Source: Sparassis latifolia | Lineage: Eukaryota; Basidiomycota; Agaricomycetes; Polyporales; Sparassidaceae | DNA length: 64,000 nucleotides | Assembly (NCBI GenBank): GCA_018466975.1 | Contig: CM031558.1 | Span: forward strand, 1,736,001-1,800,000 | Direction of reading: 5' to 3' | Shown here: in pieces, positions 1 to 64,000 of the stretch | How positions within the stretch are numbered: the stretch's first letter is position 1 | How the letters are laid out: each line of letters starts with the position of its first letter | The notes under the pieces: model-generated | Told to the model about the DNA's origin: nothing | What the model saw: only the letters and a program-made list of their open reading frames with translations | Databases searched by the model: none | Translations under genes and position numbers: made by a program

Positions 1-2582
1 AAGTTGGGGCCACGCTTACACACGATCGCATAATCACCAGGGCCTGGTCGCAATATGGCGAGGTCTTGGAGAGAGACATCGCATATTCCAGCTTTCGCGT
101 CCGGTATTCGTGATCACACCTTGCCGCCCACTGGGGAGGCTCCCTTCATCATGGTCATCAGCTTGTCTCGGAGTTGACCAGCTGTGCACATGAACTTGAA
201 GCGATAAGTATGGAATGCAGGTGCCACAGCCGCATCCAGCATCCATCCATTGGGTCCTGATGTGAATTCAGCGGACATTTTGTGTTGATGATGAGGCTAC
301 GCACCATTAGGTTCGACTGAAGACATCGATCCATCGGTCCTAATGTGGATTCAGTGGACGCCGTAGTGGCGGCGCGTTACGCACCATCAAGTTCCACCGA
401 ATACGCCCACGCCGAATCTGTGTCGTGTGACGCGGGTTCTAATTCATGGCCCAATGGGGTCCAAGGCCGCTCAGGGAGCAGACCACGCTCCGCCGTGTCG
501 ATGTTGCCCTGCAATGAGGCAGTTAGATATGACCAGAACTACAAGTAATGAATCTTACCTTTCTTCTGACCGAATGCGATCTCGGCTTTCAGAACAAAAG
601 GACGCCCGAGGTTAAAAGCTTGGCTTCAAGCTCAACCTCGTAATCGCCGTGGTACATGACATTTCGCAATGTGCCCACAAATCCCTTCAAAGGGCCTTTG
701 ATGACATGCACCGCTCGCCCGATGTCGGGATTCCGTTGGTCAGGATGCTTGAGGGCAAGCTCCATCTCCACCTCTTCCTCTGTTTGCGCCTCAGAGCGTG
801 AGGGGTGCTGCTCTCCGGCCTTGATACTGTCACTGATGGCTGTATCGAGGTCCATTCTGCCTCGGACTCTGTGATAAGAGATCTCAGGGTAACACATGAT
901 GCTATATCGAGTTTTGAGCATCGATAACGTCGCAGGTGGTGGGACATACCTCAGAGGTTTCCAACACAGAAGAAGTATGAAAGACTCCTGTTATTGGGTT
1001 TCTAGTTCGCTGAGAAAAGTTCAGTACTTGGAAGCATCGTCGACGAGAACATACATGCTGAGGAAAGTTCTGCTATTAAGGATTGCAATTGCATGAGAAG
1101 TGCACAGCATACCTCGACTTTGTTCGCATGAACAATCGTGACATCGAAATCATCCACGGCAATCACTTGCCCTTCCAAGCCCACATGGAGGCCCGTCTTA
1201 ACTTTGACCGCATCGCCAACTGCCCAAAGGGTGTAACTGAGTTACAGGTAGCACGAGAGACGAAAGTTCGCCATCCAACTTCTCGTGGTAGAGATTGGTT
1301 AGCGAGCCTGTCCATTAATGACTGAATGCACAACACCGATGAGGCCGCATTGCTCGCCCCTGTATAATGATCACACGCGTGCCTGCAGCCGGTTCAAGTC
1401 AACACAGAATAGAATGAGCTTCGCTATCGCTGTCTTTGGCACGAATTTCGCCGCATTAAAGACGAATTTCGCCGCATTAAAGACGAATACGCTGCTTCGA
1501 GTCGTGGGACGCCGAAAGTCACCCGTCCAAAGTGAGTTCGAGCTGCAGGAGGCCGCTTTGAACTTCTTTCCTTGAGAATATGTATCAGCCGATCACCTTC
1601 GCTTTCTGTCACAGCCTCCGAACAACTCCTTCAGTAATGCTGGCGCATCGGTTGCTGAGAAGTTCTTCCGTGCTGCCGCTTTTTTGTAGTAGGCAAGCGC
1701 GGAACCACCCAGACGCGGAGGAGAGAGTCCTCTCGCGACTCCATGAAGGCCACATCGTGCTCATATGTACCACGCGAGATGCACACCCAAGGAGAGAGGA
1801 AACTATTTTCCATAGCTTGAAGGTGGATTCCATCGGGGCAAGAGAGACGACCGCGCCACCCGACTGCGAGGCCCGCTGTGCACGCCTAGCCACCATGTCT
1901 CTCTCCGTAATAGACTGGGCCATGGCTTCGCGCCAGCAGCATCGCCGCTGACACATGCATTATCAAGATGCGCCCGAGCTTGTTGAGTGCGTTGGACGCC
2001 GGCGAGCAACTCGGCTGGAAATAAGCTGTAAGATATATCCAATAACACAGCTGAGACACTTACCCAGTTCCTCCTCCTCTTCTTCTTCTTCCTCCTCCTC
2101 CTCCTCCTCCTCCTCGTTGTCGACGATAGCCTCGATATCCAAGTATGGGTTCTTGGCATTCCATGCATGAGGATTGAAAATGTAAGAACTGACTGCAGTA
2201 CTTACCGCTTTCCGCGCACACTTTGAAGACATGGCAGCGTCAGTGGTACTGAGAGGTCGGGATAGTGTCCGTTAGATGTGAGCAATCGTATCTTATGAGA
2301 TGTCGCTTGGAGTACACGAGGCTTCGACCACGAGGCGTTCATCATCAATCAGCCCACATGTACAATTACTTCCGAGTAACACGCGCAATGTCCTTCAACG
2401 TCGCACTGCTGGTGATGAGGTGTCACCGAGAAGATTTCCGATGTAGCAGCTGCTCCTGCAGTTATGCGTGAGCATGCACAAGCGCCGCATTCTCCTATAC
2501 ATTGAGAAACATGTCAGTATAGCTACACCGCCCTTCGTCCATATCGTGCACATACATTATTGTCAGCCTGTCAGCCTCAGCC
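1..2582 (-). pseudogene. Spt5-like gene, degraded left inverted-repeat copy (5' half to C-terminal KOW, runs off window)
   Basis: The reverse complement matches the Spt5-like gene at 33761-36135 almost base for base, including the acidic poly-Glu codon run (2068-2115), the duplicated VFNAAKF segment (1438-1490) and KOW segments near 1140-1200 and 650-730. Unlike the right copy it cannot be read as one frame: it has single-base deletions relative to the right copy, for example AAGGAAAG versus AAGGGAAAG near 1574 and AAGCCGAGA versus AAGCCCGAGA near 584. The matching ATG would be at about 2232. The match stops at 2582, three bases before the KDZ terminal repeat. The C-terminal end lies beyond position 1. 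It is probably non-functional, unless the missing bases are assembly errors. Confidence 0.8.
1..2582. repeat. Left arm of large inverted repeat (partner 33404-36019)
   Basis: Position 1 (AAGTTGGGGCCACGCTTACA) is the reverse complement of the end of the partner at 36019. Inner ends are near 2582 and 33404; the right arm has about 8 extra bases close to its inner end. The arms are about 2.6 kb and nearly identical, and the left arm continues beyond the window. The spacer is about 31 kb. Confidence 0.9.
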
Positions 2583-2585
2583 CAT

Positions 2586-2662
2586 TCAGTCATGTTTGTG
2601 AACTGGACTCCCATTTACCCTGACATTGTCATGAACTGGACAGCCAGCGGACGTCGGCCCAT
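2586..2662 (+). repeat. KDZ element left terminal inverted repeat
   Basis: Starts TCAGTCATGTTTGTGAACTG and ends GGACGTCGGCCCAT. It pairs with 22516-22594 with a few mismatches in the first 25 bases and near identity over the next 45. Confidence 0.9.
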
Positions 2663-3715
2663 CGGTCTGTGTAAGGAGCTGTCAGCGATCGGCTCATGGC
2701 GATGAAGGGAATGCTGGAGCGATGGGCCCACCGCCATAGGAGTATTTCTGAGCGATCGGCCCACCACCATGATGCAACTATTATACAGGCATGGGCCCAC
2801 CGCCGCGGTGATAGTTCTGAGCGATGGGCCCACCGCCATAGGTGTATTTTTGAGCAATCGGCCCACTGCCACGGGGCTATTATACAGCCATCGGCCCACC
2901 GCCACCGTGGTAGTACTGAGCGATGGGCCGACCATCATAGGTAGTGTTCTGAGTGATCGGCCCACCGCTACTGGGGCTATTATAGAGCCGTCGGCCCACC
3001 ACCATAGGTATATTTCTGAGCGATCGGCCCACCGCCACGGTGCTATTATACAGCCATCGGCCCACCGCCATAGGTAGTGTTCTGAGCGGTGGGCCGACCG
3101 CCATAGGTAGTGTTCTGAGCAATCGGCCCACTGCCATAGGTAGTGTTCTGAGCGATCGGCCGACCGCCATAGGTAGTGTTCTGAGCGATCGGCCCACCAC
3201 CACGGTGCTATTATACAGCCATCGGCCCACCGCCATAGGTAGTGTTCTGAGCGATCGGCCCACCACCACGGTGCTATTATACAGCCATCGGCCCACCGCC
3301 ATAGGTAGTGTTCTGAGCGGTGGGCCGACCGCCATAGGCAGTGTTCTGAGCGATCGGCCTACTGCCATAGGTATATTTCTGAGCGATCGGCCCACTGCCA
3401 CCATGCTATTATACAGCCATCGGCCCACCGCCATAGGTAGTGTTCTGAGCGATCGGCCCACCACCACGGTGCTATTATACAGCCATCGGCCCACCGCCAT
3501 AGGTAGTGTTCTGAGCGATGGGCCCACCACCATAGGTAGTGTTCTGAGCGATGGGCCCACCACCATAGGTAGTGTTCTGAGCGATGGGCCGACCTCCATA
3601 GGTAGTGTTCTGAGCGATCGGCCCACCACCACGGGGCTATTATACAGCCATCGGCCCACCGCCATAGGTAGTGTTCTGAGCGATCGGCCCACCGCCATAG
3701 GTATATTTCTGAGCC
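2663..3715 (+). repeat. Left subterminal array of about 30 units of 33 bp
   Basis: Tandem 33-bp units each begin CGGCCCACCGCC (or CACC). Two spacer types are interleaved: one continuing ATAGGTAGTGTTCTGAGCGA, the other ACGGTGCTATTATACAGCCA. A third minor spacer reads ATAGGTATATTTCTGAGCGA. Because 33 is a multiple of three, long artificial open frames run through the array on both strands; these are not genes. It is a likely multiple binding-site region for the element's transposase (inference from position and orientation relative to the right array). Confidence 0.9.
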
Positions 3716-4320
3716 CATAAGCATGGGTCGCCTGAAATATCTGACTAGCCTGGGCATAGCTGAGTTATTTGCCTTGCCCTAGGTTGTCAACTGGGCTCGT
3801 ATCGTGTCCGTGTCATCTTGGTGAAGCATGGGTGGGTGAAGGAACATACCAGATGATTCATCAGGGAGTAGCATAGGTGGATGTATGAAACATGGAGATT
3901 GGTCGGGGGGAAGCATGGGCGGATGCCACACCTGGTTGCCCGAGCCAAGAAGTAGACCATACGAAGTGAACGGATTGTACCCGAAGTCAACCGAAGAGCA
4001 TGAAGTAGACGAGGATGCGGACGGTGCAAATCAGCGCATTTGAGCCGAAGGACACCACAGAAGAAGGGGGCTCCGATGCCGAAGTCGTTGCTCATGCGGC
4101 ACCTTCTTGCTCAGACCTATCGCCCACCGCCATAGGTGTAGTTCCCAGCGATCAGTCAACCGCCATGGGCATATTTTTCAGTGATTGATCCACCGCCTAA
4201 CAGGGCAATGATGGAGCTACCGCCGACAATAATTTCCACGTAATCCACCCATCATTCCTCCACCCTGGTTAGCTCACTATCAGCTCTCCTTGCAGTATCA
4301 CACTCTCTCCCACTGTGGGA
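3716..4320. other. Gene-free interior of element left end
   Basis: Holds a few diverged copies of the 33-bp core (near 4118 and 4160) and several AAGCATGGGTGG-like words at 3827-3920. No coding region can be supported. Confidence 0.5.
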
Positions 4321-4640
4321 AGGGTTGGCGAACTGTGACGAATATCCTTCGCCATCTGAACATGGAGTTCAGAATGACTTCGCCAAACTCTCCCAATTGG
4401 CATCGGCGTTTCGAGACATGCATCGATACAATTTGGGATGTGCCCTTCTGGGTAGAGTATGTGGAGACGAATGGCGGTCCTTTCCACCGTGAGTAGGGTT
4501 GGCGAACTGTGGTGGATATCACTCGCCATCTGAACATGCAGTCCAGAATGACTTTGCCAAACTCTCCCATGTGGCATTGGCTTTCGAGCCATGCATCAGA
4601 TACCATTGGGGATGTGCCCTCCTGAGGAGAGTATGTGGCT
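4321..4640 (+). repeat. Tandem duplication, period about 174 bp
   Basis: Unit 1 starts AGGGTTGGCGAACTGTG at 4321 and unit 2 with the same word at 4495. Both continue with shared blocks such as CGCCATCTGAACATG, CCAAACTCTCCCA and GGGATGTGCCC. The units are imperfect and not obviously coding. Confidence 0.8.
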
Positions 4641-4744
4641 ACTATGTTTCGCCTTACCACACCAGGTACATTGCCCAGGTTCAAAGACATGACAACCTTA
4701 TATTTGACACACTACAGCATGAACGGACGCCTGGCATTGGGCGA

Positions 4745-5465
4745 TTACATTCCTAACTCACGCAGCTGCCGCGTCGCCTCCTGCAGCTCTTCCAGCACCA
4801 CATCCAGGTTCTGATCTGTCCTCTCGTGCAACCAACTAGTGAGGTTCGCGACGCGAACATGCAGCTGTTCAAGCTGCACCAGTGTAGACTCGGAGACGGT
4901 GTACACCTTCTCCTACGTTCTCGAGGTTCAGCAAGACTGTAAGGTGCTGGAACGTACCACTCACCCAGGGATCACCAAGTTTGTACCACCAGGCCTCCAT
5001 AGGGCTCCCCGCCGGCCCAACCTGACAATCCCATTTCCACCAGTAGTCGGGTGAATCCTCGAGTAGGTTCTTAGGATGAGGAACGAGGGTGGTGGGGCGT
5101 GGAATCGCCTTGACGTCAATGCTGATGGGGCGCAGAACTTCGCGATTGAAAGTGCAGACGGTGAGGACACTGGCGATAACTCTGCCATGGTCAATATGGT
5201 CAGTATGACCCGCCAACGCGAGGTCGCCACAGATACCCCTGACGGCGAACTGCACAGGACTCAGCAGGGTCAGGCGATATCAGCAAGAAAGGCGTACCAT
5301 CTCCTGGCGCAAGCCTTCCTCCCAACGGACCTTGGTGAAGTGATCTGGGTCAGGCTCCAGTGCCAGAACAGCTTCTTGGATCCTCCAAGTGTAGACTTCC
5401 AACTGCAACCTCCCTCTGGAGAACAGGCAGGGGTGCGCATCTGATGTTGAAGACTGGGCAGACAT
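4745..5465 (-). CDS. Small element-encoded protein with C-terminal coiled coil, three exons
   Basis: I do not recognise the family. The start ATG is at 5465 (MSAQSSTSDAHPCL). Reading needs two short introns: a GTACGC donor just after RQEM joining to FAVRGICGD, and a GTGAGT donor after GDPW with its acceptor before EKVYTVSE. Both junctions keep frame and give roughly 205 residues, ending LRELGM-stop at 4745. The middle exon is rich in Trp (YWWKWDC, EAWWYKLGDPW). The last 55 residues form a heptad-like coil (LVQLEQLHVRVANL, VVLEELQEATRQL). It lies directly downstream of, and on the same strand as, the KDZ transposase, with 198 bp between. It reads without frameshifts, unlike its neighbours. A structural or accessory role in transposition is only a guess. 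Confidence 0.7.
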
Positions 5466-5663
5466 GACGGTGAGTGGATGAGCCGAGGTTGATATCTGAT
5501 CGACCTTATCTGATGTCTGATGTCATGCGATTGGAGAGCACATGCCGAGATGAAGCCCTTAGGCGAGGATGGAGGTCACTTCGCCAAATGTGATATTGGT
5601 GAGTAGGAATTACATACATGACGATCACTACATCGATATAGCAAACATGAATATGCGTACACC

Positions 5664-8600
5664 CTAGTGAACCCTGACTCGAAGCACATTTTCATCGCCC
5701 GCCCTTTCGTCCTCAATGTCCAGGGCGAGGATGTGGCTGAAGGCGTCAGTGGTGTGGCTGGCGAAGGTCCGCCACATACTCACTTGCCTGGCGGCATAGC
5801 AAACATGACCCCGCCAGGAAGGATCCGTCATCTTGAGCCAGTGAGCCCATCGTTCCGCATTCCGCTTGAAGGTGGCTATGGTCCAGGCCATTTCAGAGTG
5901 GACCAAGACACGCTCCTCCCTCCATCTCTCATATCGAGCTCTGGCACGCAGCCAATTCACTCTATAGACTGGAGGGTAAATTAGCAGGAGGCCTAGAGAT
6001 CGATCGGACAATTATGAACACTCGTCCATCCATTCTGATGAACCTCGATCTCCAGCGACATCCATGGTCCAGAACCAAGCCAGGTTGACGTTTCTGAGCC
6101 CGGAGGTGCTAGCCTCGATGACGGCAGTCTTCACGTGCAGGTCCTTCTTATCCAAAGGGCGATAGAGGGCCAAGTCTTCATCGGTGGCGCCCAAGCGCAT
6201 AATGGTGCGTTGGTTGGCGGAATAGAGCCTGGCACAGGCCAAGACGGTCTGATCGGCAGCATGAACCTCCGCCTGTGCACGGGTCATGGTTCCGACGCTG
6301 TTGGCGGACGAACCTCTTGCGGTAGAGGTAAGACTTCAGTCCAAGCGCCATGCGGCTCGTGGAGGATGTCATTCATCAGGCCTTTGCGCAACTCCAACTC
6401 TTGGGCTGCCAGGGTCTGGAGCCCGCTGGCGACGGCGCCACGAATCCGATCTGCGAAGGTAAATTCAAGGAAGCTTGCTCGGTGGAATCGCATCCTCGCC
6501 ATACTCAGCGCCCTCCGGTGTATTTGAAAAGGATTCTCATCCAAGGAATCCCAGAGCGCACCATCGCCACGATCTTCCATGGCGGGAACGCCCTCCAACC
6601 TTCTCATGAACTTCTCAGAGCGACGCTGGAATGTGAGAATGCTGACTTCGAGGCGCTGACGGCGCCGAGAGTCTTGAGGTCCTCCGCCACGCCGGATCTT
6701 GACCGCCTTGCGGATATCATTCGCAAGCTTAAGCCTGAAGGCCGCCAGAGCTCTATTTTTGTAAAGACGAGGCAAACTCACTGTGCTTCTTGAATTTTGA
6801 GGCCAGTCGACAACCATCCGGCGGTGCCCTTCTCCAAGCCCTTGGCGGACTCCTCGCCCGCCAGTCTGAGTTGGGTGAGGTCTTTACCCGGGGCTTGCAT
6901 TCACGTCAACTACATGCCACACGATGATGGAAGGATACTCACCCTTCCTGAGCTGGACATCGAAGGTGTCCATAATCTTCGGATCATTTTGGTGAGCCTC
7001 CATAGCGTCGTCATACTCCTTCTGCCATGCCTCAAGAACCTCCTCATCTGTGGATGCAGATAAAGCTTCAAAGGACTCCTTGCTTCTTGGGAAGCCCAGG
7101 AGCACGCGTTTCCACTTTGTCATCAAGGTTGGCACTGTAGGCAGCATAAGGCAGGTGGCAAATAGGGAAGGAGGAACCAGGCTCACTCATGCGAGTTGTC
7201 TTCTTCCAGTTGGAGTCATTCATGTGATCGTCAAGGACTTCTTGGCGGTGAGCTCGGGTCATGCCCCTGGTACAGCCTGAGACCTCATTTGTGGGCGCCC
7301 ACAGGGTCTCGATGACCTCGCCATCGACCATACCAGCGCCAACTATAAAGTTGGGCGAGAACCGTTGGAAGCAGCAATCTTGGTGTCCGTGCACATGAAA
7401 CAAGCCGATGCCTTGGTCTATCTTGAGCTCGAAGGGCATCCTCAGATAGGCGCTGTGGCGGAAACGTTTGCGGACATGGACACCATACTGGCACATGATG
7501 TCGTACATGATGAGGACGAGGGTGATACCGGTGAGGGTCAGGAGCGCATTGCTGAGAGAGTAATCCATATTCATTTGTCTGCAGAGGGTGCGTCGGTGAG
7601 AATGAATCATGATAAGAGACATATGCGAACCTTTCTCCCTTCTGGAAATCGACGACAGTATGAGGGACGAAGAAAACATGTCTGGCGCAAGCAGTGGCCC
7701 CGATTCCTGTGGCGTCGAGGTTGGCGCGATCCACATTGGCCTGATTGACAGCGCGGTGCTCATGACAAGTGGAGCGCTGGTGGGCTTAGGAGTCAAGGGC
7801 GGAAGAAGAACGTGCAGCCAGACACGCACCTGATGGGACTCCATGGCCACCGCCAGATGAGCCTTGTAATCCTCTTGGCCGACCATGAATGCCTGGCCGT
7901 CACTGAGGGCGACGTCCTCCTCGGGGTGCTTCATCTTCATGTGCTCTGCACTGAAATTGCCATCCATGACAAAGCCACATTTGAACTTCCACTGCACTGG
8001 ATCTGCTTGCCAATCAAAAGGCAGGTTGAGCCCAGGCTGGGGACAGGTGGGACAAAAGATGGCGAGGCCACCCTTCTCCACAGGACGGAGGGCATCGTGA
8101 GAAGCCGTGCCACTTGCGATATTTGAGTTGGCGCCATTGGCGGACACCCGCATCAGCTCACGATAACGGTCCTGGCGAGGAACTGGCATGAACGGTTGGG
8201 CCATGGGAATGCATGTGAACACTTACAGGAACGGTGCCGGGAAGGCATTGCTCGTGACCCGCTTGAGCTTGCTGTAGTAGTTCAATGCCACCGCCTTGCA
8301 CTCTTTGTTCTCCAGAAGGAAATCGCCGAGGACGGCGAATGTGAAGGCGGTATGGGGATCCTTGACGGTACCAGGTAAAGTCCCATTTGAAGAAGCTGCA
8401 TGTCACGCTCCACTGCCATCTCACACTGGCACCAGTCAACGCCGATATGGTGAACGCCAGAGATGTCGATAATGACTATGATCTGATTCCCGTGAACTGT
8501 CACGGCGAGGTGGCCGAGAGCACCGTGGCACATCTTCCTCCCAAGTGGGATCGGAGCATCGCCGGTTTGCCTTGCTTCACCGTCAAGGGTGCCTGCCAGA

Positions 8601-9343
8601 GGTGCAAAGTTGAATGGGACTCGCCATCATCTGAGACCTCGCCATCATGTGCATTTAGGTCTTCATTGGAGGCATTCCAGAAATCGGACCCCGGGCCACC
8701 ACCGCGCAGGGTTGTTATGTGCTGTGAAGGTGCCCAGAGGGCAGGGATCTCCGCCATGCCCCAAATGGATGCAGACGCCAACCCGATACAGTGATGCCGG
8801 CTCAAAATACTGACTCCTGCCAATGCTCTATCCGATGGAAAGGAGCACGCTGATGGCCGCTACGACAGCAGTCGGTACAGGTGAGCGGTCTGCCCATACA
8901 GTCCAGGCATCACCACCGCCCTCGCCAACCTTGCATTCCGCACAGTTTCTGGGCTCAGGCGGGCTTCCATCTCGACAATGGCATGAAGATAGTCATCACG
9001 GTGGGGTATCCAGTCCTCATGAAGTCATTCTGGGTCTATCGCGCATGGTCAGACCGTCAGATGGTCATGGCGGAGTGCCCACCTTTGTCTTCCGAGCCGG
9101 ATCCAGCTGAATTGGCACACCTATGTTGCCCAGGACGTCGCCATCATCCAAGTTAAACAAGGAGCCTGAAGCTGGAGCCTTCGATGGACTTTTGGAAGGC
9201 GATGGCACGTTTGAACCCGTGGGCATGGGCAAAGGTACGTCCACATAGCGTACTCCCCTAGTGGTCTGCTTAGCTACCTTGGTCACAAACTCAACCTCGT
9301 CATCCAGGTCTACAACGAGCCTGCTTTTGTTGCGTCTGCTCAT
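5664..9343 (-). CDS. KDZ-family transposase (CxC Cys-cluster plus KDZ core), with frame breaks in the N-terminal part
   Basis: Catalyses movement of the surrounding element (family knowledge: RNase H-fold KDZ transposases). The ATG at 9343 opens with MSRRNKSRLVVDLDDEVEFV, a typical start for the family. A Cys-cluster follows around 8800-8930 (CAEC, then CLDC, CTDCC, GHQRAPFHRIEHW, then YFEPASLYRVG and GHGGDPCPLG). The core lies at 7050-8200: FCPTCPQPG, DGNFSAEHM, GIGATACARH, MNMDYSL, YDIMCQYGVH, LFHVHGHQDCCFQ, GAGMVDGEVIETLW and HRQEVLDDHMNDSN. An intron with acceptor CTCTGCAG precedes QMNMDYS. The helical C-terminal region runs to 5664 (NWLRARARYERWREE). The Cys-cluster can be read only by changing frame about three times between 8830 and 8945, while the core is intact. 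So it is either inactivated or affected by single-base assembly errors. Confidence 0.9.
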
Positions 9344-9872
9344 GGTTCAGGTCAGTGGGGAGTCGTATTGCAAACTCATCGATGAGCATTGTGTCCCTAT
9401 CGCACAACATGTGCAAATCACACACGGTCTTGCTGCCCACCAGACTACTCATCAAGGTGGTTAAGAATGGCTGCAATGCCTGGGCCTTATCACCTCGTGG
9501 TCTCTTTAGGCACCATATCAGCGTTATGCAGATAAGGATGCCATGTTGGCGAGAGGTCCGCCAATTGTATGTCGCCCTCAGTGCTAACTTTGCCTTGACT
9601 CGGAGTAGCATAATGTTCAAAAGGGAAACGTGCACTTGCACCGTGCACTCGCCAACACTGCCGCCATCTGCCCCACTAGCACTCACAACTTCTCGACCGA
9701 ATACATTTCGCCACCACCTCCACCAACTTCGAGGTCCGCCAACCATACGCTGCCATCAGTGATAACTACACCTTGAGCTGAACACTGTCGAGATGTGAAA
9801 TGTGCACTCGTACCGCGCGCTCGCCAACCTTCAGCTAGGATTCGGAAATTCGAGACTCCATACATTTCGCCA

Positions 9873-10790
9873 TCACCTCCGCCAACTTTGTCCCGCCAAT
9901 GAAGCTGCCATCGACAGTCTCCATCCCCTGCATAGTGTTCTCATCTCCATCAGTCTTTGGCATGATGTCCCTCTAATAAGCGAGCCAGTTAGGACCTGTT
10001 CTGAGTTAGGAATGCAGACTCGGTGATGAACTGTGCACATGCCAATGTGTGAGGCGTAATATGAAGCTTGCATCCAGTGGGGCGCCGGAATGCCTAGCCT
10101 GTTCTGGACACCCTCTCGCATGAAGTATGCATAGACGAGCCTTTCGCCATCTGCTCGAGTGACGCCATGACGAATCGCCTTCCACAGAAGGCTATGACAG
10201 TTCCAGGACTATAATCGATGGCGACACGCATGGCGGGAACTTCAACCACGCGCAAGTGTAGTTGCCCAACGTCGCCAACAGGTCGTAGAAGGTGTATCTT
10301 GTCTTGCTATCTCGGTGGAAAGGAGTTTCCCGGTTGGCGATCACCTGGAGCGCATTGAATGGCGATGACCAGTTCAGCGCCATCTCTCGCAATTCTGGGT
10401 CTTGCTGGATCAAACCCAAGCACTGGCGTCCTGCGGCATATAGTGTTGGGTGAACGACGGCCAGGATGGCGCCCAGCAATGCGGAGGAGTCATGAATATC
10501 ACGCAGCCAACTTCTTCCGCCCTCAAGCTTCAGGCTGGTGGAGGTCTCCAGCCTCCCAGACTCCATATGCTGCAAAGGCTGTCCAGACGCAAGGCAAATG
10601 GTGTGGCGAGGAGACCCACCTCTCTTACTTGTTGGAACCAACCTGGCGAGAGACACAAGGAGCCCGCTGGGAATTGGGCACACTCCTCAGGAGGCAAGAA
10701 GTACAACGGGTTGTGTCGCCAACTGGCGGTGGTGCTGGAAGGCTTACTGGCTGCTATTGCTGGGTGTAGGGCCCTGGTCGCTTGGAGCAT
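9873..10790 (-). CDS. TET/JBP-type 2OG-Fe(II) DNA-base dioxygenase, frame-shifted
   Basis: Family members oxidise methylated DNA bases (5mC in fungi). The catalytic region reads ILAVVHPTLYAAGR, then SSPFNALQVIANRETPFHRD, which supplies the HxD iron-binding motif (HRD). It continues YDLLATLGNYTCA, YSPGTVIAFCG and AIRHGVTRADGERLVYAYFM, which supplies the distal His and the RADGER region, and ends near IPAPHWM. Two single-base frame changes are needed: one near 10245 (between NYTCA and VVEVPAMR) and one near 10175 (CTGTGGAAGGCG, between FCG and KAIRHG). Upstream in-strand coding stretches (10530-10790, ATRALHPAIAASK) look like its N-terminal part. Further minus-strand frames to about 11737 (GVLELMFRRKL, CRFYGRAHHTNF) may be earlier exons, but I could not join them. 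It lies inside the KDZ element on the same strand as the transposase. Confidence 0.8.
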
Positions 10791-11737
10791 CTTCGTCTGA
10801 CAAATTTGTCAGATCACAGTGCAAGGCTGGGCAAGCCACTCACCTGGCGGTCTGGTATCAACACTCTTGGAAGTATCCAAGCCAAGATGCGTCCGTGCAT
10901 GTCCACGAGGGTGGCGGGCTGGTCTATGCGTATTTCGCCTCACCAAATGGAGGAGGCCACTCCGCTCCAGTTCTGCCTCGAGGACTTCATTCTGCCCCGT
11001 GGGCTGAATCGAAAGGCTGTCGCAATATCTATCAATGTCCCACTGCAGCCTTACTATTACAATGGCGTGATCAGTGTGATCAGACCTGCGGCAAGACTAA
11101 TGACTACCAGGATTACGGATGGCCTTCACAAGAGCATCTGCAATGCCATTGCACTCCAATAGGAGGGCGGATGGCATGGACGGAGGCACTTCTATAGATG
11201 GCGCAGAATGGGCTGCATGAGTGGCCAGATGGAGCTTTCGGCGGAACATGAGCTCCAAGACTCCTGCTATCTGATCGGTCAGTGGCATGGGTGACAGATT
11301 GCTCATCTTGATACTATCTGCCAATCAATGGGACGATTACAGCATGCATCGGTTGAAGGAACGCACAGGTGTATGGCGGGCTCAGGCGGTTGGCTTGCAG
11401 ATGCAGGGGAGAATGTAGGAGGGGCCAGAATGGCAAAGAACAGTATGCATTCATCTGCCTGCATATTGCTTGCAAGCACGTCCCTTGCACATCTCACATG
11501 TTCATCATGCCGCCGAGCCGGACTTGATGCCGCCATGCCGGATCACGGGCCGGGTGGTCCGCCATGTCTGGGCCCTTCGTCACCGCCATCTAATTGGCTG
11601 AGCCTAACTCCGAGGAAGCCCTTTATCCCACAGATTGGCATGCAGATGATCGCCAGATTGGCTCCGCCCAGCATTCGTGAGATGAAGTTGGTGTGGTGTG
11701 CTCTGCCATAGAAGCGGCATTCAACATTGTCTTTCAC
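10791..11737 (-). other. Probable 5' exons of the TET/JBP-like gene, unresolved
   Basis: Minus-strand open stretches at 11097-11324, 11303-11536 and 11543-11737 have plausible composition (for example SNLSPMPLTDQIAGVLELMF) and lie just upstream of the dioxygenase. I see no clean splice chain. No plus-strand gene is convincing here. Confidence 0.35.
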
Positions 11738-11854
11738 CAGGCATGAATGCTAGTGCATACCTACTACCACCTCCCGCCACTGCGAAAAATACACATACAA
11801 TGCTTCAGCAGTCACCACACACCATGGCGAGGAGGGTAATTGGTGTAAGCCCAA

Positions 11855-14800
11855 ATGGGCCATCAGCACGTGCATGTTGAGTTGTGGGCGGCCGACGAGG
11901 AAATGGACAGAGCGCTGCCCGTTGAACTATCGACCCTCTTCACTGCCCCAACACAAAAATCTCATCCTCGACATCGAGAAAGCATGCTGGCGAGATTTGT
12001 AATTTTGACGGAGCATCAGCCCATACTCTCTGAGAAGCTGCGGTCTTATGACACGGCAGATGCCAAGGGACGCAAGACTCTGGTTCAGAGCTTGCGCCAG
12101 AAGCTGAAGACACAGTTTGTCGACACGTCAAATTATGACGACATCATTGTGGAAACTGTGAGCAGTGTTTCATGTCTGTGAGGTCCCCACTAACTCTCAC
12201 CGCAGAAAATCTGAGAGTGGCTCAATAACCACGCCCGCCATGCGCAGGAGAAAGCGACGAAAAAGCGTATGCATGTTTCTGGCAAGCCCAATGCCTTCAA
12301 GGTGTGGGATGCGCTGGAGAGGGACAAGGTGACTGAGGCCGCGCGAGCACTCGCAGCAGATAAGGGTTGCAATGTCTCCAAGGTGTGGAGAGTCGCACGG
12401 AGTGCCGAATGGGCAAAACTGTCCGAGGAGGAGCAGAAGGTGTATGAGGAAAAGGCGGAAAGTTGGCGCAATGGCACTCTGGATGATAAGATGAAAATGA
12501 AGTGCGTACCTCCTGTCACATAGCATAAGGCAAATCCTGACCTAAGACAGGCTGAGGGAGCAGCGAATGATGCAATATCTGAAGAAGTTTGCCAAGACTA
12601 TGTGGGACACCATGGGCATTCGCATGGCATTCATGCTAGCATATCCGAAGGAAGCGGGGAGTCTGAAGGTAGAGATGTGAGCGTAGACTGTCCGACTGTC
12701 GCCATCTGCTAACCCCCGAGTGAAGGGTGGAGGTCAACCATGCCATCACCAATGGAACTCCATTCGGGGCCTATCCTGGGTGGCTGCGTGCTTACCAGCC
12801 TCTAGCAAAGGTGTTCTCTGAGTGGGCCAAAGGCGAATACGGTAAGAAGACCTCAGTTGCATTGTCGCTGGCACACTGACCTGATTCCTTAGGTGTGACT
12901 GAGACTATGGTGACGGTGAAGAAGACACCTGCCGATTGCATGCGGGCCATGGACAAGATTCAGTTGATGGCCAACGGTTTTCCTCTGCTCCTGTCGGTGC
13001 CCGAAGGTATGGCGGAAGCGCCTCTCAAGGTGATGAAGGTACAAGTTCGAGACTTCATGAATCATCACTACGGTATGACACTCCCACTCGGTGTTGAGAG
13101 ATGCTGACCAGTTTACAGCATTGGCGAAGGGTGTTCGAACTGCAAGTCGCCATGGACGGCTGAACAGCATAGACGACATCAATGAGGTTATTCCAGTGGA
13201 GATGCTACCTGAGAACTTCCAGTGGATCGATCCTCAAAGATGACAAGTGTTCCCGTTCGTGCCCTCCTCGACCACTGGCGGGCATGCCAAGAGGAACATG
13301 GACCTGAGCAGACCATGCGATTCACCCAGTACTTCGACAAGGATGGCGAAGCTGCTCCCGCCAAGTATGATCCTCTTCCACCACTTGACGGATCAGCACA
13401 GGCATTAGAAGAAGGATCTGAACATGAGGTCCAAGAAGCACTCACACCAAGAAGGCGGGAAGGCGAAGAAGAAGGGTAAACCTGTGCGCAAGGTCACGGG
13501 AAAGGCGGCATCGAAGGCGACAAAGGGCAAAGCGGCCCCTGGCGGAGCCAAAGGCGGTGGGCGTAAACGCAAGATGAAAGATGCATACGACTCGGAAGAT
13601 GATGCCAGAAGCAGCCAAGACTCTGATCGGAGTTCGCCAGATATACCCAGCATGGCTTCCGAAGAAGATACGGCCAGCGATGAAGATTCAGGGGATGGCG
13701 AGAGCGTGATTGCGAATAAAGCGAAGAGCAAGGCAGTCGCCACCACCAATGGACGTAAGGCTAACAATGGCAGTGCACCTCAAGCGAGTGGTAGCGGTGG
13801 TGCCAAGATGAAGGCAAAGCGAGGTCTCCAAGACCTTCCTCTGGGCGAACTGCACAGATTTGACACAGAGGAGACCGATGAAGCATGGAGTGAACTGGAG
13901 CCCAGTACAAAGGAGCTCAGGCTTGAGCTTCAAGGCCAAGCCCCGCGTCTCACTGGCGGGAGTACTGTGGGGAGTACTGTGCCCCACCTCGTGAAAAGGA
14001 GAGACGTGTTTCTCGCCACCCTTTCCGTCGAACCACGATACCAGGATATGCTGAAGCAAGTCAAGATTGCGACTGTGGTGAGCTCCTTTCGTGGGGATTC
14101 ATATACACTATTGATCATCCGTCATATAGCCCCAGGTGTATCGTTTCGCCAGGTATGATCCGATTCCCTGGAGCGAATGGTCGTATGGCCAGCGCTACCT
14201 CCCACCGTCATTTCATGCGGTGGACAACTTTGACATCGTCGAGAACTGGTTGGGCGACAAACCATGGCTGACAAAATATCGGTTCTTACATCCACAGGGC
14301 GTACAACAATCTGCACTCGTGATTGGTATGGCGCTGAGGGACCTCACACGATCTCAGTTCATTGAGGAGGGCGAACCGACCAACCTTCCCGACTATGTGG
14401 TGAACTCGGCGATCTCATTTGACGCAGTAGAGCAGCTGCTTCGCTGTTGCGAGATCATTACCTTGGACATGGTGGAAGGGAACGTCACCCATGCCATGGT
14501 GAAGCCAGTGAGCAAGCCTGCCATACGCGGTGCCCCACAAGGTGGCGATGGCCTTGGGGGCCAGGAGGAGCAGGAAGGTGATGCCTCTGCAAGAACTCAC
14601 GATGGCGCTGCTACTGCTGCCAAAGTTCACAAGGCTCACCAGCCTGCCCCCATGGCTGACAAACCAATCATTCCAAGTGGAGGAGACAAAGGGCCGAGCC
14701 AGGAGACCAGTGGTGGGGCCTCTGACGATGGCGAAGAGGACGATGCACACTTGTCCGTACCTAGCAGTGGTGCTGAACGACCGCCACCGCCTCCATTTAT

Positions 14801-15284
14801 ACCTAAGACGAGGAAGGCCGCAGCCACGGAAGACCGTCCGTCAGGTCAAGCCAAAGCGCTCCAGGGAAGGTCGATCACCGATGCCCTTCAGAGTAATATC
14901 CCCGGCAGGATCACTCGCAGTCAGCGTCAAGCGATGGATGAGTCGCCCGCCAAGAATACCCGCAGTCAGCATCCACTAGGAGCTGTGAAAGATTTGAAGA
15001 AGCTTCCTGATCCAAAGCAGAAACGTCAACCAGCACGTCCCGAGCCCGATGGCGAAGACAGCTCTGGCGAAGACAATCCGCCACCTCGGAAGCGTGGACG
15101 TGGTACTCGGGACGAGTTGGTAGTGGCCTCGCCGAGGAAGAAGAATGCGAGGGCCGAGGACTCGGATGATGGTGACAAGCCTCCCGCAAAGCGAAGACGA
15201 GCTCTGCCTCAGACCCCGGAGGTCAAGGACAAGGGAGAAACCAAGCTGAAGCCGGTCCGTCTGGGAAAGCAGCCGCCAAAGTGA
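11855..15284 (+). CDS. Large HMG-box-like, highly charged chromatin-type protein, multi-exon
   Basis: The N-terminal part (MLARFVILTEHQPILSEKLRSY) is followed by an HMG-box-like helix bundle at 12269-12510: KPNAFKVWDALERDKV, KVWRVARSAEWAKLSEEEQK, VYEEKAESWR. Further exons give FAKTMWDTMGIRMAFMLAYP, GAYPGWLRAYQPLAKVFSEW, VKKTPADCMRAMDKIQL and LPENFQWIDPSKM. A long Lys/Gly/Ser-rich basic region (13424-13830) follows, then a folded block at 14140-14470 (RYDPIPWSEWSYGQRYLPPS, NWLGDKPWLTKYRFLHPQG). The tail is Arg/Lys/Pro-rich with TRSQRQA and KRGRGTRDE motifs and ends at 15284. Introns are short. The exact start is uncertain: 11855 is the first ATG in frame, and an upstream ATG at 11824 is possible. 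It diverges from the TET/JBP gene. A DNA-bending or target-site role is inference. Confidence 0.75.
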
Positions 15285-15550
15285 AAGAGAGTGGCTGTTG
15301 GCGCAGGTCGCAAGACCCGCAGTGGCGGCACCAGACCTTGACAATATAACTCCAGTTCAAAGTAGACTCGTAGGCTTCCACATTGTTTAATGTGACCCAT
15401 AGATCTACATAGGTAAAGCCATGGAGATGGTGGCAATGGCGAGGGGAGTTGGCGAGAACTTCAGCAGGCATTCAGTTGACTTGGAGTGGCGGTGGCGAAT
15501 CGAGTGCATGGAGATTCCATGCTAGGTTAAAAAGCATGTATATCAATACT
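15285..15550. other. Intergenic between convergent element genes
   Basis: No coding region seen. It separates the 3' ends of the plus-strand HMG gene and the minus-strand coiled-coil gene. Confidence 0.5.
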
Positions 15551-18500
15551 CTAATGACTACACATTGTGGCTATCTGGGCAAAAGGCGGTGAAGACCATG
15601 GCGGAGTCGACCTTCTCTCGAATGCGCCCAGAGACTTCGCCACCAGCGAGGTTTCTCTCGCCGCCGCCACCTCCTTCCCCACCTTCTTCGCTTCATCCAA
15701 AGCGGACGCCGCCACCGCCATCGAATCCTCTTTGGCGAGTGCCAATTCCATCTCCAGCTTGCTCGCTTGAGCGATCGCCTCTGCCGCCGAAGACCTGAGC
15801 TCCTTCTCCATGCTGTCTGACCACGCTGCCTGGAGCTCCATCGAATGACGGAGGTCGGCCATTCGCCCTGCAGCTTGTCGACGCCCGCTTGGCTCACCGC
15901 CTGGTTCGCGCCTTGCTCCAACCTGTTGACCTTCTCCTTGAGCTCTGGCAGGCAATGTCGCTGGCGACGAGGTCCGCCACCGCCAACTTCACGCCTCCTG
16001 AAGCTCGATGGTGACCGGCCTGCGAAACTCCTCCATCGCCAACTTGACCTCTTCGCGAATGCTCCGGGCATTTTCTTGAAATGCGGATGGCGGGTTGATT
16101 CGCTGGAGCGCCGCTGTGATCTCTGCCTTGACGGTGTTGAGGTCCGCCATCCTCTCCTGGAATTGGACTTCCATCCCGCCCCAGCGCCAGGAACTGCTGT
16201 CGCAACTCGGCACACCGCGCAGTCATCGCTGGATGACTGCGAGGTTTCTTCACCACTGGGGTGTCGCTTCATTCACCGGAGCGACTTCCTGTAGACACTC
16301 GCTGGACGCCGCGCAAGTGGGGTGCTGTATCCCTGGTCAGCGCTGCATGGATTAGAAGCTGTGGCGGGCGCACTTACCCTTGCTGGTCGGAGGCACTGCT
16401 CTGAGGCGGTTCGCCTTCGCATCCCTTTTCGCCTCCGCCTCCTTCTTCGCTGCCTTGCGGTCCAGTGGGGCGCCCCTCTTAGCTGGCCTTCGCCCTTCAT
16501 CGAGATGTCCTGCCTTCGCCAATGTGGAGGACTTCGCTCCCTTCGACGCCTTGGATATCTCCAGGGAGGGCGTCACCTCCTGTGCCACCTCGGCAGCTCC
16601 TGCGCTGCCTCGTGGGGCATCAGCAGCGAACGCCGCCGATCGTCGTGCGGCCGCTCCAAGGACGCGCGCTGTTTCATGGTTACATCGACTCCAGCTGCGA
16701 CAAGATGTCCTGCTTACCTCATCCTCCGCCACCTCTGCCTGATACTCTGGCGCATCCTCTGGTTCGTCGGCGACTGGTGTCAGCATGCGCTTGCTGCTGC
16801 TAGCTTGCGGCGGAGCAGCTGGCCCTGTTTGGAAGGCCATAGCCCGCACCGCCTCCATTGCCAGCCTGGCGGCTTCCTCCATGCCATCGCCTTCTGCCAG
16901 AGGCATCTTGGCTGCTGCCTTCGGAGCACTCGCTTCGCCTTCCTGGTGATCACAGGCACCATTGGGCCCGAGCGACCTCCCATCGCCACTCCTTGTCGCC
17001 TGCCCGCCTCCTTCGCAACAGACTTGGCAGGCAGGACCTCATCCGCCTCACGTACTGAGGTCCTGGTGACCTCGCCACCATCTTGCGCACCTGAGTTTTG
17101 GCTCCTCACCGGCTTTGGCTTGGGTCCTGATTTCTTACCTTCGCCAGGTTTGGCGACCGCACCAGACTTGGCAGGCGCGCCAGACTTGGAGACCTCGCCA
17201 GAGTTGGCGACCTCGCCAGAGTTGGACAGAGCCACAGCTCCAGTGGCGGTGGCGGACTTGGTGGCGCGCTTGGACTTCGACGATTTCTCCACCGAGGCCT
17301 CGCCTTCAGCGTTGGCTTCATAGCGCGTGACGGTCGCCTTCTGCTTCGTCGCCTCGACCTCCTCGCCACCCTTGACCATGGAGCTGGATGCTGCAGCATT
17401 GCGTGTCTTGGTCTTCTTCGGCGGCTTGCGCTTCGACGCTCCCATGACCATGGGTTCTGCACCATCGGGCTCATCGGAGTCGACCTTGACGTCGTATGGA
17501 GGTGGCGACGTGGGCAGTGGCTTGCCCTCTACCACCAGCGCTGCGCACATCTCTTGGAACTCACGCCAGCGGTGTGTGAGTTTCTCGCAGGGGCACGCCG
17601 TCCGTGTTCCTCAGCGCGATGCTGCAACTGACGCCTCATGCTGCACATTCGAGGCAGCGACCGAAGTTGGCGGTGTTGAGCTTGCATGGCCACTCTTTCT
17701 CCTGGCAGCCAACGCAAGGGACGAGCTGCAGGAACATTAGCACAGGTCAATGTCTCACAAGATCGTTACTCACCGAATCTGTTGCATGTGCCCACATGAA
17801 GTCAGACACGCTGGTGGACGCCTTTTTCCACATGTCCTTCTGCGACACCGTCACCTTCGCCGCTTCGCCTTCACCGCCGCTTTCCTTCGCCGCCGCTTTG
17901 CCTTCCCTTCGCCTTCGCCTTCGTGCGACATGAGGCGTCGCCGCCATCCTCGTTGTCTGTTTGACAGGTTTGGCAGGGGCGTTCGTCTTCGCAACACCGT
18001 CGTTAGAGTCCCCGCGGTCTTGGCGGTAGATTGAAGGCGGTGCCGGAGTCTCATCTTCGCTTTCGATGAACTCCTTGCTCTTGTATTCCTTCGTCGCACG
18101 CTTCTTCTTTGGCGGCTTGACGGTCGGTACTTCCTCTTCATCGCTTGACTCCTTCGCCTTCCTCTTCCCGCTCTTCTTCGTGCTCACCTTCGAGCCCTCC
18201 ACCTCGGTCTGCGCCATCCTCTTCTGCGCACGCTGCGCCGGCCAGAGGTGGTCGGGCCTCGCCTTTCTCCTTTGCGACTCGATCGGCTTCATCCGCTTCG
18301 CCTTCGGAGCCGCCTCCTCGTTCTCACTCTCCTCACTCGACTCTGTGATGACCGCCTTGCGCTTTCGGAGTGATGGGGCAGCTGGCGAGATCGATATTGG
18401 TCTGGCAGTTGGCGGAGGGGGCGACGCCGCATCGACCTCGATGGATTCGGGCTGGCCTGCACCCGCACGCCTTCCGCCATCTCATCGCCGCCATCTTTGT

Positions 18501-19294
18501 CGGCATCGCCGCCCTCATCACTGTCGGCATCGCCGCCGCCCTCGCCTCCTGCTCCTCTCCCTCTCCCTCTCCCCATCCTCTTCCTCGCTCATCGCATGCG
18601 CCGCCTTCCCTGCGCCTTCTCCTTGCTCTTGCCCTTTCCCTTGTCCTCCCCCACCTCCACGTGGACGATACGCTCACCCACCATGCCTGTCCCGACGTCG
18701 TTGTCAGCTCTCTCCTTGCCTTTCCCCTTGGTGACGAGGTCCCCAGTAGCCAGGTCCTCCTCGCCACGTCCCTGGGTGTCGTCATCGGCTGGCACATTGC
18801 CCCAGCCCTCCGCTGGCATACTCTTCACCGGTGGCAGCTTGCAATATGGATCTGGTGCAGTCAGTGTGTCGCTCAACGCCTCACAACGCTTGTGACTCAC
18901 CTTCAGTCCACCACTGCCTTCCCAGGTCCTCACACTCCCCATACTTGCGCACAGCCAGAGGGTACCTCTTGTATATCCTCTCGTCGTCGTTCGATATGTG
19001 GTCCAGCCGCGCCAGGGCCTTCTGCTGGTACGCCCGGGTGAATTCCAGCAACGCACTGATGACGATGCCAGGCATCCTCAACGACTTCAAGGGCTGCGGA
19101 AACTCTTTCAAGCCGACTCTGTGTGGCATATTCGGTGAGGGTATGCCAGACCTGCGACCGATGACTTACCACTTCGAGGTAAATTCTCGCCTCCCAGTCC
19201 GAATAGCGAGGGTCGCCCTGGCGAGGCGCCGCTGCAACAATGGCCGCCAGTCGCGCGCCTGCAGAACATAGTTGGGGTCGATATCCAGAGTCAT
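15551..19294 (-). CDS. Element-encoded coiled-coil / Cys-cluster protein, low complexity, with stops and frame breaks
   Basis: Function is not known to me; similar charged proteins with this N-terminus are, to my recollection, common beside KDZ genes in mushrooms. The start is MTLDIDPNYVLQARDWRPLL at 19294. A change of frame is needed to reach GDPRYSDWEARIYLEV. A well-conserved helical block follows (19129-18881: KSLRMPGIVISALLEFTRAY, DDERIYKRYPLAVRKYG). A long KKKRATKE/ESEDE-rich linker comes next. Near 17600-17740 a Cys cluster reads PCVGCQEKEWPC then GRCLECAA, a TGA stop, then GVSC. A Ser/Lys/Pro-rich stretch (16950-17540) precedes Ala/Glu coiled coils to 15551 (MEEAARLAMEAVRAM, EAIAQASKLEMELALAKEDS). 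The TGA may be a mutated CGA Arg codon. Its 5' end abuts the next plus-strand gene head to head. Confidence 0.6.
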
Positions 19295-19319
19295 GGCGAG
19301 CTTGGCAGAAGAAAGCGTG

Positions 19320-21058
19320 AGGGTGTTTCAAAAGCAGAGGTTGCAGTACAGCGGAGGCGGAGCAGACGACGCTATGAGCTGGCAGACGCGATCTGCACCA
19401 AGTTCAACTTCACACGCCACGCGACCACGTGCTTTGCACGCGATCGCTGGACTTGCGCGATTTCTCAAGTCTCTCAAGGTCAGTGTGACCTGCCGCAAGT
19501 TCTCATGGCTCCCAACAGTAAGTTCTATTGCTCTCCTTGTGGAATCTGACTCCTTTGTGATGTTATCTGACCTTTCTATGTCATATCAATCCCCTTTCTA
19601 CAACTGATCTCCCGCGATCCAGGACTGATCGAAGACTTGTCTGCTCGCCACAATCTACCTGTCATGGCCAGTGACGCGGAACCTCCTGACACGCTGGACA
19701 TTACGATGGGCGAGTCGGATGAGGAGGATAGTATCGCTGAGCCCCGTCGTCCACTCATTTCGGATCTCCTTGACTCTCCTGGATCTGCCCAGATCTCCTT
19801 GCCTCTCCACTCTGCTTCTCAGACACCCTCACGCCCGCCACACTACCCCGTCCCTGGCGGCTCCATTTGCGCCATCCAACTCGCCACATGAGCATCTTCA
19901 CCGCCACGCCCGCCAAAGGTACAGGCATCATCTGGATCTGTGGCGCCTGTGGAGGGAAGTCGCGCACTTATTCCTGACCCTCTGGCGCCAGCTTGGGATG
20001 AAAGTCGTGGCAGTTCGCCAATCCATAGGCGTGCACTCATCTCAGATTCCACCCCCACTGCGCCTGGTGGAATGTTCGACTTCGACACTCCTGGCATCTC
20101 GCCAATCCCTCGATGCGCCCTGTTGGAAGCTACTCCCCTTCCTCCACCAGCTCACACTTTCGACTTTCGCACTCCTGACACCTCCCAACTCCCTCGACGA
20201 TCGCTCATTGCTGAGCCCCTTGACGCTACGCCACGTACATCCATCCACTTCAATAGTCAAGCAAGTACGCCGATGGCGAGGGGCATGCTGGTGGACGAGA
20301 CACTTGATGCGGAACCAGTGCCGAAACTGCTGGACTTTGACAATAGTCCTCCTGCCACGCCAGGACGACGGCGAGCTCTGGTGATAGACAGCCCTGGCGC
20401 GACGCCTGTGCGTAGCCAGGTCCGGTGGCTAAATAGTCCCAGCACTTCGCCTCCAAAGAGGCGGCCTTTGTTGGACGATGTTTTAAGTCCACCGCCTCCG
20501 CCATCGGGCGCTCTCACTCGCCAGCTCGCACTTTCGATGACAGCAATTTCCGCCACGATGCACCTGTCATTCACTATATGAAAGGCAGCATCGAGCCAGT
20601 CACTGTTACTTCCAGGATGCCAAGTCTGGCAGCACTTCCAGATGAGCTGCCAATCCATCGTCCCACCCATTGGGAACAGGTTCCAGGCTTATTCCCAGAT
20701 ACCACACAGCTGCTGCCAATGGCAGTCCCTGGAGAGACGAATGCCGCTTCTGGCTCACAAGTGGCCCGCCTCGGTAGATCGTTTGTGCAGATCGCAGCAG
20801 AGGCAGACAGTTCCAGTGAGTGCATCCCTGGCAACCTTCAGTCTGATGTTGACCTTATTCATAGTGGACGATGACGAAGGTGATAGCTTTGCAGTTAGTC
20901 GTCGTCGCGCCATGTTGCGGGAGCGCATTGTACGTCTTCAGTGTGAGCTCAACCTCACTGAGGATATGCACGTTGCGAACCTCAATGCCAGCTCGACCAT
21001 GTTCCAAATGGGGTACATTCTGAGGGACATTCGTGGCGAGGCGTATTGCAGCAACTGA
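19320..21058 (+). CDS. Repeat protein with imperfect 28-residue RALI/FDF motif, C-terminal coiled coil
   Basis: No known family recognised. The 5' exon (19320-19510) is basic and cysteine-bearing (RRRSRRRYELADAICTKFNF, CFARDRWTCAISQV) and splices by GTAAGT at 19511 to RLIEDLSARHNLP. From about 19700 to 20510 an imperfect unit recurs 7-8 times. Its core is PRRALI-x-D, then an A/L-TP turn, then FDF-x-TP: for example HRRALISDS, MFDFDTPGISPI, PRRSLIAEPLDATP, LDFDNSPPATP, KRRPLLDDVL. After a frame change near 20515 the protein continues RTFDDSNFRHDAPVIHYM and DELPIHRPTHWEQVPG. It then splices (GTGAGT at 20817) to a coiled C-terminus (RRRAMLRERIVRLQCELN) that stops at 21058. The start codon could not be fixed. 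The gene diverges from the 15551-19294 gene. Confidence 0.6.
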
Positions 21059-21174
21059 ACTAGTGTCTTTGAGCATTTTGGTGTTAGCAATATATGACCG
21101 CTATGTAACAGCTTGTATACCAGTACAAAATGGATACATTCACTTCTGCATCACTAAGCTCTAAAGCCCATCGC

Positions 21175-22400
21175 TCCTCCAGTGTACTCTTCAGATGGGC
21201 GGACTGCGCTCGCCATCACCAAGGCATGTTGTTGCCAGCAATTGGCCCATCGCCAAAGGACCTGAGTGAAAGCTTCACTGCATGGGAATATCGCTCCGCC
21301 AGCAAAGGGCCCACTGCCAAGGGTCAGAGGGTTGGCCATCGCCAAGCCGTGTTTTCGCCACCAATTGGCCCTCCGCCATGAGTGCTGGTGAGTGATGGGC
21401 CCACCGGCAAAGGTCAGAGGATTGGCGATCACCAGAGCACGTCATCACCACCAATGCGCCCGGAAACTGCAGGGCTGTATGTGACAATGGGCCCATTGGT
21501 GGCGATGACATATCCTGGTGATCGTCAACCCACTGGCCTTTGGCGGTGGGCCGATTGCTGGCGATAACATGCTCTGGCGTTGGCCAACCCACTGGCTTTT
21601 GGCGGTGGGCCGATTGCTGGCGGAAACATGTCCTGGCGATGACCTATCCTATGGGTGCTTGCAGTAAGGCCCTCACTGAGGGTGCTTTGGTGATGGGCCG
21701 ACTGCTGGCGATAACATGCTCTGGCAATCGTCAACTCTCTAACCTTTGGCGGTGGGCCCATCCTTCAGGTTACACTCTGGGCGATCGGCCCACTGCTCAT
21801 TCGTCATACTCTGGCGGTGGGCCGATTGCTCAGACAAACATGCTCTGGCCATGGCCAACCCTCTGACCTTTGGCGGTGGGCCGATTGCTGGCGGAAACAT
21901 GTCCTGGCGATGACCTATCCCATGGGTGCTTGCAGTAAGGCCCTCACTGAGGGTGCTTTGGCGATGGGCCGATTGCTGGCGATAACATGCTCTGGCAATC
22001 GCCAACCTCTAACCTTTGGCGGTGGGCCCATCCTTCAGGTTACACTCTGGGCGATCGGCCCACTGCTCATTCGTCATACTTTGGTGGTGGGCCGATTGCT
22101 CAGACAAACATGCTCTGGCCATGGCCAACACTCTGACCTTTGGCGGTGGGCCCATCCATCATCTCATTCATCATACTCTGGCGGTGGGCCGATTGCTCAG
22201 ACAAACATGCTCTGGCCATGGCCAACACTCTGACCTTTGGCGGTGGGCCCATCCGTCATCTTACACTCGTGGCGATGGGCCCACTGCTCATTGATCATAC
22301 TTTGGCAGTGGGCCCATCGATGGCGATAACATGCTCTGGCGTCGGCCCACCCTCTGACCTGTGGCGGTGGGCCCATTGCTTAACGGTTACAACACTGTAA
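21175..22400 (-). repeat. Right subterminal array, core GGCGGTGGGCC
   Basis: More than 20 copies of GGCGGTGGGCC or close variants (GGCGATGGGCC, GGTGGTGGGCC) on the plus strand, spaced roughly 55-65 bp. Spacers such as GATTGCTGGCGATAACATGC and ATCCTTCAGGTTACACTCTG differ from the left array, so only the core is shared, in inverted orientation. Open frames through it are artefacts. Confidence 0.85.
21600..22140 (+). repeat. About 271-bp higher-order tandem duplication within the right array
   Basis: The block GGAAACATGTCCTGGCGATG ... TGCAGTAAGGCCCTCACTGA ... starting near 21620 recurs near 21890 almost unchanged, with the same order of sub-units. Confidence 0.85.
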
Positions 22401-22515
22401 TATGCCCTGCTAGTGGGCCGAGCACTGGGATAAGAACACTAGCGGTGGGCCCACTGCTAGTATCCCACACATGAAAGGTATGGGCCCACTGCTGGTAGAG
22501 GTCAACATGGTGACA

Positions 22516-22594
22516 ATGGGCCGACGTCCTGCTGGCTGTCCAGTTCATGACAATGTCAGGGTAAATGGGAGTTCAGTTCAGGTAACATGACTGA
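22516..22594 (-). repeat. KDZ element right terminal inverted repeat
   Basis: The complement of 2586-2662, ending CAGGTAACATGACTGA at 22594. Immediately outside is the interrupted tnp2 coding sequence. Confidence 0.9.
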
Positions 22595-25500
22595 AAGGTG
22601 TGCAAGCGTAGTCTTCTCGAATTGCCCTGCCAAACAAGTGAGTGGATATCTTATACAATTAAGAGGACAAATGCTCACCCTGCTTGTAGTTTGTATTCAC
22701 TTGCTGCAACACTCCGATGAGGCGCTCGAAGGGGAACATCCACCAGCCATGGACTGAACCGAAGCGCATGAGGAAGTCACCGAGGTGAAGTGCATTGTGG
22801 TGATTGGGCATCAGGGTGAGCCCGGGCTTCAGCTCCAGGATGTCGGAGAGGTAAGCGTGCATATGGATTGTATATCTGGTGCGATGATTTTCTGTAGTCC
22901 GATATGAAGTGGCTTGATGAACTGCACAGGCCAGCCGCATCGTGCAGTGAGCGAGATTATGACGGTGCTTAGACTCATCTGATAAGTTGTCCAGTCGTTC
23001 GCGGTGCCAATGCTTCATGAGCGAGACAGGTAATTCGAATTCTATTGCAGCTTTCCAGTGATCGGCTTTGAGCTTGCCTTGGCCTTTCGTACCCATGTTT
23101 GCAGGTGGTCCAACGGAATAAATGGGGCGGGATGTCTCGGCAATGTCAGCCTGTACGTGTTTGAGATCTCGTTTGCGAAAAGCCCGTATTGACAAGCTGT
23201 CCACTTCATCCTGTCTGTCTGCAAGCTTCGCTGTGGCTGCATGTTCAGCTGCACATTCTGCTGTGTACACTTCTCCGATCAGAGTCTGAGGTGCAAGCTC
23301 TGCAGTATTGGAGGTGCTTGTCAGTGGGGCGCAGTCTGTAGCAGAAGCAGAAGGGCGAATCCAAACAGCAATGGTCGCATGCGTCTGTGTGTAACCCGTT
23401 CACCGAGTCTGATGTGAGATCAGTGTTACCATTCGAGCTCAATGTGAGTGCATACCAACACATCGGCGAGCACCGATTTTTTCATCTCGTGAACAGGGCG
23501 AGGTAACCGGAAGCTGAGCTCCCCGCACATGTGTCCCAGGGTGACTTTATTGAAGCGCAACAACAAGCGAGGCTCAGGGTCCTTCAGCAGGAGGCGTTGA
23601 AGGCTGATCAAGTCGTTCTCCTTGATTTTGCGCGAGTTTCCAGCATCCTCATGGTCCCCTATAGGTACGTCCATTCCAATCACTTTTCTGCTGTGGAACT
23701 GGGTTACTCCGAGAAAGATGTTATGCATCCCGTCGATGACTATGCGCTGAACGGGATCCCAATACGGTAGGCGATTAAGTTCGGACCATTGAACGCCAAA
23801 CTCCTTAAAAATGCGTTTTCGCTCTTCCTGCGTGTCAGTGTCGCGCCAGCGGACAGCAGCTTCCAAGATCTCTTCAGCCGTTTTCATCTTCCAAGTCATC
23901 ATGTCAATGTTATTGATACTCTGCTTCTTCAAATGGCACTGCGAGCAAAAGCACCCTGCGCTATGGCTGGCTAATCCGCCAACCTTACGAGATCCTGGCA
24001 AGTCAGTGATGACGAGGGCGAGCGCTGAGCATACACAGCGACCGTGAGGATAGTCGTAAGTTCTGTTGTACCAAATGCCGCGCTCCCAGGAGACTAACAG
24101 TTGGTCGACCAGCGGGCGGAGGAAGTGATTAGTGCTCTCGAGCTTGGGCTCCTTGGGTCCAGGAATAATGCCCACAAGATATAGATTATCGGTTTTGTAT
24201 CGCATGCTCGGCGGAAGGTATAAACACGACATAGCCATCGACCCCATTGAAATCAACAACCCTGCGATTTTGTTAAGATATGGGTTGAACCAGTCCACCG
24301 AAAGGGCCCAAAGTAAGCGTAACTCGCCCTCAGCTGCATCGGCGAAGGGTTTTCCATCCGGTCCCTGCATGTTGGCGACGGCAGATCCATCGGTGATGTC
24401 GCGTAGATTGTAGCAATCTCGTATTGCCTTCCCCTGTCAGAGGATCTCCTCCATCCCCGGTCGGCTGATAAGCCCACCCACAAATGCATGGAAGTCTTGA
24501 ACGATGAAAGGGCGTATAGGAGAGCGAACGCTTTTGCCGTCCAGAACGCGAGTAGTCGTCAATCGTGAGTTGCAAGGTTTGCTGCGTGGGCCGCTGCGAT
24601 GCTGACAACGACTCGGATAAACAGGTATATCATCTTGATATGAAGGCGCATATGTGCAGCAGCATGACGGACAAGTTGCGTAAACTATGACAACAGCCTC
24701 CAAATCGAAGGCTTTCCGCACGCCACGAATGTCGCGGGGGAAATGATCTAAAATCTGCTCCTCACGGTAGGATAATGACCGTGTGCCTTGGCGCAGTGCA
24801 GTGTCCAGCAAAACCTTCAACATCTGCAATGCGAAGTTACAAGTTGTTCGCAGCACCTGACTGAGCAGCTTCAGGATCAGTACTATGAACACCGCCAAGA
24901 GCAGAAGGGGATCTCCGCGCTGCAGCGGGTGGTCGAAATAGCGACCTAACGTCGGTGAGTGATACTGGCTTGAGTGAGCAAGAGAGACCACTAACTTGTG
25001 GTGATCGCATCTGGCGGTGCTGCAGGGCCCTTCACCTTTTCAATCCATTCTTGCATGTCTGAAATGTTAGAGGTGAGCTGTTCTAACATTGCATCGTGCA
25101 AAATGATCATTGATTGGTCGCGCAACATCAACTTCTCTAGCTTGGCGCAGGTTTCCTGAAACCAAGCCAGCTCCTCGCACAGTGTAGTGCAGGCAGCCGC
25201 AGCAGCTTTGCTGTCTTGGGGGGCCACAATACCCTCATCTTTTACACGTGAAGTGCTCAAGAAACAGTCTCAGATCTCGTAATCGACAATCCAGAGCCCA
25301 GGTAGGGAAGTGAGTGGGGGTGGAATGGGTGGAAGGAGGGACACTGTAGGCTGGGAGGGGGGCACTGTTGAAGATGGGTGCCGGGCCGGTGGTGGGGGCG
25401 GTGGCGGCAGTGCAGACTCTGCGGTAGGTTCATCCGTGAGTGCGTCCTTCAAAGTTAATTCAAAGATCCGGTCTGCTAGTTCGTCGCCTTCGAGCACAGA

Positions 25501-25683
25501 AGATGTCTGGTACTTTTGGAAGTAAATATTTCTTATGTGTTTTTGTTAATTGCTTACCTTCTTGCGTCTTCTGTCTGCTCTCTGATGCGTGCGGAGCATA
25601 TTCCAATCTCTAAACTGACCCTGACAGTTGAACGTTTTGGAGTAGCACGGCCGTGCTCGGCCTGCACCCTTCGTCGCGGGCAT
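22595..25683 (-). CDS. tnp2/CACTA-type transposase, 3' end truncated by the KDZ element
   Basis: A DDE transposase of the basidiomycete tnp2-like group. The ATG at 25683 opens MPATKGAGRARPCYSKTF with a degenerate Cys/His finger (CYSKTF ... LRTHQRADRR). A GTAAGC intron joins RRRK to YQTSSVLEG. After a proline-rich linker and a coil come RYFDHPLQ, CPSCCCTYAPSY, FIVQDFHAFVGGLISRPGME, ALSVDWFNPYLNKIAG, YLPPSMRYKTDNLYLVGIIP, NHFLRPLVDQLL, CSQCHLKK and MHNIFLGVTQFH. The C-terminal DUF4218-like part reads LMPNHHNALHLGDF, GPVHGWW-like GSVHGWWMFPFERL and LQQVNTNYKQG. A last intron then leads to GQFEKTTLAHLSVM, where the KDZ terminal repeat begins, so the normal C-terminus is missing. Some inner splice sites were not resolved. 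Confidence 0.85.
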
Positions 25684-26115
25684 GGGATTAGGGCTGGATC
25701 ACTAAGGGGCAGATGCTCATGATATTTATAGACACGTGTTTATAGACAGGCAGCAAATATAGCGTAAGTTTTACATGATTGCATTGTGATATGAAAATCG
25801 CTAATCTCGTTACATCCATTGTTCATGGAGCGGCTGAGAAGGTCAAATAGACATGCGAACTTCCGATAAGTTCCCCATTGTTGCATTGTAGTTTGACAGT
25901 CGCTGGTCACAAGGCACAGTGTTGTGGTGCGAGATATGAGCAGGCGAACGTGAGAGGACAGGCAAGTCACCTGCGATGTCGCAGCCTTCCAGTGTGCTCA
26001 CTGCCAACAAGGACGGCTGGTATAGGCCAGCCGTCAATACAGACGCAGGAGTCCAGTCAACTTTGTGAGTGTAGTTGCATATCGCGTGGGTACGTTGGCT
26101 TACATTCACGATAGT
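25684..26115. other. Intergenic, weak internal repeat
   Basis: Contains an imperfect ~100-bp tandem repeat (similar blocks near 25750-25810 and 25860-25920) and a short TTTATAGACA repeat at 25725-25748. No gene is supported. It serves as the divergent promoter region of the tnp2 gene and the 26116 gene. Confidence 0.5.
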
Positions 26116-27834
26116 ATGGCTCTGCGGAATGACTTGGCAGAGGAATTCACCGTAGGTAAGAATATTTTTCTTCTACGACCTTGTCGAACTTAACGCTGTT
26201 CGCCCCTGGTGTAGAGAGAATGCTCTGTCCCCACCCTACAATTCCCAGGTCATTCATAGATTCTCGCGAGGGACTCGCCACCAGCACTCATATGGACGAA
26301 GTGCAGCCTGCTCCCCTTCAGGTGGACAAGGCACAAGGCGCTCCTCCTGGCTTGGATGGTTCAGTCCCTCAGCTAGGGTCTGTCGGTCCTAAATCCCTGC
26401 CTTTGCTTGCCCCTACGCATCACATTGAGCCGCGGCAACCTACTCCGCCCCCTGCGAACATTGGAGGAATGGCAAAGGAATCCCTGGCACCTGCGCTGAC
26501 AGTTGAGGTCACAGCCATGCAACAGCTGGTCGAATTTATCGGCCTCGCTGTCGATCAATTGGTGCAGAAGGCACTTTCCAACTTCACTCCGGTACTCGAA
26601 CGCCAGAACGAGATCATTAGGCAGTTGGCCCCTCTGGCTACGCTTTTACCGTCGGCGCGGGCATCGACGTCTGCCAAGAACGAAGGGCGGTCCACTGTCT
26701 CCCACCCCACGCCAAATGGTGAATATGATGGCGGAGAGGAGGATAACGACGATTGCGACGATGCGCCGATCTCGCGTGTCAAGCGCTTCAGAGGAGAACG
26801 TGATAACGTCTTTCATGTGAGTAGCACACTTATAGCTTATTCTCGTTCTGAATTAACCTACAGGATCGCTTTCGAGAATACCTGAAGGTGAAAGGTCTTC
26901 TACCAAAGGCTCGAGACAGCCCCCTCTCTCCGGTCCCGAAGCCGGAAATCATGCAAGCATGGCACGATGGTGAGGGGGATGGTCCCGATGTCACTGCTCC
27001 CCTGATCGAGTGGTCATTGCCGCTGAGTTCTGCATGGAACAAGGAGGTGATCCACATCATCACTGAGGAGTTTCTCAAGCAGGTAGCAGGAGGCGAGCAC
27101 CCACCGCTTGTGTCTGATCCAGCATGGACAATCACGACGGCATCACAGTGTTGCCTGTGCACGCTGCAGAATGGGCCTCACAAGCGATTCACAGAAGTGG
27201 AATTAATGGAGGACGAAGAAGTGGAGTCAGCGAGGAACACTGCGAAGAAGCAACGTAGGAAGAACAGTCGCAGGGAGACGGTACGTCATCTCAGTCTTTG
27301 ATTTCGATTTGACTTATATATATTTGAAGGTGTATAAACGGCGTGGTGACATCATCGAGGTCAACCTTCAAGACAATCCGGCAATCTGGGGAAAAGTCAA
27401 GATTATCCACATGGCCTTAGGTCAAGGAGGCATGAGTTCGGATGAGACCGATGGCGAGTATACTCGTCGCAACGACAAGAAAGTTCGACGTGTTTGCTTG
27501 CCATGGCGCCATCCCTCTCTTGCTGCGTTTTACAGGAACGTCGATTCTTATGAGGATGTGCACCCACTTCATCTCACGGAACAAGGCAATTACTCGCTGT
27601 CTCGCATCTTTGAAGCAAATGTGTCGTCATCGTCCAAGAGAAAGCTGATCACGCAGTTGCCGAAGAACTTCTACAACCCCGACTGGATGAAGACTATCAC
27701 TCGTGCTCAGCGCAGTACCCTACAGTTCAAACTGGCATTCGAAATACCTGACCTCGTAAGAAGCGTCTTTGTGTGTCGTCATTTGCTGGCTCACGTGTGA
27801 ACCATAGCCAGAATTCGCGACGAGGAGAAACTAA
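26116..27834 (+). CDS. Agaricomycete orphan-family protein (SDET / LPWRHP motif), five exons
   Basis: Function unknown. It resembles a mushroom-specific expanded family recognisable by GGMSSDETDGEYTRR followed by KKVRRVCLPWRHPSLAAFYR and, near the C-terminus, LPKNFYNPDW; this recognition is from memory. The start MALRNDLAEEFTV at 26116 splices (GTAAGA) to ERMLCPHPTIPR. A predicted helical segment (MQQLVEFIGLAVDQLVQKAL) and an acidic patch (GGEEDNDDCDD) follow. The next exon carries VKGLLPKARDSPLSPVPKPE, FLKQVAGGEHPP and a CCLC dipeptide pair. The final exon splices EIPDL to PEFATRRN and stops at 27834. All junctions keep frame. It is probably expressed host or element-associated sequence rather than a transposase. 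Confidence 0.75.
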
Positions 27835-28342
27835 TGATACGGACTTAGGCAAATTACCTTCCACGGTGATCGCGGATGCGCTGACAGATCACATCGGTTG
27901 TAGTAATTGATCGAAATACTATTGTCATGTGTAGCTCCGTGCAGAGAATTCTGAGTTCTGAAGCTTCCTGAGCTGCCAAGCTGATCCGACGGTCAATGAT
28001 TCTGCGTGCATCGCCATCTCATTATCCCTTATCGGTCCCGTCCAGATATGCAGCGTTATTGTTCTCGTCATTGGCTGAAACACGATGGTGGATCCCCAGG
28101 TGAGCTGATGCGCCTGTTCACATGCTCTGTTCGTGAACTAATCATTCAGTGCCACCATGGGCACTGCTGGACCGGTTGTGCATTGTCCGCGGTGAATCAA
28201 TGGTAAGTCTTCCATTGTCCGCTTCAGATCTCCATTGTTCTCACTGCTTCGTCACTCACCCTGCTGAAGTCTCGGATGCACTATGCGCTGGTCGCTCTCG
28301 AGCATATTTAACTTCGAAAGAATCTCCATCCCACACTGTCCC
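27835..28342. other. Intergenic, promoter side of F-box gene
   Basis: Small plus-strand frames near 28006-28290 are not supported by splice structure. No RNA gene is seen. Confidence 0.4.
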
Positions 28343-30238
28343 ATGGGCTCGAATTATAGCACGCTTCGCTCCAGTTCCCCAAGCATACTTGGGAAACGGT
28401 CTACTCTCGATGATGCTCTTGACGCACCGCCAGCGAAAAGGCTCATGTCAGAAGTAAGCTTTCTGCATCCTCTGACCTGCAAGCACATATACCAATGATC
28501 ACAGTTCTTGCGCGCCTTGAACCATTGCACAAAGCAACAGCGCTGTGGATTTGTCGAAGATGCCCAGGTACGAGTTCTATGCTTTTCATGCCGGTAGTGT
28601 ACTCATTGTTTAACCTTTAGGTTTTGTCCAAGCGTCGCCATGAGGAGGACGATTCGCAGCGTCACAAGAAACTTAAAGAAGATGATTCCAATTCACAGAC
28701 TGATAAGAGGGTTGTTGTGCATGCGGTACGGTCTGCATCATGCAGTCAGTATTCAGACTGATGCACTTTCTCAGACACATCATCCAGTCAATTCAAAGCA
28801 CGTATTTCCCTTTTTGATGCTCCCGGTCGAGCTAGGCAATATCATTCTCCATATTTTGGCGAACGATCGTGACACGTTATACACACTTTCACTTGTGTCT
28901 GGGCTTCTCCGAGTCTACGTACTGCCGCTCTATCTAAAGGCCGCAGGCTTCATTGATTCCTCGAACAATGTCGGTCCAGTCATAACTTATGAGCACACAC
29001 GGCCCGTCATCGTGTGGCGCGGCATGCAAGGCCTTCCTACTCCCCCATCTATGTGGATCTGTATCATCGCGAATGCAGCAATGGCCAAATGCCAGCTTTA
29101 CGGGTTGGCGGGATTCTTCATCTCGAGTCGTACCCAGCTCGCTATATCCAACATTGTCATCGAGCTTCACAACGCGCGGCTCGCTCTAGCCACATGCAAG
29201 TTCCTACAGACCGTGGCCACGTCAGGGGTGTCGCACCTATGTCTGAAGTTGCTCTAGCGATCTTCGAGCTATCGAGTCTCCTGAAGACATCCCTGTCGTC
29301 AACTCCGGTCTATTTTATCCTCGTCTGCAGAAGATGCAGGTCAAATCTGCCGTATTCTTCTCCGCGGAGTACATTAGTTGGACGGTTCACACCCTCAACA
29401 GTGCAGCGCTCACTGCGCTCGATCTCCAGCTCGACAACAGAGGTTCACCATCGTGGCGTCTTATTTTACCTCACCTCCACATGGAGCATCTGGAAACCCT
29501 CTACATCGATGGTGCGCTACCCATCAACACAATTTTCCGTTTCCTCCTTCATCATCCCAGCATATGTGAGCTCCGGATTGGTCGCTTTACTCGCCCTGGT
29601 TTCCTCCCCTACACCGCCCATCCACCTAATATGGACCACCTCGAAGTCCTCGTGGGTTCTCACGACTACATAATCCCCTTACTTGCACGGGGTCTTCCTG
29701 CACTGCAGCGTCTTGTGGTCATACTGGATCATCCTTTCGCGATTGGCCTATTTCTCAATTCCGAGCTCCGAGGGGTGATAAACAGTGCTCGATGCTGTAC
29801 GCGTCTCCAAGAGCTCGACATCGCCCTTCCCTGTGGTTACATCGCACAGCCAGAATCCGACTCGTTCTTCATTGTAGACGACCCACAACACCTTCGCACG
29901 AAACGCGGTCTTTCGAATGTGCGCACGATCACCATCCGCGCTACATGGGACGCAGATGAATTTACCTTATCTTCAACTCATCTGAGTGTTCTTGTAAGTT
30001 GCCCATTTCATTCGTTGCTTCGCCGCCATTCACATCAGCACAGAACAGCTTACTGGGGTGGCTAGATCTCTTTCCTTCGGTACGACACTTGCGTATAGTC
30101 GAGGGGCGCAGCGTCAAGTTAGACGCCAATCGACGTGCACAAGTCACTCAATTATATTGTGCTTGTCCTTACCTAGAAGATATATCGATGTATGTGGAGG
30201 ATAGGCGCCTGGCAGAGTGTTGGAAGTGCGAGATCTGA
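28343..30238 (+). CDS. F-box / leucine-rich-repeat-like protein, multi-exon
   Basis: Likely substrate adaptor of an SCF ubiquitin ligase (family inference). The start MGSNYSTLRSSSPS at 28343 runs into a basic N-terminus (DAPPAKRLMSE, then FLRALNHCTKQQ, then VLSKRRHEEDDSQRHKKLKE) across three GT-AG introns. The F-box is at 28805-28940: FPFLMLPVELGNIILHILAN followed by TLYTLSLVSGLLRVYVLPLY. The rest is repeating LRR-like segments (SAALTALDLQL, HLETLYIDGALP, ICELRIGRF, HLEVLVGS, ALQRLVVILD). The last intron (GTAAGT at 29995) joins SVL to NSLLGWLDLFPSVRHL, stop at 30238. Around 29204-29260 the frame changes: either a weak 58-nt intron (GTTCCT...TAG) or a one-base frameshift. Expanded F-box genes are typical of mushrooms. 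Confidence 0.75.
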
Positions 30239-30289
30239 TGTATTTCCATGTCATGTATGTGTAAAGAAGTCAATGCCATTGAGCTTGCT

Positions 30290-30465
30290 GATGATTGTCT
30301 TGCGAGATCAGCCTCCAACCTGAAGACTTTCCATGACTTCCGAAGGTCATTTCAGGCACAGTAAATAAAAGTACAACAAATACAACACGACGATTGTCTT
30401 GCGAGATCAGCCTCCAACCTTAAGCCGACAATTCAGGCACATACAGTACAACAAACCCCGCGGAA
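30290..30465 (+). repeat. Imperfect tandem duplication downstream of F-box gene
   Basis: GATTGTCTTGCGAGATCAGC continuing CTCCAACCT occurs at about 30293 and 30393. Each copy is followed by TTCAGGCACA and AGTACAACAAA. Non-coding. Confidence 0.75.
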
Positions 30466-30557
30466 TGCCCCACACCCGACTGCCTCCCAGTAACCTTGTG
30501 CACATCTGATCAGTCAGGTTATCTACCGATATAAATCACTCATCTTAAGGACTTACG

Positions 30558-30896
30558 TTAGACCGCCTCAGTAACATTGGAGAAGGGCAGCGCGGAGGAG
30601 GGCGGCGTGGTGGAGGGCGGCGCAGCGGAGGGCTGCGCGGTGGAGGGCAGCACGGTGGAGGGCGGCGTGGAGGGCGATGCCCCTCCGGTGTTGATACCAA
30701 GGGCCGCACGAATGATCTCCACAGCCCGCTGCACCTTCAGTGCGATAGCCTCAGTCTGACTTACGTTGGCGCTAAGGGCCCGAATCTGGTTCTGTAAGTC
30801 ACTGATGGAGGGTGCTGAGGCCACAGCAGTGCAAACAATGTTAATATTGATTCACGTCAAAATGTATAATCATCACTTACGACCACAATTAGCCAT
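30558..30896 (-). CDS. Small coiled-coil protein with Ser/Pro tail, two exons
   Basis: No family recognised. The ATG at 30896 (MANCG) splices by GTAAGT; the acceptor GGCCTCAG brings in PPSISDLQNQIRALSANV in frame. The 35-residue helix SDLQNQIRALSANVSQTEAI is followed by KVQRAVEIIRAALGINTGG and a repetitive PPS/TPPST/AQPS tail from a GC-rich minisatellite (30590-30680). It stops at 30558 after VTEAV; about 92 residues. A TATATATA box lies 95 bp upstream. It resembles the next gene in plan: a short first exon, a helix, then a proline-rich tail. Confidence 0.5.
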
Positions 30897-30990
30897 GAGG
30901 ATCAGTTTGGACAGTAGTGGGGGGATGGTGGTGGTGGTGGTGGTGGTATGCTCTGAACGTGAGATGGGGAAAGACTCGGAGACACCGCAA

Positions 30991-30998
30991 TATATATA
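30991..30998 (-). promoter_or_regulatory. TATA-like box for the 30558-30896 gene
   Basis: TATATATA, 95 bp upstream of the ATG at 30896 on the minus strand. Confidence 0.4.
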
Positions 30999-30999
30999 G

Positions 31000-31495
31000 G
31001 CATACCCCTCATGGGTCCCACGTGCCACGAAATTTATAATCTGACAGATCCAAAACAATAGACGCATTTTCACGAATTTCGCATCACGTACTCTGGGGTA
31101 AGAGAGGGTTCCCCATAGTACGCGAAGCGAAATTTGTGGAAATGCATCTACTGTTTCCTTGAAAGGTAGCTCCAGACTTATGGTGGCTTCAGACTTATGG
31201 TATAGTTATGTCCACTTCAAATGAATTTATTTTCAGCAAGGATTATAGAAAACTTATTTAATCTATCTTTAAATGTCCACATCGCCGAGCGGCACTTTGC
31301 GCACGCATGTACCTCGCCTCGCCCGTCTTCTCATCGCGAGTCATGCAGATGGCCTGGCAGAATGAATTGACGAGGTCCTTCGTGGTCTATACTTATCCTG
31401 TCGAGTCTCACATGTGACCTTCGCAGCCTTCGCGGTGCCTGCCTAATGGAAGGACTAGAGATAATTCTCCGTCCGCAAATGGAGCGCAAGATACA
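31000..31495. other. Intergenic
   Basis: AT-richer stretch between two small minus-strand genes. TTTATTTTCAGCAAGG and similar splice-like words occur but no open frame is supported. Confidence 0.4.
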
Positions 31496-31991
31496 TTAAT
31501 ATTGAGTGAGGTACATGACACGAACAGCGAAACCAACGCCCCCCGCAAGCAGCTCAGGCACCTGGGAATAGTGAATACAGGTGTCATCAATAGGATTTTG
31601 ATCCACGTACGCACCGTAAGGGGGAGGGGGAGGGGTGCTCAATGATCCTCGCTCGGCGTGGACCAGCACAGCCAGGTCGGCTGTAGCCTCTGCATACTCT
31701 CGAACATGAACTGCACGTCGTCCCGACTGTTCGACTCGGAGCTCCATGGTCTTCACCTCCTTCTCTAAGATAAGGATCAGCTGCATTAATTTTTGTTGTT
31801 CACGCTTTAGGTCCTCGATCTCCTCCAGTAAGGACATGCGCGTGTCCGACGAAGGCGGACGGGATGTGCTCGCCACGTCCGTCTCGGTACTAGATTTTGG
31901 ACATTGGACTGGGGACACGGAGACCTGTAGGCGAGTAACGTCAGCAACTGAAATGTGGACAGCGAACTTCCGCATCCACCTTGTCTGACAT
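31496..31991 (-). CDS. Small coiled-coil protein with polyproline stretch, probably two exons
   Basis: No family recognised. Preferred model: MSDK at 31991, intron GTGGAT...CTACAG of about 55 nt, then VSVSPVQCPKSSTETDVAST. An unspliced start at 31975 (MRKFAVHIS) is also open. The centre is a strong coil (SLLEEIEDLKREQQKLMQLI, LEKEVKTMELRVEQSGRR). It then reads AEATADLAVLVHAERGSL, polyproline (TPPPPPYGAYVDQNP), and ends YLTQY at 31496. About 140 residues. A TATATA motif sits at about 32094-32102, roughly 103 bp upstream. Confidence 0.5.
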
Positions 31992-32093
31992 ATTTGCGGC
32001 CGACTTTTCGAAATTCTGAGGGAGTAGCGTGGACAGCGAAATCCGGGACGGATGGCGATGGGTTCGCGTTATCAGCCTGGCAGCAGCAGGCAG

Positions 32094-32102
32094 GATATAT
32101 AA
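32094..32102 (-). promoter_or_regulatory. TATA-like box for the 31496-31991 gene
   Basis: TTTATATAT on the minus strand about 103 bp upstream of the ATG, a spacing similar to that of the neighbouring small gene. Confidence 0.35.
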
Positions 32103-32552
32103 AGGCAACATACCTGGGATTAGAAGCATCATGCTGGATGGTTCCACGAATACCTGTCGCGGAAGTCAACGAGAAGCACGGCGTCAGCACGGAATTCATG
32201 TAAGCGATGTGCATAGAGCACTCACATGGTACGCTCAGGTGGTCGATCGTCGTAATTTCCGACCATTCCATGAATACGCGTCAGGTATTGTAGAAAGCGG
32301 AGACGTCGAGACCTTGACGAAGGACCGGTATTTGCGAGTGATCGTTATGTAGCATCTGTAATATCTGTATAGCCAGAGTGAGCCGTGGACGATACGTCCA
32401 TGGGCAACAACATACGGTTCCGGGCTTTCAAGCAGAGCCAATATTGGCCTGTGGGTTGTTCTAGCGGCTCAGGCGCCAATTAATGGTGCGTTTTCGCGGT
32501 TCTTATGTTTATGTTTGGTACAAACCCGATATGACGCTCAATCATCAGAGAT

Positions 32553-32954
32553 GTGGCTCGGATGGCTATGATACAGGTTCTAATACAATGTATACTATTG
32601 GCCCCTAATTCAAACAGGCGCGGCGGCGCACACGAGAACAGCTCAGCGAGAAAGAGGGCACCTGCACAGAAGAGGGCGTTACGAGGAAGCCCTCAGGGCA
32701 TCGAAGTGGGCAAGGAAAAGGGCAGCGATGACGGCACTGGAGTGGAAGAGGGTGATGGCATCGACAATGACAACGGCGAGGAGGGCATGGGCGAGGAGGA
32801 GGAGGCAGACATGGTGATGGAAGAACTGGCCAATATTGCAGGGATGATGGAAATTCGAAGGCAAGGAAGAAGGCGCCCAAATTCTGGACAGCGGCCAGAT
32901 GGCGCACGCGGTGTATTTGTGCGAGACAAACAGAGGCTGAGAAGCGGCTCGTGA
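32553..32954 (+). CDS. Possible last exon of an acidic low-complexity protein
   Basis: An open frame with basic then acidic composition (KRAPAQKRALRGSPQG, GDGIDNDNGEEGMGEEEEAD, MVMEELANIAGMMEIRRQGR). It lacks a convincing upstream exon or start. It could be a real exon, part of a decayed gene, or chance low complexity. Confidence 0.25.
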   Translation: MARMAMIQVLIQCILLAPNSNRRGGAHENSSARKRAPAQKRALRGSPQGIEVGKEKGSDDGTGVEEGDGIDNDNGEEGMGEEEEADMVMEELANIAGMMEIRRQGRRRPNSGQRPDGARGVFVRDKQRLRSGS

Positions 32955-33403
32955 CAAGCGGCTCATGACAAGTGGCCCGTGATGTGTGGCTGCCTTATTT
33001 GCGCGGGACAAAGCGACGGGATGCGTCAAAACTCCGCTGGAGGTGGAATGGGTGTTTCTTTCCTCTTGTTCTCATTCCACCACCATCTCTCAGCCGTAGC
33101 GCTTGTCATTTGCTATGTGGCCTGGAGCCTTTAGTAACGTTGTAGTGTAGTTCGCTCTCTTTTGTAGTTTCATTGTTATTTATTCTTGTGGGGTCCTCAT
33201 TATCTTTAGCTATAGTATAGGTAGCCAAGCTGCCGGACGGTTTGTTTCATCACCCTTTTGCGCCGGTTGCATACCAGAGTGGGATACAATTGAATTGCAG
33301 CTGATTTGGTTATTGATTACCTTACGCGTAAAAATTTCTGAAGACCCTTGACATTAACGCACCCGTGCGGTTACAGCCAGATCGCGCCAGGTCAATTGTA
33401 CAC
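32955..33403. other. Intergenic upstream of Spt5-like copy
   Basis: Short direct repeats AGCGGCTCGTGACA / AGCGGCTCATGACA / AGTGGCCCGTGATG at 32940-32985. Nothing coding seen. Confidence 0.4.
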
Positions 33404-36019
33404 GCTGAGGTTGATAGGCTGACAGGCTGACAATAATGTATGTGCACGATATGGACGAAGGGCGGTGTAGCTATACTGACATGTTTCTCAATGTATAGGA
33501 GAATGCGGCGCTTGTGCATGCTCACGCATAACTGCAGGAGCAGCTGCTACATCGGAAATCTTCTCGGTGACACCTCATCACCAGCAGTGCGACGTTGAAG
33601 GACATTGCGCGTGTTACTCGGAAGTAATTGTACATGTGGGCTGATTGATGATGAACGCCTCGTGGTCGAAGCCTCGTGTACTCCAAGCGACATCTCATAA
33701 GATACGATTGCTCACATCTAACGGACACTATCCCGACCTCTCAGTACCACTGACGCTGCCATGTCTTCAAAGTGTGCGCGGAAAGCGGTAAGTACTGCAG
33801 TCAGTTCTTACATTTTCAATCCTCATGCATGGAATGCCAAGAACCCATACTTGGATATCGAGGCTATCGTCGACAACGAGGAGGAGGAGGAGGAGGAGGA
33901 GGAAGAAGAAGAAGAGGAGGAGGAACTGGGTAAGTGTCTCAGCTGTGTTATTGGATATATCTTACAGCTTATTTCCAGCCGAGTTGCTCGCCGACGTCCA
34001 ACGCACTCAACAAGCTCGGGCGCATCTTGATAATGCATGTGTCAGCGACGATGCTGCTGACGCAGAAGCCATGGCCCAGTCTATTACGGAGAGAGACATG
34101 GTGGCTAGACGTGCACAGCGGGCCTCGCAGTCGGGTGGCGCAGTCGTCTCTCTTGCCCCCGATGGAATCCACCTTCAAGCTATGGAAAATAGTTTCCTCT
34201 CTCCTTGGGTGTGCATCTCGCGTGGTACATATGAGCACGATGTGGCCTTCATGGAGTCGCGAGAGGACTCTCTCCTCCGCGTCTGGGTGGTTCCGCGCTT
34301 GCCTACTACAAAAAAGCGGCAGCACGGAAGAACTTCTCAGCAACCGATGCCGCCAGCATTACTGAAGGAGTTGTTCGGAGAGGCTGTGACAGAAAGCGAA
34401 GGTGATCGGCTGATACATATTCTCAAGGGAAAGAAGTTCAAAGGCGGCCTCCTGCAGCTCGAACTCACTTTGGACCGGGTGACTTTCGACGTCCACACGA
34501 CTCGAAACGACGTATTCGTCTTTAATGCGGCGAAATTCGTCTTTAATGCGGCGAAATTCGTGCCAAAGACAGCGATAGCGAAGCTCATTCTATTCTGTGT
34601 TGACTTCGAACCGGCTGCAGGCACGCGTGTGATCATTATACAGGGCGAGCAATGCGGCCTCATCGGTGTTGTGCATTCAGTCATTAATGGACAGGCTACG
34701 CTAACCAATCTCTACCACGAGAAGTTGGATGACGAACTTTCGTCTCTCGTGCTACCTGTAACTCAGTTACACCCCCTTTGGGCAGTTGGCGATGCGGTCA
34801 AAGTTAAGACGGGCCTCCATGTGGGCTTGGAAGGGCAAGTGATTGCCGTGGATGATTTCGATGTCACGATTGTTCATGCGAACAAAGTCGAGGTATGCTG
34901 TGCACTTCTCATGCAATTGCAATCCTTAATAGCAGAACTTTCCTCAGCATGTATGTTCTACGTACGACGATGCTTCCAAGTACTGAACTTTTCTCAGCGA
35001 ACTAGAAACCCAATAACAGGAGTCTTTCATACTTCTTCTGTGTTGGAAACCTCTGAGGTATGTCCCACCACCTGCGACGTTATCGATGCTCAAAACTCGA
35101 TATAGCATCATGTGTTACCCTGAGATCTCTTATCACAGAGTCCGAGGCAGAATGGACCTCGATACAGCCATCAGTGACAGTATCAAGGCCGGGAGAGCAG
35201 CACCCCTCACGCTCTGAGACGCAAACAGAGGAAGAGGTGGAGATGGAGCTTGCCCTCAAGCATCCTGACCAACGGAATCCCGACATCGGGCGAGCGGTGC
35301 ATGTCATCAAAGGCCCTTTGAAGGGATTTGTGGGCACATTGCGAAATGTCATGTACCACGGCGATTACGAGGTTGAGCTTGAAGCCAAGCTTTTAACCTC
35401 GAGGGGCGTCCTTTTGTTCTGAAAGCCCGAGATCGCATTCCGGTCAGAAGAAAGGTAAGATTCATTACTTGTAGTTCTGGTCATATCTAACTGCCTCATT
35501 GCAGGGGCAACATCGACACGGCGGAGCGTGGTCTGCTCCCTGAGCGGCCTTGGACCCCATTGGGCCACGAATTAGAACCCGCGTCACACGACACAGATTC
35601 GGCGTGGGCGTATTCGGTGGAACTTGATGGTGCGTAACCGCGCCGCCACTACCGAGCGTCCACTGAATCCACATTAGGACCCGATGGATCGATGTCTTCA
35701 GTCGAACCTAATGGTGCGTAGCCTCATCATCAACACAAAATGTCCGCTGAATTCACATCAGGACCCAATGGATGGATGCTGGATGCGGCTGTGGCACCTG
35801 CATTCCATACTTATCGCTTCAAGTTCATGTGCACAGCTGGTCAACTCCGAGACAAGCTGATGACCATGATGAAGGGAGCCTCCCCAGTGGACGGCAAGGT
35901 GTGATGCGAATACCGGACGCGAAAGCTGGAATATGCCGATGTCTCTCTCCAAGACCTCGCCATATTGCGACCAGGCCCTGGCGATTATGCGATCGTGTGT
36001 AAGCGTGGCCCCAACTTCG
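33404..36019. repeat. Right arm of large inverted repeat (partner 1-2582)
   Basis: It includes about 350 bp of 5' flank and nearly all of the Spt5-like gene. The right arm continues past 36019 with the gene's last codons; the corresponding left part is outside the window. Confidence 0.9.
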
Positions 36020-36135
36020 GAGCGTACGGCAAAACGATGCGGGGTGTGGCAGACCCGCTTGTTCTAGTACTGGAAGAAGGCAGCAGGACGCTTAGGGTGG
36101 ATAGGGATGACTTGGCCCAGCTTGTGTGCAAATAA
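33761..36135 (+). CDS. Spt5-like transcription elongation factor paralogue with KOW motifs, partly degraded
   Basis: Spt5 clamps RNA polymerase II; this is a duplicated relative, not obviously the essential gene. The start MSSKCARKA at 33761 splices to NPYLDIEAIVDN and a poly-Glu run, then (GTAAGT...TTCCAG) to AELLADVQRTQQAR. A long exon follows: WVCISRGTYEHDVAFMESRE, LLKELFGEAVTESEGDRLIH, a directly duplicated FVFNAAK, IIQGEQCGLIGVVHSVINGQ. KOW 1 reads VKVKTGLHVGLEGQVIAVDD. KOW 2 at 35285-35350 reads GRAVHVIKGPLKGFVGTLRN, and the C-terminal KOW reads YAIVCKRGPNFGAYGKTMRG, ending VCK at 36135. A base is missing near 35398 (ACCTCGAG) between EAKLLT and LEGRPFVLKARDR. An in-frame TGA after DGKV (about 35903) is shared by the left copy. 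It is probably a pseudogene or an evolving paralogue. Confidence 0.75.
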
Positions 36136-37059
36136 GTGGTTTCCTCGTAATTTTACGTGCTGTTCCTGTCCCTTGCCCCTCGTCGTTGCATCCTGCGCTG
36201 TTTGTCAATGTCCTGTCGTTTGCCGCTTTCTCATTATATACAGTTAATGTACTTCCTTTGATCGAACTTGTGCTTGTGCTTGTGCAATCTCCCACGACCA
36301 GTTGAAAAGCCGCTGAGCGGTACACTTGGTGATCCAATGACCACTAAGCGGCCATCGAGTGTGCCACTCGTCAAGCCGCTTAGCGGCGCTATGGGTGTCC
36401 GACCTCCTTACAGTTTGAATATTAGGTCAAGGGTGTGAGGCCCTGACATCTCACCTCATATATAGACTCTAATGTCAAATGTCAAATGATCATACATTGT
36501 AACTTTGTGTCGCCCTTATACTAGTTCGATATTTAATCTGTTGTCTGCCCTGAAAGGCATAATGTCGATCAGAATTTCTTCCCGCCGGACATGCCGAACG
36601 AGACCTAAAATTTTCGGACGAATGTTATATGGTAACATAGCCATTTGCGAACATTGTATATGTTGCAATATCACACATTATCAATGTGTGATTTGGGTAT
36701 CGCATGCCCAGACATCAGGCCTTACATTGTAAACATATTTTCGACCGTCGGAGCTACATACGGGCCGTCATACATGTACAATGTTAGGCCGGATGTTCCC
36801 ACAATGTAAGGAACTTAGATATTAGTCCCCGTCTCCGGTGTCAGTGTTATCAAACACTAGTAAAATTACAGCTCCGTCTAAATTGTCCGACCTCTCGACA
36901 AGGAGTCAGAACCTAGACTAACTTTGAGGGCAAGTAAAAACATCCCATGATAATCCAAAGCTCCAGCCACGTGGTAGAATTGTAGTCCAAATCGCATCAG
37001 AAAACGTATGCGTGCCATCCACATCAGTAGACAAATGGACACCGCACTAGCAGAAGGCG
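36136..37059. other. Intergenic between Spt5-like copy and VPS39 3' end
   Basis: Contains small palindromes GCCGCTGAGCGG and GCCGCTTAGCGGC (36310-36390) and CACACATTATCAATGTGTG (36672-36690). No supported gene. Confidence 0.45.
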
Positions 37060-40000
37060 CTAAGACCTATTACTGAGGTCCTTCAACTTCTTCGAGAATG
37101 CCTCACGGCACTGGTAATGCGTTACTTCACCGCTAACGGACAACATTAGAAACCTCCGGGGATGGGTTTGACAAGCTCTCTTACCGAGGAGCATGAACTG
37201 CGATCACGCTATGGCCGATGCGTTTATGACATTGCGGACATCTGTCAACGTTGATAGTGAGCAGGAAACATTTCGTGCAATAGGAAGAGCACGCACATCC
37301 GACTATCCGTCACCCGCACCCGCTTCGTCTGCAACGCCATCAGACGCCGCGTAATTTGATCCTCTCGCGCCTTCGCGATCTCGCGCACAACACGCGTGTC
37401 AAGAATAGGCGCACGCAGCGCAGACCGTAGGAAGTCGCGCACGTCTGCCGTCGCCACGAGCGGCGGCAGGAGCTGTAGTGTTTCTACGGAGTCCAAACGT
37501 GGCCCATGCCTGCTAATGAGTGCGAGCGCCGGTTGGAGGAGGTCGGCGGAGGCGAAGCGCGGTGACGTCGGGCGGAGGTACGTCCGGAGGAGTGTGAGGA
37601 AGACATTGGATGTCTCACTTCCCGGCTTGTAGACACGCTTGCAGTACCTGAAATCTTATTCTGTCAACTACAGCCAAGAGACTTGCAAGGCGAGGGGAGA
37701 CGTACGCCTCCGCCTTGGTGTAATCCTCCAGACGATATACGTATATCTCGAGCGCACTGTCGTGCCTACCCAAGCGCCCCAGTAGAATTGCTTTGGCTTC
37801 GAAGAGGTCTGATGCGAACCACCAATCAGTTGTCAAAGTCGGAAAAGGGGGATAACATGGTAAACGTAGCTGTACCAACCTTCTGATGGCAGAAGACCGA
37901 ACACCCGGTCAACTTGGTAGTGATCTGTCGTGTCGATAAAGCGAAGCAGTTTGGCATACGCCGTCTGCCCCAAATCTGAAGTTTTTGTCAACATTGAAAC
38001 CAGAGCAAAGTAAGTCGCAAAAAGTGACCTTCATTGCCCTGCTTCTTCGCCGACATGGCCATGCGCAGATACAGCTCCGCCAGTCGGTCATGGAGCAGCG
38101 AAGACTCTTCCGAACGCTCATCAATGAGGTACTCCAAGTAGCGTGCGCATATACTCAGGTCGATCTTCTCCAGAAACTCGGCAACGCGTTGCCGTGGCAG
38201 CTCAGCTTCCTCCGACGTGAAAATCTGGCATCGTGAGTGTTGGTTATTTGATGCAGCGTGCTGCCTTACCTCCAGCGCGATCTCAGAGTCCCGGTCGAAC
38301 AGCCAGCGTGAGTACTCGAAGATCTGCTCCATATTCTCTGGTCCTAACCGCTGCAAATAGGTGACTGACGGCATGAGCTTGTCTCGCGTGTCGGTCTCCT
38401 TTTCGCTCAGTCTATCGGCGTATGATCAGCACACTGCCCTGACTCAGATTGTGCAGTAGCCGATGATAATACACACTGTCGTAATAAGTCCAAAGCCTTG
38501 CCATGCATCTTCCTTCCATTATACAGATAAATCAATTCGGAAAATTTCTGTTCGATGCTACCTTGAGTATTATCGCAAAGGTAGAGACATCGTATCATAC
38601 CTCGCGAGCCTGTAGGACCTCCTCGACCTCTGACACTTCGCACCAATTCGGCTGTCGACATAGAGGCGCAAGCAACCCTGGCCTGACCAGAAGGTACGAC
38701 TTAAAGAGTGCGGTGTCCACAATTTGCGCGAAGCGTACAAGTTCTTCCGGCGTCAGTGCAGAGAGCGGAGCATTGGGCAGCCCGAACAGTTCATCTATGG
38801 AAGTTGCTGAGAGGTAAGGCATCCGATGGGATTGGGCAGAGGTGATGTTCAGCGCCTCGAGGGCTCCTGTAGCCTTGCGTCGACATTCCGAAAGGTACCG
38901 CATCAGGGACTCAACAGACCGGTGGAAGTCATCTGCCTCCGTTTAAGCCCAGGCCTTCTACTACCGATAGAAAACTGTACCTTTCCGTATTTCCTTTCGC
39001 TTGCCGGTGCCGCTAATTGACGAGGTATCGTCGTCCTTTTGTGCCACGGAAGTGACCGATTCCAAGCCGGTCTTCAAGACACCAAGCACAGAACCCTTGG
39101 GTGACGGTGCTCTCAGTGGGACATCTCCGGTAGTAACAGAACCCTCTCCTTCCCCTTCCTTTGTGAGGTCCTCAACTGGTGGGGGGACGACGCATTTGGG
39201 TCCTCCGAATAGTGGTATCCACGCATCCTGGGGAACAGACAATCTGCCAGCCACGCTTTCCGGATACAGTGCAACTACTTTCGCAGGATTTATGTCTAGG
39301 TCTATAAAGGTGTTGATGGCGTCGTCATAGTGTGTCGCCCGAAATTGTGAGACAGCATGCAAGGCTTGAACTTGGCGCTGTCTGCGGTCCTAATTCACGA
39401 AATTCGAAAATAAGTCATTTACTGGCATGCAGAGCGGATAGCTGACCTTGTCGGGCAAAACTGCTGGATCTATAGAGTCCAGTATTGCCAGTGCATTCTC
39501 GTAGGAGCCTTCCTCTACTAGTTCGTCGATTTGCTCATTCCATGTCTTCATTCGAAACTCCCAGATTGAACTGCCAGCGACAGCGGCGGTAGCGCGGTCT
39601 GTAGGGGTTGTTACAAGGTACAAAGGTGACTTTGCCGTGGACGACGCAGTCAGTAAGCGGACGATATGGTGGTGGCTCGAGATGCCCTCCGAAGTAGGTG
39701 GGAAAGGCAGAGTTTGCACGGGCAACAGCGAGAGAGAAGAGCGAATGTCGATGACGGGAGATGGAATGAAGGATGGCTGGGAGACGGCGGCTCCCGATAT
39801 ACTACCTTCGGCTTGAGACGCTGGAACGGAGCCAGGGGGCATTATCGAGAAGATGTATGGCTTCACGAACGCTGCAAAGATTAGGATGACTGATCGTATT
39901 GAACGTAGACGAGCTTTGCCCTACCTAAGTCTTCTGGGGGTGCGGGCCAATCTATATTGGTGGATCTGGTAACTTTCCCCTCAAGGCCAAGAAAAATACC

Positions 40001-41052
40001 ATTATCTGAGTGACTCTGTCATATCGCATTCTTCAATCTCACAAAATGTTAATTTACTTACTATCCTTCGCAACAAGAGCTTCATTGTCACTGATGTTAA
40101 TGAGGCAAGGTCTCGCCTTTGCGCCAAGTCCGAGAGTCATGTAACCACCGAGACCACTGAGCGCTCCCATACCCTTAGTGCTGATGCCTACGCCGGAAGT
40201 GGTCGGGGAAAGAGGTGCCGTAAATTCGATAGTCGAGAACGTTTTGATGGAGAAGACAGCAAAATCTGTCGGCATGTAGCCGAAACATATAACGTTGTTG
40301 TTCAAGAATGTCATCGAACGAGGGGAATGCGGTAGAGTTGCTTCCTAGCGGCTACAATCAGCCAACTACGATCGAGTTTTTATGCAGACTGCGTTGCACC
40401 TGCACATCCTGTGGTTCTCCGTCTTTCCATGAGTATAAAACAATCTTCCTCCTACAACCGACCGCAAGATACGTTACAACAGATGGTACTTCCTTGGCCT
40501 TTCCGAAGTCTCCGTCCGAAGAAGGTTGTGACTTGCCATCCAAGTTACCGTACACAATACCGGTATATGTTGCAAATGAAAGAGCTCCCTTCGTCTTCGT
40601 GAGAGGGGTGGGAGGAGCAAACGCCGGTAGCGGGTATAATGTCACCAGCGAGTCTATAGGTAATGATCAACGAAAATATGTCTAAAGTAGCGTGGGAGCA
40701 GATGCAGACCAGTCAGTACGGCTAAAGAATTCACGTCCTTTAGAAAACCCATGTGTTCGATAGCTCTCCGACTAAGGGCCTTCTTGGTTTCCAGGAACTG
40801 TGCCTCTTCACCTACCGTAATGAGAGCAGAGTGATTAGATGGAGCTTACATTGGTCGAAGATACTTACCAGCAGCACTCAAAGTGTAAATATGCAAATTG
40901 CCTGTCGATGTTCCAACGTACAATCTGTCTCCTGCATGAACGTCAACAAGACTCGGGGTGATTCACAAAGAGTATCAACCTTGTACAGTCAGAGCTTCCG
41001 CCCGTTCCTTAAAGCCTCTTACAACGACACTCGGAGCTGAAAATGGCGCCAT
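37060..41052 (-). CDS. VPS39: Vacuolar sorting protein VPS39/VAM6 (HOPS subunit), about ten or more exons
   Basis: HOPS tethering subunit acting in late endosome/vacuole fusion with the Ypt7/Rab7 GTPase. The start MAPFSAPSVVVRGFKERAEA at 41052 splices (after TVQ-G) to DRLYVGTSTGNLHIYTLSAA, the start of the CNH/citron domain. It continues EAQFLETKKALSRRAIEHMG, TYLAVGCRRKIVLYSWKDGE and SMTFLNNNVICFGYMPTDFA. A helical clathrin-repeat region follows (39400-37250; Vps39 domain 1 part LFEAKAILLGRLGRHDSALE). The C-terminus closes with VTDSR joined over a GTGCGT intron to ICPQCHKRIGHSVIAVHAP, then over a GTAAGA intron to RGEVTHYQCREAFSKKL, stop at 37060. The Cys-x2-Cys/His-x2-Cys cluster is the usual Vps39 domain 2 end. 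No frame breaks were noticed. Confidence in identity is high; inner exon borders are approximate. Confidence 0.95.
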
Positions 41053-41668
41053 TTGAGAAGATTTCCTAATAGCTGGTCATGGGGATTGGATGGGGTATCG
41101 GATGTAGCGAGCGGAAAACGCAAGTGGCGGTGGGCGCTTCGCACGACGCGTCGACCACGTGCGGACCCTCTCGAAGCCGGCCCGGCCCGGGCAGTCTCCT
41201 TATAGTGGTACACCACCAGGCGAGGCGGATACCGGGCGGATACCGGGTCCGAAAAGATTTGGCCGGTACTTAGCCTGTAACCGCTGATTACATATCGTGC
41301 ATCTAATGGGTAACTACAATCAACTAACCGTTTGGTACATGAATTAAGATCCCCATTATTTACCTGCTGTAGTTACTTTGTAGTGACCCACTACTGTGCT
41401 ATTTCCGGCCAGTCACGTCCACTGAATCCTAGGCATGTCCTATGTCACTGGCGGATTGGGTACCCAGACCGTGATCACCCGTCATTTACGGCTGGCGCAA
41501 TGTGTACCGTCCGCTGTCACGACTGTCCGGCCAGGTGGCGGATCGTTACAAGTTGTCACACCTGGCACAGTAATTATCCTCTATGTAACTAGCGGTTACC
41601 GCCTGGTGGCAGGGGACAATTACTGGGCAGTTAACTGGACTTGGGTACCTGGCAGGTACCCAGAGCTG
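41053..41668. other. Upstream region of VPS39 and edge of repeat island
   Basis: A GC-rich promoter-like part (41060-41240) passes into sequence with many GGTAAC, GGTACC and GTTACC words. No gene. Confidence 0.4.
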
Positions 41669-42227
41669 GTGTTGCAGGGTCCAGTCCGGTCCGGGCTTTT
41701 GCCTTTTTTGGCCAGGACCAGGACCAGGACCAGTCCTGTTACGATCAGTAAGGACTGCAGTCCTGGATTAGTCTGGACTGGTCCAGGTCCAGACTCAGTC
41801 TTGGACCAGTCTTAACTGGTCTTAACCGGTCCTGGACTGGTCTTTGTTTACTTTGACTCCTGTTGAGAGATTAAGACATGGTATACACAACTTGTGAGAG
41901 GGTTGTACTTCATTATTACTAGTGTTTTTGCATTATATCTAAGCCTTACTTGAATTCTAGTTTGCTATCATGCTAATTTCTCAGCTTTGGCCTAAATTTT
42001 GAGGTAAAACAGGCTTTAACAGTACCTAAACAGTATCAGTCCAGGACTGGTCCTAGACTGGTCCTGGACCAGTCCTAGCAGTTCTAGGAATTCTGAAAAC
42101 CTTCAGGACCAGGACCAGGACCAGGACCAGGACCAGGACCAGGACTGGCCCAGATAGCAGTCCTATATGGTCCACTCCTGGTCCTGAGGCAGTTCTGGAC
42201 CAGTCCCAGGACTGGACCCTGCAACAC
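41669..42227. mobile_element. 559-bp non-autonomous inverted-repeat element with 12-bp target duplication
   Basis: Begins GTGTTGCAGGGTCCAGTCC (41669-41687) and ends with the perfect 19-bp complement (42209-42227). It is directly flanked by TACCCAGAGCTG on both sides (41657-41668 and 42228-42239). The interior is rich in GGACCA/TGGTCC words. It encodes nothing. The family is not recognised. Confidence 0.85.
42100..42146 (+). repeat. (AGGACC)n hexanucleotide array inside the 559-bp element
   Basis: About seven head-to-tail copies of CAGGAC; a shorter three-copy run lies at 41720-41740. Confidence 0.9.
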
Positions 42228-42239
42228 TACCCAGAGCTG

Positions 42240-44540
42240 GTTATCCGCTGGGTATCCAATGGATACCCAACGGATAACTGTGCAGCAGTATGCCAGCAAG
42301 TACTCAAGTACTTGTCTACATAGTGCTATATAGGAACAAATTACTGTCTATGTACTGTCGATAATGAGCAAGTGCGATCGTAGGCACTCTCTAAGTCCAT
42401 CCCGCTGTAGCCTGTCACTGTTGCTATCCACGTTGCTGTTACCATCGCCGCCGGCATCACTATCAACCCAAGCCGCTTCTTGTAATGTTTCTGGGGGGAT
42501 GAAAAAAAAGTACTTTTGAGATTTTGAAATTCCAAGATCAGTACTCACTAGCAAGCTAAAATAAGTGTAAGATAGAAGAGAAACCCCTGAGGCAAGAAAC
42601 TGAAATGAGTTGGGAGAGTTGAGAAGTTGAGCTCATCCTGCCATTTGTTGAGCCTTGTTTGACTTGTTCAAACACATGGGCGTCTTTGACTTCGTGATTT
42701 TTGACTGCTCACACCCTCATGCTCATGCGTTGTCTTGCAACATCCCTTTCTTGTGACACACAATCTTGTGCTTCTGATTTTCACACATGTCTATGAAGTG
42801 ACAGCATTAACATGCAAACACCGAAGAGAGCAACACTATTATCCACAAGACTTAGTGCGAGGCATGCAGCATCACAATTGGTGAGTTCCTAAATCCTTAC
42901 TACAGTGGCATATCTCTTAGCACAAGACCCATAGCATGCAGCAGTAAGACTACTCACTAGCTTCTGTACCTACTTCTGCAGTGCACCCTGCACTAACCTC
43001 CCACCTTTCACCATGTTTTGCTGATGTGCTTGCTATTCCTCTCACTGTGTTCCAGCCCATCCTATACTCTTCCGACATTCTTTTTTACATGCTATGTATT
43101 CCTCTACAGTGCTGTAGTGTAGTAATATCATACAATTGTATGTGGTATAACCTGCCTTTTGTGATTGCCTGCAGGGACCCACAGATCATGTGATAGATAC
43201 TTGTGAGGTGCTCAGCAGGTACTGACATGGTATCCAGCTCCTGTTACTCACTGGGTACATTATAGATATTCCCAGTTTACTTGGTAGACAGCCATCATTG
43301 GTTACACTACAGTTAACTATATTATTTACTTGGTAGGTACTGTGTCAAAACCCTCTGATGGGTAACTGACAGTTATCTGTCAGGTAACCTCAGTCTTGGT
43401 TATCCATCCTGTATCTGGCTCATCTGGTGGTGTAGGGTCGGCCGGAAATTAAATAAATTAAATAAAATTAATTCAAGCAAGTGAGAAAGTATTCATTCTG
43501 CATCTTTGCATGATGCCCAGCATGTTCTCAACTCCTGCGCACAGGTGCCTTGGTGTATGAATATCAGATTTCATATCACTTACACAAAATCCATGATGAT
43601 TTTCTAGAGTTATATTCAAACTATGCAGTACAGTCAGACATGTAAACACAACTATAGGGATGACATCAGGAACTCGGGATAGCTCCATAGGCTCTATATG
43701 GTAGCAGATGGAGCCCTGGAGTGATGGAAATCCCCCCTATCATACAGGGCAGGCCATCTCCATGCCATACTGGATGGAGATCACATCTCCGCATAGAGCT
43801 GGATGGAGACAGCATGTGGCTCATGGGAAATACTCATGAGCACCAGGGACAGGCTCAAGCTGTTGGATATTCTTGAAAAATACTCATAGAGCATATAGGA
43901 AGAGATATCAATGCTGTCTAGATACATTTGCTTGCTTGAGGCATTTAGCTCTTTCTGTCTGAAGCTGGCATCTCCATGTAATGGTACAATCTTCATCCAG
44001 CTCTGAATGGAGCTGAGGAGATCTATCCTCCATACAGAGGAATCCCGATTCTCTATTCCCTAATGGGCTCTTCTTGTGATGCAACTAAAGAAACTCAGGG
44101 TTCTGTAAATTTTACATGTTGATGACATGCAAAAATCCTTCAAATTTTATCCTCACCTTTCGAGAGTGTATGTCCATCTTGCAAGTTAGCACAATTGAAC
44201 TTCAGACCACTGTGTGATTGCACTGTAGCCATCTGAATGCAATGAGGTTCTCCTGCAATGTAAAATTTTTTCCATGACATCATAAGTACTGTACTATTTC
44301 GACCACTTTGGCATGGTGGTGTGACATGTAAAGTTTAAGTCTAGCACTACAGCAGATGATTGAGAGAGGTGTGACACACTGATGCTATAGTGTCACAGGT
44401 GCTAGAAAATAGGGCTGGCATGGCCAAGAAGGCTGTGACATCACCACTGTTAGGTGGCAAAGGGCCTTGTTACAGTATGATACTGACCAAATTCTGTTGT
44501 GAATAATGTGTGTGTTCATCAGGAATAACACTTTTGCTCT
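42240..44540. other. Gene-free AT-richer island
   Basis: No coding region or RNA gene supported. It contains many GGTAAC/GGTACC-type words at 43200-43410 and an AATTAAATAAATT run at 43445-43470. The flanking words suggest decayed repeats. Confidence 0.5.
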
Positions 44541-45590
44541 AGGTTACTCTAGGAAGTATGAATTTTTTCAAAGTAGCTCAGAGCAGCTCAAAGCAGCTCA
44601 AAGTACCTCAGAGTACTCCAGCATAGCCTGAGCTACCCTCAGAAATTAGGCTTTTTTAGAGCATTTTACTGAGTTCTGCCTCACAAATTATTCATCTGGA
44701 AAAACACTATTGTTCTAGATTCTATGTACTTTTTCAGAGTGTCTCAGAGCATCTTAGAGTATCTGAAAGCAGTTTGAGCAATTTTAGGAATTTGAGACTT
44801 TCTCAGAGTATCTCAGCAGCACTCTGAATCACTTTGAGATACTCATAGAATTTACAGTATCTATAAGAAATAATCTGTTGCATTTATAAGGCTGTTACAA
44901 AATTTCCCTCTGTACTTTATATAATACTTTACATTATAACATATTTTGCTTCTGCTATTTAGCTATTATATTAAGTAAGGCCATTTGCACTTGTGTCTTT
45001 TTGTGAAAGATGAGATCATAATGTAGTTGAATTGTAAAGTATGTACTGAAGATGTGATTATAAGCATGCTTTGCATTGTGTTTAACTGAGCTACCCTCTT
45101 GTAATAGGCAGAATTTGCCCAAGTCCCTTTAGCAAAATCTCATATATATATATATATTATATGAGTGTAAGTTTATAACCAGATATAGTGTAGTGGCTAA
45201 ATTGTTCAGTGTTATTTGATCATGTGACTTACCTTCAAGGTTGAGGGTTTAATTCTGGCTGATGACAAGTTGAAAAACCACCTTTTAAACTCAGATGATT
45301 TTTGGTACTTACTGCTAATCTAGATAGTGTGATGGCAATATATTTATTTTTCTAATCTCTATACTTGAGAGTTCCTTAAGGATAATTTAAAAGAATATAA
45401 GGGCAACTTAAGAGAATTCTGAGAGCTTTCTAGGAGTATCCTAGGTACACTCTGAGAGCACTCTGAGAATGTCTGAAAATTTTTGCATAAAAGACCTTTC
45501 TTTGAGAGCACTCTGAGTGCTCTAAGTGCTCTGAGTGCTTTAAGTGCTTTAAGTGCTTTAGGATGCTCTAGGATGCTCTTAGAGTAACCT
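44541..45590. mobile_element. Possible decayed inverted-repeat element with minisatellite interior
   Basis: AGGTTACTCTAGGA at 44541 is mirrored by TCTTAGAGTAACCT ending at about 45590. The interior is full of CTCAGAGTA / GAGCACTCTGAG / AAGTGCTTTA variants (44565-44830, 45415-45580). No target duplication is seen. Confidence 0.35.
45177..45260 (+). ncRNA. tRNA-derived (SINE-like) pol III promoter remnant
   Basis: TAGTGTAGTGG (45186-45196) fits an A box, and GGGTTTAATTC (45245-45255) fits a degenerate B box, about 50 bp apart. AACCAGA at 45177 can pair with TCTGGCT at 45254 with one mismatch. The T arm does not fold properly, so this is not a functional tRNA. Confidence 0.3.
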
Positions 45591-45978
45591 GTCACCAAAG
45601 GTGTCTTTCCTGATTAGTAAGTTAAGTTTTTCAAACTCCACTAAAACCTAACTACTTCAGATGGCCTCAGTTTCAACTAACTGTTATAAAACTTAGTTAA
45701 ACTCCCAAGTGAACCTGAGCATAGCCCATGAATACCCTGAGTATGACATACCATGAATGAGTTGGAGCTGGCCTAAGGGTTCACTGGGTTAAACCTGGAT
45801 GAAAATTAACCTCAGGCTCAATTTGCCCTGATTGTGTGGCATAGCATGGCAGATGTTGTTTTCAATGTTCAATTCTCCAACTCATCTCTTTGCATGTGTT
45901 GCATCTCATTTAACCCCTGTCTAACTCCTGTTGCATCTGATTTTATCCTGGGGTTTGCTGAAGACCTGATTGCATGTA

Positions 45979-46128
45979 CTGTACTGATACGACCTTAAGT
46001 TTATGCACGTGACTTTTTCCATTTTTCAAAAAATCTCAAAAATTCAGACAAATCGAGAAACAATTATTCTTGGGGTCAGCGAAAATTGGAGGTGATGCGT
46101 GACTGAACTTAAGGTCGTATCAGTACAG
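45979..46128. mobile_element. 150-bp MITE, TA target duplication, 23-bp perfect terminal repeats
   Basis: Begins CTGTACTGATACGACCTTAA and ends with its exact complement, with TA on each side (45977-45978 and 46129-46130). Size and TA duplication fit a Tc1/mariner-type miniature element. Confidence 0.85.
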
Positions 46129-46936
46129 TATACCTATCTGTATGTCCTTTGTTCTGCTACTTTTTCTGTGGTGCCTGCATTATCTGATGGTCTGTACCAG
46201 TACCTCAATTTTGTCACATCAAGAGCATGTCCTGTTATGCAAATGAAAGAAGCATGGTGTTCATTTGTTAACAGTATTAGACCAAGTTGTAAATCAGATA
46301 TAACTACTATGACTTCGAACACACACAGAATTACAACAATTTCGATAGGGTGAATATTCGGTGAGTGAGCTGCAAGTATTTATTTTTATCTCTCATTGAC
46401 TGATCTTGCTCAATGATTGTACTGTAGATCACTCACAGTTTGGGCCAGTAGGTGAGCATTGCTTTCTCTGCATGGCAGTATTTGATGTCACCACTGAGAA
46501 TCTCACCACCACTTTGTGGCAAACTGCCTTAGGCACCTCCTTACCAACTGCCTGCTGCCACTCATCTGTCACACTGTTGCCCACCCGTAATGAGTTTTCC
46601 ATGCTGCACGTGGTTTACATCACCATGGCTGTGATGTCATTCATGTGGCAACACATGATGAATTCATGTGCAGTTCAGACATTAACTTAAGGGAGCTGGG
46701 AACAATTGGGCTGCAGTATGTGTGTGCAGTAAACTTGCAACTGTTTGCTGGAGAACACACCAATATATTATTTTGCATATAACAATATTTTCACAAGCTG
46801 ATAAGTGCAAACTGGGAAGAAAAGCACCATTTGTAAGCATGTGACCTGGCGAGCATTTGGGCCTAAGGCTCATCGCAAATGAGCCCCAGGTTAATCCAAG
46901 GGCCTGATAAACTAAGGTTCACCTCTCCCTTTTCCA

Positions 46937-47161
46937 CATCAGCAAAACCCAACTTTTTCTTACAGAGCTATTTTGACTTTTCGGTCTTACAACCCTTATT
47001 TAAGGTAATAAGTCTTCAAATAAGTGTCAATAAGTCTGATTTCAGACACTCATATAATATGCATTAGACTCCTTTTTGACCTTATACCCTTAAATAAGGA
47101 TTGTAAGTCCATTTAAGTCATTTAAGTGCCCTTTTAAGTAAAAGTTGGGTTTTGCTGATGC
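46937..47161. mobile_element. About 225-bp inverted-repeat element
   Basis: CATCAGCAAAACCCAACTTT at 46937 is mirrored by AAAGTTGGGTTTTGCTGATG ending at 47161. The interior has AATAAGT and ATTTAAGT short repeats. No clear target duplication. Confidence 0.75.
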
Positions 47162-47794
47162 ACCCCAGACCTTTTTCTATCCACCCAGAGTTCAACTGTT
47201 CAAGGTTCGACTGTGTTGAATAGGGTGACCTGCCTGTGTACCCTAAGATATACCCACTTTGTCTACTATCACGTGACCTTTTTGTGATACTTGGCGGAAG
47301 AAACAGTGAATAGCTAAAATCTCCACATATACTAGGACAAGCATTGAAAATCTGCTTCTGTAACTTTGTAGAATATGATTTTTGGGAATTAGTCACAAAA
47401 ACAGATAATTTTATTTTGAGGGAGGGATGGAGGATTTAGGCTGTTAATGCTTCAAATTCATGCATTTCCCCGCCAATCTTGCGCCACCGTGACAGACTTT
47501 GGCTGAGGCACCTGACGTGTCACGCTGTGACGATAGTAGACGAAGTGGGTCACCTACTTATCTTACCAACGCGAGTGGAAGCAAGCAATTATTAATGACG
47601 GGAGAAGGGCAGCGAAATAAATAAATATTGCGACGACAAAAGTCCGGATGAGAGTGCTACATGTAGGTACAGATGAGTTCTAACGGTACATGAATATACA
47701 ACGTAAATACAAAGTCAGTTTACTACAGCATAAGCTAGTAGTACACTGGCAGTCCGTATATAATATTAACAGGCTGTTTTGACTCGGAGCACAC
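47162..47794. other. Intergenic, downstream of ankyrin gene
   Basis: No supported coding sequence. This is where the AT-rich island passes into normal host composition. Confidence 0.4.
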
Positions 47795-50700
47795 TCATAG
47801 CAGGTATGAGGTCCTTCTCTTCAGGTCCTGGAGAGTGCTCTGAACAATGCGAAGCCAGACAACCACCTTGTCGATCTCCTCGAAAGCGCCGTCTGTCCGT
47901 GCTACAATTTTTCTTCCCAAGAGTCTTCGTAGAGCATGAGTGTCGTCCTCATCAGTATCAATCAAGGTAGCAGACAGCGAAGTTACAGAGGAACTGGCAG
48001 ATGATGATGGCGTAGATTGTACCTGGTCGTCGTTGGAAACAGTGGGCGTCGTGGTGCATGGAAACTCGATGGACTGCAAGTGTGAACCAGGTAAGCTCGA
48101 GCCGATATCCTGAGGGCAGTTCCGAAGCTGTGTAAGACGAGAATATTCCAGAGAAGCTTCGCGATTCTGCAGAGATATCTCGTCAGAAGAAAGACGGGGC
48201 ATGAATGAATGTAACATGCCATGATGGCGGCATTTAAATTCCTTTCAGCCTGAGCAAGAGAACGATACGCGAGGGAAATAAAATGATCAGCCTGGAAGCA
48301 AGTAGGATTAGCGAAGGTCTAGAAACTGGACAGAATCGTTCTTACATTGTCCATGCAGCCCTCTATCTGCGACAGATCCTTGCTGGCAGTATTCAAGCAT
48401 GTGCGGCACATAGGGACGACGGTTTCACGACTTATGCCAGCAGCGTGAGATCCCTGAGCAGACGGCTGAGCCAGATCAATGGAAGAGACACTACTGTTGC
48501 TGCGTGATAGCTGTACAGCGGATTTGTCATGCCCTATATTGACTGAAGGCCTTAAAGCGCGATCGTTGCCTCCGTACGATACGTCGGCTTTAATCTTCTT
48601 CCGCAACCATGCCTTGATCTTGGCAGCACCGCTCTTTGTAGAATCATTCCGATCCGAGTGCAACACTGTCAATGACGTCTGGTCTGCGACGGGGCTCGCT
48701 CTGACGTCGCTCTTGCTCTTCATCCCGGGTAAGTCCCTCACCCATGGAGGGACCAACTTCAGGAAACCTTTATCCTCACCATCCACAAACGGAGAGTCAT
48801 CCGCAATGGCTGAGGGGGTGTCGTCAGAGCTGAACACCACAATCGCAGGGAATGGTGATGCTGTCCACTCGTCTGGCGGAGAGATTGCGTCCACGTGCTC
48901 TGCTTTGAGGTCCGACATCGAGCGAGACTTCCTAGCGAGCTGCACATTATCCTTGGATACAGCAGTAGCCTCCGAATCACCTGAGTCTGTAGTGCGTCGC
49001 CTAGCACGCTCGCCGAGTTCCATTTCGGAGCCAGCGACTAAAGACTCGCCGAGAACGCCCTCCAGGTTCCTTGTCACATCCTCAAGTAGACCGTCGACCT
49101 GCTTGAATATCCCGCGGGCATCCCGCAGCTCGTCCGCCGCATCATGGATGCGGGAACGCAGATGAGCCAGGAGATCATCGCTCATTTCCGACGTTTGTAG
49201 CAAGAGCTGGCGACATGCACCAACGTCGAGCGTGCTCGCATCCGCCAGCTGCAGGGATACGGATTGTAGATTGTTGAAGATACCCTGCGACTGAGACGAC
49301 ACAGAGGAATTCGGCTGTGGGAGATCGTGCATCTGGTTCCTTTCTGAAGATGAATGTGAACGCAAGGTCGCGGAGATGCTCGCCAGGGATGATACAGATC
49401 TGAGAGATGGAACGCTAAGGGGCCGAATGGTGCAGGCAGACGCTGACGAGGCACAGCGCAGATGCTCTGCGTCCATGCCAAAGACAGCTCGGAATTCTGG
49501 CTTCGCGACATCTACAGCTGTCAAGCTGCTACATATTAGCCGCGATGATTGGCTAGATCGTAGTACGAGGACACATACCCTCTCGAATTGCGAAGCTCAC
49601 GAACACGCCCGTTGGGGTCACAAGAAAGTAAAGCTATCAAAACGTCGATACTTTGCCCACGCTCCGAAGCCACATGTAAGCAAGTGTCATTGTTATGATC
49701 TCTAGCGGAAAGAGGAGCACCAAGGTCGCGGACTAGATGACGAATGAACGACCGTAGTGTAGAACCTTGTGTATCACTTTGGGCCGGTGTGGCCTTGTGA
49801 GCCAGACAGTGAAGAGGTGTTCCATGTCCAGAAGCAGTGTATAGACTGAGATCAGCACCGGCTCGATACAGTGCATCGAGCACGCCAACAGATGGAAGTT
49901 CCGCAGCCACGCAGTGATGTATCAAGCTCCAGCCTCCTGCGTCAGGAAGGTTTATCAGTGGCAGACGCCAGGCCTGACTTCCCGTGGAAGAAGGGTGGGT
50001 GGGAAATAGTAGTGGGTAAAGAGCAGATAGATCAGCAGACAGCACCGTGCAAAGTAAGGCGTCAGACAGCCCGACATTTGATCGGGGAGAGTGAGGAGAA
50101 GAGAAAACGCTGTCGAACAATCTCGCGGTGTTGCACGCCAGAAGATGGCTGTAGAACGGCTCAGGAAGAACGGCGAGGTTACGCTTGTTGCGTGACTGGA
50201 CCAGATGTGAGCAGAGAATCTTTTTAAAGGTAATACTCGGAACGGTGAACCGACCGTGTTCTCTCGCGCTCTGTGTCTCCGAAGCGCGACTTCACAGAGC
50301 CCGATAATTTCAGAATGAGGAAGGGCGTATTGAATTGATGATCGGTGGTTCATGTCTCTTAGATCGGGCCTTGCGTCATGCATAAGCTGTGATATGCTAA
50401 TCAGCTGGAGACGAAATCTAACTGGACGCATCACTTACCAGGTGGCAAACCACCTCACGCCTGCCATCTCGTGCGGCATCTAGCCAATCGAGATATTAGT
50501 ACATACATGCCATTCGCGGGGTTATTTAACATACACATCAGAGGTGTTGCCGCATGTGCATCTACGCCATCCACCGCCACCATGCCATTGCTACCTTCTA
50601 CCAGAAGATGTACAATATCGGGAACGTTCAACCACGCAGCAAGACCTAGCGGTGTCACTCCACGCACTGGCACGTTCAGCGCGTACAGAGAGATGTCATG

Positions 50701-51018
50701 ATGATTGAGGAGCAATTTCAGTATCCGGAGGCGTGTTTGCAGCATGTACGACGCGTCCGAGACGTCAGCATCCTCCCAGCTGTTAGAGATCAGCAAACCA
50801 TAATTGAGAAGTGCTACGACGTACAAAACTCACCTCTCTCCTCCAATCGTGCAGGAAATCAGAGTCCGACCAGTGGCATCCGATGTGTTCACATCGGCAC
50901 CAGAATCGATGGCAAGTCTGACAGCCTTTTCGTCTGCCCTTGCTGCTGCCTCTACTAACGAAGAATGATCAAGTGTTGTGCACTCAGCATAGTACCGAGT
51001 GTGACCTGCAGTTGCCAT
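47795..51018 (-). CDS. Ankyrin-repeat protein with long Ser-rich C-terminal region, multi-exon
   Basis: The start MATAGHTRYYAECTTLDHSS is at 51018. Ankyrin units: SLVEAAARADEKAVRLAIDS-GADVN, then GVTPLGLAAWLNVPDIVHLL, then AATPLMCMLNNPANGMYVL. After a linker come GWSLIHHCVAAELPSVGVLD-ALYRAGADLS, GHGTPLHCLAHKA and NDTCLHVASERGQSIDVLIA. The C-terminal third is Ser-rich and partly coiled (LRSHSSSERNQMHDLPQPNS, LRSRIHDAADELRDARGIFK-QVDGLLEDVTRNLEG). It ends LQDLKRRTSYLL at 47795. The function is unknown, and the ankyrins imply protein binding. A shared phrase MDNVRTILSSF closes the penultimate exon. Exon borders are approximate, but frames are long and clean. Confidence 0.8.
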
Positions 51019-52090
51019 CCTCGCCGGGTAAAGTAATGGTAACAGAAAGCTCGTCCTGGAGTCTCAAGCCCCTGCGCAAAGAATTTAGAAAGAAATCTCG
51101 GGGTGCTGACCGTCCTTATAAAATTTTGCTGGAATGTTGGAAAGGAAGTACACGAGGCAAGAACCTGCCGGGCATCAGAGGTCCGCCTCCAAAACGAGGC
51201 TATAGTCCCACCTCGAGGCGGCGTTAAAGTGGCAGCTGTTGGGTCATCGAGAATGGTAAAAAAAGAGTAGAAAGCATTCCAGTTGTCGACAGCCTTGTGT
51301 CGAGCAATCGCACGGCTCCAGTAGAAGACTCGCGGTTTGATTTGCGTACGTCAGAGAGTGTTTTTTTTTTCTTACTGTAAAAATTCTCCGTCCCTTTAAA
51401 TTTGCACGCTGCGGCGCCCATAGTCGTAAACATTCAGCAAATAAGTGCCGCATGTGTCCGACGAACATTCGAGCTGAAATGCCCACGTCAACTTCTGGAA
51501 GTCCAAAACGTCCTCCGGTCAAACAGCTAAAAAGGTGCCATAGTTGCAAAGACATAGCTAAGGCCTAAGCACTATGTTAGTATGTAGGGATCCTCGCGTT
51601 GCAAGGCAGAACATGAGTACTACTTACATGAGTACTAATGACCTCAACTTCCGGCTACCCCGAGAAAGGAACAAGTACTGTATTATATTCACGATTTAGA
51701 ATACTCCCGGCTGCGTTTTGAAAGAGTTCCGGTGCACCAACAGCGTAGCCACCGCAAGGCTGAGAACCTCGCGCAATAACGACATTGCTAGTAATAAGTA
51801 CTGGAACTCGGAATACACCACTATACTCGTTCGTTTCGTAAATCGAGATAAAAAGAAGAGGACAGATGACGACGAGGAGGTGCTTGCTAATGTGATAAAA
51901 CAATATGTGTGCGTGGATATGATGAGGGATATGAGACACCATGTCGCGTACAATGATTATGCGCGACAAATTGGTATGAGAGGTCTGGAAGTAAGGGGGA
52001 GCGTTTCTTCAAAGATTCAAGTCCGTCCAACCAAACTTCCACGGGTGACGAAATCTCAGTGGTCAGATGCTACATCTGGTTGATACAAGG
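51019..52090. other. Intergenic between ankyrin gene start and MEX67 end
   Basis: Open frames at 51244-51555 (minus) and 51655-52083 (both strands) overlap each other and have no splice or family support. No RNA gene recognised. Confidence 0.4.
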
Positions 52091-54218
52091 TCATAGGAAA
52101 GCATCTCGCGTGAGAGTGCCCTATACGCGACGATAAATGTCGACACGTTATCGTGATAGTGCGTGTACGTACCTTGACTTGCTCAAAATTCGCTACGGCG
52201 CGAGGAATGTCCCATCCATTCCCCTCGAGACAATCGACTGCAAATCGAACATTCAAACCTGTCTGCTGACAGATCTGTGTTACAAGTGATCTCTGCGGCT
52301 CCGGCTAAGTAAACAACAATTCATCAGCAAAGCCGAACCGAGAAATTAAGGATCACACGCACGATCTGTTGTAGCTGAGCCTGCGCTTCAGGTATCAGTC
52401 CAGGGAGAGGATCGCCCGCTTGTACCCGCATCGGCCCTGGCCGCCAGGCCTCTGGGCTCGAATATGCGCGCACGTTGAGTTGGTCGGAAAGGATAACGAC
52501 ATCCCAACCATTCTGCTTCGCTCTATTGGACAGACAATGAGAGTTATACTAGACATCAAACGCAGAAACTGTACCTTGAACCTTCCGGTGCAGGAGCCAG
52601 TATGAATGAGCGGTCAAACGAACGGACACCTGCCGCAGGTTCTGCCCGGCGACGTTACTCAAGTTGCCCGTAAACCTATGTATGCAGTGCCTACCTTCCA
52701 CAAATTGTCCGTGTAGACTCACAAACAGATGGATCGAATCGCCGTGAGGAACGGGCCATGCATCGATGCAGAACTTGTCCGGTGCACCGACAAGGTCGTG
52801 CTTTGTAGTGGGAAGGTCCGCTATGGTCTTAATAATTTCTTCGTTGCCCACATGGAGCGTCTTCGTCATCTTATCAACGCTGCCCCAAATCCGTGAAAGA
52901 TTCCGCGAGCCACCGCGCCCGCCAATAAGCCACCCGGGCCACTCCAGTTTTCGCTGGTTTGGCATCGAGTGATGGAGACCCTCTATCCGCGCACGCGGTG
53001 GAATCCCTGTATTCGCGGAAAAGGAGAATGTCGCTTCCGGATGATAAACGTCGAGTAAACCCGCGCGTTGGCGGTCGAACAGAGGAAAGTAGCGCATGAG
53101 AAAATTGCTGACGAGCGCGCTGTCGACTCCTGTGATGAATGACGGGACCATCTCGCACGGGAACGTCGTCGCCGTTATGTGTGGCACTGACGCTGCCGCC
53201 GACGTCGATGCGTGGGGCACATCGAATGCGATCTTCGTCACTGCTTCCTGATCGAGTACTTCTAGCGAAGGGAACCGCCGCGCCACCTCGCTGCACAAGC
53301 GTCAGCAATACGTGCAATACGCACCGCAACGACCCACCTTCTGTAGCGATCGCCCCTATTGTTCTGGTACTCCAGCTCTCGCACCGGGTTCCCCAGCAGT
53401 ATCAGCTCTCGCAGGTTCTCCAACTTTCCCTTCCGCCCCGAAATATAGTCCAGGTCCTTCCACGAGGTCAATTCATTGCCCTGCAGCGACAAATTCGCGA
53501 GCTTCGGCAAATAGTGGGAGAGAGAAGAGATCGCATATCCCGTCTTCAGTTCATTGTACGCGAGCGAGATCGTCTCCACCTGCACGGGCGACGTTAGCGG
53601 ATTCTACGGACGACGGCCGACAAACACACGCACATCTGGGAAGAGACGTGCGGCAAGTTTGAACACCACCGCGGTCACCTTGTACGAAGTCGTCGTCGAA
53701 TTTGCCGACCACAGACGGTGGTATCTGATCAATTCGTCTTCCCCAATTCGCTGTTCCGACGTCAATGTACGCCACCCGGAAACTCCTCAGCTACTCACTT
53801 CTAGATTCAGAAATTTCGCCTCTGCGTTCCATCGTAGTTTGACGAACTCTTCCCACAGCTCTATCGTCTTGGAGCCCTTGCCGTCGGGTGTGCTCATCGC
53901 GTTCCTGCGCAGACGGCCCAGCGTTCCCTTCGCCGCACCGCGAATCGCTATCGAATCCCCTGCGGCTATTCGAGCAGCAAGCATAGCAGCCCGTGCGTTC
54001 ATTGAGGTGCTCGCCTGGTCCTTGCCAATCACGGCGTCGATTGCGCGAGGACGGTGAGGAGTGCGTTTGGCGTGGGAAGACTTTGTTACTCCCTTTCGAC
54101 CGCCCGGTTTGTCGGAAACATCGCGCATTCGTGCGTCGCGATCCATGAGGCCTGCGCTGCGGAGGGCGTTGGCGGCTATGGCGCTTGAGCCCTGTGTCTG
54201 TGTTGGGCTTGAAAACAT
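52091..54218 (-). CDS. MEX67: mRNA export receptor MEX67 (NXF1-like), multi-exon
   Basis: Exports mRNPs through nuclear pores, usually as a dimer with Mtr2/p15. The chosen start [20 protein letters not shown] is at 54218; an in-frame ATG at 54365 would add 49 residues. The order is as expected: an RRM-like N-terminal part ([20 protein letters not shown]), an LRR segment ([51 protein letters not shown]), and the NTF2-like domain ([71 protein letters not shown]). The TAP-C/UBA tail ([20 protein letters not shown]) is joined over a GTACGT intron to [10 protein letters not shown], stop at 52091. It reads cleanly and shares a divergent promoter with the next gene. Confidence 0.93.
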
Positions 54219-54679
54219 GGATGGGGTGTGAATATATGAGCTGGAGTGGCGCAGGTCAGGATAGAAAGGATACGGCAGATGATGATCGTCTGAGAGAGAA
54301 GAAGGATGCGTCGCCGACCAGTGCGATGGTGGCCACAGAGGAAGTGGCGGCGTTGAGTCGGGCAAGAATTATGGAGCCGCGGCCAAATGGTCACATATGT
54401 CACATGCATGTCACATAAGCGTGACACTTCAGAGTGCCTCAAAATCTCCTCGAACACTCAAATATTGATGTATTTTATCTAGAAATTGAGCCCAACTGTT
54501 GCGTAAGGCCCCAAGACGTTCCACAGCCAGAGTTAGATGCTGGTGGGGGAATGTGAGAGTCGTTTGTCCTGGGCAAAAAGGAGTGTGACCCAGGCGAAGA
54601 TTTGTTCCCACGAGAATTGTTGTCCTTCGACAACCACGACCTCAGATATTCTCCATCGTTGTATCTCCTCAAAAAAGAG
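54219..54679. other. Divergent promoter region MEX67 / AT-hook gene
   Basis: The only notable word cluster is GTCACATATGTCACATGCATGTCACATAAG at 54390-54418, read as three GTCACAT(G/A) repeats. No gene. Confidence 0.4.
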
Positions 54680-56723
54680 ATGGACCAGTATTATCAGCCT
54701 CTCTCGCACGCTCTTAATCCCCCTCTCGTCCAGTCTGGTCGGTCGCCGCAACATCAATATCCGGCTAACCCTTATTCCTCAGCACCAAACGGCTCCACTC
54801 ATCGCGAGGAAGAGGAGGAGGAGGAAGAGGATGACGAGGACATCGTCGAGGAGGAACTCGACCACAATGAGCAGCGTTCACCCAGCCATCAGTCCTCACC
54901 ACGTACATCCGCTGCGCAGCCCAATACAGGTACTACAGGGTGTGTACTTTTTGTCACCCCTACGCTCCAGCTAACCACCAACCGCAAGTCCGGCTGCTAA
55001 CACCGCGAACCCCAAACATGCCACACAGGATCAACACCAACAACAGTCTGGTGACGCTGATGGCTCCGAGAAGCGCAAACCAGGCCGGCCAAGGGGGTCA
55101 AGAAATCGTAAACCGCGCGCTCCTCCGGGTACATCCACAAAAGCCCCTGCCAACACCCATCACCCTGGCTTCTACCATTACCCTCCAGTACCAGGAGGTA
55201 CTATCCCACAGAATCAGCAATTTTACGAATTTCAATGGCGAGCATTGAACCTTTGCTCGGAATTCTACAACGCGGCGGAGGAACTTGTTGTTAGTATTTT
55301 GTTCCCCTGTCTTTTGCATCGGATGCAAGTTATGACCGGCCTGTTTACGCAGAAAGCTGCATCGCCCTTAGTTATAGCCCAGTGTTATCAGATGGGTCCT
55401 ACAGCAAAGGTTGATCCATTGGCTATGATTTCTGAGGCCAAACGCGTCTGTGACAGCCTCGTAAGCGATGTTCGATTTTCCTTACCTTCGTTGTGATGAA
55501 TGTGTCTTCAGCTTGCGAACCCAAGTCAGCTTGTGGGAAATCCTCCCCCGCCTGTCTATTCTTCCATGTCGCCGTACCCTCAGATCTCACCATCTGCTCC
55601 AGGGCCGGCCTCCACTGCCAGTGGCTCTTCTAACGCTAACCCTGTGATCACGAATCCCCAATCCTTTGTGATGTCTTTAGGCACATCTGCGATGCCTCCA
55701 CCTTCTCACCCGCCTCCACACTCACAACCATTCTACCCACCTCCTTTGTATGGCCCTTCCGGGCCACGGTATCCAACCGCTCCTTACTACTCATATCAGC
55801 CGCAACCTCCTTCATATGCATACTCTACACCGCCACAGGCTGCTCCAACAGCTGCTGCCCCGGCTCCGCCCACGGCTGCGAGCACGGGAACTATCTCGAC
55901 CTTTAATGCGGCCACGGGTTCAGCTGCGCCTGGTGGACAGCAGGGTACATGGTCGGAGGAAGAGACGGATCGGTTAAAGAAACTCGCCGAGCAGAGTAGG
56001 GAAATGGGGGGTCCACAGAACAAGGGTGAGATTGAGTGGGACTGGGTTGTACAGCAGTGGGGAAACAGTAGGACAAGGTGAGTTTACAGCTTGTCGTGAG
56101 TATTGCGCTTTTCCGGACACTAACGATCACGCAGACATCAGATACTTCTAAAGGCGACATCCATGGGCCTCAAGGAAAGCACCACTCGCGGAACAAAGCG
56201 GCGCCGCGACACCGAGTCCGTCGCTCGCGAAAGTGACTCGACTTCTCATCCTACTGTGAACCAAGCTCCGGCGACCTCTGCACCTGCACCTGCACCAGCA
56301 CCAGCACCTGTTGCGGTGTCTCCAACGCAGAGTCCGGCAACTCCTGCGTCTGCTAACCCGCCAGCTGCATCGACCATGTCCATGAATCCTCCATCCGCGC
56401 CAGCCGCACGACCGGCTCCTTCTACGCCTACTACCATCGCCCCCGTGCGCACTACGACTGCGACAAACACCTCGACCATGCCCTGGCCGATGCCTACTGT
56501 TGCCGCCAACACCCCATCTCCCGTACTCGCCAACGCACAGACGGAATCACAAAGGAGTAGTGCCTATTACAGACCTCGTCCTACACAGACAACGTCATAT
56601 GGTGCCGCCGCTGCCGCCGCCAACTCACCCGGCTCTCGGCCAACATCTTCTCAAGGGACTGGTGGGACCACCCACCAATACATGTTTCGTCCGAATGGAG
56701 CTGCCGGCGGGGACAGGAGATAG
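54680..56723 (+). CDS. AT-hook plus Myb/SANT-like DNA-binding protein, five exons
   Basis: Probable chromatin or transcription factor; the exact role is unknown. The start MDQYYQPLSHALNPPLVQ at 54680 is followed by a Glu-rich patch. A GTGTGT-donor intron joins PNTGTTG to PAANTANPKH. An AT-hook cluster at about 55090-55130 reads EKRKPGRPRGSRNRKPRAPP. Next come YEFQWRALNLCSEFYNAAEE and, after two introns, CYQMGPTAKVDPLAMISEAK. A Pro/Ser/Tyr-rich linker (PYYSYQPQPPSYAYS) leads to a Myb-like domain at 55950-56150: TWSEEETDRLKKLAEQSREM, IEWDWVVQQWGNSRTR, then over an intron HQILLKATSMGLKES. The tail is Ala/Pro/Thr-rich and stops at 56723. All junctions keep frame. It is adjacent to a second Myb/SANT-like gene on the same strand. 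Confidence 0.85.
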
Positions 56724-57216
56724 GGTTGTTTCCGGTTGCTTCCTGCATCGATTCGAATTCCAAGTGCTCCCACGAAGTGATCTCTTTTCCATCGTGCCGT
56801 ATTATTTTCCACTTTACTTCCCCTAAGGATGACCAAAGTGTGGTCTCGAGTGTTCCCGCTGGTCCCCTTGGATTGAATTTTCTATCTGGCGCGAAAAAAG
56901 TATATACTTTCTTTCCCGTTTGGCCTGAAATACTTCCCCCTTCTCTTCGCGTGTGTAGGTCTGCTGCGGGTGAGGCTGTGGTTTTTTGTGTTTTTTTATT
57001 CACCCTTCGCCTTCTTTGTTCATACGTGATTTTCCGCTGTATTACGATGTAGCCCGTGAATATCTTGAATGCTATAATTGTGACGGTGTTTGTACAACGA
57101 GGTCTGTGTAATGCGGCTGGTTCGAGAGATCTAGAGTTGCCCATCTCCGCCTGAACCAAACAGATCGAAGACAGAACTCGCTCGATTCCACGTCCACCCG
57201 GGCGAGTTGAACCAGT
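56724..57216. other. Intergenic / 3'-UTR
   Basis: T-rich stretches at 56900-57010 fit a 3' untranslated region. No gene seen. Confidence 0.4.
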
Positions 57217-59058
57217 TTGATATGGCCCTGTAGGATCCCGGTGTGCATCCCATCAGTTCGCTCACTGACACGCAAATCCTCGCACAGAAATACTTCCGGG
57301 ACCTCTGGAGTGGCAGGGAGCAGCAGCCATACTGCAAATACGCAGCAAGGGCCAGAGATCGAGGTGTGTTTCTTGCTCCTTACGAAGGGCGGTGCGGCCC
57401 AGAGTTCTGCTCAGACTTTAAATTTCTAACGTCTCTGTGTTACAGGGCATAGGAACGCACGCGTACTATCCTACCAATGTAGCACCGTACAGCTCTTCGC
57501 TTTCCGGAGCGACTAGCCTTCCTTCGGCAGGTCCGAGCCACAGTCACACAATACCCAGCACGCCCGGACCAAGCTCAGGGAAGCGCAGACAGCCAGACGA
57601 TCCTTCGACTACACCGTCCTCCTCTGCCAGCAAGAGACGCCGTGCACCAGTGGCCAGTCCTGGTGTTGCTGAGGAGAGAGCGGATTACGAGAAGGAAGAT
57701 CCTGACGTCGGCCCCAATGGTGGGCCGAAGCATTGGACAGACCAGGAGAAGACGAACCTGTTCACTTGGATACTGTGCAACGACGCTCATTGGGACGCGT
57801 TCAACACGAAAATGAATACAGTGTTCCGTGATGTAAGTTTAAGCAGCTGTTGTCGATGCGAGCGGGTGGTCAATTTGGGACTGATCTACCCCACCGTCGC
57901 TTCTATAGACCGCGACGGCAATTTTCGGCAGTCGCAAGACTTTTACAGCGCTCAAGAGCTGTTTTCACCGCAACCTAGAGGTATTCAAACAAATATATGC
58001 GCTGGAAGCCTTCCTCGCGCGCCCTGCTCCTCCTATTGATGGTGCGCCCGACGCGGTGCATCATGTGGCCGGTGTGCCTGCGCATTTCAACTCAGCGACG
58101 GAGCGCCAATCCTTTTTAGAAAGCCGACTGGAAGCTGCGCGCGCCGCTGGTGCCCCCGTTGGCAACCTGAATGTCAAAGTGATCGACCATTGGTACACGA
58201 TGGGATGGTACGGCCTATTCAAAAACCGGTATGTGCCATTATGTATATTTCCTCTGTATTCACTGGCTAATCACCCTCGTCTGCCTCTTGTCCATTAGCT
58301 ATCAGGAGGACCAAAAGACTGGATTGCCCGTTCCGCTTTTTGGACTTGGCAAAACTACGCTGTTCGCCGACGCTCAGCACAATATTGACCCACAATTGGT
58401 GGATGATAATCCTGAACAGGACCTCAATGCTGGGCATGCACAAGAGCGTGAGAATACTGTGCAGCCCAGCAATAGTTCCAGCACCAGAGGCCCAGCGCCG
58501 CAACCGCAGCCTCCAACCGCTTCTTTGATTCCACCACCTGTGAATTTACGCAGCATATCCCAGGGTCAACAATACATAGTTTCTGCCGCTCAGCCGCCGC
58601 CAATGCCATATCCTGGTGCGCCGTTCATGCCAATGCATGTGCATCCGTCGGGCCCTACATATTGGGATTCCCGTCAAGCACCAGCCGAATATCCTCCACA
58701 GCCTCCCCCTGGTCCGCCACAGCCCCAGTCCCAGCAGGAGGGAGCGATCGTGCAAGCACTGGATCGTCTTACAGCCGTCTCTCAGTCGCTCGTCGAGGCG
58801 TGCACGGACCTCTCAGGGTTGCTCCGCACACAAGCCGCTGCTGGAGCCGGCGTGGGCGCAGGGAGGCGTGGACGGACCTCGGAGCTCAACAAGAAAGAGA
58901 AGGCAGCCGCTGCTGGAGCCGGCGTGGGCGCAGGGAAGGAAGCGGAGCGGTTCAGCACAAGTTGGGAGTTACCCTGGTTGACCAGACTGGTTGGCTTGCC
59001 ATCTCCGTTTGCGCTGGATGGACCACTGTCATATTCGCCCTTGTTTCAATTTTTGTGA
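57217..59058 (+). CDS. Myb/SANT-like DNA-binding domain protein, 5' end uncertain
   Basis: A phase-0 splice joins TANTQQGPEIE (donor GTGTGT at 57364) to GIGTHAYYPTNVAPYSSS. A basic stretch (GKRRQPDDPSTTPSSSASKR) precedes the SANT-like domain at 57730-58010: KHWTDQEKTNLFTWILCNDA, HWDAFNTKMNTVFRD, then over an intron ATAIFGSRKTFTALKSCFHR and NLEVFKQIYALEAFLARPAP. Next is VKVIDHWYTMGWYGLFKNRY and a Pro/Gln-rich region. A C-terminal coil (AIVQALDRLTAVSQSLVEAC) is followed by a repeated AAAGAGVGAG motif; the stop is at 59058. The upstream start could not be fixed: 57217 is only the start of the open frame, and an alternative ATG at 57243 is out of phase with the splice. This domain plan is common in mushrooms, sometimes transposase-derived; a regulatory role is inference. 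Confidence 0.7.
58834..58936 (+). repeat. Duplicated 31-bp segment, spacing 72 bp, within the SANT-like gene
   Basis: GCCGCTGCTGGAGCCGGCGT and the next 11 bases occur identically at 58834 and 58906. They encode AAAGAGVGAG twice. Confidence 0.85.
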
Positions 59059-59299
59059 CAGATTGAACAGCATCAATATACTGCGTGCTGCACGATATTA
59101 CAACATACATCGATTGTAATTTACGGGAGAACAATTGACCTGGTGATAGACTAGCCAACTTGCTATCGTAGTCAATATTGCTGTATACTCTACAGAGGTA
59201 AGACATCGTACAGTCGCCATTGTCCCGATGATAGTTTGCGACTTCACCAATACCGGTAGTGGTACATCCAGATAAAAACGAGCAAGCTACGTTGGGCCA

Positions 59300-60486
59300 T
59301 TAGAGCCATTGCCACCATGCAATGCGGCTGGGGTCCACGACTTGTCCTACACGCGGGCGATCCTCCAATGGAAACTTGGGAAGAACCACCTGTCGCCCCT
59401 CCCTTCTTTCTCTCTGCTCCCACTCGTCGTCATCGTAGTATTGATCCACCGCACGTTCCTCCAGAGTTTCAAGCTCGGCAGAAGGTTCGGGACCGATTTT
59501 CTTCCAGGATGCATCATCGCAGTGATCTGCATTCAGCTTGAATTCACTGTCATCAAGCGGATCTCGCAAGTCTGCTATGGCAACGTATGCCCGTGCGACT
59601 CGTGGATCATCCTCTTTCGTCAGCGCCCGGAAGCGCAGCTCGGCATGGGCACGTACGCGGCGCGCGACGTGCTCTTCGTCCTCTCGCTGTGAGTTAAACC
59701 CCCTGACCATATTAGTGTTGCGTGCACTTGGCGGTAGTGTCAAGAAACTGCGGGTGTGCAGTAGATGTGGGGTGGTGCGTATGGTACTTGGAGGAAGACC
59801 ATTCAGACGGCATACAGCATGAGCCTGTAGGAATATTAGCAGACATACAACTATGGACGTGAGACGCTCACGTCAACATCGAACTTGAGAGCGATGCCGA
59901 GCAGAGTATCTGATGGTTTGATGTAATACCTAGCAGGAGTCGAGGACTCTGCGACTTCAGCAGAGTCCAACGCAGGATGATCAGCGGATGCAGATGACCG
60001 CCGACTACCGCTGGGGTTGCTGGATAGAGTCTCCAAGGGGCAATCTGGGACCGAAGTCTCCTCATAGGGGGGAGGAGGCGTCACGATACCTTCGGGTTCA
60101 TCGTCTATATCGTCCGCGTCATCGTCTCCTAAGGTGAAAACGTCCTCATCTCTGACCGCCCCGTCGACATTCTTAATAGTATGTGCGCTATACCCGTACC
60201 TAGGCTCACTAGTGGCTTTGCTGCTGACAAGAGAGCGGCTGTTGACGGCGTCCATCCCACCTAGGCAACGCAGACATGGGTTATATCTCGATAGACGAGG
60301 ATTGGCGGATAGACACGCTGGGCAGATTGGGCGACCACAGCAAGGAGTGATAAAGATCTCGTCACCCCCGATAATTGACGAAGGCGAACTCGAGATAGCC
60401 TTGCGAGGAGGAAGAGAGGACGAGCAAGCAAGACAAAGAGCTGTAGCTCGATCAAGAACAGGTCTATTCATCGACTTGAAGGACAT
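59300..60486 (-). CDS. Intracellular LysM-domain protein with N-terminal Cys zinc cluster, two exons
   Basis: The start MSFKSMNRPVLDRATALCLA at 60486 has no signal peptide. A zinc-type cluster CLACSSS ... FITPCCGRPICPACLSANPR ... NPCLRCLGG occupies residues about 18-85. The LysM domain is at about residues 185-235: RYYIKPSDTLLGIALKFDVD, joined over a GTGAGC intron to AHAVCRLNGLPPSTIRTTPH and LLHTRSFLTLPP. The rest is charged and ends DPSRIAWWQWL at 59300. The layout resembles eukaryotic cytosolic LysM proteins (LYSMD1/2-type) rather than secreted effectors. It is divergent from the small gene at 60623, with 137 bp between. Confidence 0.88.
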
Positions 60487-60622
60487 GGTGTGCTGAGAGA
60501 GCACCAGCCTGAGCCCTTGGATGGCGAAAGCGCCCAATGTGGGTCACATGATTACATGTGACGTCATCAATTCGATTTCCGCCAGGCTCGGGCTCGGAGA
60601 CGGCTTGCTGCAGGCACTCACC

Positions 60623-61109
60623 ATGTCTCTCGCTCTCCAGCGTTGCACTTGTCGCAGACCATTCCAGTTAACACTTCGGACCGTGGCCTCTACTGGCGCG
60701 CATCGTTGCGTGCACAATGACACACCTGTGGACAACACAACCGTAAGCATTTCCTCGGTATGCGCTGCGACGGATGCCCATCGTCGTTGAACGCTGCTTT
60801 CGACGCTGCAATCATGAACAGCAGAAATATATGAAGGATGAGACCCACCAAGCTGACTCTCTGGAAGACAACGCCCCTAAGTCTCACCCGTTAAAGCCTG
60901 CCACGACGGTTGCGGAGCGAGATGCGGACTACGTGGAGAAGCTAAAGGAGCGTGAAGGATCGCTGGCAAATACGGAGTTCGAGGATGGAAAGATCGAAGA
61001 GGGGTTGCGCCGCAATGTCGTGAGTCTTCTTTCGTTTGTCAAGGCATCGCATCTAAAAATGGGGTCCGCCCTGACATCACAGAAGGCTAACATCTTCCGT
61101 TACATTTGA
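60623..61109 (+). CDS. Small, probably mitochondrial, protein, three exons
   Basis: Family not recognised. The start MSLALQRCTCRRPFQLTLRT at 60623 is an Arg-rich, acid-free leader typical of mitochondrial import. A GTAAGC donor after DNTT joins (acceptor CATGAACAG) to QKYMKDETHQADSLEDNAPK. Then comes ATTVAERDADYVEKLKEREG, a likely helix, and EEGLRRNV, joined over a GTGAGT intron to KANIFRYI, stop at 61109. About 118 residues. Junctions keep frame. Confidence 0.65.
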
Positions 61110-61118
61110 GCGCAGAGT

Positions 61119-61352
61119 CTATCGTGGTATCGTCGGCACATTCATCTGTGGATTTCCGTCAAATTGCAATATTATCTCCCGCTCGCCAGCATCGTATCTT
61201 CTAAAGATCTCGTGCTGCACTTTGCCGTCTGTCTCCTTTGAGATGTTGATGCCATGGTCCGAAACCCAACAGCTTGAGGAATTGCCAGTTGCAAATATCG
61301 GTCGCAAAAGCGTCGACGACGAGACATAGCAAGACGCTACGCTGGATCGCAC
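61119..61352 (-). CDS. Possible terminal exon, uncertain
   Basis: An open frame ends IILQFDGNPQMNVPTIPR at 61119, convergent with the 60623 gene. Composition is plausible but no upstream exon was resolved. Confidence 0.25.
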   Translation of the reverse strand: MRSSVASCYVSSSTLLRPIFATGNSSSCWVSDHGINISKETDGKVQHEIFRRYDAGEREIILQFDGNPQMNVPTIPR

Positions 61353-62983
61353 GCCGTGTACGCACTCTTACTGCAGTGTTGCAATGATAGAGTAAGACCT
61401 TGAAAGTACCACCACCGAGCTTATATGCCTAATGGCGCGTGAATACGCCGTCCTGAAGTATGTGGGTATGTTGAAAGTAGCACTCACATCAGGCCACTTT
61501 ATTCTGGGTTTTGTTGCCTAGCTCACTCGCGAGGATTCCCCAGAGCCTCAGTAAAATTTGCATTTGCGTAAAGCTCAGCAAAAGTGTGCGTGCGACTCGT
61601 GGGGTACAAGTCAGTCAAAGGTTCAAACGTTGAACGTTGAACGCTAACGTTTAACTAGTCTAGTACATCGCATTCTGGTGTATATACAAAAAACGCAGGA
61701 AGCAGCGCAGGAAGCAGGCCATTTTGGGAGTGGAACCAAGGCCCCAATTGAGGCGTGCAGAATCGGAAATTCAGAATCCGCGACCAATCCGCGACATCAA
61801 CATAGAACTGGTTCCGGGGTCCTTTTTGCCTATTTGGAAGTTTCGTTGGCCTGCCCTGAACTTTCTTCAAGTCCTATATAGAGGGCTCCTGCGCAGCTTC
61901 TCTTCCTTCGGTCTTACCACTCATCACGCATTCGGGGTGAGGGAGAGTTAACCCACTAGCGTATGTCGTCTCCCCCTGATCCGATACTGTAGGGCGGAGC
62001 ATTGATGAGTATGTCATGTAGTTGAGTGGCGATCCGTGTAAGCCGGTGCTGTGGACAGTGTCATTTGGAACCAATTACGGTGAGTGCTCGATGTTTGATT
62101 GCACGCATATTCTCGCCGCTAATATCTATTCCTCGTACGTAGGTGGCTCTGCTGCTGCATGACTCATGTGGTGAGGCTACTCAAGCACACAGCCGGTAAG
62201 TCCTCCTGTTGTTGGATCTGACATCGATGGGCTCAAAACTGTGGTGTAGGCGGATAAAGAGATATTCACGTGCTGCTTGTGCACTCACGAGAAGGCTTTC
62301 CGGTAAGACGACCTTGCGCAACCGATCGCCGCCCGGAAGGGCGAGCTTGTTGCGTGCCCACGGTGCGCTGGATCCGGCTAGTTGTGGAGTGCTCAGGGGT
62401 CGAACGTACGCAATGTGCACGTTCGAGATTGTCTTGGAGTTGCATGATATTCATACAACCCGGACACAAGTTCAAATAAAGTACCCCAGGTCATCGGAGT
62501 ACTCCACTGTTGATCCACCAGTCAGAAGGTGTGTATGGCTGATTGAAGGATATGATGCACGTAGTACTCCCTGCGCAAGCGGCGTAGCTATCAATGTAGT
62601 TGTTCAATCTTGTGCCAAAGAAATTTCTGTTACTCCAAGTTAGTGCGTGTGCCGTGATTCATCTATGCATGTTCGAAGGTATCTGTCTTCGTGCACTAGG
62701 CTGCGTTGAACATATTCCACATGCGCATGCTCAGACAGCACCAGAAATACTTCACAATCAACGTGTTGCACATACGGCCTCTATAAATACAGGCTACACC
62801 ATATACACACAATGCTTCCAGGTACTATATACATGTACACTTGTGATGACAAGAACTGGATGGTATCCTGATGCCGAGGAACGAATGGATGTTAAGGGCC
62901 ACCTTTGGCAAGACCTTATAGGACAAGTTGTCCCTCGACGTAGTCTGTATACTCAAGAACGATGCTGCTGTCGGATGATGCAT
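61353..62983. other. Gene-free or unresolved region
   Basis: Contains a short repeat GTTGAACGTTGAACGCTAAC at 61628 and a TATA-like TATATAGAGG at 61876. Several short frames on both strands (61678-61951, 62209-62643) have no family or splice support. Confidence 0.4.
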
Positions 62984-64000
62984 CTAAATCAATGGCCGCG
63001 AGTGAGTACTCTGAAGACAACTTAGCTCGACATTAGGCTCACCCTCATTGTCCGGCTCACACACCCATACCTTCGCGACACTCGGGTCATGGTCGCTCGC
63101 GCGAGCAGAGAGGCTCGCCGCCCACGTATTCACATGTACATGCTCGACTAGCGGCGCGCGTCGTGCTACCGCAGCCGACAGGAACACGTGGTCGATCTCC
63201 TGCATGTTCTGGTCGTACACGTATGTATAGCGCTCCTCTTGCGGCACGCCGGCGGCATCGTTAATGTCCGTGAGCAGCCCCACAAAGGGGGCGAAGACAG
63301 TGCGTGTCTGGATGTATTCGTTCATGTCCCCGCCGATGATGATGCTCGCGTTGACATCCTGTATGAGTATGCTCTCCACGAAGTTCTGTTGTGCGGCCAA
63401 GTATCAGCATCCATGGTGTCGAAAGAGCAGAGGTCAAGCACTTACAGCGATGACGTCTACTTGACGGCTGCGCCGCTCTACCACGCCGTTGACGGGTGGA
63501 CGCGCATCGCCTTGCGCGGAGGAGCTGTCGCGCTTCGAGCTGAAGTGCACGTTGACCGTAATGAACCGTTCCCCAGATGTCGTCTGCCACGCAGCTGCAA
63601 GGGGCTTACGAGTCTCCTCCCACGCAGAATTCGTGGGATTGACACGTCCGGGGTTCAACCTGGTAGAAAAAAGCGGTTGGGGACCGCTGAAGTTACAGAA
63701 ACTGGCTGCGTACGTCAGACTGAGTTTGCCTTTCTCATCGACGAGAACTTCTGTAGCCTCTGTGGCCTTTCCAATCGGAGAACCCGGAACAGGCGAGACC
63801 TTGTCGGGACGCCACCTGTCGCTGCCCGTGATTAGCGGAACTTGGCACAACGAGAGGGGACATCGCACAAATAAGCGACACGAATATTTCCTCCAGGCTT
63901 ACCACCGTCCATGTTGTTCTCCGGGTCGATGTCCACAGCCGCGTAATGCACCCCGCCACTGGCCTTCTTGATAGCGGAGACGAGCGTGGTGAGAGTCTTG
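62984..64000 (-). CDS. Endonuclease/exonuclease/phosphatase (DNase I-like) family protein, N-terminus outside window
   Basis: Phosphodiesterase fold, similar to fungal extracellular nuclease-like proteins. From the window edge it reads KTLTTLVSAIKKASGGVHYA, AVDIDPENNMDGG and KPGGNIRVAYL. A 53-nt GTGCGA intron joins this to WRPDKVSPVPGSPIGKATEA. Next are NPTNSAWEETRKPLAAAWQT, RFITVNVHFSSKRDSSSAQG, then over an intron NFVESILIQDVNASIIIGGD. Active-site signatures are visible: VNVHF, GDMNEY, IDHVF and SDHDP. It stops at 62984 after HSRPLI. The 5' part, including any signal peptide, is beyond 64000. Confidence 0.88.

Follow-up and report, generated by a model that had tools for sequence, protein, structure and literature searches.

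A large TET-carrying KDZ transposon family with five genes, probably Kyakuja-like, in Sparassis latifolia

Here, we analyzed a window of 64,000 nucleotides of the Sparassis latifolia genome (C7:1736001-1800000; positions given without a contig are those of the window). A transposon-like element of 20,025 bp with CA..TG ends, not assigned to either strand as a whole, occupies 2578..22602. Its borders were drawn from the ends common to its copies, and its interior is collinear with that of nine others. This comparison placed the termini at 2578 (CAGCCC..) and 22602 (..GGTGTG), 8 bp further outward on each side than the 2586 and 22594 of a preliminary description based on the sequence of the window. 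The terminal sequences are CAGCCCATTCAGTCATG ... CATGACTGAAAGGTGTG. End-to-end alignment of the left (2578..2662, +) and right (22516..22602, -) terminal inverted repeats (TIRs) gave an imperfect repeat of approximately 86 bp with 79 identical positions among the 87 columns counted, and a 50-nt inverted pair (2599-2648 and 22531-22580) is 98% complementary, in agreement with the earlier proposal of inverted repeats at both ends.

The element contains five genes. The KDZ transposase gene has introns and lies on the minus strand at 4745..9452, as delimited by the KDZ domain and gene models, with an approximate N-terminal border. Its spliced model matched PF18758 (KDZ) with 179.5 bits (cut-off 26.6), and a cysteine-cluster frame upstream of KDZ (8285..8626, -) matched PF18803 (CxC2) with 40.2 bits, which confirmed the predicted transposase; the 5' part of the gene is spread over several frames in the window copy. 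The TET/JBP dioxygenase gene (9835..11464, -) has borders taken from the S. crispa proteins P0008 and P0010. In the window copy, one of its frames matched PF12851 with 42.3 bits and is interrupted after the HRD motif. Between HRD and the second His, 8 of the 10 copies examined have an open frame, and the C14 copy has a stop. The HxD motif and second His, features of AG-type TET proteins, are present and CcTet is the nearest PDB match: an S. crispa relative of this TET matched CcTet with 98.8 bits, and just two PDB matches were obtained at E ≤ 0.01, CcTet and its like.

The remaining three genes encode an HMG-like, a coil and a repeat protein. The gene for the HMG-like, Lys/Ser/Asp-rich protein (11855..15338, +) was delimited by its Sparassis relatives, tblastn and a sub-cut-off HMG_box_2 match (PF09011; 17.8 bits in the window model and 18.2-21.0 bits in three S. 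crispa relatives, cut-off 22.4), so that the HMG-box or chromatin-like protein proposed earlier holds as an HMG-like gene but not as a Pfam HMG box. The coil protein gene (15561..19294, -), delimited by S. crispa relatives, encodes the cysteine cluster CX2CX6CX9CX2CX6C in nine of the ten copies retrieved, the remaining one not extending to this site; in the window copy, a stop lies inside the cluster. Zn2Cys6 (Gal4-type) clusters follow the spacing rule CX2CX6CX(5-12)CX2CX(6-8)C, which the coil cluster fits, and UniRef gives one S. crispa relative the name Zn(2)-C6. On the other hand, the coil protein had no Pfam match over the cut-off, and a search of P0012-P0015 for Pfam zinc-cluster families gave no match at E up to 1. 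The third gene (19600..20874, +; start approximate) encodes a protein with spaced R-x-L-[IVL] and S/T-P motifs and no Pfam match; R-x-L motifs can dock cyclins, which for this protein is speculative. A frame change splits it in the window copy, and three other copies have a stop-free frame of 435 aa.

A sixth, separate 'Cys-cluster' gene had been listed before; we rejected this candidate, as the cysteine clusters that we found belong to the transposase (CxC2) and the coil protein. The coil and repeat proteins listed with it were recovered; around the coil cluster, two copies have the longest stop-free frames, of 417 aa. When the window interior was shuffled 50 times in rough dinucleotide blocks, the longest frame obtained was 322 aa; together with the copies and target site duplications (TSDs) described below, the 435-aa frame of the repeat gene and the 417-aa frame of the coil gene are thus above chance. 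The TET gene, the coil gene and the 5' part of the transposase gene look broken in the window copy, and assembly errors could explain some of this.

Both subterminal regions carry tandem arrays that share the core SGGCCSACYRCC despite their unlike unit lengths. The left array (2717..3714, +) consists of 33-bp units with 26 cores, all in the plus orientation, and the right arrays (21205..22376, -) of units of 59-271 bp with 12 minus cores and 1 plus core; the core was found neither in 3926-20999 nor in the rest of the window. Orientation is less strict for the pattern GATSGGCCCAC (left, 16 plus and 1 minus; right, 5 plus and 5 minus). CGG-N4-CCG, a spacing that suits a Gal4-type dimer, occurs 13 times in the left array, 5 times in the right and 4 times in the interior, although tandem repetition by itself inflates such counts. 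Judged by sequence, the arrays are good candidate binding sites, no more.

To look for further copies, we searched the genome (41,407,202 bases in 22 contigs) with the left end, the right end, the KDZ region, the HMG-like gene (window 13409-15281) and the repeat gene, and clustered the matches. At least 17 of the 54 clusters printed, including the window copy, contain the five markers in one order and orientation over 19.3-24.6 kb; one of them (C8:728599-748486) was separated by eye from a merged cluster, and because scoring was restricted to the 40 best candidates for each end, copy counts are lower bounds. A match to the TET gene and one to the coil gene lie inside all 17 complete clusters, the TET match being over the cut-off in 16 and below it on C5:4313041. 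One further cluster, of 27.1 kb, has the five markers in order around a nested derivative, and the remaining ones are partial, such as C4:520213 with the left end and KDZ only. Among the clusters found, none has the two ends around KDZ alone. The preliminary description had suggested a stable gene set, including a TET/JBP-like gene, that full-length copies of the same order and ends elsewhere would support and that ends flanking only the transposase, with the other genes unlinked, would contradict; the former was seen and the latter was not, and the five genes appear to travel as a unit.

Nine copies besides that of the window, whole or in part, were aligned; they are collinear in their interiors and differ pairwise by 1.15-4.59%, with an inverted segment at window 11468-12091 in one copy. 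TSDs of 7 bp are perfect in 10 of the 17 complete copies, and these ten are all different from one another; one copy matches at 6 of 7 positions, two have them crosswise and four have none (the window copy, those on C16 and C19, and C6:588444). The right 7-mer of the window copy equals the left 7-mer of the C19 copy and that of a left end on C2. The two crosswise cases are the neighbors C10:495594-515386 and C10:538598-560008, which have exchanged their target duplications as expected of recombination between inverted copies; recombination between copies is thus suggested. A chance inverted repeat is ruled out by the multiple copies and the TSDs.

We also identified two derivatives of 9.1 and 8.3 kb that keep the ends and the arrays, including the SGGCCSACYRCC core (13 plus and 8 minus in one, 17 plus and 7 minus in the other); one has a perfect TSD and the other has none. 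Gene prediction returned no gene models in either. We had considered such derivatives as a transposase-only family, which gene prediction in the two examined does not support. The same gene-less derivative is nested at the same site in the HMG-like gene at C10:2829358-2856457 and C11:3027206-3051686. More ends and inner repeats of this element type are present elsewhere in the genome.

TET+ Kyakuja DNA transposons of Agaricomycetes were reportedly described by Iyer and colleagues in 2014. According to the main text of Kojima (2025; PMC12730594), these elements have CA..TG ends and 7-bp TSDs, and two Laccaria families lack TIRs. The pairing of KDZ with TET/JBP, which the preliminary description had called known, is therefore a published one, and the Sparassis element resembles the elements described there in its KDZ transposase, its TET with HxD and the Asp337 position, its CA..TG ends and its 7-bp TSDs (perfect in 10/17). 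In contrast to the two Laccaria families, whose absence of TIRs is a family trait and no definition of the lineage, it has inverted repeats of approximately 86 bp. It also differs from the TET+ Kyakuja elements of that text in its HMG-like, Zn2Cys6-like coil and repeat proteins and its long subterminal arrays. Neither 'Sparassis' nor 'HMG' occurs in that main text, and we found no published description of the cargo, the arrays or the CpG decay in the literature covered, the main text of Kojima (2025) included. A search on three of the terms KDZ, TET JBP, transposase and HMG, a weak one in which the spelling 'TET/JBP' was unmatched, gave in the portion of the literature covered one paper, on a brown alga; other literature cited, in excerpt, comprises PMC8889193, PMC10411574 and PMC13117138.

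It is most likely (probability about 0.9) that these copies represent a five-gene, multi-copy family of TET+ KDZ DNA transposons in Sparassis; its placement as Kyakuja-like is suggested by the ends and TSDs. The general kind, a TET+ KDZ transposon, is already known, and the gene set here is unusually large. For its class, a five-gene, 20-kb cut-and-paste element in so many copies is also of unusual size.

Relatives of at least four of the five genes were detected in S. crispa, KDZ being outside this search. The HMG-like protein had 7 homologues among 8000 candidates scored, all from Sparassis; the coil protein had 9 among 7999, all from S. crispa; and the TET had 4 among 1105, three from S. 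crispa and one from Coprinopsis cinerea. If contigs of equal length are one and the same and locus tags follow gene order, the TET SCP_0211810 and the HMG-like SCP_0211830 would be close together, as would the TET SCP_0501920, the coil proteins SCP_0501900 and SCP_0501870 and the HMG-like SCP_0502010. SCP_0501870 starts with residues of the repeat protein. The main text of the S. crispa genome paper contains no words that start with transpos, repeat or methyl.

The copies also bear a mark of CpG decay. In ten copies with 1,741 variable columns, singleton C-to-T changes affected 531 of 2330 CpG cytosines, compared with 80/2678 cytosines before A, 123/2585 before C and 36/2322 before T. Mean divergence between copies was 2.83%, and 1.14% without the CpG columns. 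CpG C-to-T changes thus dominate copy divergence, a pattern that CpG methylation would leave, and decay of this methylation type fits silencing by the host; the genome has 5 matches over the cut-off to DNA methylase domains. Decay amounted to 543/3969 in ACG, 358/4154 in CCG, 567/6722 in GCG and 307/5950 in TCG, a context unlike the TCG pattern quoted for rusts by Kojima (2025; PMC12730594), where hypermutation is stated to be undetected in Agaricomycotina. By gene, it was 375/2924 for KDZ, 110/832 for TET, 368/2204 for the HMG-like, 523/3037 for the coil and 182/980 for the repeat gene. The ends do not escape this decay (9/72 on the left and 24/125 on the right, compared with 1775/11285 in the interior), which speaks against the simplest end-protecting TET. 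The view of the preliminary description that the gene set may act as a self-regulating epigenetic transposon is a hypothesis at this stage.

We propose the following mechanism. The KDZ transposase would cut and paste the element at its CA..TG ends, using the inverted repeats and subterminal arrays, and would move gene-less derivatives in trans. The host would methylate CpG sites of inserted copies, leading to decay, and the on-board TET would oxidize 5mC and so delay silencing. The coil and/or HMG-like protein may bind element DNA, with the CGG-N4-CCG core of the arrays as a candidate site, and might assist in assembling the transposition complex or recruit TET to the ends. A five-gene TET+ KDZ transposon working along these lines is, as a whole, the explanation that we consider best and probably correct. 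Its parts differ in strength: the chances that TET acts as an anti-silencing factor are about even, and guidance by the cargo proteins is rather doubtful. In the most specific and quite improbable version, the Zn2Cys6-coil protein would read the CGG-N4-CCG core and recruit the element's own TET, so that the family and its array-keeping derivatives would be demethylated and licensed to jump, and the HMG-like and R-x-L proteins would link the element to chromatin and might also link it to the cell cycle.

The alternative that survives best is that the element captured the HMG-like, coil and repeat genes as mere passengers, with no role in transposition or silencing; we regard this as somewhat unlikely. 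Variants among copies showed no codon-position pattern (two 360-bp windows had p < 0.01, within chance). With gene models that are imperfect, and partial for TET and the repeat gene, CpG decay at synonymous and non-synonymous sites was approximately equal for KDZ (73/1159 vs 149/2119), TET (14/196 vs 23/293), HMG-like (122/1272 vs 177/2055) and coil (127/1539 vs 185/1995). These comparisons suggest almost no coding constraint among copies, by codon position or, for four genes, by CpG changes, as expected of passengers, and the lack of Pfam matches over the cut-off for the coil and repeat proteins points the same way. So does another TET+ KDZ family of this genome: no HMG-like match lies near it, and the 4.7 kb compared from one of its loci is not similar to the window element at the DNA level. 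However, the near equality of both classes implies that copies decay nearly as neutral DNA once inserted, which would hide constraint whether the cargo is passenger or not. The repeat gene departs from this picture (29/232 synonymous vs 36/400 non-synonymous changes; 22/29 synonymous CpG sites variable vs 23/50 others). In addition, the five genes are kept together in at least 17 clusters and four of them have relatives in S. crispa, which argues against mere passengers. The genome also contains two old relatives of the HMG-like domain, with approximately 55% and 52% amino acid identity, and against one of them dN/dS was 0.15 (68 codons, with dS nearly saturated at 2.3 and one stop omitted), which again argues against mere passengers.

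Less probable still, and in our opinion unlikely, is that the TET does not un-silence the element but acts for the host, or hypermodifies DNA to some other end. Non-targeted oxidation in Agaricomycotina and hypermodification are both discussed as possibilities in the main text of Kojima (2025; PMC12730594), and the position of CcTet Gly331, reported there as Gly or Ser, is Thr here; against this, the Asp337 position is kept and the gene lies inside the element in 17/17 complete clusters. The view that the copies arose by segmental duplication of one locus rather than by transposition is hardly tenable: the pair C10:2829358 and C11:3027206, with the same nested derivative and a common 12-base right flank, does look like a larger duplication, but the ten different perfect 7-bp duplications in ten complete copies contradict such an origin for most of the 17.

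Returning to the TET+ KDZ transposon with its proposed mechanism, related strategies exist in other superfamilies. In En/Spm (CACTA) elements of plants, an element protein binds subterminal repeats and is linked to methylation loss. The Sparassis element differs in that En/Spm belongs to another transposase superfamily and has no TET, and binding here is a proposal from sequence. VANDAL MuDR elements of Arabidopsis carry their own anti-silencing protein (as cited in the main text of Kojima, 2025; PMC12730594); they use a sequence-specific regulator of a MuDR family, whereas the Sparassis element has a TET dioxygenase instead. TET genes in fungal transposons are read as anti-silencing devices in the same text. 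The Sparassis family makes this role and its aiming testable, with many TSD-bearing copies, graded CpG decay, an on-board TET and a candidate DNA-binding protein, and with candidate binding sites that are repeated in the arrays and kept by the two derivatives examined.

Several neighboring and related loci were also observed. The second TET/KDZ family is located at C9:271568-284021, C8:489342-501932, C10:4938204-4950816, C11:2344673-2358487 and C14:675571-688393; its TET matches are weak, scoring 28.8-32.4 bits and thereby falling below the cut-off, and approximately 12-13 kb away there is a KDZ match in opposite orientation. The old relatives of the HMG-like domain are at C8:2161300-2162300 and C11:1847300-1847900, the former approximately 5 kb away from a different type of KDZ gene. 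Within the window, a tnp2/Plavaka-type transposase remnant (23429-24436, -; PF02992 43.5 bits, Plavaka below cut-off) adjoins the right side of the element, and the region 42000-48000, with a GC content of 0.38-0.45 and a CpG observed/expected ratio of 0.27, resembles an island of old repeats in advanced decay.
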